From positions 1 to 46,283 of the forward strand of contig CANKGV010000018.1 in the NCBI GenBank assembly GCA_947481575.1: a DNA stretch of 46,283 nucleotides. Direction: 5' to 3'. The notes beneath the pieces were generated by a model that made no database searches, had not been told where the DNA came from, and saw only the letters and a list, made by a program, of their open reading frames with translations. Positions 1-46,283 of the stretch are shown here, in pieces. The position numbers were made by a program, and so were the translations under genes. Origin of the DNA: Alphaproteobacteria bacterium. Lineage in GTDB: Bacteria; Pseudomonadota; Alphaproteobacteria; UBA2966; CAIVPW01. Position 1 is the first letter of the stretch; every line of letters begins with the position of its first letter.

Positions 1-39
1 CGCATAGCGAACCCGTCCATACAACTCCACGCCCTTCAT
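1..39 (-). CDS. istA: IS21 family transposase IstA, N-terminal 13 residues (partial)
   Basis: An ATG at 39-37 opens a frame reading MKGVELYGRVRYA before the window ends. This resembles the start of many IS21-family IstA transposases (the VELYxRVR stretch that precedes the N-terminal helix-turn-helix). A purine-rich ribosome binding site (GAGGGTGGGGG) lies just upstream on the minus strand. The catalytic DDE domain lies outside the window. Thirteen residues is little, but the adjoining IS21-type repeated ends make the call much stronger. Confidence 0.7.
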   Translation of the reverse strand, partial: MKGVELYGRVRYA

Positions 40-82
40 CCCCCACCCTCTGCCAACCGCAAAGGGCTATCTGCTGCCGGAC

Positions 83-143
83 TTTTACTCCGGCGCAACC
101 GGACAAACCCGGTCGCTTCAGTGAGGGAGTTTTGCTCCGGCGC
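83..143. repeat. Terminal-repeat cores of the left IS end (two copies)
   Basis: TTTTACTCCGGCGCA at 83-97 and TTTTGCTCCGGCGC at 130-143 (plus strand) are two copies of one core, 47 bp apart. They are the reverse complement of the cores at 46141-46184, which places the two window edges as opposite ends of the same kind of element. They are probably IstA binding sites, by analogy with the multiple end repeats of IS21. Confidence 0.7.
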
Positions 144-159
144 TTACAGAGTAGCGCCG

Positions 160-1377
160 ATGGCCTCTGCGCCGCCGATGGAGCTCTCCGCCGACACTTT
201 CGCGGCGGCGATGAAGCAGCACAGCGTGTGGCTGGGCAACGCCGCCACCGGCAGGCAGGCGGACTTTGCGCGCCATAACCTTTCGGGGCGGGACCTTTCC
301 GGCGCGGCGCTCGGCTCGGCGCGGATGGTGGGTTCGCAGTGCGCGAAGACCAACTTTGCCGGCGCATCGCTGCGCAAGGCCGATTTGTTCGGCTCGGACC
401 TGAGCGGGGCTAATCTTTCGGGCGCCGACTTGGGGCAAAGCATATTGCGCGGCGTGGTGCTGCGCGGCGCGAACCTGGACCGGGTGAAGCTGGACGGCGC
501 CGACCTGCGCGGCGGCACCATCCTGTTCGGCGGCGAGACGAGCGTGGGCCGCAATGTTTCGGACCTGAGCGACTGCAAGATCAACTTTGCCTCGCTGGTG
601 AAGTGCCAGATGAGCGGCGCGAACTTGCGCGGGTGCAGCCTGGTGGGCTCGGACCTGAGCGGGGCGCTGCTGATCGGCGCGGACCTGAGCGGCGTCGATT
701 TGTCCGATGCGAACCTGGAATCGGCGAACCTTTCCGGCGTGATCCTGACCGATGCCAAGCTGGTGCGCACGAACCTGCGTAACGCCAACCTGGCCCGCGC
801 GGTGACCGGCAACACGGACCTCACCGGGGCCAATCTGGACGGCGCCGACATCAAGGGCGTGGACCTGAGCCGGTGCAAGATCGGGCAGACGGGATTGGCG
901 GGGGCCGCCATCACACTGGCGAACATGCCGGTGCATCTGCAGCGGACGTTCAACGACCACACGCTGTGGATCACGAGTAACGGCAAGGATGGGGGGCGCG
1001 GCGTTTTGATTGCCGAAGAGCTGGCCTTCGTCGACCTTTCCAAGCGCAACCTTTCCGGCATGGTGCTGCGCGAGTGCAAGCTGCGCGGCGCCAATCTTTC
1101 CGGAACGATGCTCGCCTATACCGACCTTTCGGGCGCGGACCTCGACGGCGCCAACCTGGAAGGCGCGCTGCTGGTGGGGACCAATCTCAAAGGCGCCCGG
1201 CTATCGAACGCCAACCTCTCAAAGGTGGTGGTGAAGTCGTTGCCGATGCTGGCGAAGGCCTTTGGCACGCGGGCGCACTCGGTGCTGACCTGCCTGGACG
1301 GCGCTATCCTGGTGAACACGAGCTTGGACGGGATCGACCTGAGCCAGTGCACGACCGTGGGCGCGAAGTTCGCGTGA
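160..1377 (+). CDS. Pentapeptide-repeat protein
   Basis: The 405-residue protein is built almost wholly of A(D/N)LSG-type pentapeptides, which fold as a right-handed quadrilateral beta-helix. A first block spans roughly residues 35-265. A non-repeat insert (about 266-300, around HLQRTFNDHTLW) interrupts it, and a second block runs to the C-terminus with a helical break near 355-375. There is no signal peptide or membrane segment, so it is probably cytoplasmic. The short N-terminal helix (AAAMKQHSVWL) resembles that of other alphaproteobacterial members. ATG 160 was chosen; ATG 178 is an alternative. The frame is open upstream, but that part is IS sequence. The IS edge is only 11 bp upstream of this start, so native promoter and leader are probably lost. 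The molecular role is unknown. Confidence 0.85.
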   Translation: MASAPPMELSADTFAAAMKQHSVWLGNAATGRQADFARHNLSGRDLSGAALGSARMVGSQCAKTNFAGASLRKADLFGSDLSGANLSGADLGQSILRGVVLRGANLDRVKLDGADLRGGTILFGGETSVGRNVSDLSDCKINFASLVKCQMSGANLRGCSLVGSDLSGALLIGADLSGVDLSDANLESANLSGVILTDAKLVRTNLRNANLARAVTGNTDLTGANLDGADIKGVDLSRCKIGQTGLAGAAITLANMPVHLQRTFNDHTLWITSNGKDGGRGVLIAEELAFVDLSKRNLSGMVLRECKLRGANLSGTMLAYTDLSGADLDGANLEGALLVGTNLKGARLSNANLSKVVVKSLPMLAKAFGTRAHSVLTCLDGAILVNTSLDGIDLSQCTTVGAKFA

Positions 1378-1393
1378 GACTGCGCGGCGCGAC

Positions 1394-1780
1394 CTAGGGG
1401 TGGCGCCGGCGCGGAGCCGAGCGCGGCGGCAGGGCGGCGGCCTCGCGCAGCAGATCGGCGAGGGCGGGGGAGCGCACGGCGGCGGCCGTTGGCAGCACGG
1501 CGTAGCGAACCTGGGAGCCGGCGCCGGTGAGCAGACCGGTGCGGTCGTCCAACAACACACCCCATTCGAAGCCGAGGCGGACGCGTGCGGGCTCAGGCAC
1601 GATGAACGCGAAGTACGCCGGCGCGTTGTAGCCGATGAAGCCCCAGCCGGGGCGGAGGCGTTCCACCGCTTGGGGGACCACGGCGGCGATTTGTTTCCGC
1701 GCGGCGGTGACGATGCGGGCGATGGGCGGCGGCAACTGCGCCATGAGTTCCGCGATGGTGGCGGCCGGGAAGGGGATCAT
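1394..1780 (-). CDS. DUF1801 (YdhG-like) protein
   Basis: This 128-residue cytoplasmic protein matches the DUF1801 fold: an N-terminal helix, then a central stretch around residues 42-75 with WGFIGYNAP and an aromatic-rich strand (AYFAFIVPEP) that is typical of the family. Its ATG overlaps the stop of the upstream AlkC-like gene in an ATGA arrangement, so the two are almost certainly translationally coupled. The family has no firmly assigned biochemical role; pairing with a DNA-repair gene is suggestive only. A low-complexity basic C-terminal tail is present. Confidence 0.7.
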   Translation of the reverse strand: MIPFPAATIAELMAQLPPPIARIVTAARKQIAAVVPQAVERLRPGWGFIGYNAPAYFAFIVPEPARVRLGFEWGVLLDDRTGLLTGAGSQVRYAVLPTAAAVRSPALADLLREAAALPPRSAPRRRHP

Positions 1781-2889
1781 GGCCGCACCGTGAATTCGCC
1801 GAGCGGATAGGCCACGCCGTTGATCAATGCATCGATGCGGTGGACGCCAGGATAGTGCTTGCGCGTGGTCATCGCCGCGAGGGACACGGACCCAGCGCAT
1901 TCGACATCTGCACCCGCGGCGAGATCGAGCGCACGCAGCTTGAACACCTTCGGGCGGGTGGCGCCGTTGGCTTTGACGAAGTGCACGGCGAAATCCACCA
2001 CCAGGCGCTGGGTTTGTTTGGCGCGCGACGCCAAGGTGAACGCGAATCGCACCGCGTCGCCGATGTCTACCTTGGCGGGCGTAATGCGCGCGCCGGCGAC
2101 GGCGACCTTGGGCCGGGCGGCGAAACCGAGGGTGGCCAGCGCGGCGGGGTGGCCCTGCTTGACCAGCGAACGCAGCGCGTGGCCGGCGATCCAGCGGCGG
2201 CCGGGGGTGGGATCGGCCAGCCACGCCGCGCACAGGGCCGCGGCGCGGGCGGGGTGATCTTTGCTGATGTCGTTGAGGTTGTTGGCGACGGAGCGCTGCA
2301 CGTAGCGCTCGGGGTCGTCGCGCAACATTTCGAGCAGCGCGATGACGGGCTCAGGGTCCTCCTGGAACGCGCGCAGCCGCGGCGCCCACGGCAGGCGCGG
2401 GCGGGTGCCTTCCGACACCAGGCGCCGTACGTGGACATTCGGATCGCGCGCCCACACCCGCAGGCGCTCCAATGTCGCCGCGGGATAGCGGGTGAGGAAT
2501 GCACGGATGCTGAACTCGGCCGTGAACCGTTTGGTGAGTTCGAGCTGCGCGGCCATGGCGGCTTCGAAATCATCGAGACCGCGGGACGCGACGTAGACGA
2601 CGTGCGGCAGGTAGCGGAACGGCTCCATGCCGAAGGTCTCGCTGCTCACGAGTTCCGGCCCGAGTGAAGCCACCAGCACCCGCGCCGCATCGGGGAACCG
2701 CGGCGGCAGGTGGCGTCCCATGACTTCCGCCACGTGGCGCCCGCGCGCGGTCAATTCGAGATCGCCGAGCCCGGCCAGGCACTCACGGACGAACGCAGCT
2801 TCATCGAGCCTCGCGTGGGCGCGCCGCAGGTCGGCCGCGATGCCCCGCACCACCCGCTCGCCAAAGAAGTGTTTGAGCTGCTCCGCCAT
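1777..2889 (-). CDS. DNA alkylation repair glycosylase, AlkC-like
   Basis: The 370-residue protein has a HEAT-like-repeat solenoid (about residues 1-260) and a C-terminal Ig-like beta domain (about 265-370). This is the architecture known for AlkC glycosylases, which excise 3-methyladenine and 3-methylcytosine without flipping the base. The stretch VRRLVSEGTRPRLPW near residues 153-167 is a family hallmark, followed by SVANNLNDISKDHP. Length fits the family. It is the first gene of a two-gene unit with the overlapping DUF1801 gene. No adaptive-response (Ada-type) operator was recognised upstream. Confidence 0.85.
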   Translation of the reverse strand: MAEQLKHFFGERVVRGIAADLRRAHARLDEAAFVRECLAGLGDLELTARGRHVAEVMGRHLPPRFPDAARVLVASLGPELVSSETFGMEPFRYLPHVVYVASRGLDDFEAAMAAQLELTKRFTAEFSIRAFLTRYPAATLERLRVWARDPNVHVRRLVSEGTRPRLPWAPRLRAFQEDPEPVIALLEMLRDDPERYVQRSVANNLNDISKDHPARAAALCAAWLADPTPGRRWIAGHALRSLVKQGHPAALATLGFAARPKVAVAGARITPAKVDIGDAVRFAFTLASRAKQTQRLVVDFAVHFVKANGATRPKVFKLRALDLAAGADVECAGSVSLAAMTTRKHYPGVHRIDALINGVAYPLGEFTVRP

Positions 2890-2942
2890 GCGCTGTCAGG
2901 GTTGCTGGGCCCCGATTCGTTCCCTGAGCTTGCAGGGCGCGC

Positions 2943-3350
2943 CTAATACGCCATGCTCGCCGCGTTGATCGCCCCGATCGCCAGCGACGCCACCGCTAGC
3001 GTGGTGGCGGCCGCTACATTCCCCTCGTCGATGTGCTTCGAGATGTCGCGCAGCAGGAAATCCACCAGCCGGTAGACCGCGAGCTGCACCGTGAACGCGA
3101 CGATGCTCCACACCGCCATGTCGACCAGCGACACGCTGTGGATGATGACGCTGGCGAGCGGGAGCGTGAAGCCGAGGACGGCGCCGCCGAGGCTGATGGC
3201 GGCGGCGGTGTTCCCGGCGCGGATCAGGGCGGCTTCGTGGTGCGGGGTTACCATCATGTACAGCGCGGCGAAGGCGGCGACGAAGGCGAGCGCCACGGCG
3301 AAGTAGGTCAGAAAGCTTGCGAAGGCCTCGAAGCTGATCACGGTCGGCAT
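2943..3350 (-). CDS. DUF350 inner-membrane protein (YjfL-like)
   Basis: The 135-residue protein has four hydrophobic segments (about residues 10-32, 48-70, 78-100 and 112-133), which is the DUF350 pattern. It lies 7 bp after the ATP-grasp gene and is the last gene of a three-gene cluster (YgiB-like lipoprotein, YgiC-like ligase, DUF350). That grouping recurs in proteobacteria, for example yjfL-yjfM-yjfC of E. coli. Its function is not established; a membrane role connected with the ligase is inferred from the conserved neighbourhood. The ATG at 3350 was chosen because upstream in-frame sequence overlaps the preceding gene. Confidence 0.85.
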   Translation of the reverse strand: MPTVISFEAFASFLTYFAVALAFVAAFAALYMMVTPHHEAALIRAGNTAAAISLGGAVLGFTLPLASVIIHSVSLVDMAVWSIVAFTVQLAVYRLVDFLLRDISKHIDEGNVAAATTLAVASLAIGAINAASMAY

Positions 3351-3357
3351 GGCGCCC

Positions 3358-4488
3358 TCATTCGAAATAGTGCGGGACGAAGCGGCTGGTGTCGCGGGTG
3401 ATGGGGGTGGCGTCTTCGCGGATGCCGATGCCGGCGGGCTGGCTGGCGATGACCCAGGAGCCGAGCACCGGGAAGTTGCCATTGAGGTCCGGCATTTCCA
3501 CGTGGGACTGGTAGACGAAGCCTTCGGCGCCATACGCACCATCGGTGGCGGCCAGCACGCGATCGCCTTCGCGCACTTCGATGTTGGCGCCCTCGCGGCT
3601 GAAGATCGGCTTACGCACGACCTTGCCGGGGATCGTATCGGGTTCCAGGGCTGCCGCCAGTAGGTTGGGGTGGTTGGGCGCCATTTCCCACAGGAGCGCG
3701 AGCGCGGCCTTGTTGGAGAGGACCATCTTCCACGCGGGCTCGATCACTTTGGCGACGCCGGTGAGGAGATGCGCGCCGAAGTCTTCGCGCACCAGCCACT
3801 CCCAGGGGTAGAGCTTGAACAGCACGCCGATGGGTTCGTTGTTCAGGTTGCGGAACATCTGGCCGTCCCAGCCGATGTCGCCCATGGCGATGAATTCCGT
3901 CTCCAGCCCCGCCTGCACGGCGGTGTCGCGCAAGTACTCCACCGTGCCCATGTCTTCGGCGTGGCCGGCGGCGGCGGCGAAGGTGACGCGCTGGCGGCGC
4001 AGGCCGAAGTTTTTCCAGGCTTCGATCAGGCGCTCGTGGAGCGAATTGAACTGGTCACGTTCGGGATGCACGGCCTGGAGCCAGTCCCATTGCACCACCG
4101 CGGCTTCGAACAGCGCGGTGGGGGTGTCGGCGTTGTATTCCAGGAGCTTGGGCGGGCCGTCGCCGCGGTAGGCGAGGTCGAAGCGGCCGTAGAGGTTCTT
4201 TTCGCGGGCGTGCCAGCTGCCGGCGATGGCTTCCCACGCGGGGCGCGGAATACGCAGGCGCTCTAAGGCTTCCTCGCCGGTGTCCACCACGCGGTCGACG
4301 AGGGCGAGGGCCAACTGCTCCAGTTCAACGGTGGCGGCTTCCAGTTCGTCGATCTCGGCGGCGGTGAAGCGGTAGCAGGCGGTCTCGTCCCAGTAGGGCG
4401 CACCGTCGATGGTGTGGAAGGCGAAGCCGAGATCGGTTTCCACATGCGCCCGCCAATCGGGGCGCGCGGTGACGCTTTCGCGGATCAC
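3358..4488 (-). CDS. Glutathionylspermidine synthase-like ATP-grasp ligase (YgiC/YjfC family)
   Basis: The 376-residue protein belongs to the preATP-grasp/ATP-grasp family related to the synthetase domain of Gsp. The motif LEYNADTPTALFEAAVVQWDW (nucleotide and substrate loop; reported here in two pieces, EYNADTPT then QWDW) lies near residues 115-135. A C-terminal ATP-grasp section contains GRR-free loops ending in GSWVIASQPAGIGIREDATPIT-like segments, near residues 340-365. GTG 4488 is taken as start: it sits one base after the upstream stop, with an AAGG ribosome binding site inside the upstream gene's end. The amidase half of bifunctional Gsp is absent. The natural substrate of YgiC-type ligases is not settled; an amine or peptide ligation is inferred. 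Confidence 0.85.
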   Translation of the reverse strand: MIRESVTARPDWRAHVETDLGFAFHTIDGAPYWDETACYRFTAAEIDELEAATVELEQLALALVDRVVDTGEEALERLRIPRPAWEAIAGSWHAREKNLYGRFDLAYRGDGPPKLLEYNADTPTALFEAAVVQWDWLQAVHPERDQFNSLHERLIEAWKNFGLRRQRVTFAAAAGHAEDMGTVEYLRDTAVQAGLETEFIAMGDIGWDGQMFRNLNNEPIGVLFKLYPWEWLVREDFGAHLLTGVAKVIEPAWKMVLSNKAALALLWEMAPNHPNLLAAALEPDTIPGKVVRKPIFSREGANIEVREGDRVLAATDGAYGAEGFVYQSHVEMPDLNGNFPVLGSWVIASQPAGIGIREDATPITRDTSRFVPHYFE

Positions 4489-4489
4489 C

Positions 4490-5029
4490 TTAGCCGCCGG
4501 TGGTGGAATAGCTCCGGGCGGTGCCGCCGAAGCCGCCGCGGCTGACTTCGGAGACTTGGGCGGCGGGGCGGAACGCCGAGGTAGCCGCCCCGGCGGTCGC
4601 ACCGGCGGCGCCGAAGCTGCCGATGTTGAACAGGCGGCCGGCGCGGGGCATCACGGCGCTGTTGTTGGTGCCGCGGTAGATCGGCTGGGCATAACGATTG
4701 CCGCCCAGCATGTTGCCGACCATGTAGCCCATGAGCAGCGGCGTGAAAAAGCTGCCGCCGCCGGCCTCTTGGCGCGTCTCGCAGTTGCCGGCGCCGAACT
4801 CGGCCTCGCACTGCTGCTTTTGGGTGAAGCGCGGGGCTTCCTTGGCCTGGGTGGCGTCGGCGAGGGTTTTCGCCTCGGCGCACGGCTGGGCGCCGTAGTC
4901 GGCGGAGCACGCCTCGATGGTGGGGTAGTAGCGGGCGTCTTGGGGCAGGGCGGAGCCTTCGCCGCACGCGGACAGGGCGAAGGCGGCGCTGCCCATCAGG
5001 GCGAGGCGGATCGAACTGGATTTCTTCAT
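4490..5029 (-). CDS. DUF1190 lipoprotein (YgiB/YjfM-like)
   Basis: The 179-residue protein has a lipoprotein signal ending in the lipobox LSAC (Cys about residue 22). It matches YgiB/DUF1190: an N-terminal Cys-containing region (EACSADYGAQPCAEAK), then CEAEFGAGNC, then a Gly/Ser-rich tail with FFTPLLMGYMVGNML. Four mature-region Cys residues probably form disulfides in the envelope. It heads the cluster with the ATP-grasp and DUF350 genes. ATG 5029 is preferred over the in-frame GTG one codon earlier. Function is unknown; co-occurrence suggests envelope amine or peptide metabolism. Confidence 0.8.
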   Translation of the reverse strand: MKKSSSIRLALMGSAAFALSACGEGSALPQDARYYPTIEACSADYGAQPCAEAKTLADATQAKEAPRFTQKQQCEAEFGAGNCETRQEAGGGSFFTPLLMGYMVGNMLGGNRYAQPIYRGTNNSAVMPRAGRLFNIGSFGAAGATAGAATSAFRPAAQVSEVSRGGFGGTARSYSTTGG

Positions 5030-5097
5030 CACCGATACATGGTCCGCCCGGGGGCCCGGTGCAAGGTGATTCGGGGCGGGGTGCGTGGGTTTGCCCG

Positions 5098-5126
5098 TTG
5101 CGGTACGCGGAATCGGGGCGGATACT
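5098..5126 (+). promoter_or_regulatory. Candidate sigma70-type promoter of the 5161 gene
   Basis: TTGCGG at 5098-5103 and GATACT at 5121-5126 are separated by 17 bp, which gives a start of transcription near 5133 and a leader of about 28 nt carrying GGAGA. The hexamers match only partly (TTG and ATA-T), so this is a sequence-based guess in the divergent gap between the DUF1190 and repeat-protein genes. Confidence 0.4.
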
Positions 5127-5160
5127 TTGCTGGCAGTTGCACCAACCCCCGGAGACCTGG

Positions 5161-6702
5161 ATGGCGTGGATGCGTGCGTGGGTGGCGGTGGCCGCCCTGA
5201 GCGGGCTGGCCGGACCGGCCGCCGCCGACGAACTGACGGACTGCCTTAGAACTCCGGAACCAACCTGCCTGGCGGGCCTTGCGACCGATGCGGCGCGCGC
5301 GATGGCGCAGCCGCAACTGGGCGTGCTGTCGCTCAGCACCCTGGCGATTCAGCAGGCGATGGCGGGGGACATCGACGGCGCGCGGGCGACGATGAACGCG
5401 GCGCAGGCGCGGTCGCTGCAGATCTCGATGGCGGACGACCGCGACATGGTGCGGGTGTGGCTGGCGGCGGGCTATGCGATTGCCGGCGACCTGATCGCGG
5501 CGCAGGGGCAGGCCACGGCCATTCAAGAGCCAACCGACGGCGACGAGGCGATGGCGGCGATCGTGCGCGGTGCGTTGCGGCGCGGCGATATGGCGCTGGC
5601 GGAGCATCTGCTGGGCAGCGTCGGGCGCAATCGCATGGGGTCCAGCCGTGTGCTGCTGGCGCAGGCCTATGGGCTGGCGGGGGACTGGGACAAGGCGGCG
5701 GCGGTGGCGCAGGGACTGCTGCCGCGCGACCGCGGGCGGACGGCGGTGTGGATCGCGGGCACGCTGGCAGAGCAGGGGCGCGCGGACGCCGCAGCGCAGC
5801 GGGCCCTGGCGCTGGTGGACGGTGAAGACCTGGACGCGGCGCTGGCGGCGATCGCGGTGGCGATGGCCAACCGGGGCGACCTGAACGGCGCGTATTACAT
5901 GGCGGAGGGCATTCCGACAGCCGAGGCGCGCGACACGGCGCTGGCGGCGTTGGTCGGGGCATTCGCCCGCGCTGGGGACTTTGTTGCGGCGGAGCAGCGG
6001 GCGGCGGGAATTGCGAATGCGGCGGCGCGGCGTGGGGTGCTGGCGCTGATCGCCGGCGCCGAGGTGCGCGGCGGCGATGCGGCGGGGGCGCTGGCGCTTG
6101 CCGGGGCCGGGCCGGACCGGATGGACCGGACCCAGCGCTTGCGCGCGGTGGCGCTGGCGCAGGCGGCGGCGGGCGATGGGGTTGCGGCGCTGGCGGCGGC
6201 GGCGCGGGTAGAAGACGTGGACCGCGCGGCCGTGCTGGCGGAGGTGGCGGGGGTGCTGCTGGATGCGGGCGATGCCGTGGGCGCGCGCCGGGCGCTGGAC
6301 CGGCTCACTGCGGAGCCGGCTTTTGCCCGGGCCAATGCCGGCCTGGTGCGCGCCGTAATGACCGACTATGGGCGCCTGGGTGATGGCGACCGGGCGATTG
6401 CGATCGCCCAGGCGTTGCCGGACAGCACGGCGCGGGCGGAGGCGTTCCTGGACGCGGCGCCGGCGGCGGCGGCGGCTTCGCCCGGTGTGGCGCGGCGGTT
6501 TGTGATCCTGGCGGAGGCGGCGGTGGTACACGGCGCGGCGCGCGGGCCGGGCCAAGGGTTCGACAACGAGACGGCGCAGCGGCGCTTGGCGATCGTGCTG
6601 GTGCGGCTCGGCGATGCGGCCGAGGCGGCGGCGGTGCTCAACGATCTGCAGCCGGAAGCGAGGTTTCAGGCGCTGATGGAATTGCTCACGGCGGCGCAGT
6701 AG
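5161..6702 (+). CDS. Secreted helical-repeat (TPR/SEL1-like) protein, paralogue 1
   Basis: The 513-residue protein has a signal peptide (cleavage after AAADE, about residue 22). It is then made of about twelve units of roughly 35-40 residues with a recurring G-D-x3-A turn (AGDIDGA, RGDMALA, AGDWDKA, RGDLNGA, AGDFVAA, AGDAVGA, LGDGDRA, LGDAAEA), typical of an alpha-solenoid. Near the mature N-terminus a CLx6CLA pair (DCLRTPEPTCLA) is shared with the paralogue at 7294 and probably forms a disulfide. Start ATG 5161 has GGAGA upstream. Its position at the head of the quinoprotein/cytochrome block suggests a periplasmic scaffold or assembly role; this is inference. No enzyme motif is seen. Confidence 0.75.
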   Translation: MAWMRAWVAVAALSGLAGPAAADELTDCLRTPEPTCLAGLATDAARAMAQPQLGVLSLSTLAIQQAMAGDIDGARATMNAAQARSLQISMADDRDMVRVWLAAGYAIAGDLIAAQGQATAIQEPTDGDEAMAAIVRGALRRGDMALAEHLLGSVGRNRMGSSRVLLAQAYGLAGDWDKAAAVAQGLLPRDRGRTAVWIAGTLAEQGRADAAAQRALALVDGEDLDAALAAIAVAMANRGDLNGAYYMAEGIPTAEARDTALAALVGAFARAGDFVAAEQRAAGIANAAARRGVLALIAGAEVRGGDAAGALALAGAGPDRMDRTQRLRAVALAQAAAGDGVAALAAAARVEDVDRAAVLAEVAGVLLDAGDAVGARRALDRLTAEPAFARANAGLVRAVMTDYGRLGDGDRAIAIAQALPDSTARAEAFLDAAPAAAAASPGVARRFVILAEAAVVHGAARGPGQGFDNETAQRRLAIVLVRLGDAAEAAAVLNDLQPEARFQALMELLTAAQ

Positions 6703-6715
6703 CGCGGCGCGCAAA

Positions 6716-6745
6716 TTGACTTGGGCGCGAGGGCGGACCTATCGT
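6716..6745 (+). promoter_or_regulatory. Candidate sigma70-type promoter of the 6793 lipoprotein gene
   Basis: TTGACT at 6716-6721, an 18-bp spacer and TATCGT at 6740-6745 lie in the 90-bp gap after the repeat-protein gene. Five of six -35 bases and four of six -10 bases fit the consensus. A strong GGGAGGGG ribosome binding site follows before the ATG at 6793. Confidence 0.5.
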
Positions 6746-6792
6746 CGCTCAGCCGGTGTCGGGGGGACGCCGGTTCCCTGGGAGGGGCGTTC

Positions 6793-7281
6793 ATGACAGC
6801 GATTCGGTTTGCCGCAGGTGCACTGGTATTGGCGCTGGGGGCATGCGGACAGCCGGCGGTGCCGGCGGCCAATGTCGACGGGCCGATCAAGTCGGTCGAC
6901 GTGGCAGGCCACAAGGTGGTCCTGGACGACGGCAAGCGCGGCGCGTCCGTGACGCTGCCGGCCACCATCGACATGGCGCAGTTCACCGTCGGGACGCGGG
7001 CGCGGCTGGAGCACTCGCCGAACCCGGGTGGCGACGTGACCATCGCGGTCTATCCGACCCCGGTTAAGGAAACGGCGACTGTCGTCGACATTAATACGGC
7101 GACCCACATCGTCACACTGAGCGACGGCACCAAGATGCCGGTGCCGAAGCCGAGCGACATGGCGTTCATGCGCATCGGCATGCCGATCACCATCGACAAA
7201 ACGCCGAAGCCGTACACCGCCGTGGTGGTGAAGGGTGCCGGAACCGTGCCGACACCCGGGGTTAGGCCGGCCGCGAAGTAG
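6793..7281 (+). CDS. Small lipoprotein with two beta-repeat units
   Basis: The 162-residue precursor ends its signal in the lipobox LGAC (Cys 18). The mature part holds two similar units: one near residues 33-50 (IKSVDVAGHKVVLDDG) and one near residues 98-115 (VVDINTATHIVTLSDG), each followed by a Pro-containing loop. This resembles the small beta domain of DUF1344-type proteins, but the match is by eye and uncertain. ATG 6793 is well supported by GGGAGGGG. It sits between the two secreted repeat proteins and probably works with them in the envelope. Function unknown. Confidence 0.7.
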   Translation: MTAIRFAAGALVLALGACGQPAVPAANVDGPIKSVDVAGHKVVLDDGKRGASVTLPATIDMAQFTVGTRARLEHSPNPGGDVTIAVYPTPVKETATVVDINTATHIVTLSDGTKMPVPKPSDMAFMRIGMPITIDKTPKPYTAVVVKGAGTVPTPGVRPAAK

Positions 7282-7293
7282 CGGGCGTTCTCT

Positions 7294-7335
7294 GTGCGCG
7301 CTCTCCGCGCGACCCCAGTGCGCGCTCTCCGCGCG
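7294..7335 (+). repeat. In-frame 24-bp direct repeat at the start of the paralogue-2 gene
   Basis: GTGCGCGCTCTCCGCGCG occurs at 7294-7311 and again at 7318-7335, a 24-bp period that keeps frame and repeats the residues MRALRA / VRALRA. It doubles the start-codon choice and lengthens the signal-peptide n-region. Confidence 0.85.
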
Positions 7336-8817
7336 GCGGTTGTTCTGCTGGCGGTGGCGCCGGCGGCGGCGCGGGCGCAGGACTTGCTGGGCACGTGCCT
7401 CGGCACGCTGGCGCCGGTGTGCTTGGCGCAACTGGCGCGCGATTCGGCGCAGGCCCAACCCGACCCCAACGATGCGATGCTCGGCCTGGCCTATCTAGGA
7501 TACGTGCAGGCGCGTGGCGGCGACCGCGCGGGGGCGACCGTCAGCCTCGATGCTGCGGCACGCGCGGCCGAGTCCATCAAAGACGCCGTCGAGCGCGACT
7601 TCGCGCGGACGTGGGTCGCGCCCATGTACGCGGCCGCCGGCGATATGGCGGCGGCGTTGGCCCTGGCGGATGCGATCGGGGCGGCGCGCGACCGCGATGA
7701 CGCGCTGGCGGCGATCGTGGGGCAAGCGATCGAGCGTGGCGATATCGCGGGCGCCGAGGGCGTGGTCGCGCGGGCCAGGGCGGGCGAGCTCGCGGCGGCG
7801 CGGGTCGCGCTCGGCGGGGCTTACGCAGCGCGCGGCGAGTTCGAGCGGGCCGCGGCCGTGGCGCGCGGGCTGACGGCGGACCAGCGCGGCGCACTGCTGG
7901 CGGACCTGGCTAAGCACATGGCCGACGCGAACCGCACTCACGAGGCGATCAAGCTCGCGCTCGAGCTGGCGGACGGGCCGGAGTTGGACGCGGCGATGGC
8001 GGCGCTGGTGGCCAGCATGGCCGAGCGGCTGGTGCTGGGCGACGCGCGCGTCGTGGCAGCGGCGCTGACTGCGCCGGGACCACGCGACACGGCGTTTGCG
8101 GCGCTGGCGGCGGCGGAAGCCGGCACCGGGGATTTCACCGGCGCGGTGGCGGACGCGGGCCGGGTGGTGGATCAGGTCGGGCGGCTGCGGGCGCGCGAGG
8201 CAGTTGCGCAGGCGCGGGCACAGAGCGGCGACGTGACGGGCGCCGTGGCGTTTGCGCTCACCGAGGACTACGCGCAGTACCGGGCGATTCTGTTGGGCGC
8301 GGTGGCGAAGGTGCAGGCGGAGGCGGGCAACGTCGCGAACGCGCTGGTTACGGTGGCACGGATCGACGTGGTGCTGGATCGCAACCGGTTGATAGCGGAC
8401 TTAGGCAAAGCCCGCCTCGACGCGGGCGACAAGGCAGGGGCGCGGCGCTGCCTGGAATTGCTGACCGCCGGCGCGCCGTTCGCCGACGCGGCGGTGGTGG
8501 GCTTTGCGCGGCTAGGCGAACACGAGCGCGCGCGGGATATAGCGGCATCGTTGCCCGACGGCATCGTGCGGGCGTGGGCGTTGCTCGACGCGGCGCGGGC
8601 CGTGAAGGCGCCGGACGCGGCGCGCACGTATCTGGGCTTGGCAGTGGTGGAACTGGAGCGCGATCCCAACGCTTATGGCCGCGACGACGCGGCGCGGGTG
8701 CTGGCGGTGCAGTGGGCGCGCGCCGGTGATGCCGCGCAGGCGGCGGCGCTGATCGCCGGGCTGTCCGCGAGCGGGCGGGTGATGGTCTTCACCGATTTGC
8801 TGCCGCAGGGGCGCTGA
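7294..8817 (+). CDS. Secreted helical-repeat (TPR/SEL1-like) protein, paralogue 2
   Basis: The 507-residue protein is a paralogue of the 5161 product. It has a signal peptide ending in ARAQ, the CLx6CLA pair (TCLGTLAPVCLA), then about twelve helical units with G-(D/E/N)-x3-A turns (GGDRAGA, AGDMAAA, RGDIAGA, RGEFERA, TGDFTGA, SGDVTGA, AGNVANA, AGDKAGA, LGEHERA, AGDAAQA). The start is ambiguous: GTG 7294 and GTG 7318 lie in the two copies of an in-frame 24-bp repeat, and the second alone gives a complete 20-residue signal peptide. Neither has a clear ribosome binding site. The stop is followed one base later by the cytochrome gene, so the two form an operon. Function unknown; a periplasmic scaffold role is inferred. 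Confidence 0.75.
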   Translation: MRALRATPVRALRAAVVLLAVAPAAARAQDLLGTCLGTLAPVCLAQLARDSAQAQPDPNDAMLGLAYLGYVQARGGDRAGATVSLDAAARAAESIKDAVERDFARTWVAPMYAAAGDMAAALALADAIGAARDRDDALAAIVGQAIERGDIAGAEGVVARARAGELAAARVALGGAYAARGEFERAAAVARGLTADQRGALLADLAKHMADANRTHEAIKLALELADGPELDAAMAALVASMAERLVLGDARVVAAALTAPGPRDTAFAALAAAEAGTGDFTGAVADAGRVVDQVGRLRAREAVAQARAQSGDVTGAVAFALTEDYAQYRAILLGAVAKVQAEAGNVANALVTVARIDVVLDRNRLIADLGKARLDAGDKAGARRCLELLTAGAPFADAAVVGFARLGEHERARDIAASLPDGIVRAWALLDAARAVKAPDAARTYLGLAVVELERDPNAYGRDDAARVLAVQWARAGDAAQAAALIAGLSASGRVMVFTDLLPQGR

Positions 8818-8818
8818 C

Positions 8819-9331
8819 GTGGCGCGGCTTTGGATCGCGGCAATGGTAGCGGTGCTGGCGGCGGCGCCAGCGGCGGCCGAAGAGTTCGATCCCGCCCAAG
8901 TTGATGCGGGGCGGGCGATCTATCAGACCACCGGCGCCAATTGCGAGATGTGCCATGAGTGGACCGGCACCGGGCGCAATCCCAACGGACGGTACAGCGA
9001 AGTGATGGCGGGCGGGCCGTCGCTGGTGGCGTCGACCATGGACCGGGCGGCGATGATCGAAATCGTGTCGTGCGGCAAAATGGTCGGCTGGGGCGTGATG
9101 CCGCAGTACCGCAACGACGCGTGGACGCCGGCGTTGCGCTGCGGGGGCAAGGTCGCCGCCGACCGCGCGCCGGGGGAGGCACCGGAGGCCGGGCTGCTGG
9201 GGCTGGCGGCCGCGCAGGTCGAAGCGGTGGTCACCTATGTGCGGGCGGTGTACCAGGGCCAGCGCATGACGCTCGCCAACTGCCAGAAATACTTCGGGGA
9301 TAAGTCGAAGGCGTGCGATCTGTACCGTTGA
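8819..9331 (+). CDS. Periplasmic four-Cys monohaem cytochrome c, paralogue 1
   Basis: The 170-residue precursor has a signal peptide ending in AAA (about residue 20). It has one haem-c site, CEMCH (Cys 42, Cys 45, His 46), and a likely Met ligand in GWGVMPQY. Four more Cys (VSCG, LRCGG, LANCQKYFG, SKACDLYR) match the family described as methanol-metabolism-related four-Cys cytochrome c (TIGR03874, from memory). It is a likely electron acceptor for a PQQ dehydrogenase. GTG 8819 starts one base after the stop of the repeat-protein gene. A close paralogue follows the second PQQ dehydrogenase at 14515. Confidence 0.85.
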   Translation: MARLWIAAMVAVLAAAPAAAEEFDPAQVDAGRAIYQTTGANCEMCHEWTGTGRNPNGRYSEVMAGGPSLVASTMDRAAMIEIVSCGKMVGWGVMPQYRNDAWTPALRCGGKVAADRAPGEAPEAGLLGLAAAQVEAVVTYVRAVYQGQRMTLANCQKYFGDKSKACDLYR

Positions 9332-9335
9332 ACGT

Positions 9336-9388
9336 CCGGCTCCCCGGCCCCGAGGGACCCGGGGGAGGGAGTTGGGGCGGGGAGCCGG
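9336..9388. terminator. Bidirectional hairpin between convergent genes
   Basis: CCGGCTCCCC at 9336-9345 pairs perfectly with GGGGAGCCGG at 9379-9388 across a 33-nt GC-rich loop that can itself fold. It lies between the cytochrome stop (plus) and the superoxide dismutase stop (minus). There is no clear U tract. Confidence 0.5.
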
Positions 9389-9396
9389 GTCGAGCC

Positions 9397-10014
9397 CTAC
9401 GAAACTTTCAAGAAACGCTGGCCGGCAACGGTCCAGAAGCGCTGTTCGGCGACCGACCAGTTTAGGTTGCGGAAGAACGCGGCGATGTAGTCCGCCTTTT
9501 TCGCCGGCGCGTAGTCGACCATGTAGGCGTGTTCCCACATATCCATGGCAAGCAGCACCGGCAGACCGGTGAGCTGGCCGTGCTCGTGGTCGTCGACCCA
9601 CGCGTTGATGAACACCTGGAGCTTGGCGTCGAAGTACAGGACGGTCCAGCCGATGCCGCGCCTCATGCCGAGGGCCTTAAACTGGTGCTCCCACGCCTCG
9701 TAGCTGCCGAACTGTTGGGCGAGCGCCATCGCGAGCGGACCGACCGGCACCGCAGGGGCGGGCTGACCCTCCCACTGGGCGAAGTAGATCTCGTGCATGC
9801 GCATGCCGTCGAATTCGAACGCGAGACGACGATGCACTTCGGCCAGCGCATAGGCATTGCGCTCGGGGTCCTGCATCAGGTCGCCCTCGGTGTCGCGCAA
9901 CTTGTTCAAGTTGGTGACGTAGCCGGCATAGAGATCGAGGTGCACGGCGAGCTGCGCCGGCGAGATGCCGTCGAGCGCCGGCAGGGCGAAGGTCTGCTTG
10001 GGATAGCTTTGCAT
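9397..10014 (-). CDS. Superoxide dismutase, Fe/Mn family
   Basis: The 205-residue protein converts superoxide to hydrogen peroxide and oxygen. All four metal ligands of the family are visible: His 25 (VHLDLYAGYV), His 74 (MHEIYF), Asp 158 and His 162 (in DMWEHAYMVDY). The usual His-His pair at the first ligand is here His-Leu, a mild departure. There is no signal peptide, so it is cytoplasmic. The start at 10014 gives a normal-length protein; the longer upstream frame has no SOD similarity. It is convergent with the cytochrome gene and divergent from the first PQQ dehydrogenase gene. Whether it uses Fe or Mn cannot be told. Confidence 0.92.
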   Translation of the reverse strand: MQSYPKQTFALPALDGISPAQLAVHLDLYAGYVTNLNKLRDTEGDLMQDPERNAYALAEVHRRLAFEFDGMRMHEIYFAQWEGQPAPAVPVGPLAMALAQQFGSYEAWEHQFKALGMRRGIGWTVLYFDAKLQVFINAWVDDHEHGQLTGLPVLLAMDMWEHAYMVDYAPAKKADYIAAFFRNLNWSVAEQRFWTVAGQRFLKVS

Positions 10015-10309
10015 GACCCGGACGCTATCCGGGCGCCGCACGTGTGCACTATCGCGCATGGGGCGGACACGGTCGCGGGGTAGCCTGCGGACTGGGGCCG
10101 CTTGTGACCACAGGACCCGAGAAGGTCTAACCATTTCAGTATGTTGGTGGGTGACCATGCCGTGGGCCGCGCTTTGCGGTTTCGCGGCGCGGATGCAGTC
10201 CGTCGCACGGTGGTAAACTGCTCGCGCCCAACCGTTGGAGAGCGGGACGGCACGCACCTCCGGTTTCGGAGGGCATTTGTGGACCAATCCATTTTTGGGA
10301 GCGAATTTG
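10015..10309. other. Divergent intergenic region upstream of the first PQQ dehydrogenase
   Basis: The 295-bp gap separates the superoxide dismutase (minus) from the PQQ dehydrogenase (plus). A TAAACT hexamer near 10214 could be a -10 for the plus gene, but no convincing -35 lies at the right spacing. A GGGAG ribosome binding site precedes ATG 10310. No gene was recognised here. Confidence 0.4.
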
Positions 10310-12202
10310 ATGACACTGTTCAAAAGAACGTCGGCATCGCTGTTGGCGATGGCCTGCGTGGCGGGCGTTTCGCAAAATGCGCTCGCGAACGACGACGTGC
10401 TGGCGAAGTCGAAAGACCCGGCCAACGTCGTGATGCCGAGCATCACCTATAACGGCTGGAACTACAGCACGCTGAACCAAATCACGTTGGATAACGTGAA
10501 GAACCTGACGCTGGCCTGGACGATGCAGATCGGCATCATGGACAGCCACGAAGCTTCGCCGCTCGTGGTGGGCGATACGATGTACATCGCATCCCCGAAA
10601 CCGAACTACATCTACGCGCTCGATCTGACCAAAGACGGCGTGATCAAGTGGGAGTTCCGTCCCACGATGGACGTGGCGTTGGCCACGGCCCAGACCTGCT
10701 GCGGTCAGCAGACCCGCGCGCTGTACTACGCCGAGGGCAAGATCTTCTACGCGACCCTCGACGGCCAAATCATCGCTTTGGACGCGAAGTCCGGTGAGCA
10801 GCTGTGGCGCAACGTCGGCGCGGACATCGTGCGCGGCGAAGGCATGGCCGGCAACGGACTGATCGTCCACAACCTGTTCTTGGTGGGCAACGAGGGCGGC
10901 GAGCGTGGCGTACGCGGCAAGTCTCACGCCTACGACATCAACACCGGCAAGATGCAGTGGACCTATTACAACATGGGTCCGAACAATGAGGTCGGCATCG
11001 GCCCGAAGTTCAAGCCGTTCTACGCCGACGACAAGATCCCGAACCCCGCGCTGGATAGCTGGTTCGGCGACTCGTGGAAGCACGGCGGCGGGACCAATTG
11101 GGGCTACTACACCTGGGATCCCGACACGGACATCTTCTTCTACTCCACCGGCAACTGCGGCCCGTGGAACCCGGACTACCGCCGCGAGTGGGGCAAGGTC
11201 GACCTCGACGCGAACGGCGGCTTGAAGAGCTTCAAGAACAACTACTGCGCGTCGCAGATGGCGCGTAACGCCACCACCGGCGAACTGATCTGGGCGTACA
11301 ACATCACCCCGCAGGATATGTGGGACTTGGATGAGCCGCTGATCACCCCGCTGGTCGATCTGACCATCGGCGGCGCGGTGCGGAAGACCGCGATGAAGTT
11401 CGCCCGCGACGGCATGTTCTATGTTTGGGACCGCAACACCGGCGAAATGCTCATCGAACCGTGGATGGCCGAGTACCAGGACCTGAACCACGGCGTCGAC
11501 ATGAAGACCGGCCGGCCGATGTACAACATCGACAAGATCGCCTTCACCAATGTCGAAGACCGCCGCAAGTACACCCAGGCCGATCCGCGCGGGGACACGA
11601 AGCCCCAGGGCTATACCGGCACGGAAATCGTGTATTGCCCGGGCACGGCAGCCCGTAACTGGGAAAACGATGCGTGGTCGCCGCGCACCGGTCTTTTGTA
11701 CACGCACTCGGACACCAGCTGCGCGACGCAGGTGGTGACCACCGGCGAGTACAAGCCGGGCGAGGGCTACACCCTGCAACGCTCCGCCGGTGGCGCGGCC
11801 GCACAGGCGCTAGGCATGGACGGCAAGCCGACGACCGTGTTGTCGCGCCTGCAGGCCAACGACCCGATCAACCGTAAGAACGTGTGGAGCAAGCCGTACA
11901 ACGAGAACACCCGCGTGCCGGCGATGGCCACCGCCACGGACATCGTGTTCCACGGCAACAGCGCCGAAGGGCTGTTCGAGGCGCTGGACGCCAAGACCGG
12001 CAAGGCGGCGTGGACATTCCGCACCGGTTCGCGGTTCAACCAGTCGCCGATCAGCTACCTCTATGGTGGCAAGCAGTACATCGCGATCATCTCCAGCTCG
12101 CGTATCGGCGACACTGCAGTCGCCAACAACGCGCCTGCGGATGCCGCGGCACGCTACCGCCGTCAGGGTGTGACGCTGTACGTGTTCAAGCTGCCCGGCT
12201 AA
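10310..12202 (+). CDS. PQQ-dependent alcohol dehydrogenase, lanthanide-type active site, paralogue 1
   Basis: The 630-residue periplasmic quinoprotein has a signal peptide (cleavage after ALA, residue 26) and eight beta-propeller blades. It resembles MxaF/XoxF methanol dehydrogenases in length and N-terminus. Vicinal Cys 130-131 form the PQQ-stacking disulfide. Predicted metal ligands are Glu 198 (ERGVRG), Asn 282 (TGNCGPWN), the catalytic Asp 339, and Asp 341 in WDLD. An Asp two residues after the catalytic Asp is the known mark of lanthanide-dependent enzymes (Ala in Ca-type MxaF). Substrate is probably a primary alcohol, not provable here. A GGGAGCG ribosome binding site supports ATG 10310. 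It is followed by its own terminator, then by a paralogue. No xoxG/xoxJ-type gene is beside it. Confidence 0.9.
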   Translation: MTLFKRTSASLLAMACVAGVSQNALANDDVLAKSKDPANVVMPSITYNGWNYSTLNQITLDNVKNLTLAWTMQIGIMDSHEASPLVVGDTMYIASPKPNYIYALDLTKDGVIKWEFRPTMDVALATAQTCCGQQTRALYYAEGKIFYATLDGQIIALDAKSGEQLWRNVGADIVRGEGMAGNGLIVHNLFLVGNEGGERGVRGKSHAYDINTGKMQWTYYNMGPNNEVGIGPKFKPFYADDKIPNPALDSWFGDSWKHGGGTNWGYYTWDPDTDIFFYSTGNCGPWNPDYRREWGKVDLDANGGLKSFKNNYCASQMARNATTGELIWAYNITPQDMWDLDEPLITPLVDLTIGGAVRKTAMKFARDGMFYVWDRNTGEMLIEPWMAEYQDLNHGVDMKTGRPMYNIDKIAFTNVEDRRKYTQADPRGDTKPQGYTGTEIVYCPGTAARNWENDAWSPRTGLLYTHSDTSCATQVVTTGEYKPGEGYTLQRSAGGAAAQALGMDGKPTTVLSRLQANDPINRKNVWSKPYNENTRVPAMATATDIVFHGNSAEGLFEALDAKTGKAAWTFRTGSRFNQSPISYLYGGKQYIAIISSSRIGDTAVANNAPADAAARYRRQGVTLYVFKLPG

Positions 12203-12224
12203 TCCCCGGTTGTACGAACGCTTT

Positions 12225-12250
12225 GGGGGGAGGCCGATCGGCCTCCCCCC
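12225..12250 (+). terminator. Rho-independent terminator of the first PQQ dehydrogenase
   Basis: A perfect 26-nt palindrome (GGGGGGAGGCCGA and its complement) lies 22 nt after the stop and is followed by TTCTTTCTT. It is a strong intrinsic terminator and means the second PQQ gene needs its own promoter. Confidence 0.85.
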
Positions 12251-12359
12251 TTCTTTCTTCCGATCTCGCATCGGGAACAGGTGTGTGTGGGGGGGCCACC
12301 GCGGCCACTGGCCGCGACGATAGACAGACTGAAAAGTCCGCTAAATCAGCCACTTGCGA

Positions 12360-12392
12360 TTTCACGCAATTGTGCTGCCCCTGTGATAAAAT
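12360..12392 (+). promoter_or_regulatory. Possible promoter of the second PQQ dehydrogenase
   Basis: In the 274-bp gap, the relatively AT-rich stretch 12340-12392 holds TTCACG at 12361-12366 and an extended -10-like TGTGATAAA at 12382-12390, with GATAAA at 12385. Spacing is 18 bp. The match is weak, but the local base composition stands out from its surroundings and a promoter is required after the upstream terminator. Confidence 0.3.
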
Positions 12393-12476
12393 GTCGCAGC
12401 GCGTCCGTCTGAGGCGGCGTCGCACGCCCCGGGGAAATGAGGGGCGGTTGCAACAAATCACTGGGAGGCAAACTGA

Positions 12477-14375
12477 ATGACACTATTCAAAGGAACAGCA
12501 GCGTCGCTGTTCGCGATGGCCTGCGTTGCAGGCGTATCACAGACAGCGGTCGCCAACGACGACGTCCTGAAGCTGTCGAAGGACCCGGCGAACGTCGTGA
12601 TGCCCAGCATCACCTACAACGGCTGGAACTACAGCCAGTTGACCCAGATCACGCAGGACAACGTTAAGAACCTGACGCTGGCCTGGACCATGCAGATCGG
12701 CATTCTCGACCAGCACGAAGCATCGCCGCTGGTCGTGGGCGACACGATGTACATCGTGTCTCCGAAGCCGAACTATGTGTACGCCCTGGACCTGGCCAAA
12801 GACGGCGTCATCAAGTGGGAATTCCGTCCCACGATGGACGTCGCCCTGGCGAGCGCCCAGACCTGCTGCGGCGCGCAGACTCGTGGTCTGTACTACGCCG
12901 AAGGCAAGCTGTTTTACGCGACCCTCGACGGCCAGGTGATTGCGCTCGACGCGAAGTCGGGTGAGCAGTTGTGGCGCAACGTCGGCACGGACATCGTCCG
13001 CGGCGAAGGCATGGCCGGCAACGCGCTGGTTGTCCACAACCTGTTCATTGGCGGCAACGAAGGTGGCGAGCGCGGCGCCCGCGGCAAGGTGCACGCCTAC
13101 GACATCAACACCGGCAAGAACGCCTGGACCTACTACAACATGGGTCCGAACAACGAAGTCGGCATCGGCCCGAAATTCAAGCCGTTCTACGCCGACGACA
13201 AGATCGCCAACCCGGCCCTCGATTCCTGGTGGAAGGATTCGTGGAAGACCGGCGGCGGCACCTCGTGGGGCTACTTCACCTGGGATCCGGACGTCGACAT
13301 CTTCTACTACTCGACCGGCAACTGCGGTCCGTGGAACGCGGATTACCGTCGTGAGTGGGGCAAGATCGACCTGGACGCCAACGGCGGCCTGAAGTCGTAC
13401 AAGAACAACTACTGCGCATCGCAGATGGCGCGCGATGGCAAGACCGGCGAACTGATCTGGGCGTACAACATCACCCCGCAAGACCAGTGGGACCTTGATG
13501 AGCCGCTGATCACCCCGCTGATCGACCTTACGATCAACGGCGCGGTGAAGAAGACCGCTGTGAAGTTCGCCCGCGACGGTTACTTCTACGTTTGGGACCG
13601 CGTCACCGGCCAAATGTTGATCGAACCGTGGATGGCGGAGTACCAGGATCTGAATACGGGCATCGACATGGCCACTGGCCGTCCGAAGTACCGGATCGAA
13701 CAGATCATGTTCACCAGCGTGGAAGACCGCCGCAAGTACACGCAGTCGGATCCCCGCGGCGGCGGCGCCACGAAGCCGACCGGCTACACGGGCACCGAAG
13801 TCGAGTACTGCCCGGGCACCGCGGCCCGCAACTGGGAGAACGACGCTTGGTCGCCCCGCACCAATCTGCTGTACACGCACTCGGACTCGACGTGCGCCGT
13901 GCAAATCATGATCACCGGCGAGTACAAGCCGGGTGAAGGCTACACTCTGCGTCAGACCGCTCCGGGTGCAGTTGCGGTCAACAAGGGCCTCGATGGCAAG
14001 GCGACCACGGTCGGTTCGAACCTGCGCGCCAACGACCCGCTCGGCCGTAAGACCGTTTGGAGCGTGCCGTACAACGACACCGGCCGTGTAGCAGTGATGG
14101 CTACTGCGACCGATCTGTTGTTCCACGGTAACCAGGCGGAAGGCAACTTCCAGGCGCTCGATGCCAAGACCGGCAAAGTGCTGTGGTCGTTCCGCGCGGG
14201 CGCCCGTTGGGGCCAGTCGCCGATCAGCTACTCGTACGGTGGCAAGCAGTACATCGCGATCATCGCTTCGTCCGCGGCGGCCAACACGGCCGTAGTTGCG
14301 AATGCGGCGCCGGATAACGCGAACCGCTACCGCCGTTCGGGCTCGACGCTGTACGTGTTCAAGCTGCCCGGCTAA
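12477..14375 (+). CDS. PQQ-dependent alcohol dehydrogenase, lanthanide-type active site, paralogue 2
   Basis: The 632-residue periplasmic quinoprotein is a close paralogue of the preceding gene (most of the first 240 residues identical by eye). It keeps the signal peptide, the Cys 130-131 pair, Glu 198, Asn 282, catalytic Asp 339 and the lanthanide-type Asp 341 (QWDLDEPLI). Differences cluster on the surface and in the last 130 residues, where this copy has extra residues (for example GGGATKPTGYTG). A good GGGAGG ribosome binding site precedes ATG 12477. The gene ends in an intrinsic terminator, and a four-Cys cytochrome follows. Retention of all active-site residues in both copies suggests different substrates or expression, not redundancy. 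Confidence 0.9.
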   Translation: MTLFKGTAASLFAMACVAGVSQTAVANDDVLKLSKDPANVVMPSITYNGWNYSQLTQITQDNVKNLTLAWTMQIGILDQHEASPLVVGDTMYIVSPKPNYVYALDLAKDGVIKWEFRPTMDVALASAQTCCGAQTRGLYYAEGKLFYATLDGQVIALDAKSGEQLWRNVGTDIVRGEGMAGNALVVHNLFIGGNEGGERGARGKVHAYDINTGKNAWTYYNMGPNNEVGIGPKFKPFYADDKIANPALDSWWKDSWKTGGGTSWGYFTWDPDVDIFYYSTGNCGPWNADYRREWGKIDLDANGGLKSYKNNYCASQMARDGKTGELIWAYNITPQDQWDLDEPLITPLIDLTINGAVKKTAVKFARDGYFYVWDRVTGQMLIEPWMAEYQDLNTGIDMATGRPKYRIEQIMFTSVEDRRKYTQSDPRGGGATKPTGYTGTEVEYCPGTAARNWENDAWSPRTNLLYTHSDSTCAVQIMITGEYKPGEGYTLRQTAPGAVAVNKGLDGKATTVGSNLRANDPLGRKTVWSVPYNDTGRVAVMATATDLLFHGNQAEGNFQALDAKTGKVLWSFRAGARWGQSPISYSYGGKQYIAIIASSAAANTAVVANAAPDNANRYRRSGSTLYVFKLPG

Positions 14376-14399
14376 TCCGCCGTTCAGCCTGCGCGTTTG

Positions 14400-14424
14400 G
14401 GGGGAAGGCCGTTGGCCTTCCCCC
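14400..14424 (+). terminator. Rho-independent terminator of the second PQQ dehydrogenase
   Basis: An 11-bp GC-rich stem (GGGGGAAGGCC and its complement, loop GTT) lies 24 nt after the stop and is followed by TTTCTTTTT. It resembles the terminator after the first copy, as expected from tandem duplication. Confidence 0.85.
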
Positions 14425-14514
14425 TTTCTTTTTGGGCCCACGCCGCTCGCGCAAAGTTGGATGGTGCGCGAGCGTGCCGGGCCCTACGGTGAGCGTTCAC
14501 CGGGAGAAACCCAG

Positions 14515-15039
14515 ATGAATTCACGATGGATCGCGGCGGCACTGGCGGGGGCACTGATGCTGACGCCTCTGGCCGCGGGGGCCCAGGCGGTGGACCAAGC
14601 GCAGGCCGATGCCGGCATGGAGTTGTTCAAGCCCACCGGCGCCAACTGCGAGATGTGTCACGCATGGACCGGCGGCGGCCGGTGGAACGACACCCCGTTC
14701 AGTACCGTGCCGGCAACGGGGCCATCGCTGATTACCAGCACCATGACCCGTGCGCAGATGATCGAAGTGATCGGCTGCGGCTCGGTGCGTGGGGATGCGG
14801 TGATGCCGCGCTACCGCGGCGACGCGTGGACGCAGCAATTCCCGTGCTACGGCAAGGTCGGCACTAGCGCCACCGCGGACGAGCGTCCCATCCCGGGTGA
14901 GCGGCAACTTACCGCTGCGCAGATTGAGGCGATGGTCACCTTCATCCAGGCCGTATACCAGGGCAAGACGATGACGCTGGCGAACTGCGAGAAGTACTTC
15001 GGGCCGAAGTCGAAGGGCTGCAACCTGCTGCGCAAATAG
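14515..15039 (+). CDS. Periplasmic four-Cys monohaem cytochrome c, paralogue 2
   Basis: The 174-residue precursor has a signal peptide ending in AGAQA and one CEMCH haem site (Cys 45, Cys 48, His 49). A Met ligand is likely in GDAVMPRY, and four further Cys (VIGCG, FPCYG, LANCEKYFG, SKGCNLL) match the cytochrome at 8819. The two share most of their C-terminal half (AVYQGxxMTLANCxKYFGxKSKxC). ATG 14515 is supported by GGGAG. Its place right after the PQQ dehydrogenases makes it their probable electron acceptor; a terminator between them suggests separate transcription. The stop is 10 bp from that of the convergent membrane-protein gene. Confidence 0.85.
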   Translation: MNSRWIAAALAGALMLTPLAAGAQAVDQAQADAGMELFKPTGANCEMCHAWTGGGRWNDTPFSTVPATGPSLITSTMTRAQMIEVIGCGSVRGDAVMPRYRGDAWTQQFPCYGKVGTSATADERPIPGERQLTAAQIEAMVTFIQAVYQGKTMTLANCEKYFGPKSKGCNLLRK

Positions 15040-15049
15040 CGCGGCGCGG

Positions 15050-16090
15050 CTAGGAGAGCGTTGCCGGCGGCGCCGGCGGGAGCGCTGCGGGCTGCCCATC
15101 GCGGCCGCGCAGTTTGGCCGTCCCAACCATGCCGGCCCAAACCAGGGCGGCGATCAGGAACACGAGTACATAATCGGTGATTGGGATGCGCAGCACGTCG
15201 GGCAGAGCCGACCAAGTGCGCACGGTTGCGTACGTTGCGGCGACCGCGCCGAAGTAGGTCAGGGCAAAGCCCCAGCGCAACCAGCGCGGCAGACCCAAAC
15301 CGTGCATTTGCGTAACGATGAAGATCGCCGCGAAGCCGAACAGGAACATCGGCCACATGCCGTTGTCTTGCATCACGGCGACGAGGGTGCCGTGCACGAT
15401 CACCAACACCTCTAGGGTGACGGTCCACCACCTGTTGGTGTGCACGCGCGTGAAGAACAGGCTTCCCTGCAACATCAGCAGCGCGGTGTAGAACGTGCCG
15501 GCGACGTGGCCGAGGGTGCCTTCCATCGGGTGGTACCAGAAGGTGTAGATCACGGCCCACGCGAAGTAGTAGCCGTGATACTTGCGCAGCGCCCGGCCCG
15601 GTTCGTTCAACCATGCGACGGGGTGGCCGAAGAACAAGCCGCGCCGGCGGTTCTCCATGATCAGGACGATCACCAACAGCAGCGCGACCGATCCGAACGA
15701 GGTCCAGATCGATACGTCCTGGGCCAGACCATCGTAGGTCAGGTGAGTCTGTCCGAGGTGCAGCAGCACGAAGAAGGCGTTGGCACCGAGCGCCGCCACG
15801 TTGACCGGGTGCAGGGCGGCCGTGTAGCCGAGGCGGCTGCGCTGGGCGTACCAGATCAGGGCCCAGATCGTGACCTGGTGCAGCAGATATCCGGTCCAGG
15901 CGGCCGCGCGCGTCCAGGCGGTTGGGGTGGGGAGCTGCCAGTAGTAGTGCGCCGCGCCGGTGTCGGGCGCGAAGGGGATCGCCGGCAGCAGCTGGGCTAG
16001 GGCACCCGCCAGGGCCGCGAACCCGAAGCAAAATGCGATTCCGGCAGCGAGGGCGAGCCCGGCCCGGGGTTGGGTGGTGCGGTCGGTCAT
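15050..16090 (-). CDS. Ten-TM membrane protein rich in histidine, unknown function
   Basis: The 346-residue protein has about ten hydrophobic segments: near residues 12-35, 66-86, 95-120, 128-148, 175-195, 203-222, 228-247, 252-275, 285-303 and 315-335. Many His residues lie at or near membrane edges (LHQVTIW, HPVN, LLHLGQTHLTYD, RKYHGYYFAW, WYHPMEGTLGHVAG, RVHTNRWW, VIVHGT, TQMHGLG). Such a pattern is often seen with haem or metal binding, but no known family motif was recognised. ATG 16090 is chosen over the in-frame GTG three codons upstream. It is convergent with the cytochrome gene, so a role in that system is possible but only inferred. Confidence 0.6.
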   Translation of the reverse strand: MTDRTTQPRAGLALAAGIAFCFGFAALAGALAQLLPAIPFAPDTGAAHYYWQLPTPTAWTRAAAWTGYLLHQVTIWALIWYAQRSRLGYTAALHPVNVAALGANAFFVLLHLGQTHLTYDGLAQDVSIWTSFGSVALLLVIVLIMENRRRGLFFGHPVAWLNEPGRALRKYHGYYFAWAVIYTFWYHPMEGTLGHVAGTFYTALLMLQGSLFFTRVHTNRWWTVTLEVLVIVHGTLVAVMQDNGMWPMFLFGFAAIFIVTQMHGLGLPRWLRWGFALTYFGAVAATYATVRTWSALPDVLRIPITDYVLVFLIAALVWAGMVGTAKLRGRDGQPAALPPAPPATLS

Positions 16091-16134
16091 GGCGGACACT
16101 GTACGTGAAAACGGGGCCGCCGGATCACCGGCAG

Positions 16135-18144
16135 CTACGCGACGTCGAACGCGGCTACCGGTTCACCGCGGCGATACCGCTCCCACATGGTGCGATAGGC
16201 GCCTTCGATGCCGCGGCGGAACCGATCGGTGTCGAACAGAGGCAAGGTTGCACGGCCGCGCGCAAGCTTGTCTTTGACCGCCCGAAGCTGTGCCGCGTCA
16301 GTGGCGTAGCGTAGCGCTACCGCCTCATAGGCGCCGAGCGAGTCGGTCACTAGGTCCGGCAGGCCCGCGGCGCGCAGCAGGCTGGCAGCAACCCGACCCT
16401 GAAACGCAGTGCCGATGCACGTGAGTACCGGCACGCCGGCCCACAGGGCGTCCGCGGTGGTCGTGTGCGCGTTGTAGGGCAGGGTGTCGAGGACCAGGTC
16501 GGCGTGGCGATGGCGGGCCAGGTGCTCGGCCACCGGGACACTTGGCGCGAATACCAGACGCTCCGGAGCGACACCGCGCGCGGCGGCTTCCCGCCGCAGA
16601 TTGCCCACGGCGAGGGCATTGGTGGCGAACAGCCACAGGACGCTGCCCGGCACCGCCGCGAGTAGGCGCATCCAAATATCGAACACGGCCGGGGTGATCT
16701 TGTAGGCGCTGTTGAAACAGCAAAACACGAAGCCGGCGTCAGGCAAGCCGAGCGCCTGCCGGCCTCCAATGGGGTCGGCGATGGCGCGCGTCGAATCGTT
16801 CACCTGGTAGCTGCCGGGCAGCCGGACCACTGCTTCGCGGTAGAATCGCTCGTCCCCTCCCGGGATCACGGTGGCGTCGGCGAGGATGTAGTCGATCCAT
16901 TCCGCTCCCATGGTGCCGGGATGGCCGAGGTAGTTGATCTGGATCGGCGCCGGACGGAACGCGAGGATTCCCGGGCGGCCATGCTTGGTGTAGCCCTTGA
17001 GGTCGACGGCGATGTCGACCTGCAGCTTGCGCAGCATCTCCGCCGCCTCGTGGTCGCCCATCGCGCTGACGTCGACGAATCGGTCGCACGCGCCGCGGAT
17101 CCGGGCGGACATCGCGTCGGCTTGCACATCGCCGATCTCAATACCCAGGACCTCGAACTGTGAGCGATCGTGAGTCTCCAGCAGTCGGGCCAGCAGGTAC
17201 GAAGTGGCGTGGTTGTGGAAATCCGACGACAGGTAGGCGACGCGAAGCCTTTGGTGCAGGAAGGGCGTTGCGGCCCGCAGCGGCGGCGGGAGCGGCATGA
17301 ACTTCGCCTCGGCAAAGGCACGGGCGCACGCCAGGTTGTCTTCGGGCCGGTCGCAGACGGCGAGGAACAGAAACGGGTGGAACGCCAGCGGGCGGCGCCG
17401 GAAGCGATCGACGATCTCGCCCGCCGCCGGAATCGCGGCCCAGTCGCAGCCCAACATGCGTTGAAACACCGCATTGCCCGCGGCGCCGGGGAGGTCCGGT
17501 TGCAACTCGGCAGCGCGGGCAAACGCGGCGGCGGCTTCGTCGTGCCGTTGGAGGTCGCCGAGCACGATGCCGCGGTTGTTGTGAGCGCTGGCGTGGCGCG
17601 GATTGAGGGCCAGCACTTGGTCGAACGCGGCCAGCGCCTCGCTGTAGCGGCCCAGCTCCATGAATGCGCTGGCGCGGTTGTATTGCGCATCGACATGCGG
17701 CGGCTTGAGCGCAATGGCGCGGTCATAGTCGGGCAGGGCGCGCGCGAAGTTCCGGGTTTGGGCGAGAGCGTTGGCGCGATTGTTGTAGGCCTCGGCGAAG
17801 TCGGGGCGCAGCGACACGACCCGGTCGTAGGCGGCGATCGCATCGGCCATGCGGCGCAGTTTGCGCAGGACGTTGCCGCGGTTGTAGTGGGCCTCGGCGT
17901 AGTCCGGCTGCAAAGCAACCGCCTTGGACAGCGACCGCAGCGCGTCGTCGAGGCGGTCCTGGGCCGCCAGCGACAGCCCCAAGAGATGTAGCGCCGCAGG
18001 ATCGCGCGGGGTGCGCGCGAGGACCGAACGGCATACCAGCTCGGCTTGCGCCGGGTTCCCCGCCTGCAGGGACGCGAGTGCTTGGCGCAGAGGCAGGGCA
18101 GTACACTCCTGTGCGGGATTCGCTGGACCGGTATGACGCTCCAA
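16135..18144 (-). CDS. TPR protein with O-GlcNAc-transferase-like (GT41) domain
   Basis: The 669-residue protein has about seven TPRs (residues 20-260; ALHLLGLSLAAQDRLDDALRSL, AEAHYNRGNVLRKL, AEAYNNRANAL and similar units). A two-lobed GT41/SPINDLY-type glycosyltransferase follows (about 300-660), with RVAYLSSDFHNHATS, DLKGYTKHGRPGI, QINYLGHPGTMGAEWIDYI, CFNSAYKITP and DTLPYNAHTTTADALWAGVPVLT. These match the UDP-sugar binding region of bacterial OGT homologues. It is probably cytoplasmic and glycosylates proteins; the acceptor is unknown. The start is uncertain: TTG 18144 was taken because no ATG or GTG lies near the natural N-terminus. It diverges from greB. Confidence 0.85.
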   Translation of the reverse strand: MERHTGPANPAQECTALPLRQALASLQAGNPAQAELVCRSVLARTPRDPAALHLLGLSLAAQDRLDDALRSLSKAVALQPDYAEAHYNRGNVLRKLRRMADAIAAYDRVVSLRPDFAEAYNNRANALAQTRNFARALPDYDRAIALKPPHVDAQYNRASAFMELGRYSEALAAFDQVLALNPRHASAHNNRGIVLGDLQRHDEAAAAFARAAELQPDLPGAAGNAVFQRMLGCDWAAIPAAGEIVDRFRRRPLAFHPFLFLAVCDRPEDNLACARAFAEAKFMPLPPPLRAATPFLHQRLRVAYLSSDFHNHATSYLLARLLETHDRSQFEVLGIEIGDVQADAMSARIRGACDRFVDVSAMGDHEAAEMLRKLQVDIAVDLKGYTKHGRPGILAFRPAPIQINYLGHPGTMGAEWIDYILADATVIPGGDERFYREAVVRLPGSYQVNDSTRAIADPIGGRQALGLPDAGFVFCCFNSAYKITPAVFDIWMRLLAAVPGSVLWLFATNALAVGNLRREAAARGVAPERLVFAPSVPVAEHLARHRHADLVLDTLPYNAHTTTADALWAGVPVLTCIGTAFQGRVAASLLRAAGLPDLVTDSLGAYEAVALRYATDAAQLRAVKDKLARGRATLPLFDTDRFRRGIEGAYRTMWERYRRGEPVAAFDVA

Positions 18145-18218
18145 CGCCGCCGCCTCAAGGATTTTCTGGCCGCAGGGCGTATAGTCCGGTGACGCTGCCG
18201 CCCCAACCGAGAGTGCGC

Positions 18219-18767
18219 GTGTCCAAAGCCTTTACCAAGGAAACCGACGAAGACAACGACGAGCCGCCCGCCAGCGGCCCGGCCGCGGTTGGGCGCAACT
18301 TGATTACGCCCGCCGGGTTGGAACGGCTGCGCGCGGAGCTGCAGCAGCTGCGGCGGGTGGAGCGGCCGTCGGTCGTCGAAAAAGTCTCGTGGGCGGCCGG
18401 CAATGGCGACCGTTCGGAGAACGGCGACTACATCTTCGGCAAGCGGCGGTTGCGCGAGATCGACAGCCGCATGCGGTTCCTGGGGAAGCGTATCGAGATC
18501 GCCGAGCCGGTCGATCCCGCTCGCCAGCGGATGCGCGACCAGGTGTTCTTTGGCGCCACGGTGACCTATGCCGAGGCGGATGGGTCCGAGCGGACCGTCC
18601 GGATCGTTGGCGCGGATGAGGCCGGCGCCAGCGAGGGCGACATCAGCTGGTTGGCGCCGGTGGCGCGCGCGCTGATGAAGGCGCGGGTGGGTGAGGCGGT
18701 GGAACTGGCGAGCCCTTCGGGACCGCGAATGCTGCGCGTAGTTCGGATCGCCTATCCCGGCGGTTGA
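18219..18767 (+). CDS. greB: Transcription elongation factor GreB
   Basis: The 182-residue cytoplasmic factor stimulates cleavage of backtracked RNA in RNA polymerase. It begins SKAFTKETDEDND, as in alphaproteobacterial GreB. The N-terminal coiled coil (residues about 30-105) carries the tip NGDRSENGDYIFGKRRLREID with the acidic residues that hold the catalytic Mg. The C-terminal FKBP-like domain has DQVFFGATVTYA and GDISWLAPVARALMKA. The second GTG at 18219 was chosen because it gives the family's usual VSKAFT start. Divergent from the OGT-like gene with 74 bp between starts. Confidence 0.92.
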   Translation: MSKAFTKETDEDNDEPPASGPAAVGRNLITPAGLERLRAELQQLRRVERPSVVEKVSWAAGNGDRSENGDYIFGKRRLREIDSRMRFLGKRIEIAEPVDPARQRMRDQVFFGATVTYAEADGSERTVRIVGADEAGASEGDISWLAPVARALMKARVGEAVELASPSGPRMLRVVRIAYPGG

Positions 18768-18836
18768 TCCGGCGCAATGCACCGGCCGGTGCGGTGGTAT
18801 TCTGATGGGGCAACTCCTCCGGAACAGGGACTTCCC

Positions 18837-19226
18837 ATGTCGCATTTCCACGCCGTCGTTTGGATCGACCACGCCGAAGCCAAGATCTTCGAGTTCGCCG
18901 AGAAGGCCGTTGAGCGCAAGCACGTAAAGAACGCGCACGCGCAGCACCTGCACCACAAGGCTGGCGCGATCGGCACCGGCAAGGCCGCGGTCGACGCCGG
19001 GTTCCTGAAGGACATTGCAGCCGCACTAGCGGACGCCGGCGAGATTCTGGTGGTCGGTCCGGGTAGCGCCAAGCTTGACCTGGTCCGTCATCTGCACCGT
19101 CACGCCGCCGCGGTTGAGGCCAAGGTGGTTGGCGTCGAAAGCGCCGATCACCCGACCGATGGGCAGGTGGTTGCGCACGCCCGTGCGTACTTCGCGGTCA
19201 AGGACCGTACGCTACCGCAGCACTAA
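18837..19226 (+). CDS. Small conserved protein, eRF1/Pelota middle-domain-like
   Basis: The 129-residue cytoplasmic protein begins MSHFHAVVWIDHAEAKIFEF. It has a His-rich stretch (HAQHLHHKAGAIGTGKA) and then a Rossmann-like section ending in EILVVGPGSAKLDLVRHLHRH and HPTDGQVVAHARAYF. It matches a bacterial family often annotated 'translational machinery protein', which resembles the middle domain of eRF1/Pelota. The link to ribosome rescue is by fold only. The start is supported by GGAACAGGGA upstream of ATG 18837. Confidence 0.65.
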   Translation: MSHFHAVVWIDHAEAKIFEFAEKAVERKHVKNAHAQHLHHKAGAIGTGKAAVDAGFLKDIAAALADAGEILVVGPGSAKLDLVRHLHRHAAAVEAKVVGVESADHPTDGQVVAHARAYFAVKDRTLPQH

Positions 19227-19391
19227 CACGGCGGGCGGCGGCGTGCCTGGCCCGGCGCAATCGAGCGCCGGGAGTGCCGCGGCATACCGAGGCAATCATC
19301 CCAAGTTGGTATTTTCCGCAAATTAGTGGCCCGCGCGCTGGGCTGTGACCCCGCGGCGGTATTTGCCAGCTTGCTGCGGGAACGGACCTAG

Positions 19392-19754
19392 CTACTCCTC
19401 CATGGGAGCGTCGTCGTCGTCATCCGGGTATCGCGTGCCGTGATCGCCGATGACGCGGCGGCTCCAATGATCCCGCAGGTAGTCGGCCACTCGCTCCGGC
19501 AGGTGGTGCCAGTACGCCGTGGCGCCGTCGACGACCACCAAGGGATCGTTCGGCCCCACCAGCGCGCGCAACTGGTCCGCCAAGTCCTGGGCGTCGTCCG
19601 CAGTGCTGACGAAGTAAAGCTCCTCATGAATCTCGGCCCAGTGGTCCTGGGCATGGATCACCTCCAGCACCGCCACGCGGCGTGCCGCGAGTTGCGCCGC
19701 AGGGTCGCCTTTGCCTTTGATCAGGTGGAACGACACGAACAGATTGTTGATCAT
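19392..19754 (-). CDS. Small protein with a possible Cas2/VapD-like fold
   Basis: This 120-residue protein was not recognised with certainty. Predicted order is beta (NNLFVSFHLI), helix, beta (AEIHEELYFVST), helix (AQDLADQLRALV), beta (DPLVVVDGATAYWHHL), helix, then an acidic tail (DDDDD). The S/H-x-L after the first strand, the 'ELYFVST' strand and the 'DPLVVV' strand recall the ferredoxin-like fold of Cas2/VapD relatives. There is no CRISPR array or cas gene nearby. Start ATG 19754 has CGAGG upstream. Divergent from the YkgJ-type gene by 52 bp, so they may share a control region. Function unknown. Confidence 0.55.
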   Translation of the reverse strand: MINNLFVSFHLIKGKGDPAAQLAARRVAVLEVIHAQDHWAEIHEELYFVSTADDAQDLADQLRALVGPNDPLVVVDGATAYWHHLPERVADYLRDHWSRRVIGDHGTRYPDDDDDAPMEE

Positions 19755-19806
19755 CGAACCTCGGGGGGTGGCCGGCTGGGGCCAAACCTAATGATATGCT
19801 TGCCCG

Positions 19807-20352
19807 ATGAGCAATGCCGATGCGCTGGTCCCGGATCGCAGCTGCGGTACGTGCACGCTGTGTTGCAAGGTCATGGGCGTCCGGGAACTGAACAAACCGG
19901 CCGGAACGTGGTGCACCCACTGCGATCCGCGCCGCGGCTGCGGCATCTATGAAACGCGGCCCTCGGGTTGCCGCGAGTTCTTCTGCACATGGCGTATCGA
20001 GGCCAGCATTCCGGAATGGTTCCGGCCGTTGACCTCGAAGCTGGTGCTGGCGGTGGAGCAGCAGGGACGCCGCCTGGCCATTCACGTCGACCCAGGCACG
20101 CCGCAGGCGTGGCGCCAGGAGCCATACTACCGGCAACTCAAGGTGTGGGCCCAGGAAGCGGTCGCGACCAACCGCCAGGTCATTGTGCGGCTCGGCAAAC
20201 GCATGATCGCGGTCCTGCCGGATTGCGATGTCGACGTAGGCGTGGTCGGCGAGGACGAGACGGTGGTGACGGCTGCCCGCCAGACGCCGAGCGGGCTCGC
20301 TTACACCGCCTACCGGGCCAAGGTTGCCGATCTGCTGGGTGGCGGCACGTGA
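19807..20352 (+). CDS. YkgJ-type cysteine-cluster protein, copy 1
   Basis: The 181-residue cytoplasmic protein has the CxxCxxCC cluster of the YkgJ family (Cys 13, 16, 19 and 20). More Cys follow in WCTHC, RGCGIYETRPSGCREFFC. The family is thought to bind Zn or Fe through this cluster. The C-terminal half (RLAIHVDPG, VIVRLGKRMIAVLPD) is a beta-rich domain shared with the next gene. Its stop overlaps the GTG of that gene (GTGA), so the pair is translationally coupled. Function unknown. Confidence 0.8.
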   Translation: MSNADALVPDRSCGTCTLCCKVMGVRELNKPAGTWCTHCDPRRGCGIYETRPSGCREFFCTWRIEASIPEWFRPLTSKLVLAVEQQGRRLAIHVDPGTPQAWRQEPYYRQLKVWAQEAVATNRQVIVRLGKRMIAVLPDCDVDVGVVGEDETVVTAARQTPSGLAYTAYRAKVADLLGGGT

Positions 20353-20942
20353 GCGATGATTTCGACGCCACGCTGGATGCGATGGCGGCAGCGCCCCCGG
20401 CGCACGAATTGGTGCCGGGACGCGAGTGCGGCACGTGCACCATGTGCTGCAAGGTGATGGGCATCCGTGAAATCGCGAAGCCGCCCGGCCAATGGTGCAC
20501 CCACTGCACGCCGGGCCAAGGCTGCGGCATCTATGAGACGCGGCCGTCCGCGTGCCGGACGTTCTATTGTGGCTACCGCGTGCGCAGCTACGTGCCGGAG
20601 GCGTGGAAGCCGACGGCGTCGCGCATGATCATCCTCGAAGAGAGCGGCGGCGTGCGCCTCGCGGTGGTCGTCGATCCCGGCAGCCCCAACGTGTGGAAGC
20701 AGCAGCCGTTCTACGCGCAGATCAAGGCGTGGGCGCGGATCGGTGCACAAAATCAGCAGCAGGTGCTGGTGCGGGTCGGTAAGCGCGCGATCGTGATTCT
20801 GCCCAACGAGGACGTGGACCTGGGGGTGGTCGGGCCGGGCGAGACCATCATGACTGAAGTGCGCCAGACTGCACTGGGGCCGGTTTTCCGCGCCTACCGC
20901 ACCAAGGCGCCGCCCGGCGCGGAGCCGAGCCCCGCCGGCTAA
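20349..20942 (+). CDS. YkgJ-type cysteine-cluster protein, copy 2
   Basis: The 197-residue protein is a tandem paralogue of the upstream gene, with the same CGTCTMCCK cluster, WCTHCTPGQGCGIYETRPSAC and a matching C-terminal domain (VDPGSPNVWKQQPFYAQIKAWA, VLVRVGKRAIVILPNEDVD). It has an extra 17-residue N-terminal stretch. GTG 20349 overlaps the stop of copy 1 and is the only start consistent with the domain edge. Its stop overlaps the convergent pirin gene by 4 bp. All cluster Cys are kept, so both copies should bind metal. Confidence 0.8.
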   Translation: MSDDFDATLDAMAAAPPAHELVPGRECGTCTMCCKVMGIREIAKPPGQWCTHCTPGQGCGIYETRPSACRTFYCGYRVRSYVPEAWKPTASRMIILEESGGVRLAVVVDPGSPNVWKQQPFYAQIKAWARIGAQNQQQVLVRVGKRAIVILPNEDVDLGVVGPGETIMTEVRQTALGPVFRAYRTKAPPGAEPSPAG

Positions 20943-21640
20943 TGCGCAGCTAGGTCGAACACCAGCACATCGGATACGGTTTCGGCAGACAGGGCGAACT
21001 CCAACTCTCCGGTAATGGCCGCGCCGTCGCCCTCACGCAATTCCGTTGCCCCGACCGCCGCGATACCCGACGCCACTTGGACCCACGCTGCGCGGCCCGG
21101 CGCCAGTACCTGTGTCACCGATTGGCCAGGCGCGAGGTGGGCGCGAAACAGGCGAACGTCCTGGTGGATGGTGATGGTCCCGGGCGCGGCGCCAGGGGCG
21201 CCGATCAACTGCAGTTGGCCGCCAGTGCCTTCCGGCAGGGCTTGCTGCTGATAGCTGGGTGCAAGTCCAGTGCGGCCGGGGACGATCCAGATTTGCAGGA
21301 AGTGCACCGGTTCGGTCTGCGATGCGTTGAACTCGCTGTGACGGATGCCGGTACCGGCGCTCATGCGCTGCAGTTCGCCTGGCCGGATCACGGTGCCGTT
21401 GCCTAGGCTGTCCTGGTGGGCGAGCGCACCCGAGAGCACGTAGGTCAGGATCTCCATATCGCGGTGGCCGTGGGTCGGAAACCCGCCGCCCGGAATCACG
21501 TGGTCATCGTTGATGACGCGTAACGCGTGGAAGCCCATGTGAGCTGGGTCGTGATAGCCGCCGAAGGAAAACGTGTGGCGGCTGTCGAGCCAGCCGGTGT
21601 GGGTCGTGCCACGCATGGTGCGGTCGCGAAACTGAATCAT
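20939..21640 (-). CDS. Pirin family protein (YhhW-like bicupin)
   Basis: The 233-residue bicupin has the four metal ligands of pirins: His 57 and His 59 (PTHGHRDMEI), His 101 and Glu 103 (GIRHSEFN). The N-terminal TGWLDSRHTFSFGGYHDPAHMGFHALRVIND stretch, noted here in parts (DSRHTFSF, GYHDP), is a family mark. Such proteins bind Fe and some show quercetinase activity; the physiological substrate is unknown. The second cupin (about 130-230) lacks ligands, as in YhhW. Divergent from the OsmC gene, so both may respond to redox stress. Confidence 0.9.
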   Translation of the reverse strand: MIQFRDRTMRGTTHTGWLDSRHTFSFGGYHDPAHMGFHALRVINDDHVIPGGGFPTHGHRDMEILTYVLSGALAHQDSLGNGTVIRPGELQRMSAGTGIRHSEFNASQTEPVHFLQIWIVPGRTGLAPSYQQQALPEGTGGQLQLIGAPGAAPGTITIHQDVRLFRAHLAPGQSVTQVLAPGRAAWVQVASGIAAVGATELREGDGAAITGELEFALSAETVSDVLVFDLAAH

Positions 21641-21720
21641 GCGGATAAAGGTTGGTTTCGCGGCGCCAGGGTCAAGCCGTAGACTGGCGCGAGCATAACT
21701 GCTGGCAGGGAGACTGCACT

Positions 21721-22149
21721 ATGGCTAAGAACCGCAAGGCCGCCGCCCTATGGACGGGCGGGTTGAAGGACGGCAAAGGCACGCTGTCCACCGAATCCAA
21801 CGTGCTGAAGAACACGATGTACAACTTCAGTGGGCGCTTTGAGGCCGGTACCGGCACCAACCCCGAGGAACTGATCGCCGCGGCCCAGGCCGGTTGCTAC
21901 GCCATGGCGCTGTCGGCCGACCTGGGTGACGCAGGCTTCAAACCGTCGATAATCTCGGCCAGCGCGTCCGTTACCCTGGACGAGGTCGGCGGTAGGCCGA
22001 CCATCACCGCTATTCATGTCGATGTTCGTGCCAACGTTCCCGGCATCACGCGTGAGACGTTCAACAAGATCGCCGAGGCGACCAAGTCCGGCTGCCCCGT
22101 GTCACGGGTGCTCAACGCGCCGATCACCCTTTCAACCACGCTCGAGTAG
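21721..22149 (+). CDS. OsmC family peroxiredoxin
   Basis: The 142-residue cytoplasmic protein matches OsmC, which reduces organic hydroperoxides. The two reactive Cys are in AGCYAMALSADL (about residue 59) and SGCPVSRVL (about 125). GTNPEELIAAAQAGC is the family's hallmark helix entry. Start ATG 21721 is supported by AGGGAG. Pcm follows 6 bp later, so the two are probably co-transcribed as a stress and repair unit. Confidence 0.92.
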   Translation: MAKNRKAAALWTGGLKDGKGTLSTESNVLKNTMYNFSGRFEAGTGTNPEELIAAAQAGCYAMALSADLGDAGFKPSIISASASVTLDEVGGRPTITAIHVDVRANVPGITRETFNKIAEATKSGCPVSRVLNAPITLSTTLE

Positions 22150-22155
22150 CCCTCG

Positions 22156-22839
22156 GTGGCCGGTGCAGTAGACGACGACGCTCTCGCGGCGCGCCGTGCC
22201 GACATGGTGCGCGCGATCGCCGGCGATGCCATGGCGACCGCCGACGCGACCGGTCGCAAGGCGTTCAGCGAGCGGGTAATGCAGGCGATGGGCGGGGTGC
22301 CCCGCCATGCCTTTGTCGGACCCGGCCAACAGGGCGACGCGTACCGCAACGTGCCGTTGCCGATCGGTCAGGGGCAGACGATCTCCCAGCCCTATGTTGT
22401 AGCGCTGATGACCGATGTCCTTGACCTTGCGCCCAGTGATCGCGTGCTGGAGGTCGGCAGCGGGTGCGGATACCAGAGCGCGGTGCTGGCGCGGCTCGCC
22501 GCGCACGTCTACGCGGTGGAAATCGCTCCGAAGCTCGCCGACGCGGCGGCAGCCCGCCTCAAAGCGCTCGGGGTGACCAACGTCACCGCTCGCACCGGCG
22601 ATGGCGCCGAGGGCTGGCCGGAATACGCGCCGTTCGATGCGATTCTGGTGGCCGCCGCACCGCGTGAGATTCCGCCGGCTTTGATCGCTCAACTGAAACC
22701 GGGTGGCCGCCTGGTGTGTCCGGTCGGCAAGCACACCCTGGCGCAAGACCTGCTGCTGGTGACCAAGGACGCCAAGGGCGGCGTGTCGACGCGCCGCATC
22801 TTGCCGGTGGCGTTTGTGCCGCTGACGCGCGGAGCGTGA
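22156..22839 (+). CDS. pcm: Protein-L-isoaspartate O-methyltransferase
   Basis: The 227-residue cytoplasmic enzyme methylates isoaspartyl residues with S-adenosylmethionine to start repair of damaged proteins. Motif I, VLEVGSGCGYQSAVLA, lies near residues 95-110. The substrate loop is IGQGQTISQPYVVALM, and DAILVAAAPREIPPAL and LKPGGRLVCPVG follow in the expected order. The start is GTG 22156; ATG 22204 is an alternative giving a length nearer typical Pcm. Right downstream of osmC and convergent with the galE remnant. Confidence 0.88.
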   Translation: MAGAVDDDALAARRADMVRAIAGDAMATADATGRKAFSERVMQAMGGVPRHAFVGPGQQGDAYRNVPLPIGQGQTISQPYVVALMTDVLDLAPSDRVLEVGSGCGYQSAVLARLAAHVYAVEIAPKLADAAAARLKALGVTNVTARTGDGAEGWPEYAPFDAILVAAAPREIPPALIAQLKPGGRLVCPVGKHTLAQDLLLVTKDAKGGVSTRRILPVAFVPLTRGA

Positions 22840-22844
22840 CCGGG

Positions 22845-23255
22845 TTAGCCGTTGGCCCGGTGCCAGGCGACGGCGGTACGCAACAGTTCGTCGAGCCGGT
22901 CGTACCGTGGCTTCCACTTGAGGACCGCGCGCGCCTTGGCTGCGTCGGCGACGAGTATGGCGGGATCACCGGCCCGGCGCGGCGCGTCGATGGTTGGGAC
23001 CGTCAATCCCAACGAACCAAGCGCATCGACGATATCGCGCACCGAGTAACCCCTGCCGATGCCTAGGTTGAGCGCGAGGATCACCCCGCGGGGTCCGATG
23101 AGGAGGCGCCGAACGATGTGCGCGGACGTGCCTGCGGGGGAACCGGCGGAGCGGGATGCGAGCATGCCGGCGAGTGTGGACGAGTCTGTGGCCATGGCCT
23201 ACGCCGAGACGCTATGCGGATGCGAATGTAGCCGCTGGTCTGCACCGCCGGAACG
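22845..23255 (-). pseudogene. Decayed 3' remnant of UDP-glucose 4-epimerase (galE)
   Basis: About 80 residues at the C-terminal end match GalE: NLGIGRGYSVRDIVDAL, APRRAGDPAILVAD, KARAVLKWKPRYD, LDELLRTAVAWHR. GalE is normally about 330 residues, so some three quarters is gone. The segment upstream of about 23084 in the same frame bears no GalE similarity. A weak trace (GYIRIRIA, compare DYIHVxDLA) in another frame up to about 23255 suggests frameshift and decay. No functional product is expected. Confidence 0.75.
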
Positions 23256-23279
23256 CAAATATCGGACCCGATCAACGCA

Positions 23280-23305
23280 CGAAGCCCCGCGGGGGCGGGG
23301 CTTCG
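23280..23305. terminator. GC-rich hairpin, terminator-like
   Basis: CGAAGCCCCGC pairs with GCGGGGCTTCG over 11 bp with a GGGG loop. There is no U run on either side, so direction is undecided. It may once have ended a gene lost with galE. Confidence 0.45.
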
Positions 23306-23366
23306 GCGGAGACACCTGAGGAGTGTGCAAAACTAAGCTGGTAAACCAGGCTCGCGGGAGGGAGGA

Positions 23367-23398
23367 CAAACCCGCCGGTCGGGCAACCGGCGGGTTTG
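23367..23398. terminator. Long perfect hairpin, terminator-like
   Basis: CAAACCCGCCGGT pairs with ACCGGCGGGTTTG over 13 bp with a 6-nt loop (CGGGCA). No U tract follows on either strand. It is either a terminator of an unseen transcript or a structured RNA element. Confidence 0.5.
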
Positions 23399-23539
23399 CC
23401 CCGGGGCTACTGAGCCGGATGAGCGCCGGGGAGGATCGGATCGGCTCTGTCTCACCCAGACCCTGCGCCTTCGCGTCTGAAACTCGACGCTTCAGCCTCA
23501 CGGCCGTACCTTTTTCTATTCCACTCGCCACCGATTCGC

Positions 23540-23555
23540 AGTGACTCCGGTCACA
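23540..23555. promoter_or_regulatory. CRP-type operator upstream of the CRP-like regulator
   Basis: AGTGACTCCGGTCACA fits the CRP consensus TGTGA-N6-TCACA at nine of ten conserved positions. An overlapping larger repeat, GTCACACA (23550-23557) with TGTGTGAC (23570-23577), follows. The next gene encodes a CRP-family protein, so autoregulation is a natural reading. Confidence 0.45.
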
Positions 23556-23724
23556 CAAAGGCTAGCCCCTGTGTGACGGGATACCGCAACATCACGCGTC
23601 GTTTCGGCGCCGTTGCGCCAAAGACCCCTGGGTTTCGTTGGGATCAACGAGGTGTGAGGAATTTGACAGCGGCGACGGGGCAGCATTTATTGGCGCGTCG
23701 ATGGACGCGGGAGGCTCTGCAAAC

Positions 23725-24426
23725 ATGGAGTCGGGGGGCGAACGCTCGCTGGCGAGCGTGGGGATGCTCGCCATGCTTGAGCCAAGCGTGGTGCGTGAAA
23801 TCGAGCGTTTGTGCGTGTGGGAGACCCACAGGCCGGGCGAATGGCTGTTTGAACGGGGCCAGGACACGAGCAACGTCTACTTCGTGCTGAGCGGCACGGT
23901 GCGGGTGTTGAACTATTCGGCCACCGGCCGGGTGGTGCGCTTTGCGGCCGTTGGCAGCGGCGGCATGTTCGGTGAACTCGCGGCGATCGATGGCCTGCCG
24001 CGCTCGGCGACCGTTGTTGCCGACAAGCCGTGCGCGTTGGCCAAGCTCGGCGCCAAGGACTTCCGCCGCATGCTGGAGGTTTCACCAGCCTTTGCGCTGA
24101 ACGTGATCAAGCGCATGGCCCAGGTGGTCCGCGCGTGCGACGAACAGATCATGGATCTGGCCGAGCTCAACGCATCGCAGCGGGTATGCCTGCAGTTGCT
24201 GCGGCTGGCCTCGCCGGATCCGATCGTCAACGGCAGTTGGGTTGTCTACCCGCTGCCCACCCAGGCCTCGCTGGCCGGCGACGCGGGTACGACCCGCGAA
24301 ACCGTCGCCCGTGTGCTGGGACGGCTGGCCGCCCAGGGATTGGTTCAGCGCAAAGGCCGCTCGCTTTATATCCGCGACCGCGACCGCCTGGAGAGCCTCG
24401 CGGTGCGGGAGCAGGGCGACGCATAG
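23725..24426 (+). CDS. CRP/FNR family transcription regulator, CRP-like
   Basis: The 233-residue protein has an N-terminal cyclic-nucleotide-binding beta-roll (about residues 10-120). Its phosphate-binding cassette is visible as FGELAAIDGLPRSATV, with the Glu and Arg-Ser that bind cAMP in CRP. A dimer helix and a C-terminal helix-turn-helix follow (TQASLAGDAGTTRETVARVLGRLAAQGLV). The Cys cluster of FNR is absent, so it is more likely a nucleotide sensor than an oxygen sensor. ATG 23725 was chosen because GGGAGG lies 10 nt upstream; ATG 23701 has no such site. A CRP-type operator lies about 170 bp upstream. Confidence 0.85.
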   Translation: MESGGERSLASVGMLAMLEPSVVREIERLCVWETHRPGEWLFERGQDTSNVYFVLSGTVRVLNYSATGRVVRFAAVGSGGMFGELAAIDGLPRSATVVADKPCALAKLGAKDFRRMLEVSPAFALNVIKRMAQVVRACDEQIMDLAELNASQRVCLQLLRLASPDPIVNGSWVVYPLPTQASLAGDAGTTRETVARVLGRLAAQGLVQRKGRSLYIRDRDRLESLAVREQGDA

Positions 24427-24468
24427 TCGCGCCCCCGCGCGCGTGATCGCGGTACTACACTCCGTTCG

Positions 24469-25818
24469 ATGAACACGCCTGCTTTCGACTGGAGCCAGCG
24501 CCGCATCCTCGTGGTCGAGGATGACACGGAGACGCTTGGCCGACTCCGCGCCTTGTTTGCGACCGTGCCGTTGGCGGGGCTGGAGCTCGTGTCCGACGGC
24601 TCCGAAGCGCTGCCGTTGCTGCGCCGGTTCCCGGCGGACCTAGTGCTGATCGAAGCAAGCCCAAAGGGCATGGACGGGCTGGACCTGCTGCGCGCGCTCC
24701 GCAATCGCGAGATCAGCCCCAACCCCGACGTTCTGGTGGCGGTGATGGTGTCGATGACCGACGCCGACCGGCTGCGCCGGATGTGCGGCATCGGCATCGA
24801 GAGCTTTGTCCGCAAGCCGGTTGAGCCGGATGTGCTGCTGACCCGTGTCGCGCAAGCGATTGCGAACCCGCACCGGTTCATCAGTTCGCTCACCTACTTT
24901 GGGCCGGATCGGCGCAAGCCGCGGGTGTCGGGGATCGACGCGTACATTGGACACGAGCGCCGCCGGACCCAGAAGCCGGCCAAACAGGCCATGCCGCCGC
25001 CGCCGCCCGCGGCTCCGCGCCCACCGGTTCCGCCCCGTGCTTTGGTGCGTTCGGACGACGAGGCGATTGAAGTCAAACCCGCCGCAATCCGCCCGCCGGT
25101 CGACAACACACCGATCGAACTGGCGCCGCCCAGGCCGAAGCGGCCCGAGCCGGACGAGGGCTGGTTCGAGCCCGGGCCCCAGGTCGAGCATCGCGCAATC
25201 TCGGACGAGCCCCTGGAGGTGCTGCCGGCCAAGAAGAAGCGCGACTCGGGCGACTGGAACGAGGCGTTGGGGCCTAAGCCGGGGGACCGGGACGAGGAAG
25301 AGGCCGGTGGCATCGACGTCCAGGCGATCGTCGCCGAGCATTTGGAGTGGCTGCAGAGCGCTGGCCGTACTGGTACCAAGGCAACCCTGGACGACCAAGA
25401 CATCTCGGGCGCGGATTTGCCCGGCGTGAACTTGTCGGGCGCAAGCATGCGCAATGTTCGCTTGTCGGGCGCCAACCTGCGTGGCGCGGTGTTGCAGAGC
25501 GCTGACCTGCGCGGCGCGGACCTGTCGGGCGCAGATATCAGCCAAGGCGATCTGGCCAGCAGCAACATGCGGCGCGCTGACCTGAGCATCGCCAAACTGA
25601 TCGGCGCAACGTTTGCCGGGGCGGACCTTGCCTGGGCGTCCCTGCGTGGCGCGGACCTGTCGGGGACCGACTTGCGGGCGGTGAACCTGCTCGACGCCGA
25701 CTTAGCGACCACCGACCTGTCTACTGCGACCGGGCTCATGCAGGCCCAGGTCAACAAAGCGCGCATGAATGTCGATACCGTGCTGCCACCCGGCCTCCGG
25801 CGCCCCGCCCGCGAGTAA
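24469..25818 (+). CDS. Receiver domain (Asp to Glu) fused to pentapeptide repeats
   Basis: The 449-residue protein has a CheY-like receiver (residues about 11-125), a Pro- and charge-rich linker (about 140-285), and pentapeptide repeats (about 300-440; GADLPGVNLSGASMRN, ADLRGADLSGADIS and similar). The receiver keeps the acidic pocket (Glu 17, Asp 18, Asp 19), Ser 95 and Lys 116 (RKP). At the phosphoacceptor position it has Glu 62 in DLVLIEASPKGMDG. A Glu there often mimics phosphorylation, so the receiver may be locked on or sense something else. There is no DNA-binding domain. It lies 42 bp after the CRP-like gene and may be co-transcribed with it. The partner and output are unknown. Confidence 0.85.
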   Translation: MNTPAFDWSQRRILVVEDDTETLGRLRALFATVPLAGLELVSDGSEALPLLRRFPADLVLIEASPKGMDGLDLLRALRNREISPNPDVLVAVMVSMTDADRLRRMCGIGIESFVRKPVEPDVLLTRVAQAIANPHRFISSLTYFGPDRRKPRVSGIDAYIGHERRRTQKPAKQAMPPPPPAAPRPPVPPRALVRSDDEAIEVKPAAIRPPVDNTPIELAPPRPKRPEPDEGWFEPGPQVEHRAISDEPLEVLPAKKKRDSGDWNEALGPKPGDRDEEEAGGIDVQAIVAEHLEWLQSAGRTGTKATLDDQDISGADLPGVNLSGASMRNVRLSGANLRGAVLQSADLRGADLSGADISQGDLASSNMRRADLSIAKLIGATFAGADLAWASLRGADLSGTDLRAVNLLDADLATTDLSTATGLMQAQVNKARMNVDTVLPPGLRRPARE

Positions 25819-25928
25819 TTATACACTAATGTAGTGTGAATAGTTCTATTTCACATTCCGCTTTACAGGAATAGTGGGTTAGAAGACACTCCGCCGGTTT
25901 CGTCGAAGCGGCTGTCCGGGCCATTTCC
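25819..25928. promoter_or_regulatory. AT-rich promoter/operator region of the sulfate-assimilation operon
   Basis: The 110-bp gap before cysG is strikingly AT-rich for this genome and holds three stacked inverted repeats. They are ACACTA-N3-TAGTGT (25823-25837), TGTGAA-N9-TTCACA (25835-25855) and ATTCC-N8-GGAAT (25855-25872). This arrangement suggests a regulator binding as one or more dimers near the promoter; a sulfur-responsive regulator is the natural candidate, but which one is unknown. Confidence 0.5.
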
Positions 25929-27320
25929 ATGGACCATCTACCTGTCTGGCTCGCGCTGACTGGGCGCAGTGTACTGATCGTTGGCGGACGATCGGCTGCG
26001 ACAGCCAAATTGCGCCTCGCCCATGACGCTGGCGCCACCGTCACAGTGGTGGCCCCCACCCTGAGCGATGAAGGCACGCGGTTGGCCGGTGTGACCCACA
26101 TGGCGCGTGAATTCGCGGCGGGCGACGTGGCCGGGCGCCTGTTGGTGTTCGGCGCCACCGGGATCGATGCCGTGGACCGCGCGGTATCCGCCGCAGCGCG
26201 TGCGGCCGGGGTCCCGGTCAACATCGTCGACCGCCCGGAACTTTCCGATTTCCTGATGCCGGCCATTGTCGACCGCGGACCAGTCGTGGTGGGCATCGCG
26301 ACCGGCGGAACCGTGCCGGCCCTTGCTGCGCACGTTCGCGGGTTGATCGAGGCGGCGCTGCCCCAGGGGCTGGATCGCCTGGCGTCGTTTGCCGCGTCGT
26401 TCCGCTCGGCGGTCAAGGCGACTGTGGCGGCAGGACCGGTGCGGCTGCGGTTTTGGAACCGGGTGCTGAATGGACCGGTGGCGGAAGCGGCGCTGGCGGG
26501 CAATGACGTGCGTGCCCGCGAATTGATGCTGCAAGCGCTCAACCGCGCCGAGGGCGGGCGGGAAGGCGAGGGCAGCGTGACCCTGGTGGGAGCGGGCCCC
26601 GGCAATGCCGACTTGCTGACGCTGCGCGCCGTGCGGGCGATCCGCGCGGCTGATGTGTTGGTGTACGACCGCCTGATCGGACCGGAAGTGCTGGACTACG
26701 CTCGCCGCGACGCTGAGCGGGTGTTCGTCGGCAAGCAAACCGCTCGCCACGCGCTGCCACAGGAAGAGATCAACGCGCTGCTGGCGGCGCGGGCTCGTGC
26801 CGGGCAGCGGGTAGTGCGCCTCAAGGGCGGCGACCCGTTCGTATTCGGGCGCGGCGGCGAGGAAGTCGAGTACCTGCAGCGCGCCGGGGTGGCGGTCGAG
26901 GTAGTGCCCGGCGTGACGGCTGCGCTGGGCTGTGCGGCAGCGGCCGGCATTCCGCTCACCCACCGCGAGGTAGCGATGTCGGTGACCTTCGTGACGGGCC
27001 ATGCCAGCGAAGGCGCAGTGGAGCCCGATTGGGCGGATTTGGCGCGGGCGAACCACACGCTGGTGGTGTACATGGGCGTCGCCAACGCGGGGCGAATCGC
27101 CGCCGAATTGATTCGTCACGGCCTTGCCGCCACGACGCCGGTGGCGGTGATCGAAAACGGCACGCTGCCGGGACAGCGGGTGGTCGGCGGCACCCTCGTT
27201 GGCCTGGAAGAGTTGGTGGAGCGCCACCAAATTGCCAGTCCCGCGTTGTTGGTCATCGGCGAGGTGGCGCGCGGTGCGGCGGTGGCCGCGGCGGACGTCC
27301 GCCAAGCGGCAGCAGGTTGA
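25929..27320 (+). CDS. cysG: Siroheme synthase CysG (trifunctional)
   Basis: The 463-residue protein makes siroheme, the cofactor of sulfite reductase encoded downstream. The N-terminal third (about residues 1-150) is the dehydrogenase/ferrochelatase domain with an NAD-binding strand (SVLIVGGRSAATAKLRLA) and VNIVDRPELSDFLMPA. The C-terminal part (about 213-455) is uroporphyrinogen-III methyltransferase (VTLVGAGPGNADLLTLRAVR, RLKGGDPFVFGRGGEE, VPGVTAALG). Length is normal. It heads the operon with DUF2849, cysI and the DUF934-CysH gene. Confidence 0.93.
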   Translation: MDHLPVWLALTGRSVLIVGGRSAATAKLRLAHDAGATVTVVAPTLSDEGTRLAGVTHMAREFAAGDVAGRLLVFGATGIDAVDRAVSAAARAAGVPVNIVDRPELSDFLMPAIVDRGPVVVGIATGGTVPALAAHVRGLIEAALPQGLDRLASFAASFRSAVKATVAAGPVRLRFWNRVLNGPVAEAALAGNDVRARELMLQALNRAEGGREGEGSVTLVGAGPGNADLLTLRAVRAIRAADVLVYDRLIGPEVLDYARRDAERVFVGKQTARHALPQEEINALLAARARAGQRVVRLKGGDPFVFGRGGEEVEYLQRAGVAVEVVPGVTAALGCAAAAGIPLTHREVAMSVTFVTGHASEGAVEPDWADLARANHTLVVYMGVANAGRIAAELIRHGLAATTPVAVIENGTLPGQRVVGGTLVGLEELVERHQIASPALLVIGEVARGAAVAAADVRQAAAG

Positions 27321-27330
27321 GGTAGCGGCG

Positions 27331-27696
27331 ATGGGCTTGCAGGTTCTGACGGCGTGCCGGTTGATCGATTCGCGTGTCGTGTACTTGGCACACGACGGCA
27401 ATTGGTCGGAATGGATCGAAGAGGGCGAGACGGCGTCTTCCGAAGCGGAGTCCGAAGCGCTGAAGGCGCGCGGCAAGGCGGGGGAGGCGGCCAACGTCGT
27501 GTTTGAGACGTACTTAGTGGATGTGGTGGACGACAGCGGGACGTTAAAGCCGGTCAGTTTGCGCGAATTCATCCGCGCCAACGGGCCGACCATTCATCCG
27601 AATTTCGGCCTGCAAGCGGAGCGCCGGAAGAAGGGCGACAACCAAGCGATCACACGCCGCAACGCGGCAACGGCGCGCAAGGTCGCGTCGGAATAG
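27331..27696 (+). CDS. DUF2849 protein
   Basis: The 121-residue protein fits DUF2849: a short N-terminal beta part (QVLTACRLIDSRVVYL), an acidic helix, a VFETYLVDVV strand and a basic C-terminal tail. The family is found almost always beside sulfite reductase in alphaproteobacteria, as here between cysG and cysI. A role in sulfite-reductase function or siroheme delivery is inferred from context; no catalytic motif is seen. Confidence 0.8.
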   Translation: MGLQVLTACRLIDSRVVYLAHDGNWSEWIEEGETASSEAESEALKARGKAGEAANVVFETYLVDVVDDSGTLKPVSLREFIRANGPTIHPNFGLQAERRKKGDNQAITRRNAATARKVASE

Positions 27697-27755
27697 CCAC
27701 GGAATGGCGTGGGGAGGCCCACGCGGGGGCCTCTTTGGGGGAGAAGGTGTAAGGC

Positions 27756-29426
27756 ATGTACCGCTACGACGAATTCGACCACGCGCTGGTGCGCGAACGG
27801 GTCGAGCAGTTCCGCGGCCAGGTGGCGCGGCGCATGACGGGCGCGCTCACCGCGGATGAGTTCCGGCCGTTGCGCCTGATGAACGGGCTGTACGCCCAGC
27901 TTCATGCGTACATGCTGCGGGTCGCGATTCCTTACGGTACGTTGTCGTCGCGCCAGTTGCGCATGCTGGGCCACATCGCGCGCAAGTGGGACCGCGGTTA
28001 CGGCCATTTCACCACGCGCCAGAACATCCAGTACAACTGGCCGCGCTTGGTCGACACGCCGGACATCCTGTCGGATTTGGCGTCGGTCGAAATGCACGCG
28101 ATCCAGACCAGCGGCAACTGCATCCGCAATGTTACCGCCGACCAATACGCCGGCGTTGCCGCAGATGAAATCGTCGACACCCGCGTGTACGCCGAGATCA
28201 TCCGGCAGTGGTCGACATTCCACCCGGAGTTCTCGTTTCTGCCGCGCAAGTTCAAGATCGCGGTGTCGGGTGCGGCCAGCGACGACCGTGCGGCGGTACG
28301 GTTCCACGACATCGGCATCTTTGTCCGCCGCAACGAAGCCGGCGACATCGGCTTCGAGGTGATGGCGGGCGGCGGCATGGGCCGCACGCCGGCGATCGCG
28401 CCGACGCTGCACAAGTTCGTGCCGGAGCCGGACCTGCTGTCCTACCTGGAAGCGATCCTGCGCGTGTACAACCTGCTGGGCCGCCGCGACAACCTGTTCA
28501 AGGCGCGCATCAAGATTCTGGTGATGGCGACGGGGGTAGAGGCGTTTACCGCCTTGGTCGAGGAGGAGTGGCAGCGCATCCGCGAGAGCGCGCTGAAGCT
28601 GCCGGAAGACGAGATCGCGCGCATCCGCGGCTACTTCGCGCCTCCGCCCTACGAAGCGCTCGCCGGGGTGTCGCGGGAATTGGACGCGCAGTTGCTGCAG
28701 GACGCTGCATTTTCCGAATGGCACTCGGCCAACGTGACGGCCCACAAGCAGCCGGGTTACGCCATCGTCAACGCATCGCTCAAACCGGCCGGGGGCGTTC
28801 CGGGCGATATGACTGCGGACCAGATGGACGCGGTGGCGGAACTGGCGGAGCGCTACAGCTTCGGCGAAATCCGCGTCACCCACGAGCAGAACCTGGTGCT
28901 CGCCCACGTGCGCAAGAGCGATCTGTACGCCGTGTGGCGGAATCTGGTTGAACTCGGGTTGGCTACGGCCAATCTCAATCTGATCTCGGACATCATCGCC
29001 TGCCCGGGGCTCGACTACTGCAGCTTGGCTACTGCGCGGTCGATCCCGGTCGCGCAGCGCATCAGCCTCGCGTTTGCCGATCTGAAGCGGCAGCGCGATA
29101 TCGGCGAACTGCGGCTGAACATCTCGGGCTGCATCAATGCGTGCGGCCACCACCATGCCGGCAACATCGGCCTGTTGGGCGTCGATAAGCACGGCGAGGA
29201 GTTCTATCAACTGACGCTGGGCGGCCACGACGGGGCTGACGCCAGCATCGGCGTCATCGCCGGGCCGGCGTTTGGGTCGGACGAAATCGTTGGCGCGATC
29301 GAGCGCGTTACCGACACGTATTTGGCGCTGCGCACACCGGGCGAGCGCTTCATCGACACGTACCGCCGCGTCGGCCTGAAGCCGTTCAAGGAACGGCTCT
29401 ATCCAGCGCAACAGGCGGCGGAGTAG
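27756..29426 (+). CDS. cysI: Assimilatory sulfite reductase (siroheme, 4Fe-4S)
   Basis: The 556-residue hemoprotein reduces sulfite to sulfide with six electrons. The siroheme/4Fe-4S ligands are visible as ACPGLDYCSLA (near residue 415) and SGCINACGHHH (near 455), with the typical Cys-x5-Cys and Cys-x3-Cys spacing. N-terminal KWDRGYGHFTTRQNIQYNWP and TSGNCIRNVTAD are substrate-side marks of the nitrite/sulfite reductase family. There is no CysJ flavoprotein in the window, so electrons probably come from ferredoxin or another donor. The GGAGAAGG ribosome binding site supports ATG 27756. Confidence 0.92.
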   Translation: MYRYDEFDHALVRERVEQFRGQVARRMTGALTADEFRPLRLMNGLYAQLHAYMLRVAIPYGTLSSRQLRMLGHIARKWDRGYGHFTTRQNIQYNWPRLVDTPDILSDLASVEMHAIQTSGNCIRNVTADQYAGVAADEIVDTRVYAEIIRQWSTFHPEFSFLPRKFKIAVSGAASDDRAAVRFHDIGIFVRRNEAGDIGFEVMAGGGMGRTPAIAPTLHKFVPEPDLLSYLEAILRVYNLLGRRDNLFKARIKILVMATGVEAFTALVEEEWQRIRESALKLPEDEIARIRGYFAPPPYEALAGVSRELDAQLLQDAAFSEWHSANVTAHKQPGYAIVNASLKPAGGVPGDMTADQMDAVAELAERYSFGEIRVTHEQNLVLAHVRKSDLYAVWRNLVELGLATANLNLISDIIACPGLDYCSLATARSIPVAQRISLAFADLKRQRDIGELRLNISGCINACGHHHAGNIGLLGVDKHGEEFYQLTLGGHDGADASIGVIAGPAFGSDEIVGAIERVTDTYLALRTPGERFIDTYRRVGLKPFKERLYPAQQAAE

Positions 29427-29438
29427 GAGCCTAGGAAC

Positions 29439-30779
29439 ATGCTGATTAAGCAGGGCGCACTAGCAGAGGACCGCTGGGTCCACCGTAGCGACGACGAGGC
29501 GTTGCCGGACGGCACCCCCGCCATCGTCAGCCTGGACCGGTGGAAGCGCGACCGCGCAACCCTGGTGGCCCGCAACGCGCCGGTAGGGGTTCGCCTCAAG
29601 AGCGATCAGCAACCGATGGAGATCGCCGCCGATCTGGACCGCGTCGGTGTGGTGGCATTGGAATTCCCGGTGTTCAAGGATGGGCGCGTGTTTTCGTACG
29701 CGCGCATCCTGCGCGACCGCTACGGCTACAAGGGCGAACTGCGCGCCTTCGGCCACATTCTCCGCGACCAGTACTTGTTTCTCGACCGCTGCGGCGTAGA
29801 TGCCATCGAGGTCAGGGGCGAGAAGGCGCTGGACGAATGGCAGGCGGCGATGAACGAGTTCTCGGTGTTCTACCAGCCCGCCAGTGATGCCCGCCGCCGG
29901 CCGGCCGTGGCACTGCGCGGCACTGCGGCGGACGACGTCGCGGTGCCCGCGGCGGAGGTCACGGCACTATCGCCGTCACGCCCGGATTTCGACGATCTGG
30001 CGCCGGTGATGGTCCCGCCCCCGGCGGACGCACCACCGGCCCCGAGTGCCGAGCGGATCGCCGCCGCGGAGGCCCGGGTGCGCAACTTCTCGGGTACCTA
30101 TGGCCATCTCTCGGCGCAGAAGTTGCTCGCCGCGATGATCGAGACGGAGTTCAAAGGCCGCATTGCGCTGGTTTCTTCGTTCGGCTCGGAAGCGGCCGTG
30201 CTGTTGCACATGATTGCCGAGATTGATCGCTCGACCCCGATCATCCTGTTGGACACGCAGAAGCTGTTCGGCGAAACCCTGCGGTACCGCGATGTCCTGG
30301 TGGAACGGCTCGGCCTCACCGGCGTGCGCGCGGCCCGACCCGATGCGGAGCGACTGCGTAAGCTGGACCCGGACGGCATGCTGTTCAGCCGCCAGCCCGA
30401 CCTGTGCTGCCAAATCCGCAAGGTCGAACCGCTGCACCGTGCGCTGGACGGGTTCGATGCGTGGATCACCGGCCGCAAGCGCTACCAGGGCCGCCGCCGC
30501 GCGGTGCTTCCGGTGATCGAAGCGTCGGAAGGCCGGATCAAGGTCAACCCGCTGGCGAGCTGGACCAAGGAACTGTTGGACGAATACTTCGTCGAGCACG
30601 ACCTGCCACACCATCCGCTCGAAGAAGATGGCTTCCTGTCGATCGGTTGCATGCCGTGCACCGACCGCGTAGCCCCGGGCGAGGATGTTCGCGCCGGGCG
30701 TTGGCGCGGCAAGGGCAAGACCGAGTGCGGCATTCACGAATCGCCGGCCCAGCAGTCGCTGACTTCGTCGGCGCTTTAA
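29439..30779 (+). CDS. cysH: DUF934-CysH fusion: APS/PAPS reductase
   Basis: The 446-residue protein joins an N-terminal DUF934 domain (about residues 1-145; LEFPVFKDGRVFSYARILR, YGYKGELRAFGHILRDQ) through a Pro/Ala-rich linker (about 150-205) to a full adenylylsulfate reductase (about 210-446). The reductase has SSFGSEAAVLLH, the 4Fe-4S ligands Cys 323-324 and Cys 404/407 (IGCMPC), and the catalytic Cys 430 (ECGIH). The 4Fe-4S Cys set points to an APS-type enzyme. The two parts are usually separate neighbouring genes in alphaproteobacteria. The stop overlaps that of the convergent pip gene. The 12-bp gap after cysI supports one operon. Confidence 0.9.
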   Translation: MLIKQGALAEDRWVHRSDDEALPDGTPAIVSLDRWKRDRATLVARNAPVGVRLKSDQQPMEIAADLDRVGVVALEFPVFKDGRVFSYARILRDRYGYKGELRAFGHILRDQYLFLDRCGVDAIEVRGEKALDEWQAAMNEFSVFYQPASDARRRPAVALRGTAADDVAVPAAEVTALSPSRPDFDDLAPVMVPPPADAPPAPSAERIAAAEARVRNFSGTYGHLSAQKLLAAMIETEFKGRIALVSSFGSEAAVLLHMIAEIDRSTPIILLDTQKLFGETLRYRDVLVERLGLTGVRAARPDAERLRKLDPDGMLFSRQPDLCCQIRKVEPLHRALDGFDAWITGRKRYQGRRRAVLPVIEASEGRIKVNPLASWTKELLDEYFVEHDLPHHPLEEDGFLSIGCMPCTDRVAPGEDVRAGRWRGKGKTECGIHESPAQQSLTSSAL

Positions 30780-31747
30780 GGAGCGAGCTTCGCGCCGAGA
30801 TCGGCGATCGCGGCCAGTAGTCCCGCCCGGATGCCCGCTTCGGTGACGGCGTGGCCCGACGTTTCCGCCCATCGCAGTTCGGAGCCGGGCCATGCGGTAT
30901 GCAGCGCAAACGCGTGCTCCGGCGGGCATAGTACGTCGTAGCGGCCGTGCACGAGGATGCCGGGGATCGACGCGAGGCGGCCGGCGTCGCGGAGCAACTG
31001 CCCTGGCTCCAGAAAACTGCCGTTGCGGAAGTAGTGGGCCTCCACGTACGGCGTGGACGGCACCGCGCGCCCGGCCAGAGGAGCCGCCAGATCGCCAGCG
31101 CGCGGGTTGATCAGGGTGGGCTTCAGTTCCGATAGGGCCCGCTCCAGGTCGCCCCAGGCGCACGCGGCGGGCGCGTGCACGGCCGGGTCCGGATCGGCGA
31201 GCCGCCGGACCAGCGCCCCGCACGGGTCGGCCCGTTCAGCGATGGGCAGGGAACTGACCAGACGGTCCCAAAGTTCCGGCCGGAAGATGCGGGGACCGTC
31301 GCGGAACGCCCAGGTCCATTCGGCAGCGGTGCCGAGGAAGATGCCGCGCAGCGCCATTCCCAGAACGCGACCAGGGTGGGTTTGCGCATAGGCCAAAGCG
31401 AGCGTCGCACCCCACGAGCCGCCGACGACCAGCCACCGCTCGACGCCGAGCAACGTTCGGATACGCTCAATGTCCCCGACCAGATCTTGGGTCGTGTTGT
31501 CCACCAGCCTGCCCCTCGGTGTGCTGCGGCCGGCACCACGCTGGTCGAACTGGATGGCGCGGAAGCGGGCCGGATCGAACAACTGGCGGTGCATCGGCTG
31601 GCAACCGCTGCCGGGCCCGCCGTGCAGGAAGAGGGCGGGCAGGCCGGCCGGGTTGCCGGCCTGCTCGAGGTACAGGCTGTGGCCGCTGCCGACATCGAGC
31701 GTTCGCGTGTCGTACGGGGTAATCTCGGGGAACAGAGTCATATCCAT
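30776..31747 (-). CDS. pip: Proline iminopeptidase
   Basis: The 323-residue cytoplasmic alpha/beta hydrolase releases N-terminal proline from peptides. The oxyanion stretch FLHGGPGSGC, the nucleophile elbow GGSWGATLALAYAQTHP (Ser about 113), the catalytic Asp in HGRYDVLCP and His in SGHAVTE are all present. Length fits the family. ATG 31747 was chosen; ATG 31741 is two codons later. It diverges from the FMN reductase gene with only 20 bp between the starts. Confidence 0.92.
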   Translation of the reverse strand: MDMTLFPEITPYDTRTLDVGSGHSLYLEQAGNPAGLPALFLHGGPGSGCQPMHRQLFDPARFRAIQFDQRGAGRSTPRGRLVDNTTQDLVGDIERIRTLLGVERWLVVGGSWGATLALAYAQTHPGRVLGMALRGIFLGTAAEWTWAFRDGPRIFRPELWDRLVSSLPIAERADPCGALVRRLADPDPAVHAPAACAWGDLERALSELKPTLINPRAGDLAAPLAGRAVPSTPYVEAHYFRNGSFLEPGQLLRDAGRLASIPGILVHGRYDVLCPPEHAFALHTAWPGSELRWAETSGHAVTEAGIRAGLLAAIADLGAKLAP

Positions 31748-31767
31748 AGCGGGAGCATTGTACCGGC

Positions 31768-32349
31768 ATGAGCGAAACGGCGCGCATCCTTGCATTCTCG
31801 GGTTCTACCCGCGAGGCATCGTGGAACAGGAAGTTACTGCGGGTCGCCGTGGCGGGCGCGGAAGGGGCGGGGGCCAGCGTGACCGTGGTCGACTTGCGCG
31901 ACCTGCCGATGCCGTTCTACGACGGCGACCTTGAGGCAAAAGAAGGACTTCCGGCCAATGCCCGGAAGTTGCGCGCGCTGGTGATGAGTCACCACGGGTT
32001 GCTGATCGGTACACCGGAATACAACTTCGGACTCTCGGGTGTCCTGAAGAACGCCATCGACTGGGTCAGCCGCAAGGACGGCAACGAGGCGCCCTATGCG
32101 GCCTTCAAGGGCCGGATCGCGGCGATCGTCAGTTCATCCCCAGGTGCCACCGGCGGTGCACGGGCCCTGCTTCACCTGCGGACGGTGCTGACGGGCTGCA
32201 AGGCCTTGGTGATCGCCGAGCAACTTTCGCTGGGAGTTGCCAATAAGGCGTTCGAGGCGGACGGCAAGCTCACCCCGCCGGAACTCCATGCGGAAGCGAT
32301 GGGTGTGGGGGCGGCGCTGGCCCGCACGATCACGAAGCTCAACGCGTAG
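31768..32349 (+). CDS. NADPH-dependent FMN reductase family protein
   Basis: The 193-residue flavodoxin-like protein has the FMN phosphate loop FSGSTREASWNRKLLR and the isoalloxazine loop GTPEYNFGLSGVLKNAIDWVSR, as in ChrR/YieF-type quinone and chromate reductases. It reduces FMN-bound substrates with NAD(P)H. No signal peptide; cytoplasmic. It is convergent with soxA. The natural substrate is unknown. Confidence 0.88.
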   Translation: MSETARILAFSGSTREASWNRKLLRVAVAGAEGAGASVTVVDLRDLPMPFYDGDLEAKEGLPANARKLRALVMSHHGLLIGTPEYNFGLSGVLKNAIDWVSRKDGNEAPYAAFKGRIAAIVSSSPGATGGARALLHLRTVLTGCKALVIAEQLSLGVANKAFEADGKLTPPELHAEAMGVGAALARTITKLNA

Positions 32350-33159
32350 CTACTTACGGACCGCGGGGGTTTCGATCAGCAGGCCGCGGCCGCGCCACGC
32401 CACGTAGAGTTCCAGATTCAGGTATTCCTCGGAGCCCATGGCGAAAGGCTCGGCGCGCATCGACGTGTTGCACCATTGGAACATGCGGTGAGTCGAGCCC
32501 ATCGACCGCCAGATGAGGCGATAGAACGGGAAGCCGTTGATCTGGCCCTGGCTGATGGTGTCGCCGCGCAGCTTGCCGCCGGCGCGGTCGTCGTGGCACT
32601 GGGCGCAGCTGAGGTCGAGCTGGCCACGGCGGGTGAAGAAGAACTCCTTGCCCCGCTCGAAGAACGGCGCGGCGGGGCCGGCGATCACCGGCTCGCGGGT
32701 CAATCCGCGCGACTGGTAGGTGATGTAGGTCGTGAGCGCCAATAGTGCGTCGGACTCGTATTCGAGGGGCGCGGCGCCCATGCGCTCGGTGCGCTCGCGG
32801 TTGATCACCAATTCGAGGTTGATGACACCGCCCTTTCTTTCGTCGAACCGCGGGTACTTGGCGGCGACGCCTTTCATGGTCTGCTCGGCATTGCCGTGAC
32901 AGGCCGCGCACGACTGGCCTTTGGGGCCGTCGATCTTGTTCCAGATCGCCTTGCCCTGATCGATGGCGAACATGCCCGGGTTGAGGAACTCGTCATCCTG
33001 CAACGCGCGGGTTTGGGTGCCCATGTAGAAGTACCCGGACTTGCGGTCTTCGACCTGGAACTTGGCGAGATTCGGTGCGCCCTGGGCCGTCGCCAGGGCA
33101 GGGGCCAGCAGGCCGAGTGCCGCCAGCAGGACGGCAGCGAGGATGCGCCGCGCGGTCAT
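32350..33159 (-). CDS. soxA: Sulfur-oxidation dihaem cytochrome SoxA
   Basis: The 269-residue precursor is secreted (signal to ATAQ, about residue 26). It has two haem-c sites, CAACH (Cys 84, Cys 87) and CAQCH (Cys 185, Cys 188), and the catalytic Cys 230 in QWCNTSMRAEPF, which is persulfidated in known SoxA. With SoxX it attaches the sulfur substrate to the SoxY Cys. Its ATG overlaps the soxX stop (ATGA), so soxXA is translationally coupled. All key residues are kept, so the enzyme should be active. Confidence 0.92.
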   Translation of the reverse strand: MTARRILAAVLLAALGLLAPALATAQGAPNLAKFQVEDRKSGYFYMGTQTRALQDDEFLNPGMFAIDQGKAIWNKIDGPKGQSCAACHGNAEQTMKGVAAKYPRFDERKGGVINLELVINRERTERMGAAPLEYESDALLALTTYITYQSRGLTREPVIAGPAAPFFERGKEFFFTRRGQLDLSCAQCHDDRAGGKLRGDTISQGQINGFPFYRLIWRSMGSTHRMFQWCNTSMRAEPFAMGSEEYLNLELYVAWRGRGLLIETPAVRK

Positions 33160-33617
33160 TTCAGGGTCAGCAGGTAGGCGATGACGTCTTCGACGTCCTG
33201 CGGCTTGTAGATCGTCTTGCCGACATACTGCTGCTGCACCCGGGTCAGTCCATCGACGCGGTAATAGGCGGGCATGATGGTGTCCGGAGTGATCAACTTC
33301 GGATTTACCAGGCGCAGCCGCAACTGCGCGGCGGTGTACTTGCTGCCGGGGTGCTCCATCACCGGAGCTAGGTTGCCCTGGTCCGGTTGCTCCGGCAGGT
33401 CGGGCATGTTGTGGCAGATCAGGCAGGTGGCGTTGGTGGCGTCGGTTACCACTTGTTTGCCGCGCGCGGGATCGCCCGGTTGGGCGGTCAACGGCGTTGG
33501 GATGCCGTTGCCGACAACCTCGATCGGCACCAGGGCATCCTGCGCCACCGCGGTGACCGCAGCGGCCGCTGCCGCGGCGGCCGTTCCCAATGCAATGAAG
33601 CGTAGCCAACCAAACAT
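33156..33617 (-). CDS. soxX: Sulfur-oxidation monohaem cytochrome SoxX
   Basis: The 153-residue precursor has an alanine-rich signal peptide (to about residue 25), a haem site CLICH (Cys 65, Cys 68, His 69) and a Met ligand in TPDTIMPAYY. It is the electron-transfer subunit of SoxXA. VEDVIAYLLTLK ends the protein in the usual way. A hairpin at 33668-33696 separates it from the upstream fccB, so it may have its own promoter in the 50 bp between. Confidence 0.9.
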   Translation of the reverse strand: MFGWLRFIALGTAAAAAAAAVTAVAQDALVPIEVVGNGIPTPLTAQPGDPARGKQVVTDATNATCLICHNMPDLPEQPDQGNLAPVMEHPGSKYTAAQLRLRLVNPKLITPDTIMPAYYRVDGLTRVQQQYVGKTIYKPQDVEDVIAYLLTLK

Positions 33618-33667
33618 CGAACTTTGCCGCTTGCCCAGAAGTAAGCCGGCCGGAACTGTAGCGCGTC

Positions 33668-33696
33668 CCGGCCCTTCCCGTGTGGGGAAGGGCCGG
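33668..33696 (-). terminator. Hairpin after fccB, before soxXA
   Basis: CCGGCCCTTCCC pairs with GGGAAGGGCCGG over 12 bp with a 5-nt loop. It lies 18 nt after the fccB stop on the minus strand. No strong U run follows, so it may be a partial terminator or an RNA-stability element between fcc and sox genes. Confidence 0.55.
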
Positions 33697-33713
33697 AGGC
33701 GGCTAACGGACGA

Positions 33714-34991
33714 TCAGCCCCAGATGTCGGCGCTGATGCTCGCGTACCAGCCGCGAGCGTAGTCGGCTTCCTGCTTACGGAACGCCGCCGGAGCACCGGC
33801 CGGGCTAACACCGCCCGTGTTCGGAACTGCGGCGATGTTGCCGTCGGCGCCGACGGTGTAGACGTTGGCGACCGAGATGCCGTAGTCGGGTGCGACCAGG
33901 CTGTAGCAGGTGTTGATGTAGGACGGGCTCTCCGCCGGCTTGTTGGCCAGCATGTTGACGATAGCCGCGGCCGCGATCTTGCCCTGGTTGTTGGCCGAGA
34001 AGCCGGACTTCGGCATCGCGCCCGCCAGGATGGCATCACCGACCAAGTGAATGCCCGGCACCTTCTTCGATTCGAAGGTCTTGGCGTCCACTGCACACCA
34101 GTCGCCATCCGCGAGGCCGGCGAGGTCAACGACCGTGCCCGAACGCTGTGGCGGGATAACGTTGACGACGTCGCCCTTCACCTTGTCGAACTCGGTTGCG
34201 ACCGTCATGGCCGCGAGGTCGACCGACACCGTCTTGCCGCCGCCCTTGGAAGGCGGACGCCATTCGATCATTCCCGGGTAGAGCTCGGCCCACGCGGCGG
34301 TGAACAGGCCCTGCTTGGAGAAGGCTTCCTTGGCGTCGACGATGATGATCTTGGAGCGCGGCTTCGCCTGCTTGAAGTAGTAGGCGATCTGGCTCGCCCG
34401 CTCGTATGGGCCCGGCGGGCAACGGAACGGGTTGTCCGGCACCGCCATCACGAACGTGCCGCCGTCCGGCATCGCCACGAGCTGGTTGCGGAGCAGGGTG
34501 GTCTGCGCGCCCGCCTTGAAGGCGTGTGGCATCTTTTCCGTGGCGGCTTCGTTGTAACCCTGGATCGCGCTGAACTTGAAGTCGATGCCCGGCGAGATCA
34601 CCAAGCGATCGTACGGGATCGGCGCCGATGCGCCGCCGACCGCAACGGTCTTGGCGGTGGTGTTGATGCCGGTAACGGTGCCGGTCACCAGGGTGACGCC
34701 GGCGGCCTTGAGGCCGTCGAACGACTTGGTCACCGAAGCCAACTGGTTTACGCCGCTGAGCACGTAGTTGCTGAACGGGCAGGTGATGTAGTTGGGGTTG
34801 GAATCAATCAGCGTCACGGCGACGCCGGCGCGGCGAAGGTAGCGGGCCACGGTGGCGCCGCCGAACCCGCCGCCGATCACGACGACGCGGCCGGCCTGTT
34901 GCGAAAACGCCTTGCCGGTGGCGACGACGCTCGCCGCGGCAGTTGCGCCGGCGAGCTTGAGCAGGTCTCTGCGAGTGTTCTGATAGGTCAT
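33714..34991 (-). CDS. fccB: Flavocytochrome c sulfide dehydrogenase, flavoprotein subunit
   Basis: The 425-residue precursor has a Tat signal (RRDLLKLAG) and an FAD-binding Rossmann fold (VVVIGGGFGGATVARYL, about residues 36-52). The redox-active Cys pair is visible as Cys 71 (TCPFSN) and a Cys near 368 (INTCYSLVAPDYG). PHAFKAGAQTT and HLVGDAILAGAMPKSGFSANNQG are further family stretches. It oxidises sulfide (or sulfane sulfur) in the periplasm and passes electrons to the adjacent cytochrome. SoxF is an equivalent name when in a sox locus. It lies 16 bp after the cytochrome gene. Confidence 0.9.
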   Translation of the reverse strand: MTYQNTRRDLLKLAGATAAASVVATGKAFSQQAGRVVVIGGGFGGATVARYLRRAGVAVTLIDSNPNYITCPFSNYVLSGVNQLASVTKSFDGLKAAGVTLVTGTVTGINTTAKTVAVGGASAPIPYDRLVISPGIDFKFSAIQGYNEAATEKMPHAFKAGAQTTLLRNQLVAMPDGGTFVMAVPDNPFRCPPGPYERASQIAYYFKQAKPRSKIIIVDAKEAFSKQGLFTAAWAELYPGMIEWRPPSKGGGKTVSVDLAAMTVATEFDKVKGDVVNVIPPQRSGTVVDLAGLADGDWCAVDAKTFESKKVPGIHLVGDAILAGAMPKSGFSANNQGKIAAAAIVNMLANKPAESPSYINTCYSLVAPDYGISVANVYTVGADGNIAAVPNTGGVSPAGAPAAFRKQEADYARGWYASISADIWG

Positions 34992-35007
34992 GTCGGCCTC
35001 CCCGCCG

Positions 35008-35325
35008 CTACTTCCAGTTGGCCGCGACGTACTTCGCAATCGCCGCGACTTCGGCGTCGGAGTAGCCCTGCACGAGCCGGGTCATCACCGTTGCCGTCGG
35101 CGTTGCGTCGGTCGCCTTGCCGGCCTTGAACACCGTCAACTTCTGGGCGAGTTCGGCCTCGGTCTTACCGGCAATTGCCGGAATCGGACCTGGGCTCTTG
35201 CCACCCGGGCCATGGCACGCCGCGCACTGGTTCACCAGATTTGCTGGTGCGGTTTCATCGGCTTGGGCGGCGGCGGAAAATGCCACCACACAGGCGGTCG
35301 CCAATACGATTGTTCGCAGGGTCAT
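35008..35325 (-). CDS. Monohaem cytochrome c, probable FccA/SoxE-type subunit
   Basis: The 105-residue precursor has a signal peptide (to AQADE, about residue 23), one haem site CAACH (Cys 34, Cys 37, His 38) and a Met ligand in TATVMTRL. GYSDAEVAAIAKYVAANWK is the usual C-terminal helix. Small size and direct coupling to fccB make it the probable cytochrome subunit of flavocytochrome c. Known FccA proteins may be mono- or dihaem; this one is monohaem. An AT-rich gap upstream with two CGTTAG direct repeats may hold the promoter. Confidence 0.82.
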   Translation of the reverse strand: MTLRTIVLATACVVAFSAAAQADETAPANLVNQCAACHGPGGKSPGPIPAIAGKTEAELAQKLTVFKAGKATDATPTATVMTRLVQGYSDAEVAAIAKYVAANWK

Positions 35326-35443
35326 GTTCGCAGTTCCCTCCCTCTGCTCGGCTGCTGAGATCCGTTACGAATGCGAAAAGTGGACGTCACGGACCTTTGC
35401 GTAAGTACCTAACGAATTCAGCTAACGATCCCTGTCTATCAAT

Positions 35444-36295
35444 TTATTCTGGCAGGGACTTGGCGACGCGGAAACCGGTGTCGTTGAGGCGCTTCTTGGC
35501 TTCCACGCCCTCGCGGAATCCACCGATCGTGGTCCACTCGCTGCGCCAGCCGCCGCCCCGGGTGACGTGCAGGTTGCAGTCGCCATCCAGCCACGCGGTG
35601 CCGTCCCGCGGTGCCTTCTCGAGAGAGCGATTGTAGCAGTCATCGACCCATTCGGCGGCATTGCCGTACATGTCGAACAGCCCGAACGCATTGCCCGTGA
35701 ATCGGCCGACTGGAAACACCTTCAGGTCCTCGATGTGGCCCATCGTGGAATTGCCGCCGCAGTCTTGGCAATTGGCGCCGTTGGCGTTCAGGTTGGCCTT
35801 GAGCCACAGGGTGGAGGTGTTCGGGCCGCCGGCGCGCGCGGAGTATTCCCACTCCGCCTCCGTCGCTAGGCGGTAGGGTTCACCAGACTTCCTGCGCAGC
35901 CATTCGACGTAGGCGTCGACGTCGTCCCAACTGACGCACACCACAGGTTCCGTATCCGCTTGTTTGGTCGGGAAGGCGTTGTCCCAGGTGGCGGCCGGAT
36001 TGTCCTTGGGACCGAGATCGCGCCACTGGGTGCAGCCCGCAATGGCAGCCCCGGTGTCGGCAACGAAGGCGCGGAATTGGCCGACGGTCACTTCGTACTT
36101 GGCGATGGCAAACGGCCGCTTGATCTCGACCGGGAACGGAGTGCCGACGGCGGTATCGCTACGCTGGAACTTCCCAGGCGGAATCACCACGACCGTGGGG
36201 CATTGGTCGCAGTCCTTGATCTCGCGGATCTGAGCATGGGCCGACGTGGTGAAAGCCAGTAAAGCGAGCACCATCGCAACGACAATTCGCGCCAT
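35444..36295 (-). CDS. Secreted SUMF1/FGE-domain protein lacking the catalytic cysteines
   Basis: The 283-residue precursor has a signal peptide (to AHAQ, about residue 22) and one SUMF1 (formylglycine-generating enzyme-like) domain. It carries VVIPPGKF, FAIAKYEVTVGQFRAFV, YRLATEAEWEYSARAGG, NAFGLFDMYGNAAEWVDDCY and RGGGWRSEWTTIGG. The region that holds the active Cys pair in true FGE reads GGGWRSEWTTIGGFREG, with no Cys. It is therefore unlikely to make formylglycine and more likely binds a ligand or supports a partner. It sits inside the sox/fcc locus. Other Cys (DCDQCP, NCQDCGG) may form disulfides or bind metal. Confidence 0.82.
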   Translation of the reverse strand: MARIVVAMVLALLAFTTSAHAQIREIKDCDQCPTVVVIPPGKFQRSDTAVGTPFPVEIKRPFAIAKYEVTVGQFRAFVADTGAAIAGCTQWRDLGPKDNPAATWDNAFPTKQADTEPVVCVSWDDVDAYVEWLRRKSGEPYRLATEAEWEYSARAGGPNTSTLWLKANLNANGANCQDCGGNSTMGHIEDLKVFPVGRFTGNAFGLFDMYGNAAEWVDDCYNRSLEKAPRDGTAWLDGDCNLHVTRGGGWRSEWTTIGGFREGVEAKKRLNDTGFRVAKSLPE

Positions 36296-36433
36296 CTGTA
36301 CCCCCCCTACCGGACGAAGCGCGCCGCCCGCGCCCGCACGATACCCCGGTCGCCACCCCCGCTCAACGGCAGGGCCAAGGGCCGGGGGGCCTATTCGCGA
36401 TCAGTTGATCGAAAGAAAAGCGAGGCGCCGCCG

Positions 36434-36781
36434 CTAGTTAACGTTGGCGTTCATGATGCGGCGGTTGCGCGCGGTGCATTCGTACCCGAATGCCTTGCGC
36501 TTGCCGGTACGGGTGTCGACGCGGGTGAACTTGCCGCCGATGCGTACCAGTTGCGGATTGCCCTGGTACCACTGGGTGTCAGGGGCCCAGATCAGATCGG
36601 CCGGCTCCATCAAGTCGGCAAAGACCTCGTCCTGGCAGCTTGAGAACTCGTAGCCGAAGTCGCCGACGCCTTCGCGCACGCGGTTCGAAAGGAACTGGTA
36701 CCAAGCCGCATAGGCGGCGCCGGCGATCACGATCGCGGCGATCCCAGCTAAGACAAAGCGATTTCCGAACAAGCTACGCAC
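36434..36781 (-). CDS. Small single-TM protein of the sox locus, unknown function
   Basis: The 115-residue protein has one N-terminal membrane segment (about residues 8-30) and a soluble part with two Cys (SSCQDEVF, YECTARN) that could form a disulfide outside the membrane. GTG 36781 is preferred because GGAGG lies 5 nt upstream; a GTG two codons earlier is possible. It sits between soxZ and the SUMF1 gene, on the same strand. No family was recognised. A role with the SoxYZ-like carrier or the SUMF1 protein is inferred from position only. Confidence 0.6.
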   Translation of the reverse strand: MRSLFGNRFVLAGIAAIVIAGAAYAAWYQFLSNRVREGVGDFGYEFSSCQDEVFADLMEPADLIWAPDTQWYQGNPQLVRIGGKFTRVDTRTGKRKAFGYECTARNRRIMNANVN

Positions 36782-36835
36782 ATGCACCTCCGCGGCGCCG
36801 GACTAGGTGGGGCCGTGAACCCGAGAAGGAAGTTC

Positions 36836-37156
36836 TCAGACGACGGTGATGTTACGGGTGGCGGTGGTGACGGTGCCGTCGTCATCGATCCACGCGAAAT
36901 CGATCGGGCCCGACGTCGTCGCCTTGATATTGAACGAGTAGTAGGGGTTCGACGCCTGCGCGGGACGCAAGTTCGCGTGGAACACTTCCTCGCCGTTATA
37001 CTTGACGATGAACGTGTTGATGATGCGGCGCGGGATCAACTTGCCGTCGCGGTCGTAGTTGTGACCGCTGTCCATCGGATGATCGATAACCGTGCGGATC
37101 GGGATGATCCCGCCCTTTTCGGCGGTCTCGGGCACTGAGATCTTCGGATCTGCCAT
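36836..37156 (-). CDS. soxZ: Sulfur carrier partner SoxZ
   Basis: The 106-residue protein has the immunoglobulin-like SoxZ fold: KGGIIPIRTVIDHPMDSG, RRIINTFIVKYNGEEVFHANLRPAQASNPYYSF (given in parts), GPIDFAWIDDDG. It pairs with SoxY to hold the sulfur substrate during periplasmic oxidation. No signal peptide, as is usual; it is exported with SoxY. It starts 9 bp after the soxY stop. Confidence 0.9.
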   Translation of the reverse strand: MADPKISVPETAEKGGIIPIRTVIDHPMDSGHNYDRDGKLIPRRIINTFIVKYNGEEVFHANLRPAQASNPYYSFNIKATTSGPIDFAWIDDDGTVTTATRNITVV

Positions 37157-37165
37157 CGCCGTCTC

Positions 37166-37768
37166 CTACTTGCCTTCCTGCACGACATAGCCGCGCAGTT
37201 CGTCCGGTACCGTCAGCCCGCGCATTTCTTGGCGCTTCAGGTATTCCTCGTTCTCGACCGCGAAGATGTCCTCGACGCACGCGCCATACGTTACGAGCAC
37301 GTTGAACTGCGTGCCCCAGCGCGAATTGTCGGAGTACTGCGCAACCGCATAGACGTTTTGGGTGCGCGCGAGACGAATACGCGTGCCGATGGAAACGTTG
37401 CTGCCGGACAGCGGGTTCAGGATGTAGTCAGCGCCCAAGATCTCGGGATTGCCGGGCACAAACATCATGATGCGCTTTACGAACGTGCCATCCGGCATCG
37501 GTGCTTCGGCGTTGAACGTGATCGGCACGGAGTTGCCCGTTTCGGCCAGCACCGGCAGGTCCAGCGTAATGCGGCCCTGGTTGATCGCGCCTTCACCCAT
37601 CGCGGTCTTGATGTAGGACAGCGAGTTGTTGGGGAACGCGATCGTGTCGGACTTGGCAAACTGCGGGACCAGCGTCACCGTCGCCACCAACCCGCCTGCA
37701 CCAAGCAGGAACATCCGCCGGTTGAGCGGCCGGGGCGCCATCAAGGTTTGGCTCGGCACAGCGTTCAT
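37166..37768 (-). CDS. SoxY-related sulfur carrier with non-canonical C-terminal arm
   Basis: The 200-residue precursor has a Tat-like signal (RRMFLLGAGG, about residues 17-27) and the SoxY beta-sandwich (VPITFNAEAPMPDGTFVKRIMMFVPGNP). Canonical SoxY ends in GGCGG, whose Cys carries the substrate on a swinging arm. Here the equivalent region reads VTYGACVEDIF, with a single Cys (164), followed by 36 more residues. A family of 'SoxY-related AACIE arm' proteins (TIGR04487, from memory) shows a similar change. ATG 37768 is chosen; ATG 37741 gives a shorter signal. It heads the soxYZ, small-TM and SUMF1 genes. Whether it carries the same sulfur species is unknown. Confidence 0.85.
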   Translation of the reverse strand: MNAVPSQTLMAPRPLNRRMFLLGAGGLVATVTLVPQFAKSDTIAFPNNSLSYIKTAMGEGAINQGRITLDLPVLAETGNSVPITFNAEAPMPDGTFVKRIMMFVPGNPEILGADYILNPLSGSNVSIGTRIRLARTQNVYAVAQYSDNSRWGTQFNVLVTYGACVEDIFAVENEEYLKRQEMRGLTVPDELRGYVVQEGK

Positions 37769-37918
37769 TTGGGTTCTCTGAAAAGGGGACCGGCTGCCAA
37801 GCCGGCCCAAACGCATTTCTAACTAGGAAATGTACGCCTGGACCGGCAAAAAGCAATGCCGCGTCACAGCGTTATGATGCTCGTGGGCCTCCGGCGCACC
37901 ACCCCCCAGAAAAGCTAA

Positions 37919-37944
37919 CGGCCGGGGTGTTGCCACCCCGGCCG
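37919..37944 (-). terminator. Terminator of molybdenum-hydroxylase copy 1
   Basis: An 11-bp GC stem with a TTGC loop lies 33 nt past the large-subunit stop; on the minus strand it is followed by a TTAGCTTTT stretch. An identical stem lies 3,027 bp away after the second copy (40946-40971). Confidence 0.8.
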
Positions 37945-37976
37945 CCAACGTAATCACAGGTACTGAAGCTAGGCGG

Positions 37977-40205
37977 TTACGACCAGCTCAGGTCCGTGTG
38001 GCTGAACGGCATCGAACGCACGCGCTTGCCAGTCGCATAGAAGATCGCGTTGGCAACCGCAGCTGCGGTCGGGGGCAGAGCGGGCTCGCCCATGCCGCCC
38101 CACTTGTCGCCGCCCGTGAGGGCGAAGTGGGTTTCGATGATCGGCATCTGGTTCATGCGGATGATCGGGAACGTGTCGAAGTTCCCCTGCACGACCTGAC
38201 CCTTGTCGACGGTGATCTCGTGGATCGTGGCGTCGCCCAGGCCCATGACGATGGAGCTCTGGACCTGCGCCTCGGCGATCGACGGATTGACCAAGTGGCC
38301 GCAGTCCAGCGCGCAGACGATCTTTTCGACCGTCAGAGCACCGCGGCGCGTCACCGACACGGTAGCGGCCTGCGCCACCACGGTGCCGAACGCCACGCTG
38401 AGACCGATGCCCATGCCCGTACCCTTGGGCAGGTTGGTGGTCCAGCCGGACTTTTCCTTCAGGGTCTTCAGGACGAGCTGGTAGTCGGGCAGGTCCTTGG
38501 TCAGGTCGATGCGGTACTGCATCGGGTCCTTACCACCGGCCTGCGCCATCTCGTCGATGAACGACTCGATCTGGAAGATGTTCTGCGACACGGCCACAGA
38601 ACGGTAGAAGTGAACCGGGATGTGGGAGTTGCGGATGTGCATATCCACATACTGGTTCGGGATGTTGTAGACGTTGGTGCGGAAGCCTTCGATCGCACCG
38701 TTGTCCAGGCCGTTCACGACGGCTTCCGGACGCGAGTGAGCGGTGATCGAGTGCTGCACCGAACGGATCCACAGACCCGTCGGCATGCCGTCGGCGCCGA
38801 TGCCAGCCTGGAACTTCGTGACTGCCATCGGACGGTGGGTGCCCTGGCGGAAGTCTTCCTCGCGGGTCCACACCATCTTCACCGGCTTGCCGGCCAACTT
38901 GGCAACGGCCGCGGCCTGACGCACTTCGTCGTTACGCGAACGACGGCCGAAGCCACCGCCCAGGAACGTCGTGTGCGTGTAGACGTTGTTCGGCTGAACG
39001 CCGAGGTTGTCGGCAACCACCGACAGAGCGCCCGGGGGGTTCTGGAAGCCGCCGTACACATCGACGCGGTCGTTGGTGATCGCGACGGTGCAGTTCATCG
39101 GCTCCATGCACGCGTGCGCCACATACGGCGACTCGTACACGCCTTCGATCTTCTTGGCGGCCTTGGCGATGGCGCCTTCGGCGTCACCGTCCTTGCGCGA
39201 CACGGCGGCGCCCGGCTCGGTCAGAGCCTTGCGCATACGGTCGAACAAGCCGTTGCTGTTGATCGCGACGTCCGGGCCCATTTCCCACTGGATCGGCATC
39301 AGGCCGAGGGCGGTCTTGGCGCGGTACCAAGTGTCCGCGACCACGGCAACGCCCGGCTGCACGCCGGAGGTGGTGTCGCCTTGGGGCTTCAACTCGTACG
39401 CGCCGATCACACCCGGACGGGCCTTGATGGCGTTGAAGTCGAAGCTCTTCAGGGTGCGCTGGGCGCGAGTGCCGGCATCACCGCCCGGGATCGGGTGAGC
39501 CATGACCGCGGCATAGACCATGCCGGGCAGACGCACGTCGATGCCGAACGTGGCAGTGCCGTTCACCTTCAGCGGGGTGTCGAGACGGGCAACGGAGGTC
39601 CCCATGAACGTGTACTGGTCGGGGATCTTGATCGCCGGCTCTTTGTCGAGGGTGATCTGCGCGGCCTTGGTGGCAAACTCGGCGTACGTGCCGCGCTTGG
39701 TGCCCGAGGTCAGCACGCTGTCCTTCGCCGCAACGTCGGCGCGGGTAACACCCCAATCCTTCGCGGCGGCTTCCTTCAGACGCTCACGGGCCGAGGCGCC
39801 CGCCTGCTGCAGGTAGACGCGCGACAGACGCACGGCGCCGGAGCCGCCCGTCGACATGCGCTGATAGACGTTGTTGTTCTTGATGTGGCGGTTGGCGTCG
39901 GCGTATTCGGCCTTGATCGCCTTCCAGTCGGCCTGGAGCTCTTCCGCAACGATCATCGGCAGGGAGGTGAAGATGCCCTCGCCCATTTCCGACTGAGCAA
40001 CACGGACGGTCACGGTGCCATCCGGGTCGATCACGAGCCAGGCGTTGATTTCCTGGCCGTCTTTTGCGGTGGGACGCTCCCACGGGTTGTTGGCGATGTT
40101 CGCGGCTTGCGCTGCGCTGGGCAGGTAGAAGCCGAGCATCATGCCACCGCCGGCTGCGGCAGTGGAGACGATGAAGTTACGGCGAGTGATGTCCAAATGA
40201 GTCAT
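37977..40205 (-). CDS. Molybdenum hydroxylase large (Moco) subunit, copy 1
   Basis: The 742-residue precursor has a Tat signal (TRRNFIVSTAAAGGGMM) and the xanthine-oxidase-family Moco domains. Marks include SEMGEGIFTSLPMIVAEEL, the GGGFGRRSRND loop, and the catalytic Glu in KWGGMGEPALPP. The type matches the periplasmic isoquinoline 1-oxidoreductase / aldehyde dehydrogenase group that works with a 2Fe-2S subunit and a membrane cytochrome c. Substrate is unknown (aldehyde or N-heterocycle likely). It lies 14 bp after its small-subunit gene. The duplicate at 41004-43232 has the same length. Confidence 0.88.
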   Translation of the reverse strand: MTHLDITRRNFIVSTAAAGGGMMLGFYLPSAAQAANIANNPWERPTAKDGQEINAWLVIDPDGTVTVRVAQSEMGEGIFTSLPMIVAEELQADWKAIKAEYADANRHIKNNNVYQRMSTGGSGAVRLSRVYLQQAGASARERLKEAAAKDWGVTRADVAAKDSVLTSGTKRGTYAEFATKAAQITLDKEPAIKIPDQYTFMGTSVARLDTPLKVNGTATFGIDVRLPGMVYAAVMAHPIPGGDAGTRAQRTLKSFDFNAIKARPGVIGAYELKPQGDTTSGVQPGVAVVADTWYRAKTALGLMPIQWEMGPDVAINSNGLFDRMRKALTEPGAAVSRKDGDAEGAIAKAAKKIEGVYESPYVAHACMEPMNCTVAITNDRVDVYGGFQNPPGALSVVADNLGVQPNNVYTHTTFLGGGFGRRSRNDEVRQAAAVAKLAGKPVKMVWTREEDFRQGTHRPMAVTKFQAGIGADGMPTGLWIRSVQHSITAHSRPEAVVNGLDNGAIEGFRTNVYNIPNQYVDMHIRNSHIPVHFYRSVAVSQNIFQIESFIDEMAQAGGKDPMQYRIDLTKDLPDYQLVLKTLKEKSGWTTNLPKGTGMGIGLSVAFGTVVAQAATVSVTRRGALTVEKIVCALDCGHLVNPSIAEAQVQSSIVMGLGDATIHEITVDKGQVVQGNFDTFPIIRMNQMPIIETHFALTGGDKWGGMGEPALPPTAAAVANAIFYATGKRVRSMPFSHTDLSWS

Positions 40206-40219
40206 TGACTGTCCTCCCC

Positions 40220-40675
40220 TTACGCCAACTCGGAGGCGCGGTGAATCGCCTGCCGGATGCGCTGATACGTGCCGCAACGGCAAACGTTGTCGGACATCTC
40301 CGCGTCGATGTCGGCGTCCGTCGGGCGCTTGTTCTTCGACAGCAGAGCTGCCGCGGCCATGATCTGGCCCGACTGGCAGTAGCCGCACTGCGGGACGTCG
40401 ATTTCAGTCCAAGCAACCTGAACCGGGTGCTTGCTGTCGGCCGACAGGCCCTCAATGGTGGTGATCGCCTTGCCAACCGCAGCCGAAGCGGCAGTGTTGC
40501 AGGACTTCGCGGCGGCGCCGTCGATGTGGACCGTGCACGCACCGCACTTCGCGATGCCACAGCCAAACTTGGTGCCCGTCAGGCCGATGCTGTCACGGAT
40601 GACCCACAGCAGCGGGGTCTCCGGCTCGACATCGACCGAATAGGCCTTGCCGTTAACGGTAAGGTTTAGTGCCAT
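40220..40675 (-). CDS. Molybdenum hydroxylase small 2Fe-2S subunit, copy 1
   Basis: The 151-residue protein carries both 2Fe-2S clusters of the family: the plant-type set ([17 protein letters not shown]...SCNT) in the N-terminal half and the helical set ([26 protein letters not shown]) in the C-terminal half. It passes electrons from the Moco subunit to the triheme cytochrome. It has no signal peptide; export by hitchhiking on the Tat-signalled large subunit is usual for this type. A GGAGAGGGAG ribosome binding site precedes ATG 40675. Confidence 0.9.
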
Positions 40676-40777
40676 ATGAGATTACTCCCTCTCCAGGAAT
40701 GAGGCGCCGACACAAGGCGGGTCCAGTAATGCGGTCCGCAGGGTCTCGTGCTTCGGCCAATTCTCCCCTAACGCGGG

Positions 40778-40807
40778 GGTATAGGCCGAATCCCCGCCAC
40801 GAGACAA
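40778..40807 (-). promoter_or_regulatory. Candidate promoter of molybdenum-hydroxylase copy 1
   Basis: On the minus strand TTGTCT and TATACC are separated by 18 bp. A very similar pair (TTGTGT-N17-TATACG) lies 3,026 bp away before copy 2, so the control region was duplicated with the genes. Confidence 0.45.
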
Positions 40808-40945
40808 TAGCGATCGATGTGGATGAACATCTGTTGATCGCCAAAAACCCTAGGAAATCTGCGGAGAAGCGCCCGGGTATGGTGGATCGGGGGTGGGCCG
40901 CCGGGAATGCCCAACAATTGGGCGGTGTGACCCCCCAAAAGCCGA

Positions 40946-40971
40946 CGGCCGGGGTGTTGCCACCCCGGCCG
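40946..40971 (-). terminator. Terminator of molybdenum-hydroxylase copy 2
   Basis: The same 11-bp stem and TTGC loop as at 37919-37944 lies 33 nt after the copy-2 large-subunit stop; on the minus strand it is followed by CTTTTGGGGGG. Confidence 0.8.
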
Positions 40972-41003
40972 CCAAGCCATTCAACCGTTGCTGGACTGGT
41001 GGG

Positions 41004-43232
41004 TTACGCCCAGCTCAGATCGGTGTGGTTAAACGGCATCGAACGAACACGCTTGCCGGTTGCGTAGAAGATCGCGTTGCCGACGGCAGCGCCGATCGGG
41101 GGCAGGCCGGGCTCGCCCATACCACCCCACTTGTCGCCGCCCGAGAGCGCGAAGTGCGTCTCGATAACCGGCATCTGGTTCATACGCATAATCGGGTAGG
41201 TGTCGAAGTTGCCCTGGACGACCTGGCCCTTATCCAGGGTGATTTCCTGGATCCAAGCGGCACCCAAGCCCATGGTGATCGCGCTCTGGGACTGGCCCTC
41301 GGCGATCGACGGGTTGACGAGGTGGCCCGTGTCGAACACGGCGACGACCTTGTCGACCGTGAGAACACCGCGACGGGTGACCGACACCGTGGCGCACTGG
41401 GCGCAGATGGTGCCGAACGCCGTCGACATGGCCATGCCCATGCCCGTGCCCTTGGGCAGGGTGGTGGACCAGCCGGCCTTTTCCTTCAGGGTCTTCAGGA
41501 CGAGCTGGTAGTCCGCCAGATCCTTCGTCAGGTCCATGCGGAGCTGCAGCGGGTCCTTGCCGCCAGCCTGAGCCACTTCGTCGATGAAGGACTCGAACTG
41601 GAAGATGTTCTGCGACACCGCGACCGAGCGGTACGCCTGAACCGGCAGGTTGGAGTTGCGGATGTGCATATCAAGGTACTGATCCTTGATTGCGTAGACG
41701 TTGGTGCGGAAGCCTTCGACCGAACCGTTGTCCAGGCCGTTCACGACGGCGTCCGGACGCGAGTGGGCGGTGATCGAGTGCTGGACCGAACGCATCCACA
41801 GACCGCTGGGCATGCCATCGGCGCCGATGCCCGCGATCAACTTGGTCGTGGCCATCGGGCGGTGCTTGCCCTGACGGAAGTCTTCTTCACGGGTCCACAC
41901 CATCTTGACCGGCTTCTTGACGACGCCGGCGATGGCTGCGGCCTGACGCACTTCGTCGTTACGCGAACGACGGCCGAAGCCACCGCCCAGGAACGTGGTG
42001 TGCGTGTAGACGTTTTCCGGCTTCGCGCCGAGGTTGTCGGCGACCACGGCGAGGGCGCCCGGCGGGTTCTGGAAGCCGCCATAGACGTCAACGCGATCCG
42101 CGGTGACCGAAACCGTGCAGTTCATCGGCTCCATGCAGGCGTGCGCCTGGTAGGGAGACTCGTAAACCGCTTCGACCTTCTTGGCCGCCTTGGCGATCAT
42201 GCCTTCGGCGTCACCGTCCTTGCGGGCAACTGCCGCGCCGGGCTCGGTCAAGGCCTTACGCTGACGCTCGAACAGCGCGGTGCTGTTGATCGCAACGTCG
42301 GGGCCCATTTCCCACTGGATCGGCATCAGGCCGAGAGCGGTCTTGGCGCGATACCAAGTGTCCGCGATCACGGCGACGCCCGGCTGCACGCCGGACGCGA
42401 TGTCGCCTTGCGGCTTCAGCTCGACCGCCGAGATCACGCCCGGACGGGACTTAATCGCGTCGAAGTCGAAGCTCTTCAGCTTGCGTGCCGAAGCGGTGGC
42501 CGAGTCGCCGCCGGGGATCGGGTGCGACATGACCGCGGCATAGACCATGCCGGGCAGACGCACGTCGATGCCGAACGTGGCGGTGCCGTTCACCTTGAGC
42601 GGGGTGTCGAGGCGCTGAACCGAAGTGCCCAGGAACGTGTACTGGTCCGGGGTCTTGATGGCCGGTTCTTTGTCGAAGTTGATCTGCGACGCCTTGGTCG
42701 CAAACTCGGCGTACGTGCCGCGCTTGGTGCCCGCCGTCAACACGCTGTCCTTGGCGGTGACCTGGTCACGGGTCACACCCCAATCCTTCGCAGCGGCTTC
42801 CTTCAGACGCTCGCGCGCCGAAGCGCCGGCTTGCTGCAGGTAGACGCGCGAAGAACGAACGGCGCTCGAGCCGCCCGTCGACATGCGCTGATAGATGTTG
42901 TTCTGCTTGATGTGGCGGTTGGCGTCGGCGTATTCGGCCTTGATCGCCTTCCAGTCGGCCTGGAGCTCTTCGGCTACCAGCATCGGCATGGAGGTGAACA
43001 CGCCTTCGCCCATTTCGGACTGAGCAACGCGGATGGTCACGGTGCCATCCGGGTCGATCACGAGCCAGGCGTTGACTTCCTGGCCGTCCTTCGCGGTGGG
43101 ACGCTCCCACGGGTTGTTGGCGATGTTCGCGGCCTGCGCTGCGCTGGGCAGGTAGAAGCCGAGCATCATGCCACCGCCGGCTGCGGCAGTGGACACGATG
43201 AAGTTACGGCGAGTGATGTCCAAATGAGTCAT
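41004..43232 (-). CDS. Molybdenum hydroxylase large (Moco) subunit, copy 2
   Basis: The 742-residue precursor matches copy 1 throughout, with the same Tat signal (TRRNFIV), GGGFGRRSRND loop and catalytic Glu in KWGGMGEPGLPP. It differs at scattered sites, for example PALPPTAAAVANA versus PGLPPIGAAVGNA near the active-site Glu and ALDCGHLVNPSIAEAQ versus VFDTGHLVNPSIAEGQ. Such changes near the active site could alter substrate range. It follows its small-subunit gene by 14 bp, as in copy 1. Confidence 0.88.
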   Translation of the reverse strand: MTHLDITRRNFIVSTAAAGGGMMLGFYLPSAAQAANIANNPWERPTAKDGQEVNAWLVIDPDGTVTIRVAQSEMGEGVFTSMPMLVAEELQADWKAIKAEYADANRHIKQNNIYQRMSTGGSSAVRSSRVYLQQAGASARERLKEAAAKDWGVTRDQVTAKDSVLTAGTKRGTYAEFATKASQINFDKEPAIKTPDQYTFLGTSVQRLDTPLKVNGTATFGIDVRLPGMVYAAVMSHPIPGGDSATASARKLKSFDFDAIKSRPGVISAVELKPQGDIASGVQPGVAVIADTWYRAKTALGLMPIQWEMGPDVAINSTALFERQRKALTEPGAAVARKDGDAEGMIAKAAKKVEAVYESPYQAHACMEPMNCTVSVTADRVDVYGGFQNPPGALAVVADNLGAKPENVYTHTTFLGGGFGRRSRNDEVRQAAAIAGVVKKPVKMVWTREEDFRQGKHRPMATTKLIAGIGADGMPSGLWMRSVQHSITAHSRPDAVVNGLDNGSVEGFRTNVYAIKDQYLDMHIRNSNLPVQAYRSVAVSQNIFQFESFIDEVAQAGGKDPLQLRMDLTKDLADYQLVLKTLKEKAGWSTTLPKGTGMGMAMSTAFGTICAQCATVSVTRRGVLTVDKVVAVFDTGHLVNPSIAEGQSQSAITMGLGAAWIQEITLDKGQVVQGNFDTYPIMRMNQMPVIETHFALSGGDKWGGMGEPGLPPIGAAVGNAIFYATGKRVRSMPFNHTDLSWA

Positions 43233-43246
43233 TGACTGTCCTCCCC

Positions 43247-43702
43247 TTACGCCAGCTCGGAGGCGCGGTGAATCGCCTGCCGGATGCGCTGATACGTGCC
43301 GCAACGGCAAACGTTGTCGGACATCTCCGCGTCGATGTCGGCGTCGGTCGGACGCTTGTTCTTCGACAGCAGAGCTGCCGCGGCCATGATCTGGCCCGAC
43401 TGGCAGTAGCCGCACTGCGGGACGTCGATTTCAGTCCAAGCAACCTGAACCGGGTGCTTGCTGTCGGCCGACAGGCCCTCAATGGTGGTGATGTTCTTGC
43501 CAACCGCGGCCGAAGCAGCGGTGTTGCACGACTTCGCCGCAGCGCCGTCGATGTGAACGGTGCACGCACCGCACTTCGCGATGCCGCAACCAAATTTCGT
43601 CCCGGTCAGCCCGATGCTGTCCCGGATCACCCACAGCAGCGGGGTCTCGGGTTCAACATCAACCGAATAGGCCTTCCCGTTGACATTAAGATTCAATGCC
43701 AT
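43247..43702 (-). CDS. Molybdenum hydroxylase small 2Fe-2S subunit, copy 2
   Basis: The 151-residue protein differs from copy 1 at only a few residues (for example NVNGKAY for TVNGKAY and GKNITTIEG for GKAITTIEG) and keeps all eight cluster Cys ([21 protein letters not shown]). ATG 43702 has GGAGAGGGAGG upstream. Export with the Tat-signalled large subunit is expected. Confidence 0.9.
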
Positions 43703-43803
43703 GAGCGGTAACCTCCCTCTCCAACAACGGAAACCGCGACCGCGAGGGGTTGCCAGGATGGACAGCCCACGTCCCGCCGGCCGGTAAATTCCGCCGTAAG
43801 CCC

Positions 43804-43832
43804 CGTATAGGACGTGCGACAATTGGACACAA
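43804..43832 (-). promoter_or_regulatory. Candidate promoter of molybdenum-hydroxylase copy 2
   Basis: On the minus strand TTGTGT and TATACG are separated by 17 bp, giving a leader of about 95 nt. It is the counterpart of the promoter-like pair before copy 1. Confidence 0.45.
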
Positions 43833-44018
43833 CCGGAAAACCAGTGCCCGATAACGCGGATTTGAATTGCCTGGAAAAGCCTTGCGCCGAGCCGGTCTCC
43901 GGGCCGTTTGGCGGGGGCAGCAGCGGGCCCGGCGGTGGCCGGCGAGGGCCCTATATTCCGATGGGCACAACGGTTCGGTGTGGGTGCACGATCGCTACGG
44001 CAGCTACCCCTGAAAGCG

Positions 44019-44051
44019 AAGCCGCCGCCGAAGGTGCTTCGGCGGCGGCTT
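44019..44051 (-). terminator. Terminator of the triheme cytochrome gene
   Basis: AAGCCGCCGCCGAA pairs with its complement over 14 bp with a 5-nt loop, starting 44 nt after the cytochrome stop on the minus strand; CGCTTTCA follows. It separates the cytochrome from the hydroxylase transcript. Confidence 0.7.
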
Positions 44052-44094
44052 GCCTGGGGTTCGATGGCCGGCGGGTTATCCCCACCGCCCGGTC

Positions 44095-45393
44095 TTAGGG
44101 CTTGGGGGCGCGAGCCTCCGCCACCTTGGCAGCGATGTCCGTCCACGCCGGGCGATCGGTGAACTGCGCCCGGATGTAGGTGGCTAGGTCGGCGATGTCG
44201 GCATCGGTGACCGAGGCGCCGAACGCGGGCATCGATTTGTCGCGCGCGCCCTTGGGCGGCCGCACGCCGTCGATGATCACATGGATCAGGTTCGACGGGT
44301 TCGGTCCGACGACCGTGCTGTAGAGCGCCATCGGCACCGGTGTGCCGCCGGCCTTGTGGCAGTTGGCGCATAGGCGGCCGAATATCGCCTGGCCGCGTTG
44401 GGCCGCCGGATCCTTCATGGTCGGCGGCGGGGTTACCGCTCCGTATTCCTTTTCCTTCGCTGCCGCGTAGACCTGCTCTGCCGGTTTGGCACCTGCGGGG
44501 GTCCCGAGCGATGCGAGGTACTTGGCGATCGCGTAGACCTCGTCCTCATTGACCTCGGCGAGGTCGTTGATGACCGGCGTCATCGGACCGGCGGTGACAC
44601 CGTGGTTCTTGTCCCAGCCGTCGATCAGGTAGTTGACGTACGCGGCTTCGTTCCAGCCGATGGTTGCGAGCGAGTGGGTGCCGAGCGCGGGCGCCGCCCA
44701 CCCTTCGGCGTCGCCGCCCTGGTAGACCTTCGCGAGAATCTCCGCGCCCATGAAGTTGCGCGGCGAGTGGCACGAGCCGCAATGGCCCAAGCCCTCAACG
44801 ATGTAGCGGCCACGGTTCCACGCCGCGTCCTTGGAGGCATCGGGCGCATCTGGACCCTGCTTCAGGTACAGGAAGTTCCACGCCGCGACGCCCAGACGGA
44901 TGCCATAGGGGAACGCCAGGGCGGTTTCCGGCGCTTCGTACTTCACCGGCTTTTGGCTCATCAAGAACGCATAGAGGGCGTGAATGTCCTCGTCCGTCGT
45001 CTTGGTGAAACGGTCGTAGGGGAATGCGGGGTAAAGGTAGTGGCCTTCATTGTCGATGCCTTCGCGCATCGCGCGCTTGAAGGCAACCTCGGACCACTTG
45101 CCGATGCCCGTATCCGGATCGGGCGTGATGTTAGTCGTGTAGATGATGCCGTAGGGCGACTTCAGGGGCAGGCCGCCAGAGAACGGATCGCCGCCCGGAC
45201 GAGTGTGGCAAACCGCGCAGTCGCCGAGTAGCGCCAGCGTCTTGCCCTTGTCGACCGTCGCGCGGTCAAAGGTGCTTGGGTTGGGCGGGGTGATCGGGTC
45301 GATCGCACCGTAGCGCATGGCATACGCCAACGCGCCGCCGCCGACGATCACACCTGCGACGACAATGCCGAACAGAAGTTGCGCTGCCCTCAT
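44095..45393 (-). CDS. Membrane-anchored triheme cytochrome c
   Basis: The 432-residue protein has an uncleaved N-terminal anchor (about residues 5-26) and three haem-c sites: CAVCH (Cys 59, Cys 62), CGSCH (near 204) and CANCH (near 341). This is the layout of the cytochrome subunits of membrane alcohol and aldehyde dehydrogenases, and of the nicotinate/isoquinoline hydroxylase group. It should take electrons from the periplasmic molybdenum hydroxylases encoded downstream and pass them to the respiratory chain. There is one cytochrome for two hydroxylase copies. ATG 45393 is preferred over the longer frame. Confidence 0.9.
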
Positions 45394-45494
45394 GGGAAAT
45401 CTTGTCTCCTTGGTCAATCGAGCCTGCCCGGGAGCAGGGCGCGAAACATAATATGCCGCCGGAATCACCGCCAGAACCCTTTGCTGAAAAAGCG

Positions 45495-46134
45495 TCAGAA
45501 CGCGGTGCGCAACCGGCCGAGCGAAGCAAGAACCTGATAGTGGCCGATCAATACGGCGAACTTGGCCGCGGTATAGGCGCCGTTAGCCTGAAAATACTGG
45601 TCTTCGACGGTCAGCCGGTCGATGAGGGTCTGCTGGCCGAGGTCGAACTTGCCCTGGAACGCTTCGCGGTTTTGGGCCGTGCCCTTCGCGGCGTCCTCCA
45701 GCTGCGGCAACCGCTGCTTGGCCTGCGTGAATGCGTTGAAGGCAACTCGGACGCTTTGCTCGATGGTGCGGCGCTGTTCGTCGAGGCGCAGCTTGCCCTC
45801 GGCCAGCAGCGCCTTGGCACCTTCCACCTGCGCCTTGTCGGCGCCGCCGCGGAACAGGTTGTAGGTCATCGTGACCATCGCGGTGACATCGCCGCCCGGA
45901 CCGACCGCGCCGCCGTCGTTGTTGTTGCGGGTGCCGGTCACGTCGAACGTTACGCGCGGGAGGAACGGCGCGCCCGCGGCGCGCAGGTCCGACTCCAGCG
46001 AACGGATGTTGTCGGCCGCCGCGCGCAGCGAGGGGTGCCCGCTGACGGCCTGTGCCACTGCGTCCTCGACCGTGGTCGGCAGGAGCGTTTCCGAGACGAC
46101 CGGCGCCACCAACTTGGACGGCCAATCGCCGACC
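45495..46134 (-). pseudogene. tolC-like outer-membrane efflux gene, 3' half only, cut by the IS end
   Basis: About 212 residues match the second OEP repeat of TolC-family outer-membrane proteins: LPTTVEDAVAQAVSGHPSLRAA, LRAAGAPFLPRVTFDV, YNLFRGGADKAQVEGAKA, VRVAFNAFTQAK, and IDRLTVEDQYFQANGAYTAAKF. Family members are about 440-480 residues with two such repeats, so the signal peptide and first repeat are missing. The open frame (VGDWPSKLVAP, typical of the inter-repeat linker) runs straight into the IS edge at 46135, where a stop appears. A GTG at 46112 could start a fragment but would lack export. It is a gene truncated by insertion or rearrangement. Confidence 0.85.
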
Positions 46135-46140
46135 TGTCAA

Positions 46141-46184
46141 CGCCGGAGTAAAAATGCATCGGTGCGCCGGAGCAAAAGTGCATC
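46141..46184 (+). repeat. Tandem 20-bp terminal repeats of the right IS end
   Basis: CGCCGGAGYAAAARTGCATC occurs at 46141-46160 and 46165-46184, a 24-bp period. They match the cores at 83-143 in inverted orientation and are probable transposase binding sites. Confidence 0.8.
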
Positions 46185-46194
46185 ACTGCTGATG

Positions 46195-46226
46195 GCAGTA
46201 AGGCCCCCCGAGGGGGGCCTTACTGC
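46195..46226. terminator. Perfect 15-bp hairpin inside the IS end
   Basis: GCAGTAAGGCCCCCC pairs with its full complement with a 2-nt loop (GA). It lies 9 nt downstream of the minus-strand gene stop at 46235, and could also block transcription entering the element. Confidence 0.75.
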
Positions 46227-46234
46227 GTGACCGT

Positions 46235-46283
46235 TTATTGCTCGGGCGGGCTGTCGGGAAGGTCCGCGGCGCGGTCGGCGCGC
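46235..46283 (-). CDS. 3' end of a gene, probably istB (last 15 residues)
   Basis: A minus-strand frame ends RADRAADLPDSPPEQ at a TAA (46235-46237), followed by a strong hairpin. Its position at the istB side of an IS21-like end suggests the C-terminal tail of the IstB ATPase. Fifteen residues of a variable tail cannot prove identity. Confidence 0.35.
   Translation of the reverse strand, partial: RADRAADLPDSPPEQ

Follow-up and report, generated by a model that had tools for sequence, protein, structure and literature searches.

Does the block of paralogous genes at positions 5161-15039 of the window form one dedicated periplasmic quinoprotein module, as the first-pass annotation supposed, or do separate units lie side by side? 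The window, i.e. the whole stretch of 46,283 bp that was analysed, is the entire contig C18 of an alphaproteobacterial genome (G000; 2.45 Mb, 98.7% complete), the only genome by which its genus is represented, and the host is an uncultured, probably freshwater alphaproteobacterium. The gene order and content first reported for the region were confirmed in all parts and coordinates, and are listed here together with three hairpins.

5161-6702, plus strand: SOL1, 513 aa, predicted secreted TPR/PPR-like alpha-solenoid with N-terminal CLx6CLA; weak TPR_19 match
6793-7281, plus strand: LIPO, small lipoprotein with lipobox LGAC; DUF1344 (PF07076) barely above the gathering score
7294-8817, plus strand: SOL2, 507 aa, paralogue of SOL1 (39%); stop 1 bp before CYT1
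8819-9331, plus strand: CYT1, predicted secreted c-type cytochrome of class I; a single CxxCH and four more Cys that are invariant
9332-9396, no strand assigned: strong stem-loop (-45.7 kcal/mol, z -3.3) where CYT1 and SOD converge, probably a terminator
9397-10014, minus strand: Fe/Mn superoxide dismutase (SOD) by family scan, convergent to CYT1
10310-12202, plus strand: PQQ1, PQQ alcohol dehydrogenase of putative lanthanide type (WDLD) that retains the CC pair and the catalytic E/N/D/R
12225-12250, plus strand: terminator-like hairpin with T tract, 3' of PQQ1
12477-14375, plus strand: PQQ2, second PQQ dehydrogenase, 81% to PQQ1 and 91% to a copy on contig C22 of G000
14399-14425, plus strand: terminator-like hairpin with T tract, 3' of PQQ2
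14515-15039, plus strand: CYT2, c-type cytochrome and paralogue of CYT1 (54-55%)

The region probably comprises several transcription units and not one operon, because the SOD gene is convergent and hairpins follow PQQ1, PQQ2 and CYT1. The hairpins 3' of the two dehydrogenase genes, with GC-rich stems of 11-12 bp and a T tract, had by far the longest stems in a terminator scan which overall gave 9 sites versus 6.4 expected. Tight packing was restricted to LIPO-SOL2-CYT1, with gaps of 12 and 1 bp, and the SOD gene is probably outside the unit. No homologue of the DUF1344 lipoprotein was found when the seven other genomes of the bacterial family were searched. The earlier statement that every main part is doubled holds in that the pairs exist, but they diverge unevenly (81% identity for PQQ, 54-55% for CYT and 39% for SOL). 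A single block duplication was ruled out as the source of the doubling because of this unequal divergence, and because PQQ2 groups with the C22 copy, to which it is nearer than to PQQ1.

Both dehydrogenases belong to the methanol/ethanol PQQ dehydrogenase family according to family scans (PF01011 above cut-off), and their match to TIGR03075, the profile of the family that includes XoxF, reached E ~1e-127 and 425 bits, under the cut-off of 480. In aligned columns, the adjacent Cys-Cys and the catalytic Glu, Asn, Asp and Arg are present in PQQ1 and PQQ2, together with the lanthanide motif D-x-D, in which a second Asp stands two residues past the catalytic Asp (WDLD in both). With XoxF, which also provided the closest PDB entries by sequence, the two enzymes share the fold family, these residues, a signal peptide and a partner cytochrome, whereas their identity to XoxF-like plasmid references is 36-40% and WDLDEP stands where several references have WDYDG. 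Unlike the XoxF system with its XoxG and XoxJ, the locus has a different cytochrome and, by family scans, no XoxJ gene beside PQQ1 or PQQ2. On the basis of the conserved residues, the clade of PQQ1 and PQQ2 may be assigned to the lanthanide-type PQQ alcohol dehydrogenases, which would imply the use of a lanthanide and an alcohol substrate. A further likeness to XoxF was seen beside other copies of the clade: in G003, G004, G006 and some other members, a PQQ-associated ABC transporter and a MoxJ-like protein are encoded near the enzyme, in part of these clusters accompanied by a beta-propeller and a NosR-like protein, and a similar cluster (transporter, MoxJ-like protein, beta-propeller) is located in G000 on contig C22, outside the window.

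A single scan across 84,980 species genomes returned 53 PQQ-clade loci, nearly all true clade members, from MAGs of lake Alphaproteobacteria, Bauldia and Acidobacteriota, from UBA3584, and from the isolate Roseitranquillus sediminis, the lake habitat of the hosts being taken from record titles. In a maximum-likelihood tree, 38 clade rows were monophyletic (support 100/100) and stood apart from seven XoxF-like references, which omit part of XoxF1-5. About 13 PQQ-dehydrogenase loci are present in G000, at least five of them clade members; its contigs C3, C20, C21 and C43 break off inside PQQ-dehydrogenase genes, so collapsed repeats may hide further copies. No characterised clade member was found, and the literature, which offered background on XoxF clades and CcmI, returned nothing on the PQQ clade or the solenoids. 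The clade spans Alphaproteobacteria and Acidobacteriota with the lanthanide signature kept and with its own cytochrome family, and its genes have multiplied, in places as tandem arrays, in bacteria that have small genomes and apparently live in lakes; lanthanide-type alcohol oxidation in fresh water would thereby extend beyond its known range.

Several deviating enzymes were observed. A long-branched yet conserved sub-clade of the sister genus (L126, 10001-11809; L127, 4441-6291; L129, 10001-11815; L135, 10001-11845) no longer has the catalytic Asp (the motif reads WGLD, WGFD or WSLD), Asn or Arg, while the frames are open, and its members are likely inactive paralogues. The Bauldia enzymes at L130 and L131 are devoid of the Cys pair, Asn and Arg. 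The pqqC gene was not found in G000 at its 98.7% completeness and is present in all but one of the seven other genomes of the family, which would point to either PQQ import or an assembly gap. G000 also carries a second, very divergent PQQ-dehydrogenase set (L188, L191, L192, L195 and L197) with recurring satellite genes, which encode pentapeptide-repeat proteins (a CPGCDL-like motif is present in several) and secreted "ACGTNGGPP" proteins.

The best-supported link of the finding is the proximity of the cytochrome and dehydrogenase genes: seven of the eight CYT family members in G000 are located at most 2 kb from a PQQ-dehydrogenase gene (P ~7e-10 under random placement), and in the sister genomes 3-4 CYT genes share contigs with PQQ genes. 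Family scans identified CYT1 and CYT2 as class I cytochromes c, and the AlphaFold2 model of CYT2 (pLDDT 81.4) contains the core of a class I cytochrome c, with structural matches to class I cytochromes at Z ~9 and rmsd ~2 over ~85 residues (VIA-align). The initial description as four-Cys cytochromes was correct for four invariant extra Cys, but each protein has six in total when the CxxCH pair is included. Like the cytochromes cL XoxG and MxaG, the CYT proteins are secreted class I c-type cytochromes tied to PQQ dehydrogenases, and they differ from these by the four extra Cys, two of which are in the C-terminal NCxxYFG...C tail. Foldseek gave weak matches of CYT2 to cytochrome cL (7c90, 2c8s); cytochrome cL was absent among the VIA-align structural matches listed for CYT2, which does not speak against a relationship, and the CYT family had no significant PDB sequence match to it. 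The CYT family is likely the electron partner of the PQQ enzymes.

As for the solenoids, CLx6CLA is matched exactly by SOL1 (CLRTPEPTCLA) and SOL2 (CLGTLAPVCLA), as had been noticed, and their position outside named families was upheld by family scans, which gave a weak TPR match only and no NCBIfam match. The N-termini are signal-peptide-like as judged by eye. The Cys pair is invariant in nine relatives as C-x6-C or C-x7-C, and represents the sole Cys common to all. AlphaFold2 folded SOL2 (pLDDT 89.9) into an all-helical superhelix of 29 helices, for which the best structural matches by Foldseek and VIA-align were PPR/TPR proteins in general, LbcA among them. The SOL proteins are accordingly modelled as predicted secreted TPR/PPR-like alpha-solenoids, the N-terminal hairpin of which is probably stapled by a disulfide of the Cys pair. 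The secreted TPR-type superhelix and cytochrome-related gene neighbours are features shared with CcmI/NrfG and LbcA, whereas the N-terminal Cys-pair hairpin is not, and neither SOL1 nor SOL2 matched the CcmI profile (TIGR03142). That SOL represents a missing CcmI was ruled out, as a genuine CcmI, the sole match, is encoded on contig C7 of G000.

Full-length SOL relatives were found in one bacterial family only, i.e. in G000 and in all five genomes of the sister genus, and were absent from the two other genera of the same family. Beyond the family, a search of 385 genomes of the class returned only partial, repeat-type matches; these were rejected as true relatives, being generic repeat matches; of those inspected, one only had the N-terminal Cys pair, a secreted Roseitranquillus protein. 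A plasmid search with SOL2 gave no match. Outside the window, where genes were called with a simple codon-model caller, in four sister genomes SOL either overlaps hemF or comes shortly after it, and is divergent from petABC, and in the fifth (G007) it lies near a molybdopterin gene. SOL is not needed at the hemF/petABC locus, since this locus is present in G000 and G001 without it. The SOL tandem of G005 (L085) has no adjoining cytochrome, and SOL adjoins CYT in one genome only, G000.

The expected co-occurrence of the solenoids with the PQQ clade was not borne out at locus level: SOL was found at none of the 53 clade loci outside the window, with flanks of up to 10 kb and some contigs short. 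When PQQ-clade genomes were searched whole, five of six gave no SOL match and the sixth a partial match only. SOL as a widespread partner of the clade was ruled out by these loci and by the narrow SOL distribution. The contrary expectation, of homologues spread widely and free of links to PQQ enzymes or cytochromes, proved true only in part, as SOL is never beside PQQ in the five sister-genus genomes, but the spread is narrow and heme or cytochrome neighbours are kept.

Resting on what is directly shown, namely the parts and their residues, the clade, the linkage of CYT to PQQ genes, and the distribution and predicted fold of the solenoids, our preferred reading is that of two adjacent units and not one module; taken as a whole, with its electron path and solenoid role, we consider it slightly better than an even bet. 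The first unit would be a periplasmic lanthanide-type alcohol-oxidation set of PQQ1, PQQ2 and CYT2, together with CYT1, in which the dehydrogenase with PQQ and a lanthanide would oxidise alcohol, and the six-Cys class I cytochrome would take up the electrons and presumably deliver them to the terminal oxidase. CYT2 sits after the PQQ2 terminator, which counts against its co-transcription with PQQ2. The dehydrogenase clade is amplified in the lineage, and the set is probably one of its several satellite copies. The undescribed alcohol-oxidation unit of the first-pass annotation thus retains its putative lanthanide-type clade and its PQQ-linked cytochromes, whereas the solenoids find no support as a component of it.

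The second unit would consist of LIPO-SOL2-CYT1, perhaps with SOL1. Its solenoids may be periplasmic TPR/PPR-like peptide-binding scaffolds, which would most likely bind apo or holo c-type cytochromes and aid their assembly or docking, in addition to CcmI and not as its substitute. This cytochrome role, considered by itself, is put forward tentatively, with somewhat less than even confidence. It is favoured because cytochrome-related neighbours recur (CYT1 at 1 bp, hemF, petC) and because there is a precedent in the TPR proteins CcmI/NrfG, for which a part in apocytochrome interaction has been proposed (PMC3601427). Against it, a general apocytochrome chaperone is not lacking in G000, where CcmI is present.

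The main rival to a cytochrome scaffold is that SOL serves as a general-purpose TPR adaptor in the periplasm, e.g. for envelope proteases or wall enzymes in the manner of LbcA for CtpA, with the PQQ and cytochrome genes as incidental neighbours. The unspecific TPR/PPR fold matches, LbcA included, and the SOL gene contexts that differ among genomes are consistent with such a role, which nevertheless demands that the heme and cytochrome neighbours (CYT1 at 1 bp, hemF in overlap, petABC divergent) be coincidence, yet these amount to only two independent contexts; we regard this explanation as doubtful. If the idea of a cytochrome-related scaffold is extended, so that the C-x6/7-C solenoids would constitute a new protein family for cytochrome c assembly or docking in the periplasm, with one pair recruited to an electron carrier of PQQ dehydrogenases and an alcohol-oxidation system thereby equipped with a cytochrome-handling scaffold of its own, the proposal becomes unlikely. 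The solenoid family offers a testable idea on extra cytochrome c assembly factors. Least probable is a single dedicated quinoprotein module, doubled in its parts, with the solenoids as scaffold or assembly factors for the PQQ enzymes: the genes are adjacent in G000, the six SOL-bearing genomes of the family carry the clade while the two without SOL also lack it at E<=1e-60, and R. sediminis has both the clade and, unlinked, the secreted C-x6-C repeat protein, but the co-occurrence within the family is explained equally well by common descent, the transcription units are likely separate, the solenoids of the sister genus lie away from PQQ genes, and the clade is present without SOL in the Bauldia, Acidobacteria, UBA3584 and Baikal genomes as well as at all 53 loci.

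Other redox genes were identified elsewhere in the window. Sulfur-oxidation genes occupy positions 32350-37714 and encode SoxA, SoxX, SoxZ, a SoxY-related protein and a sulfide-quinone-reductase-like flavoprotein. The genes of a molybdenum hydroxylase large subunit and its 2Fe-2S subunit are present as tandem copies (37977-40675 and 41004-43702) with ~87% DNA identity over 2.8 kb, and are adjoined by a c-type cytochrome-like gene at 44095-45393.
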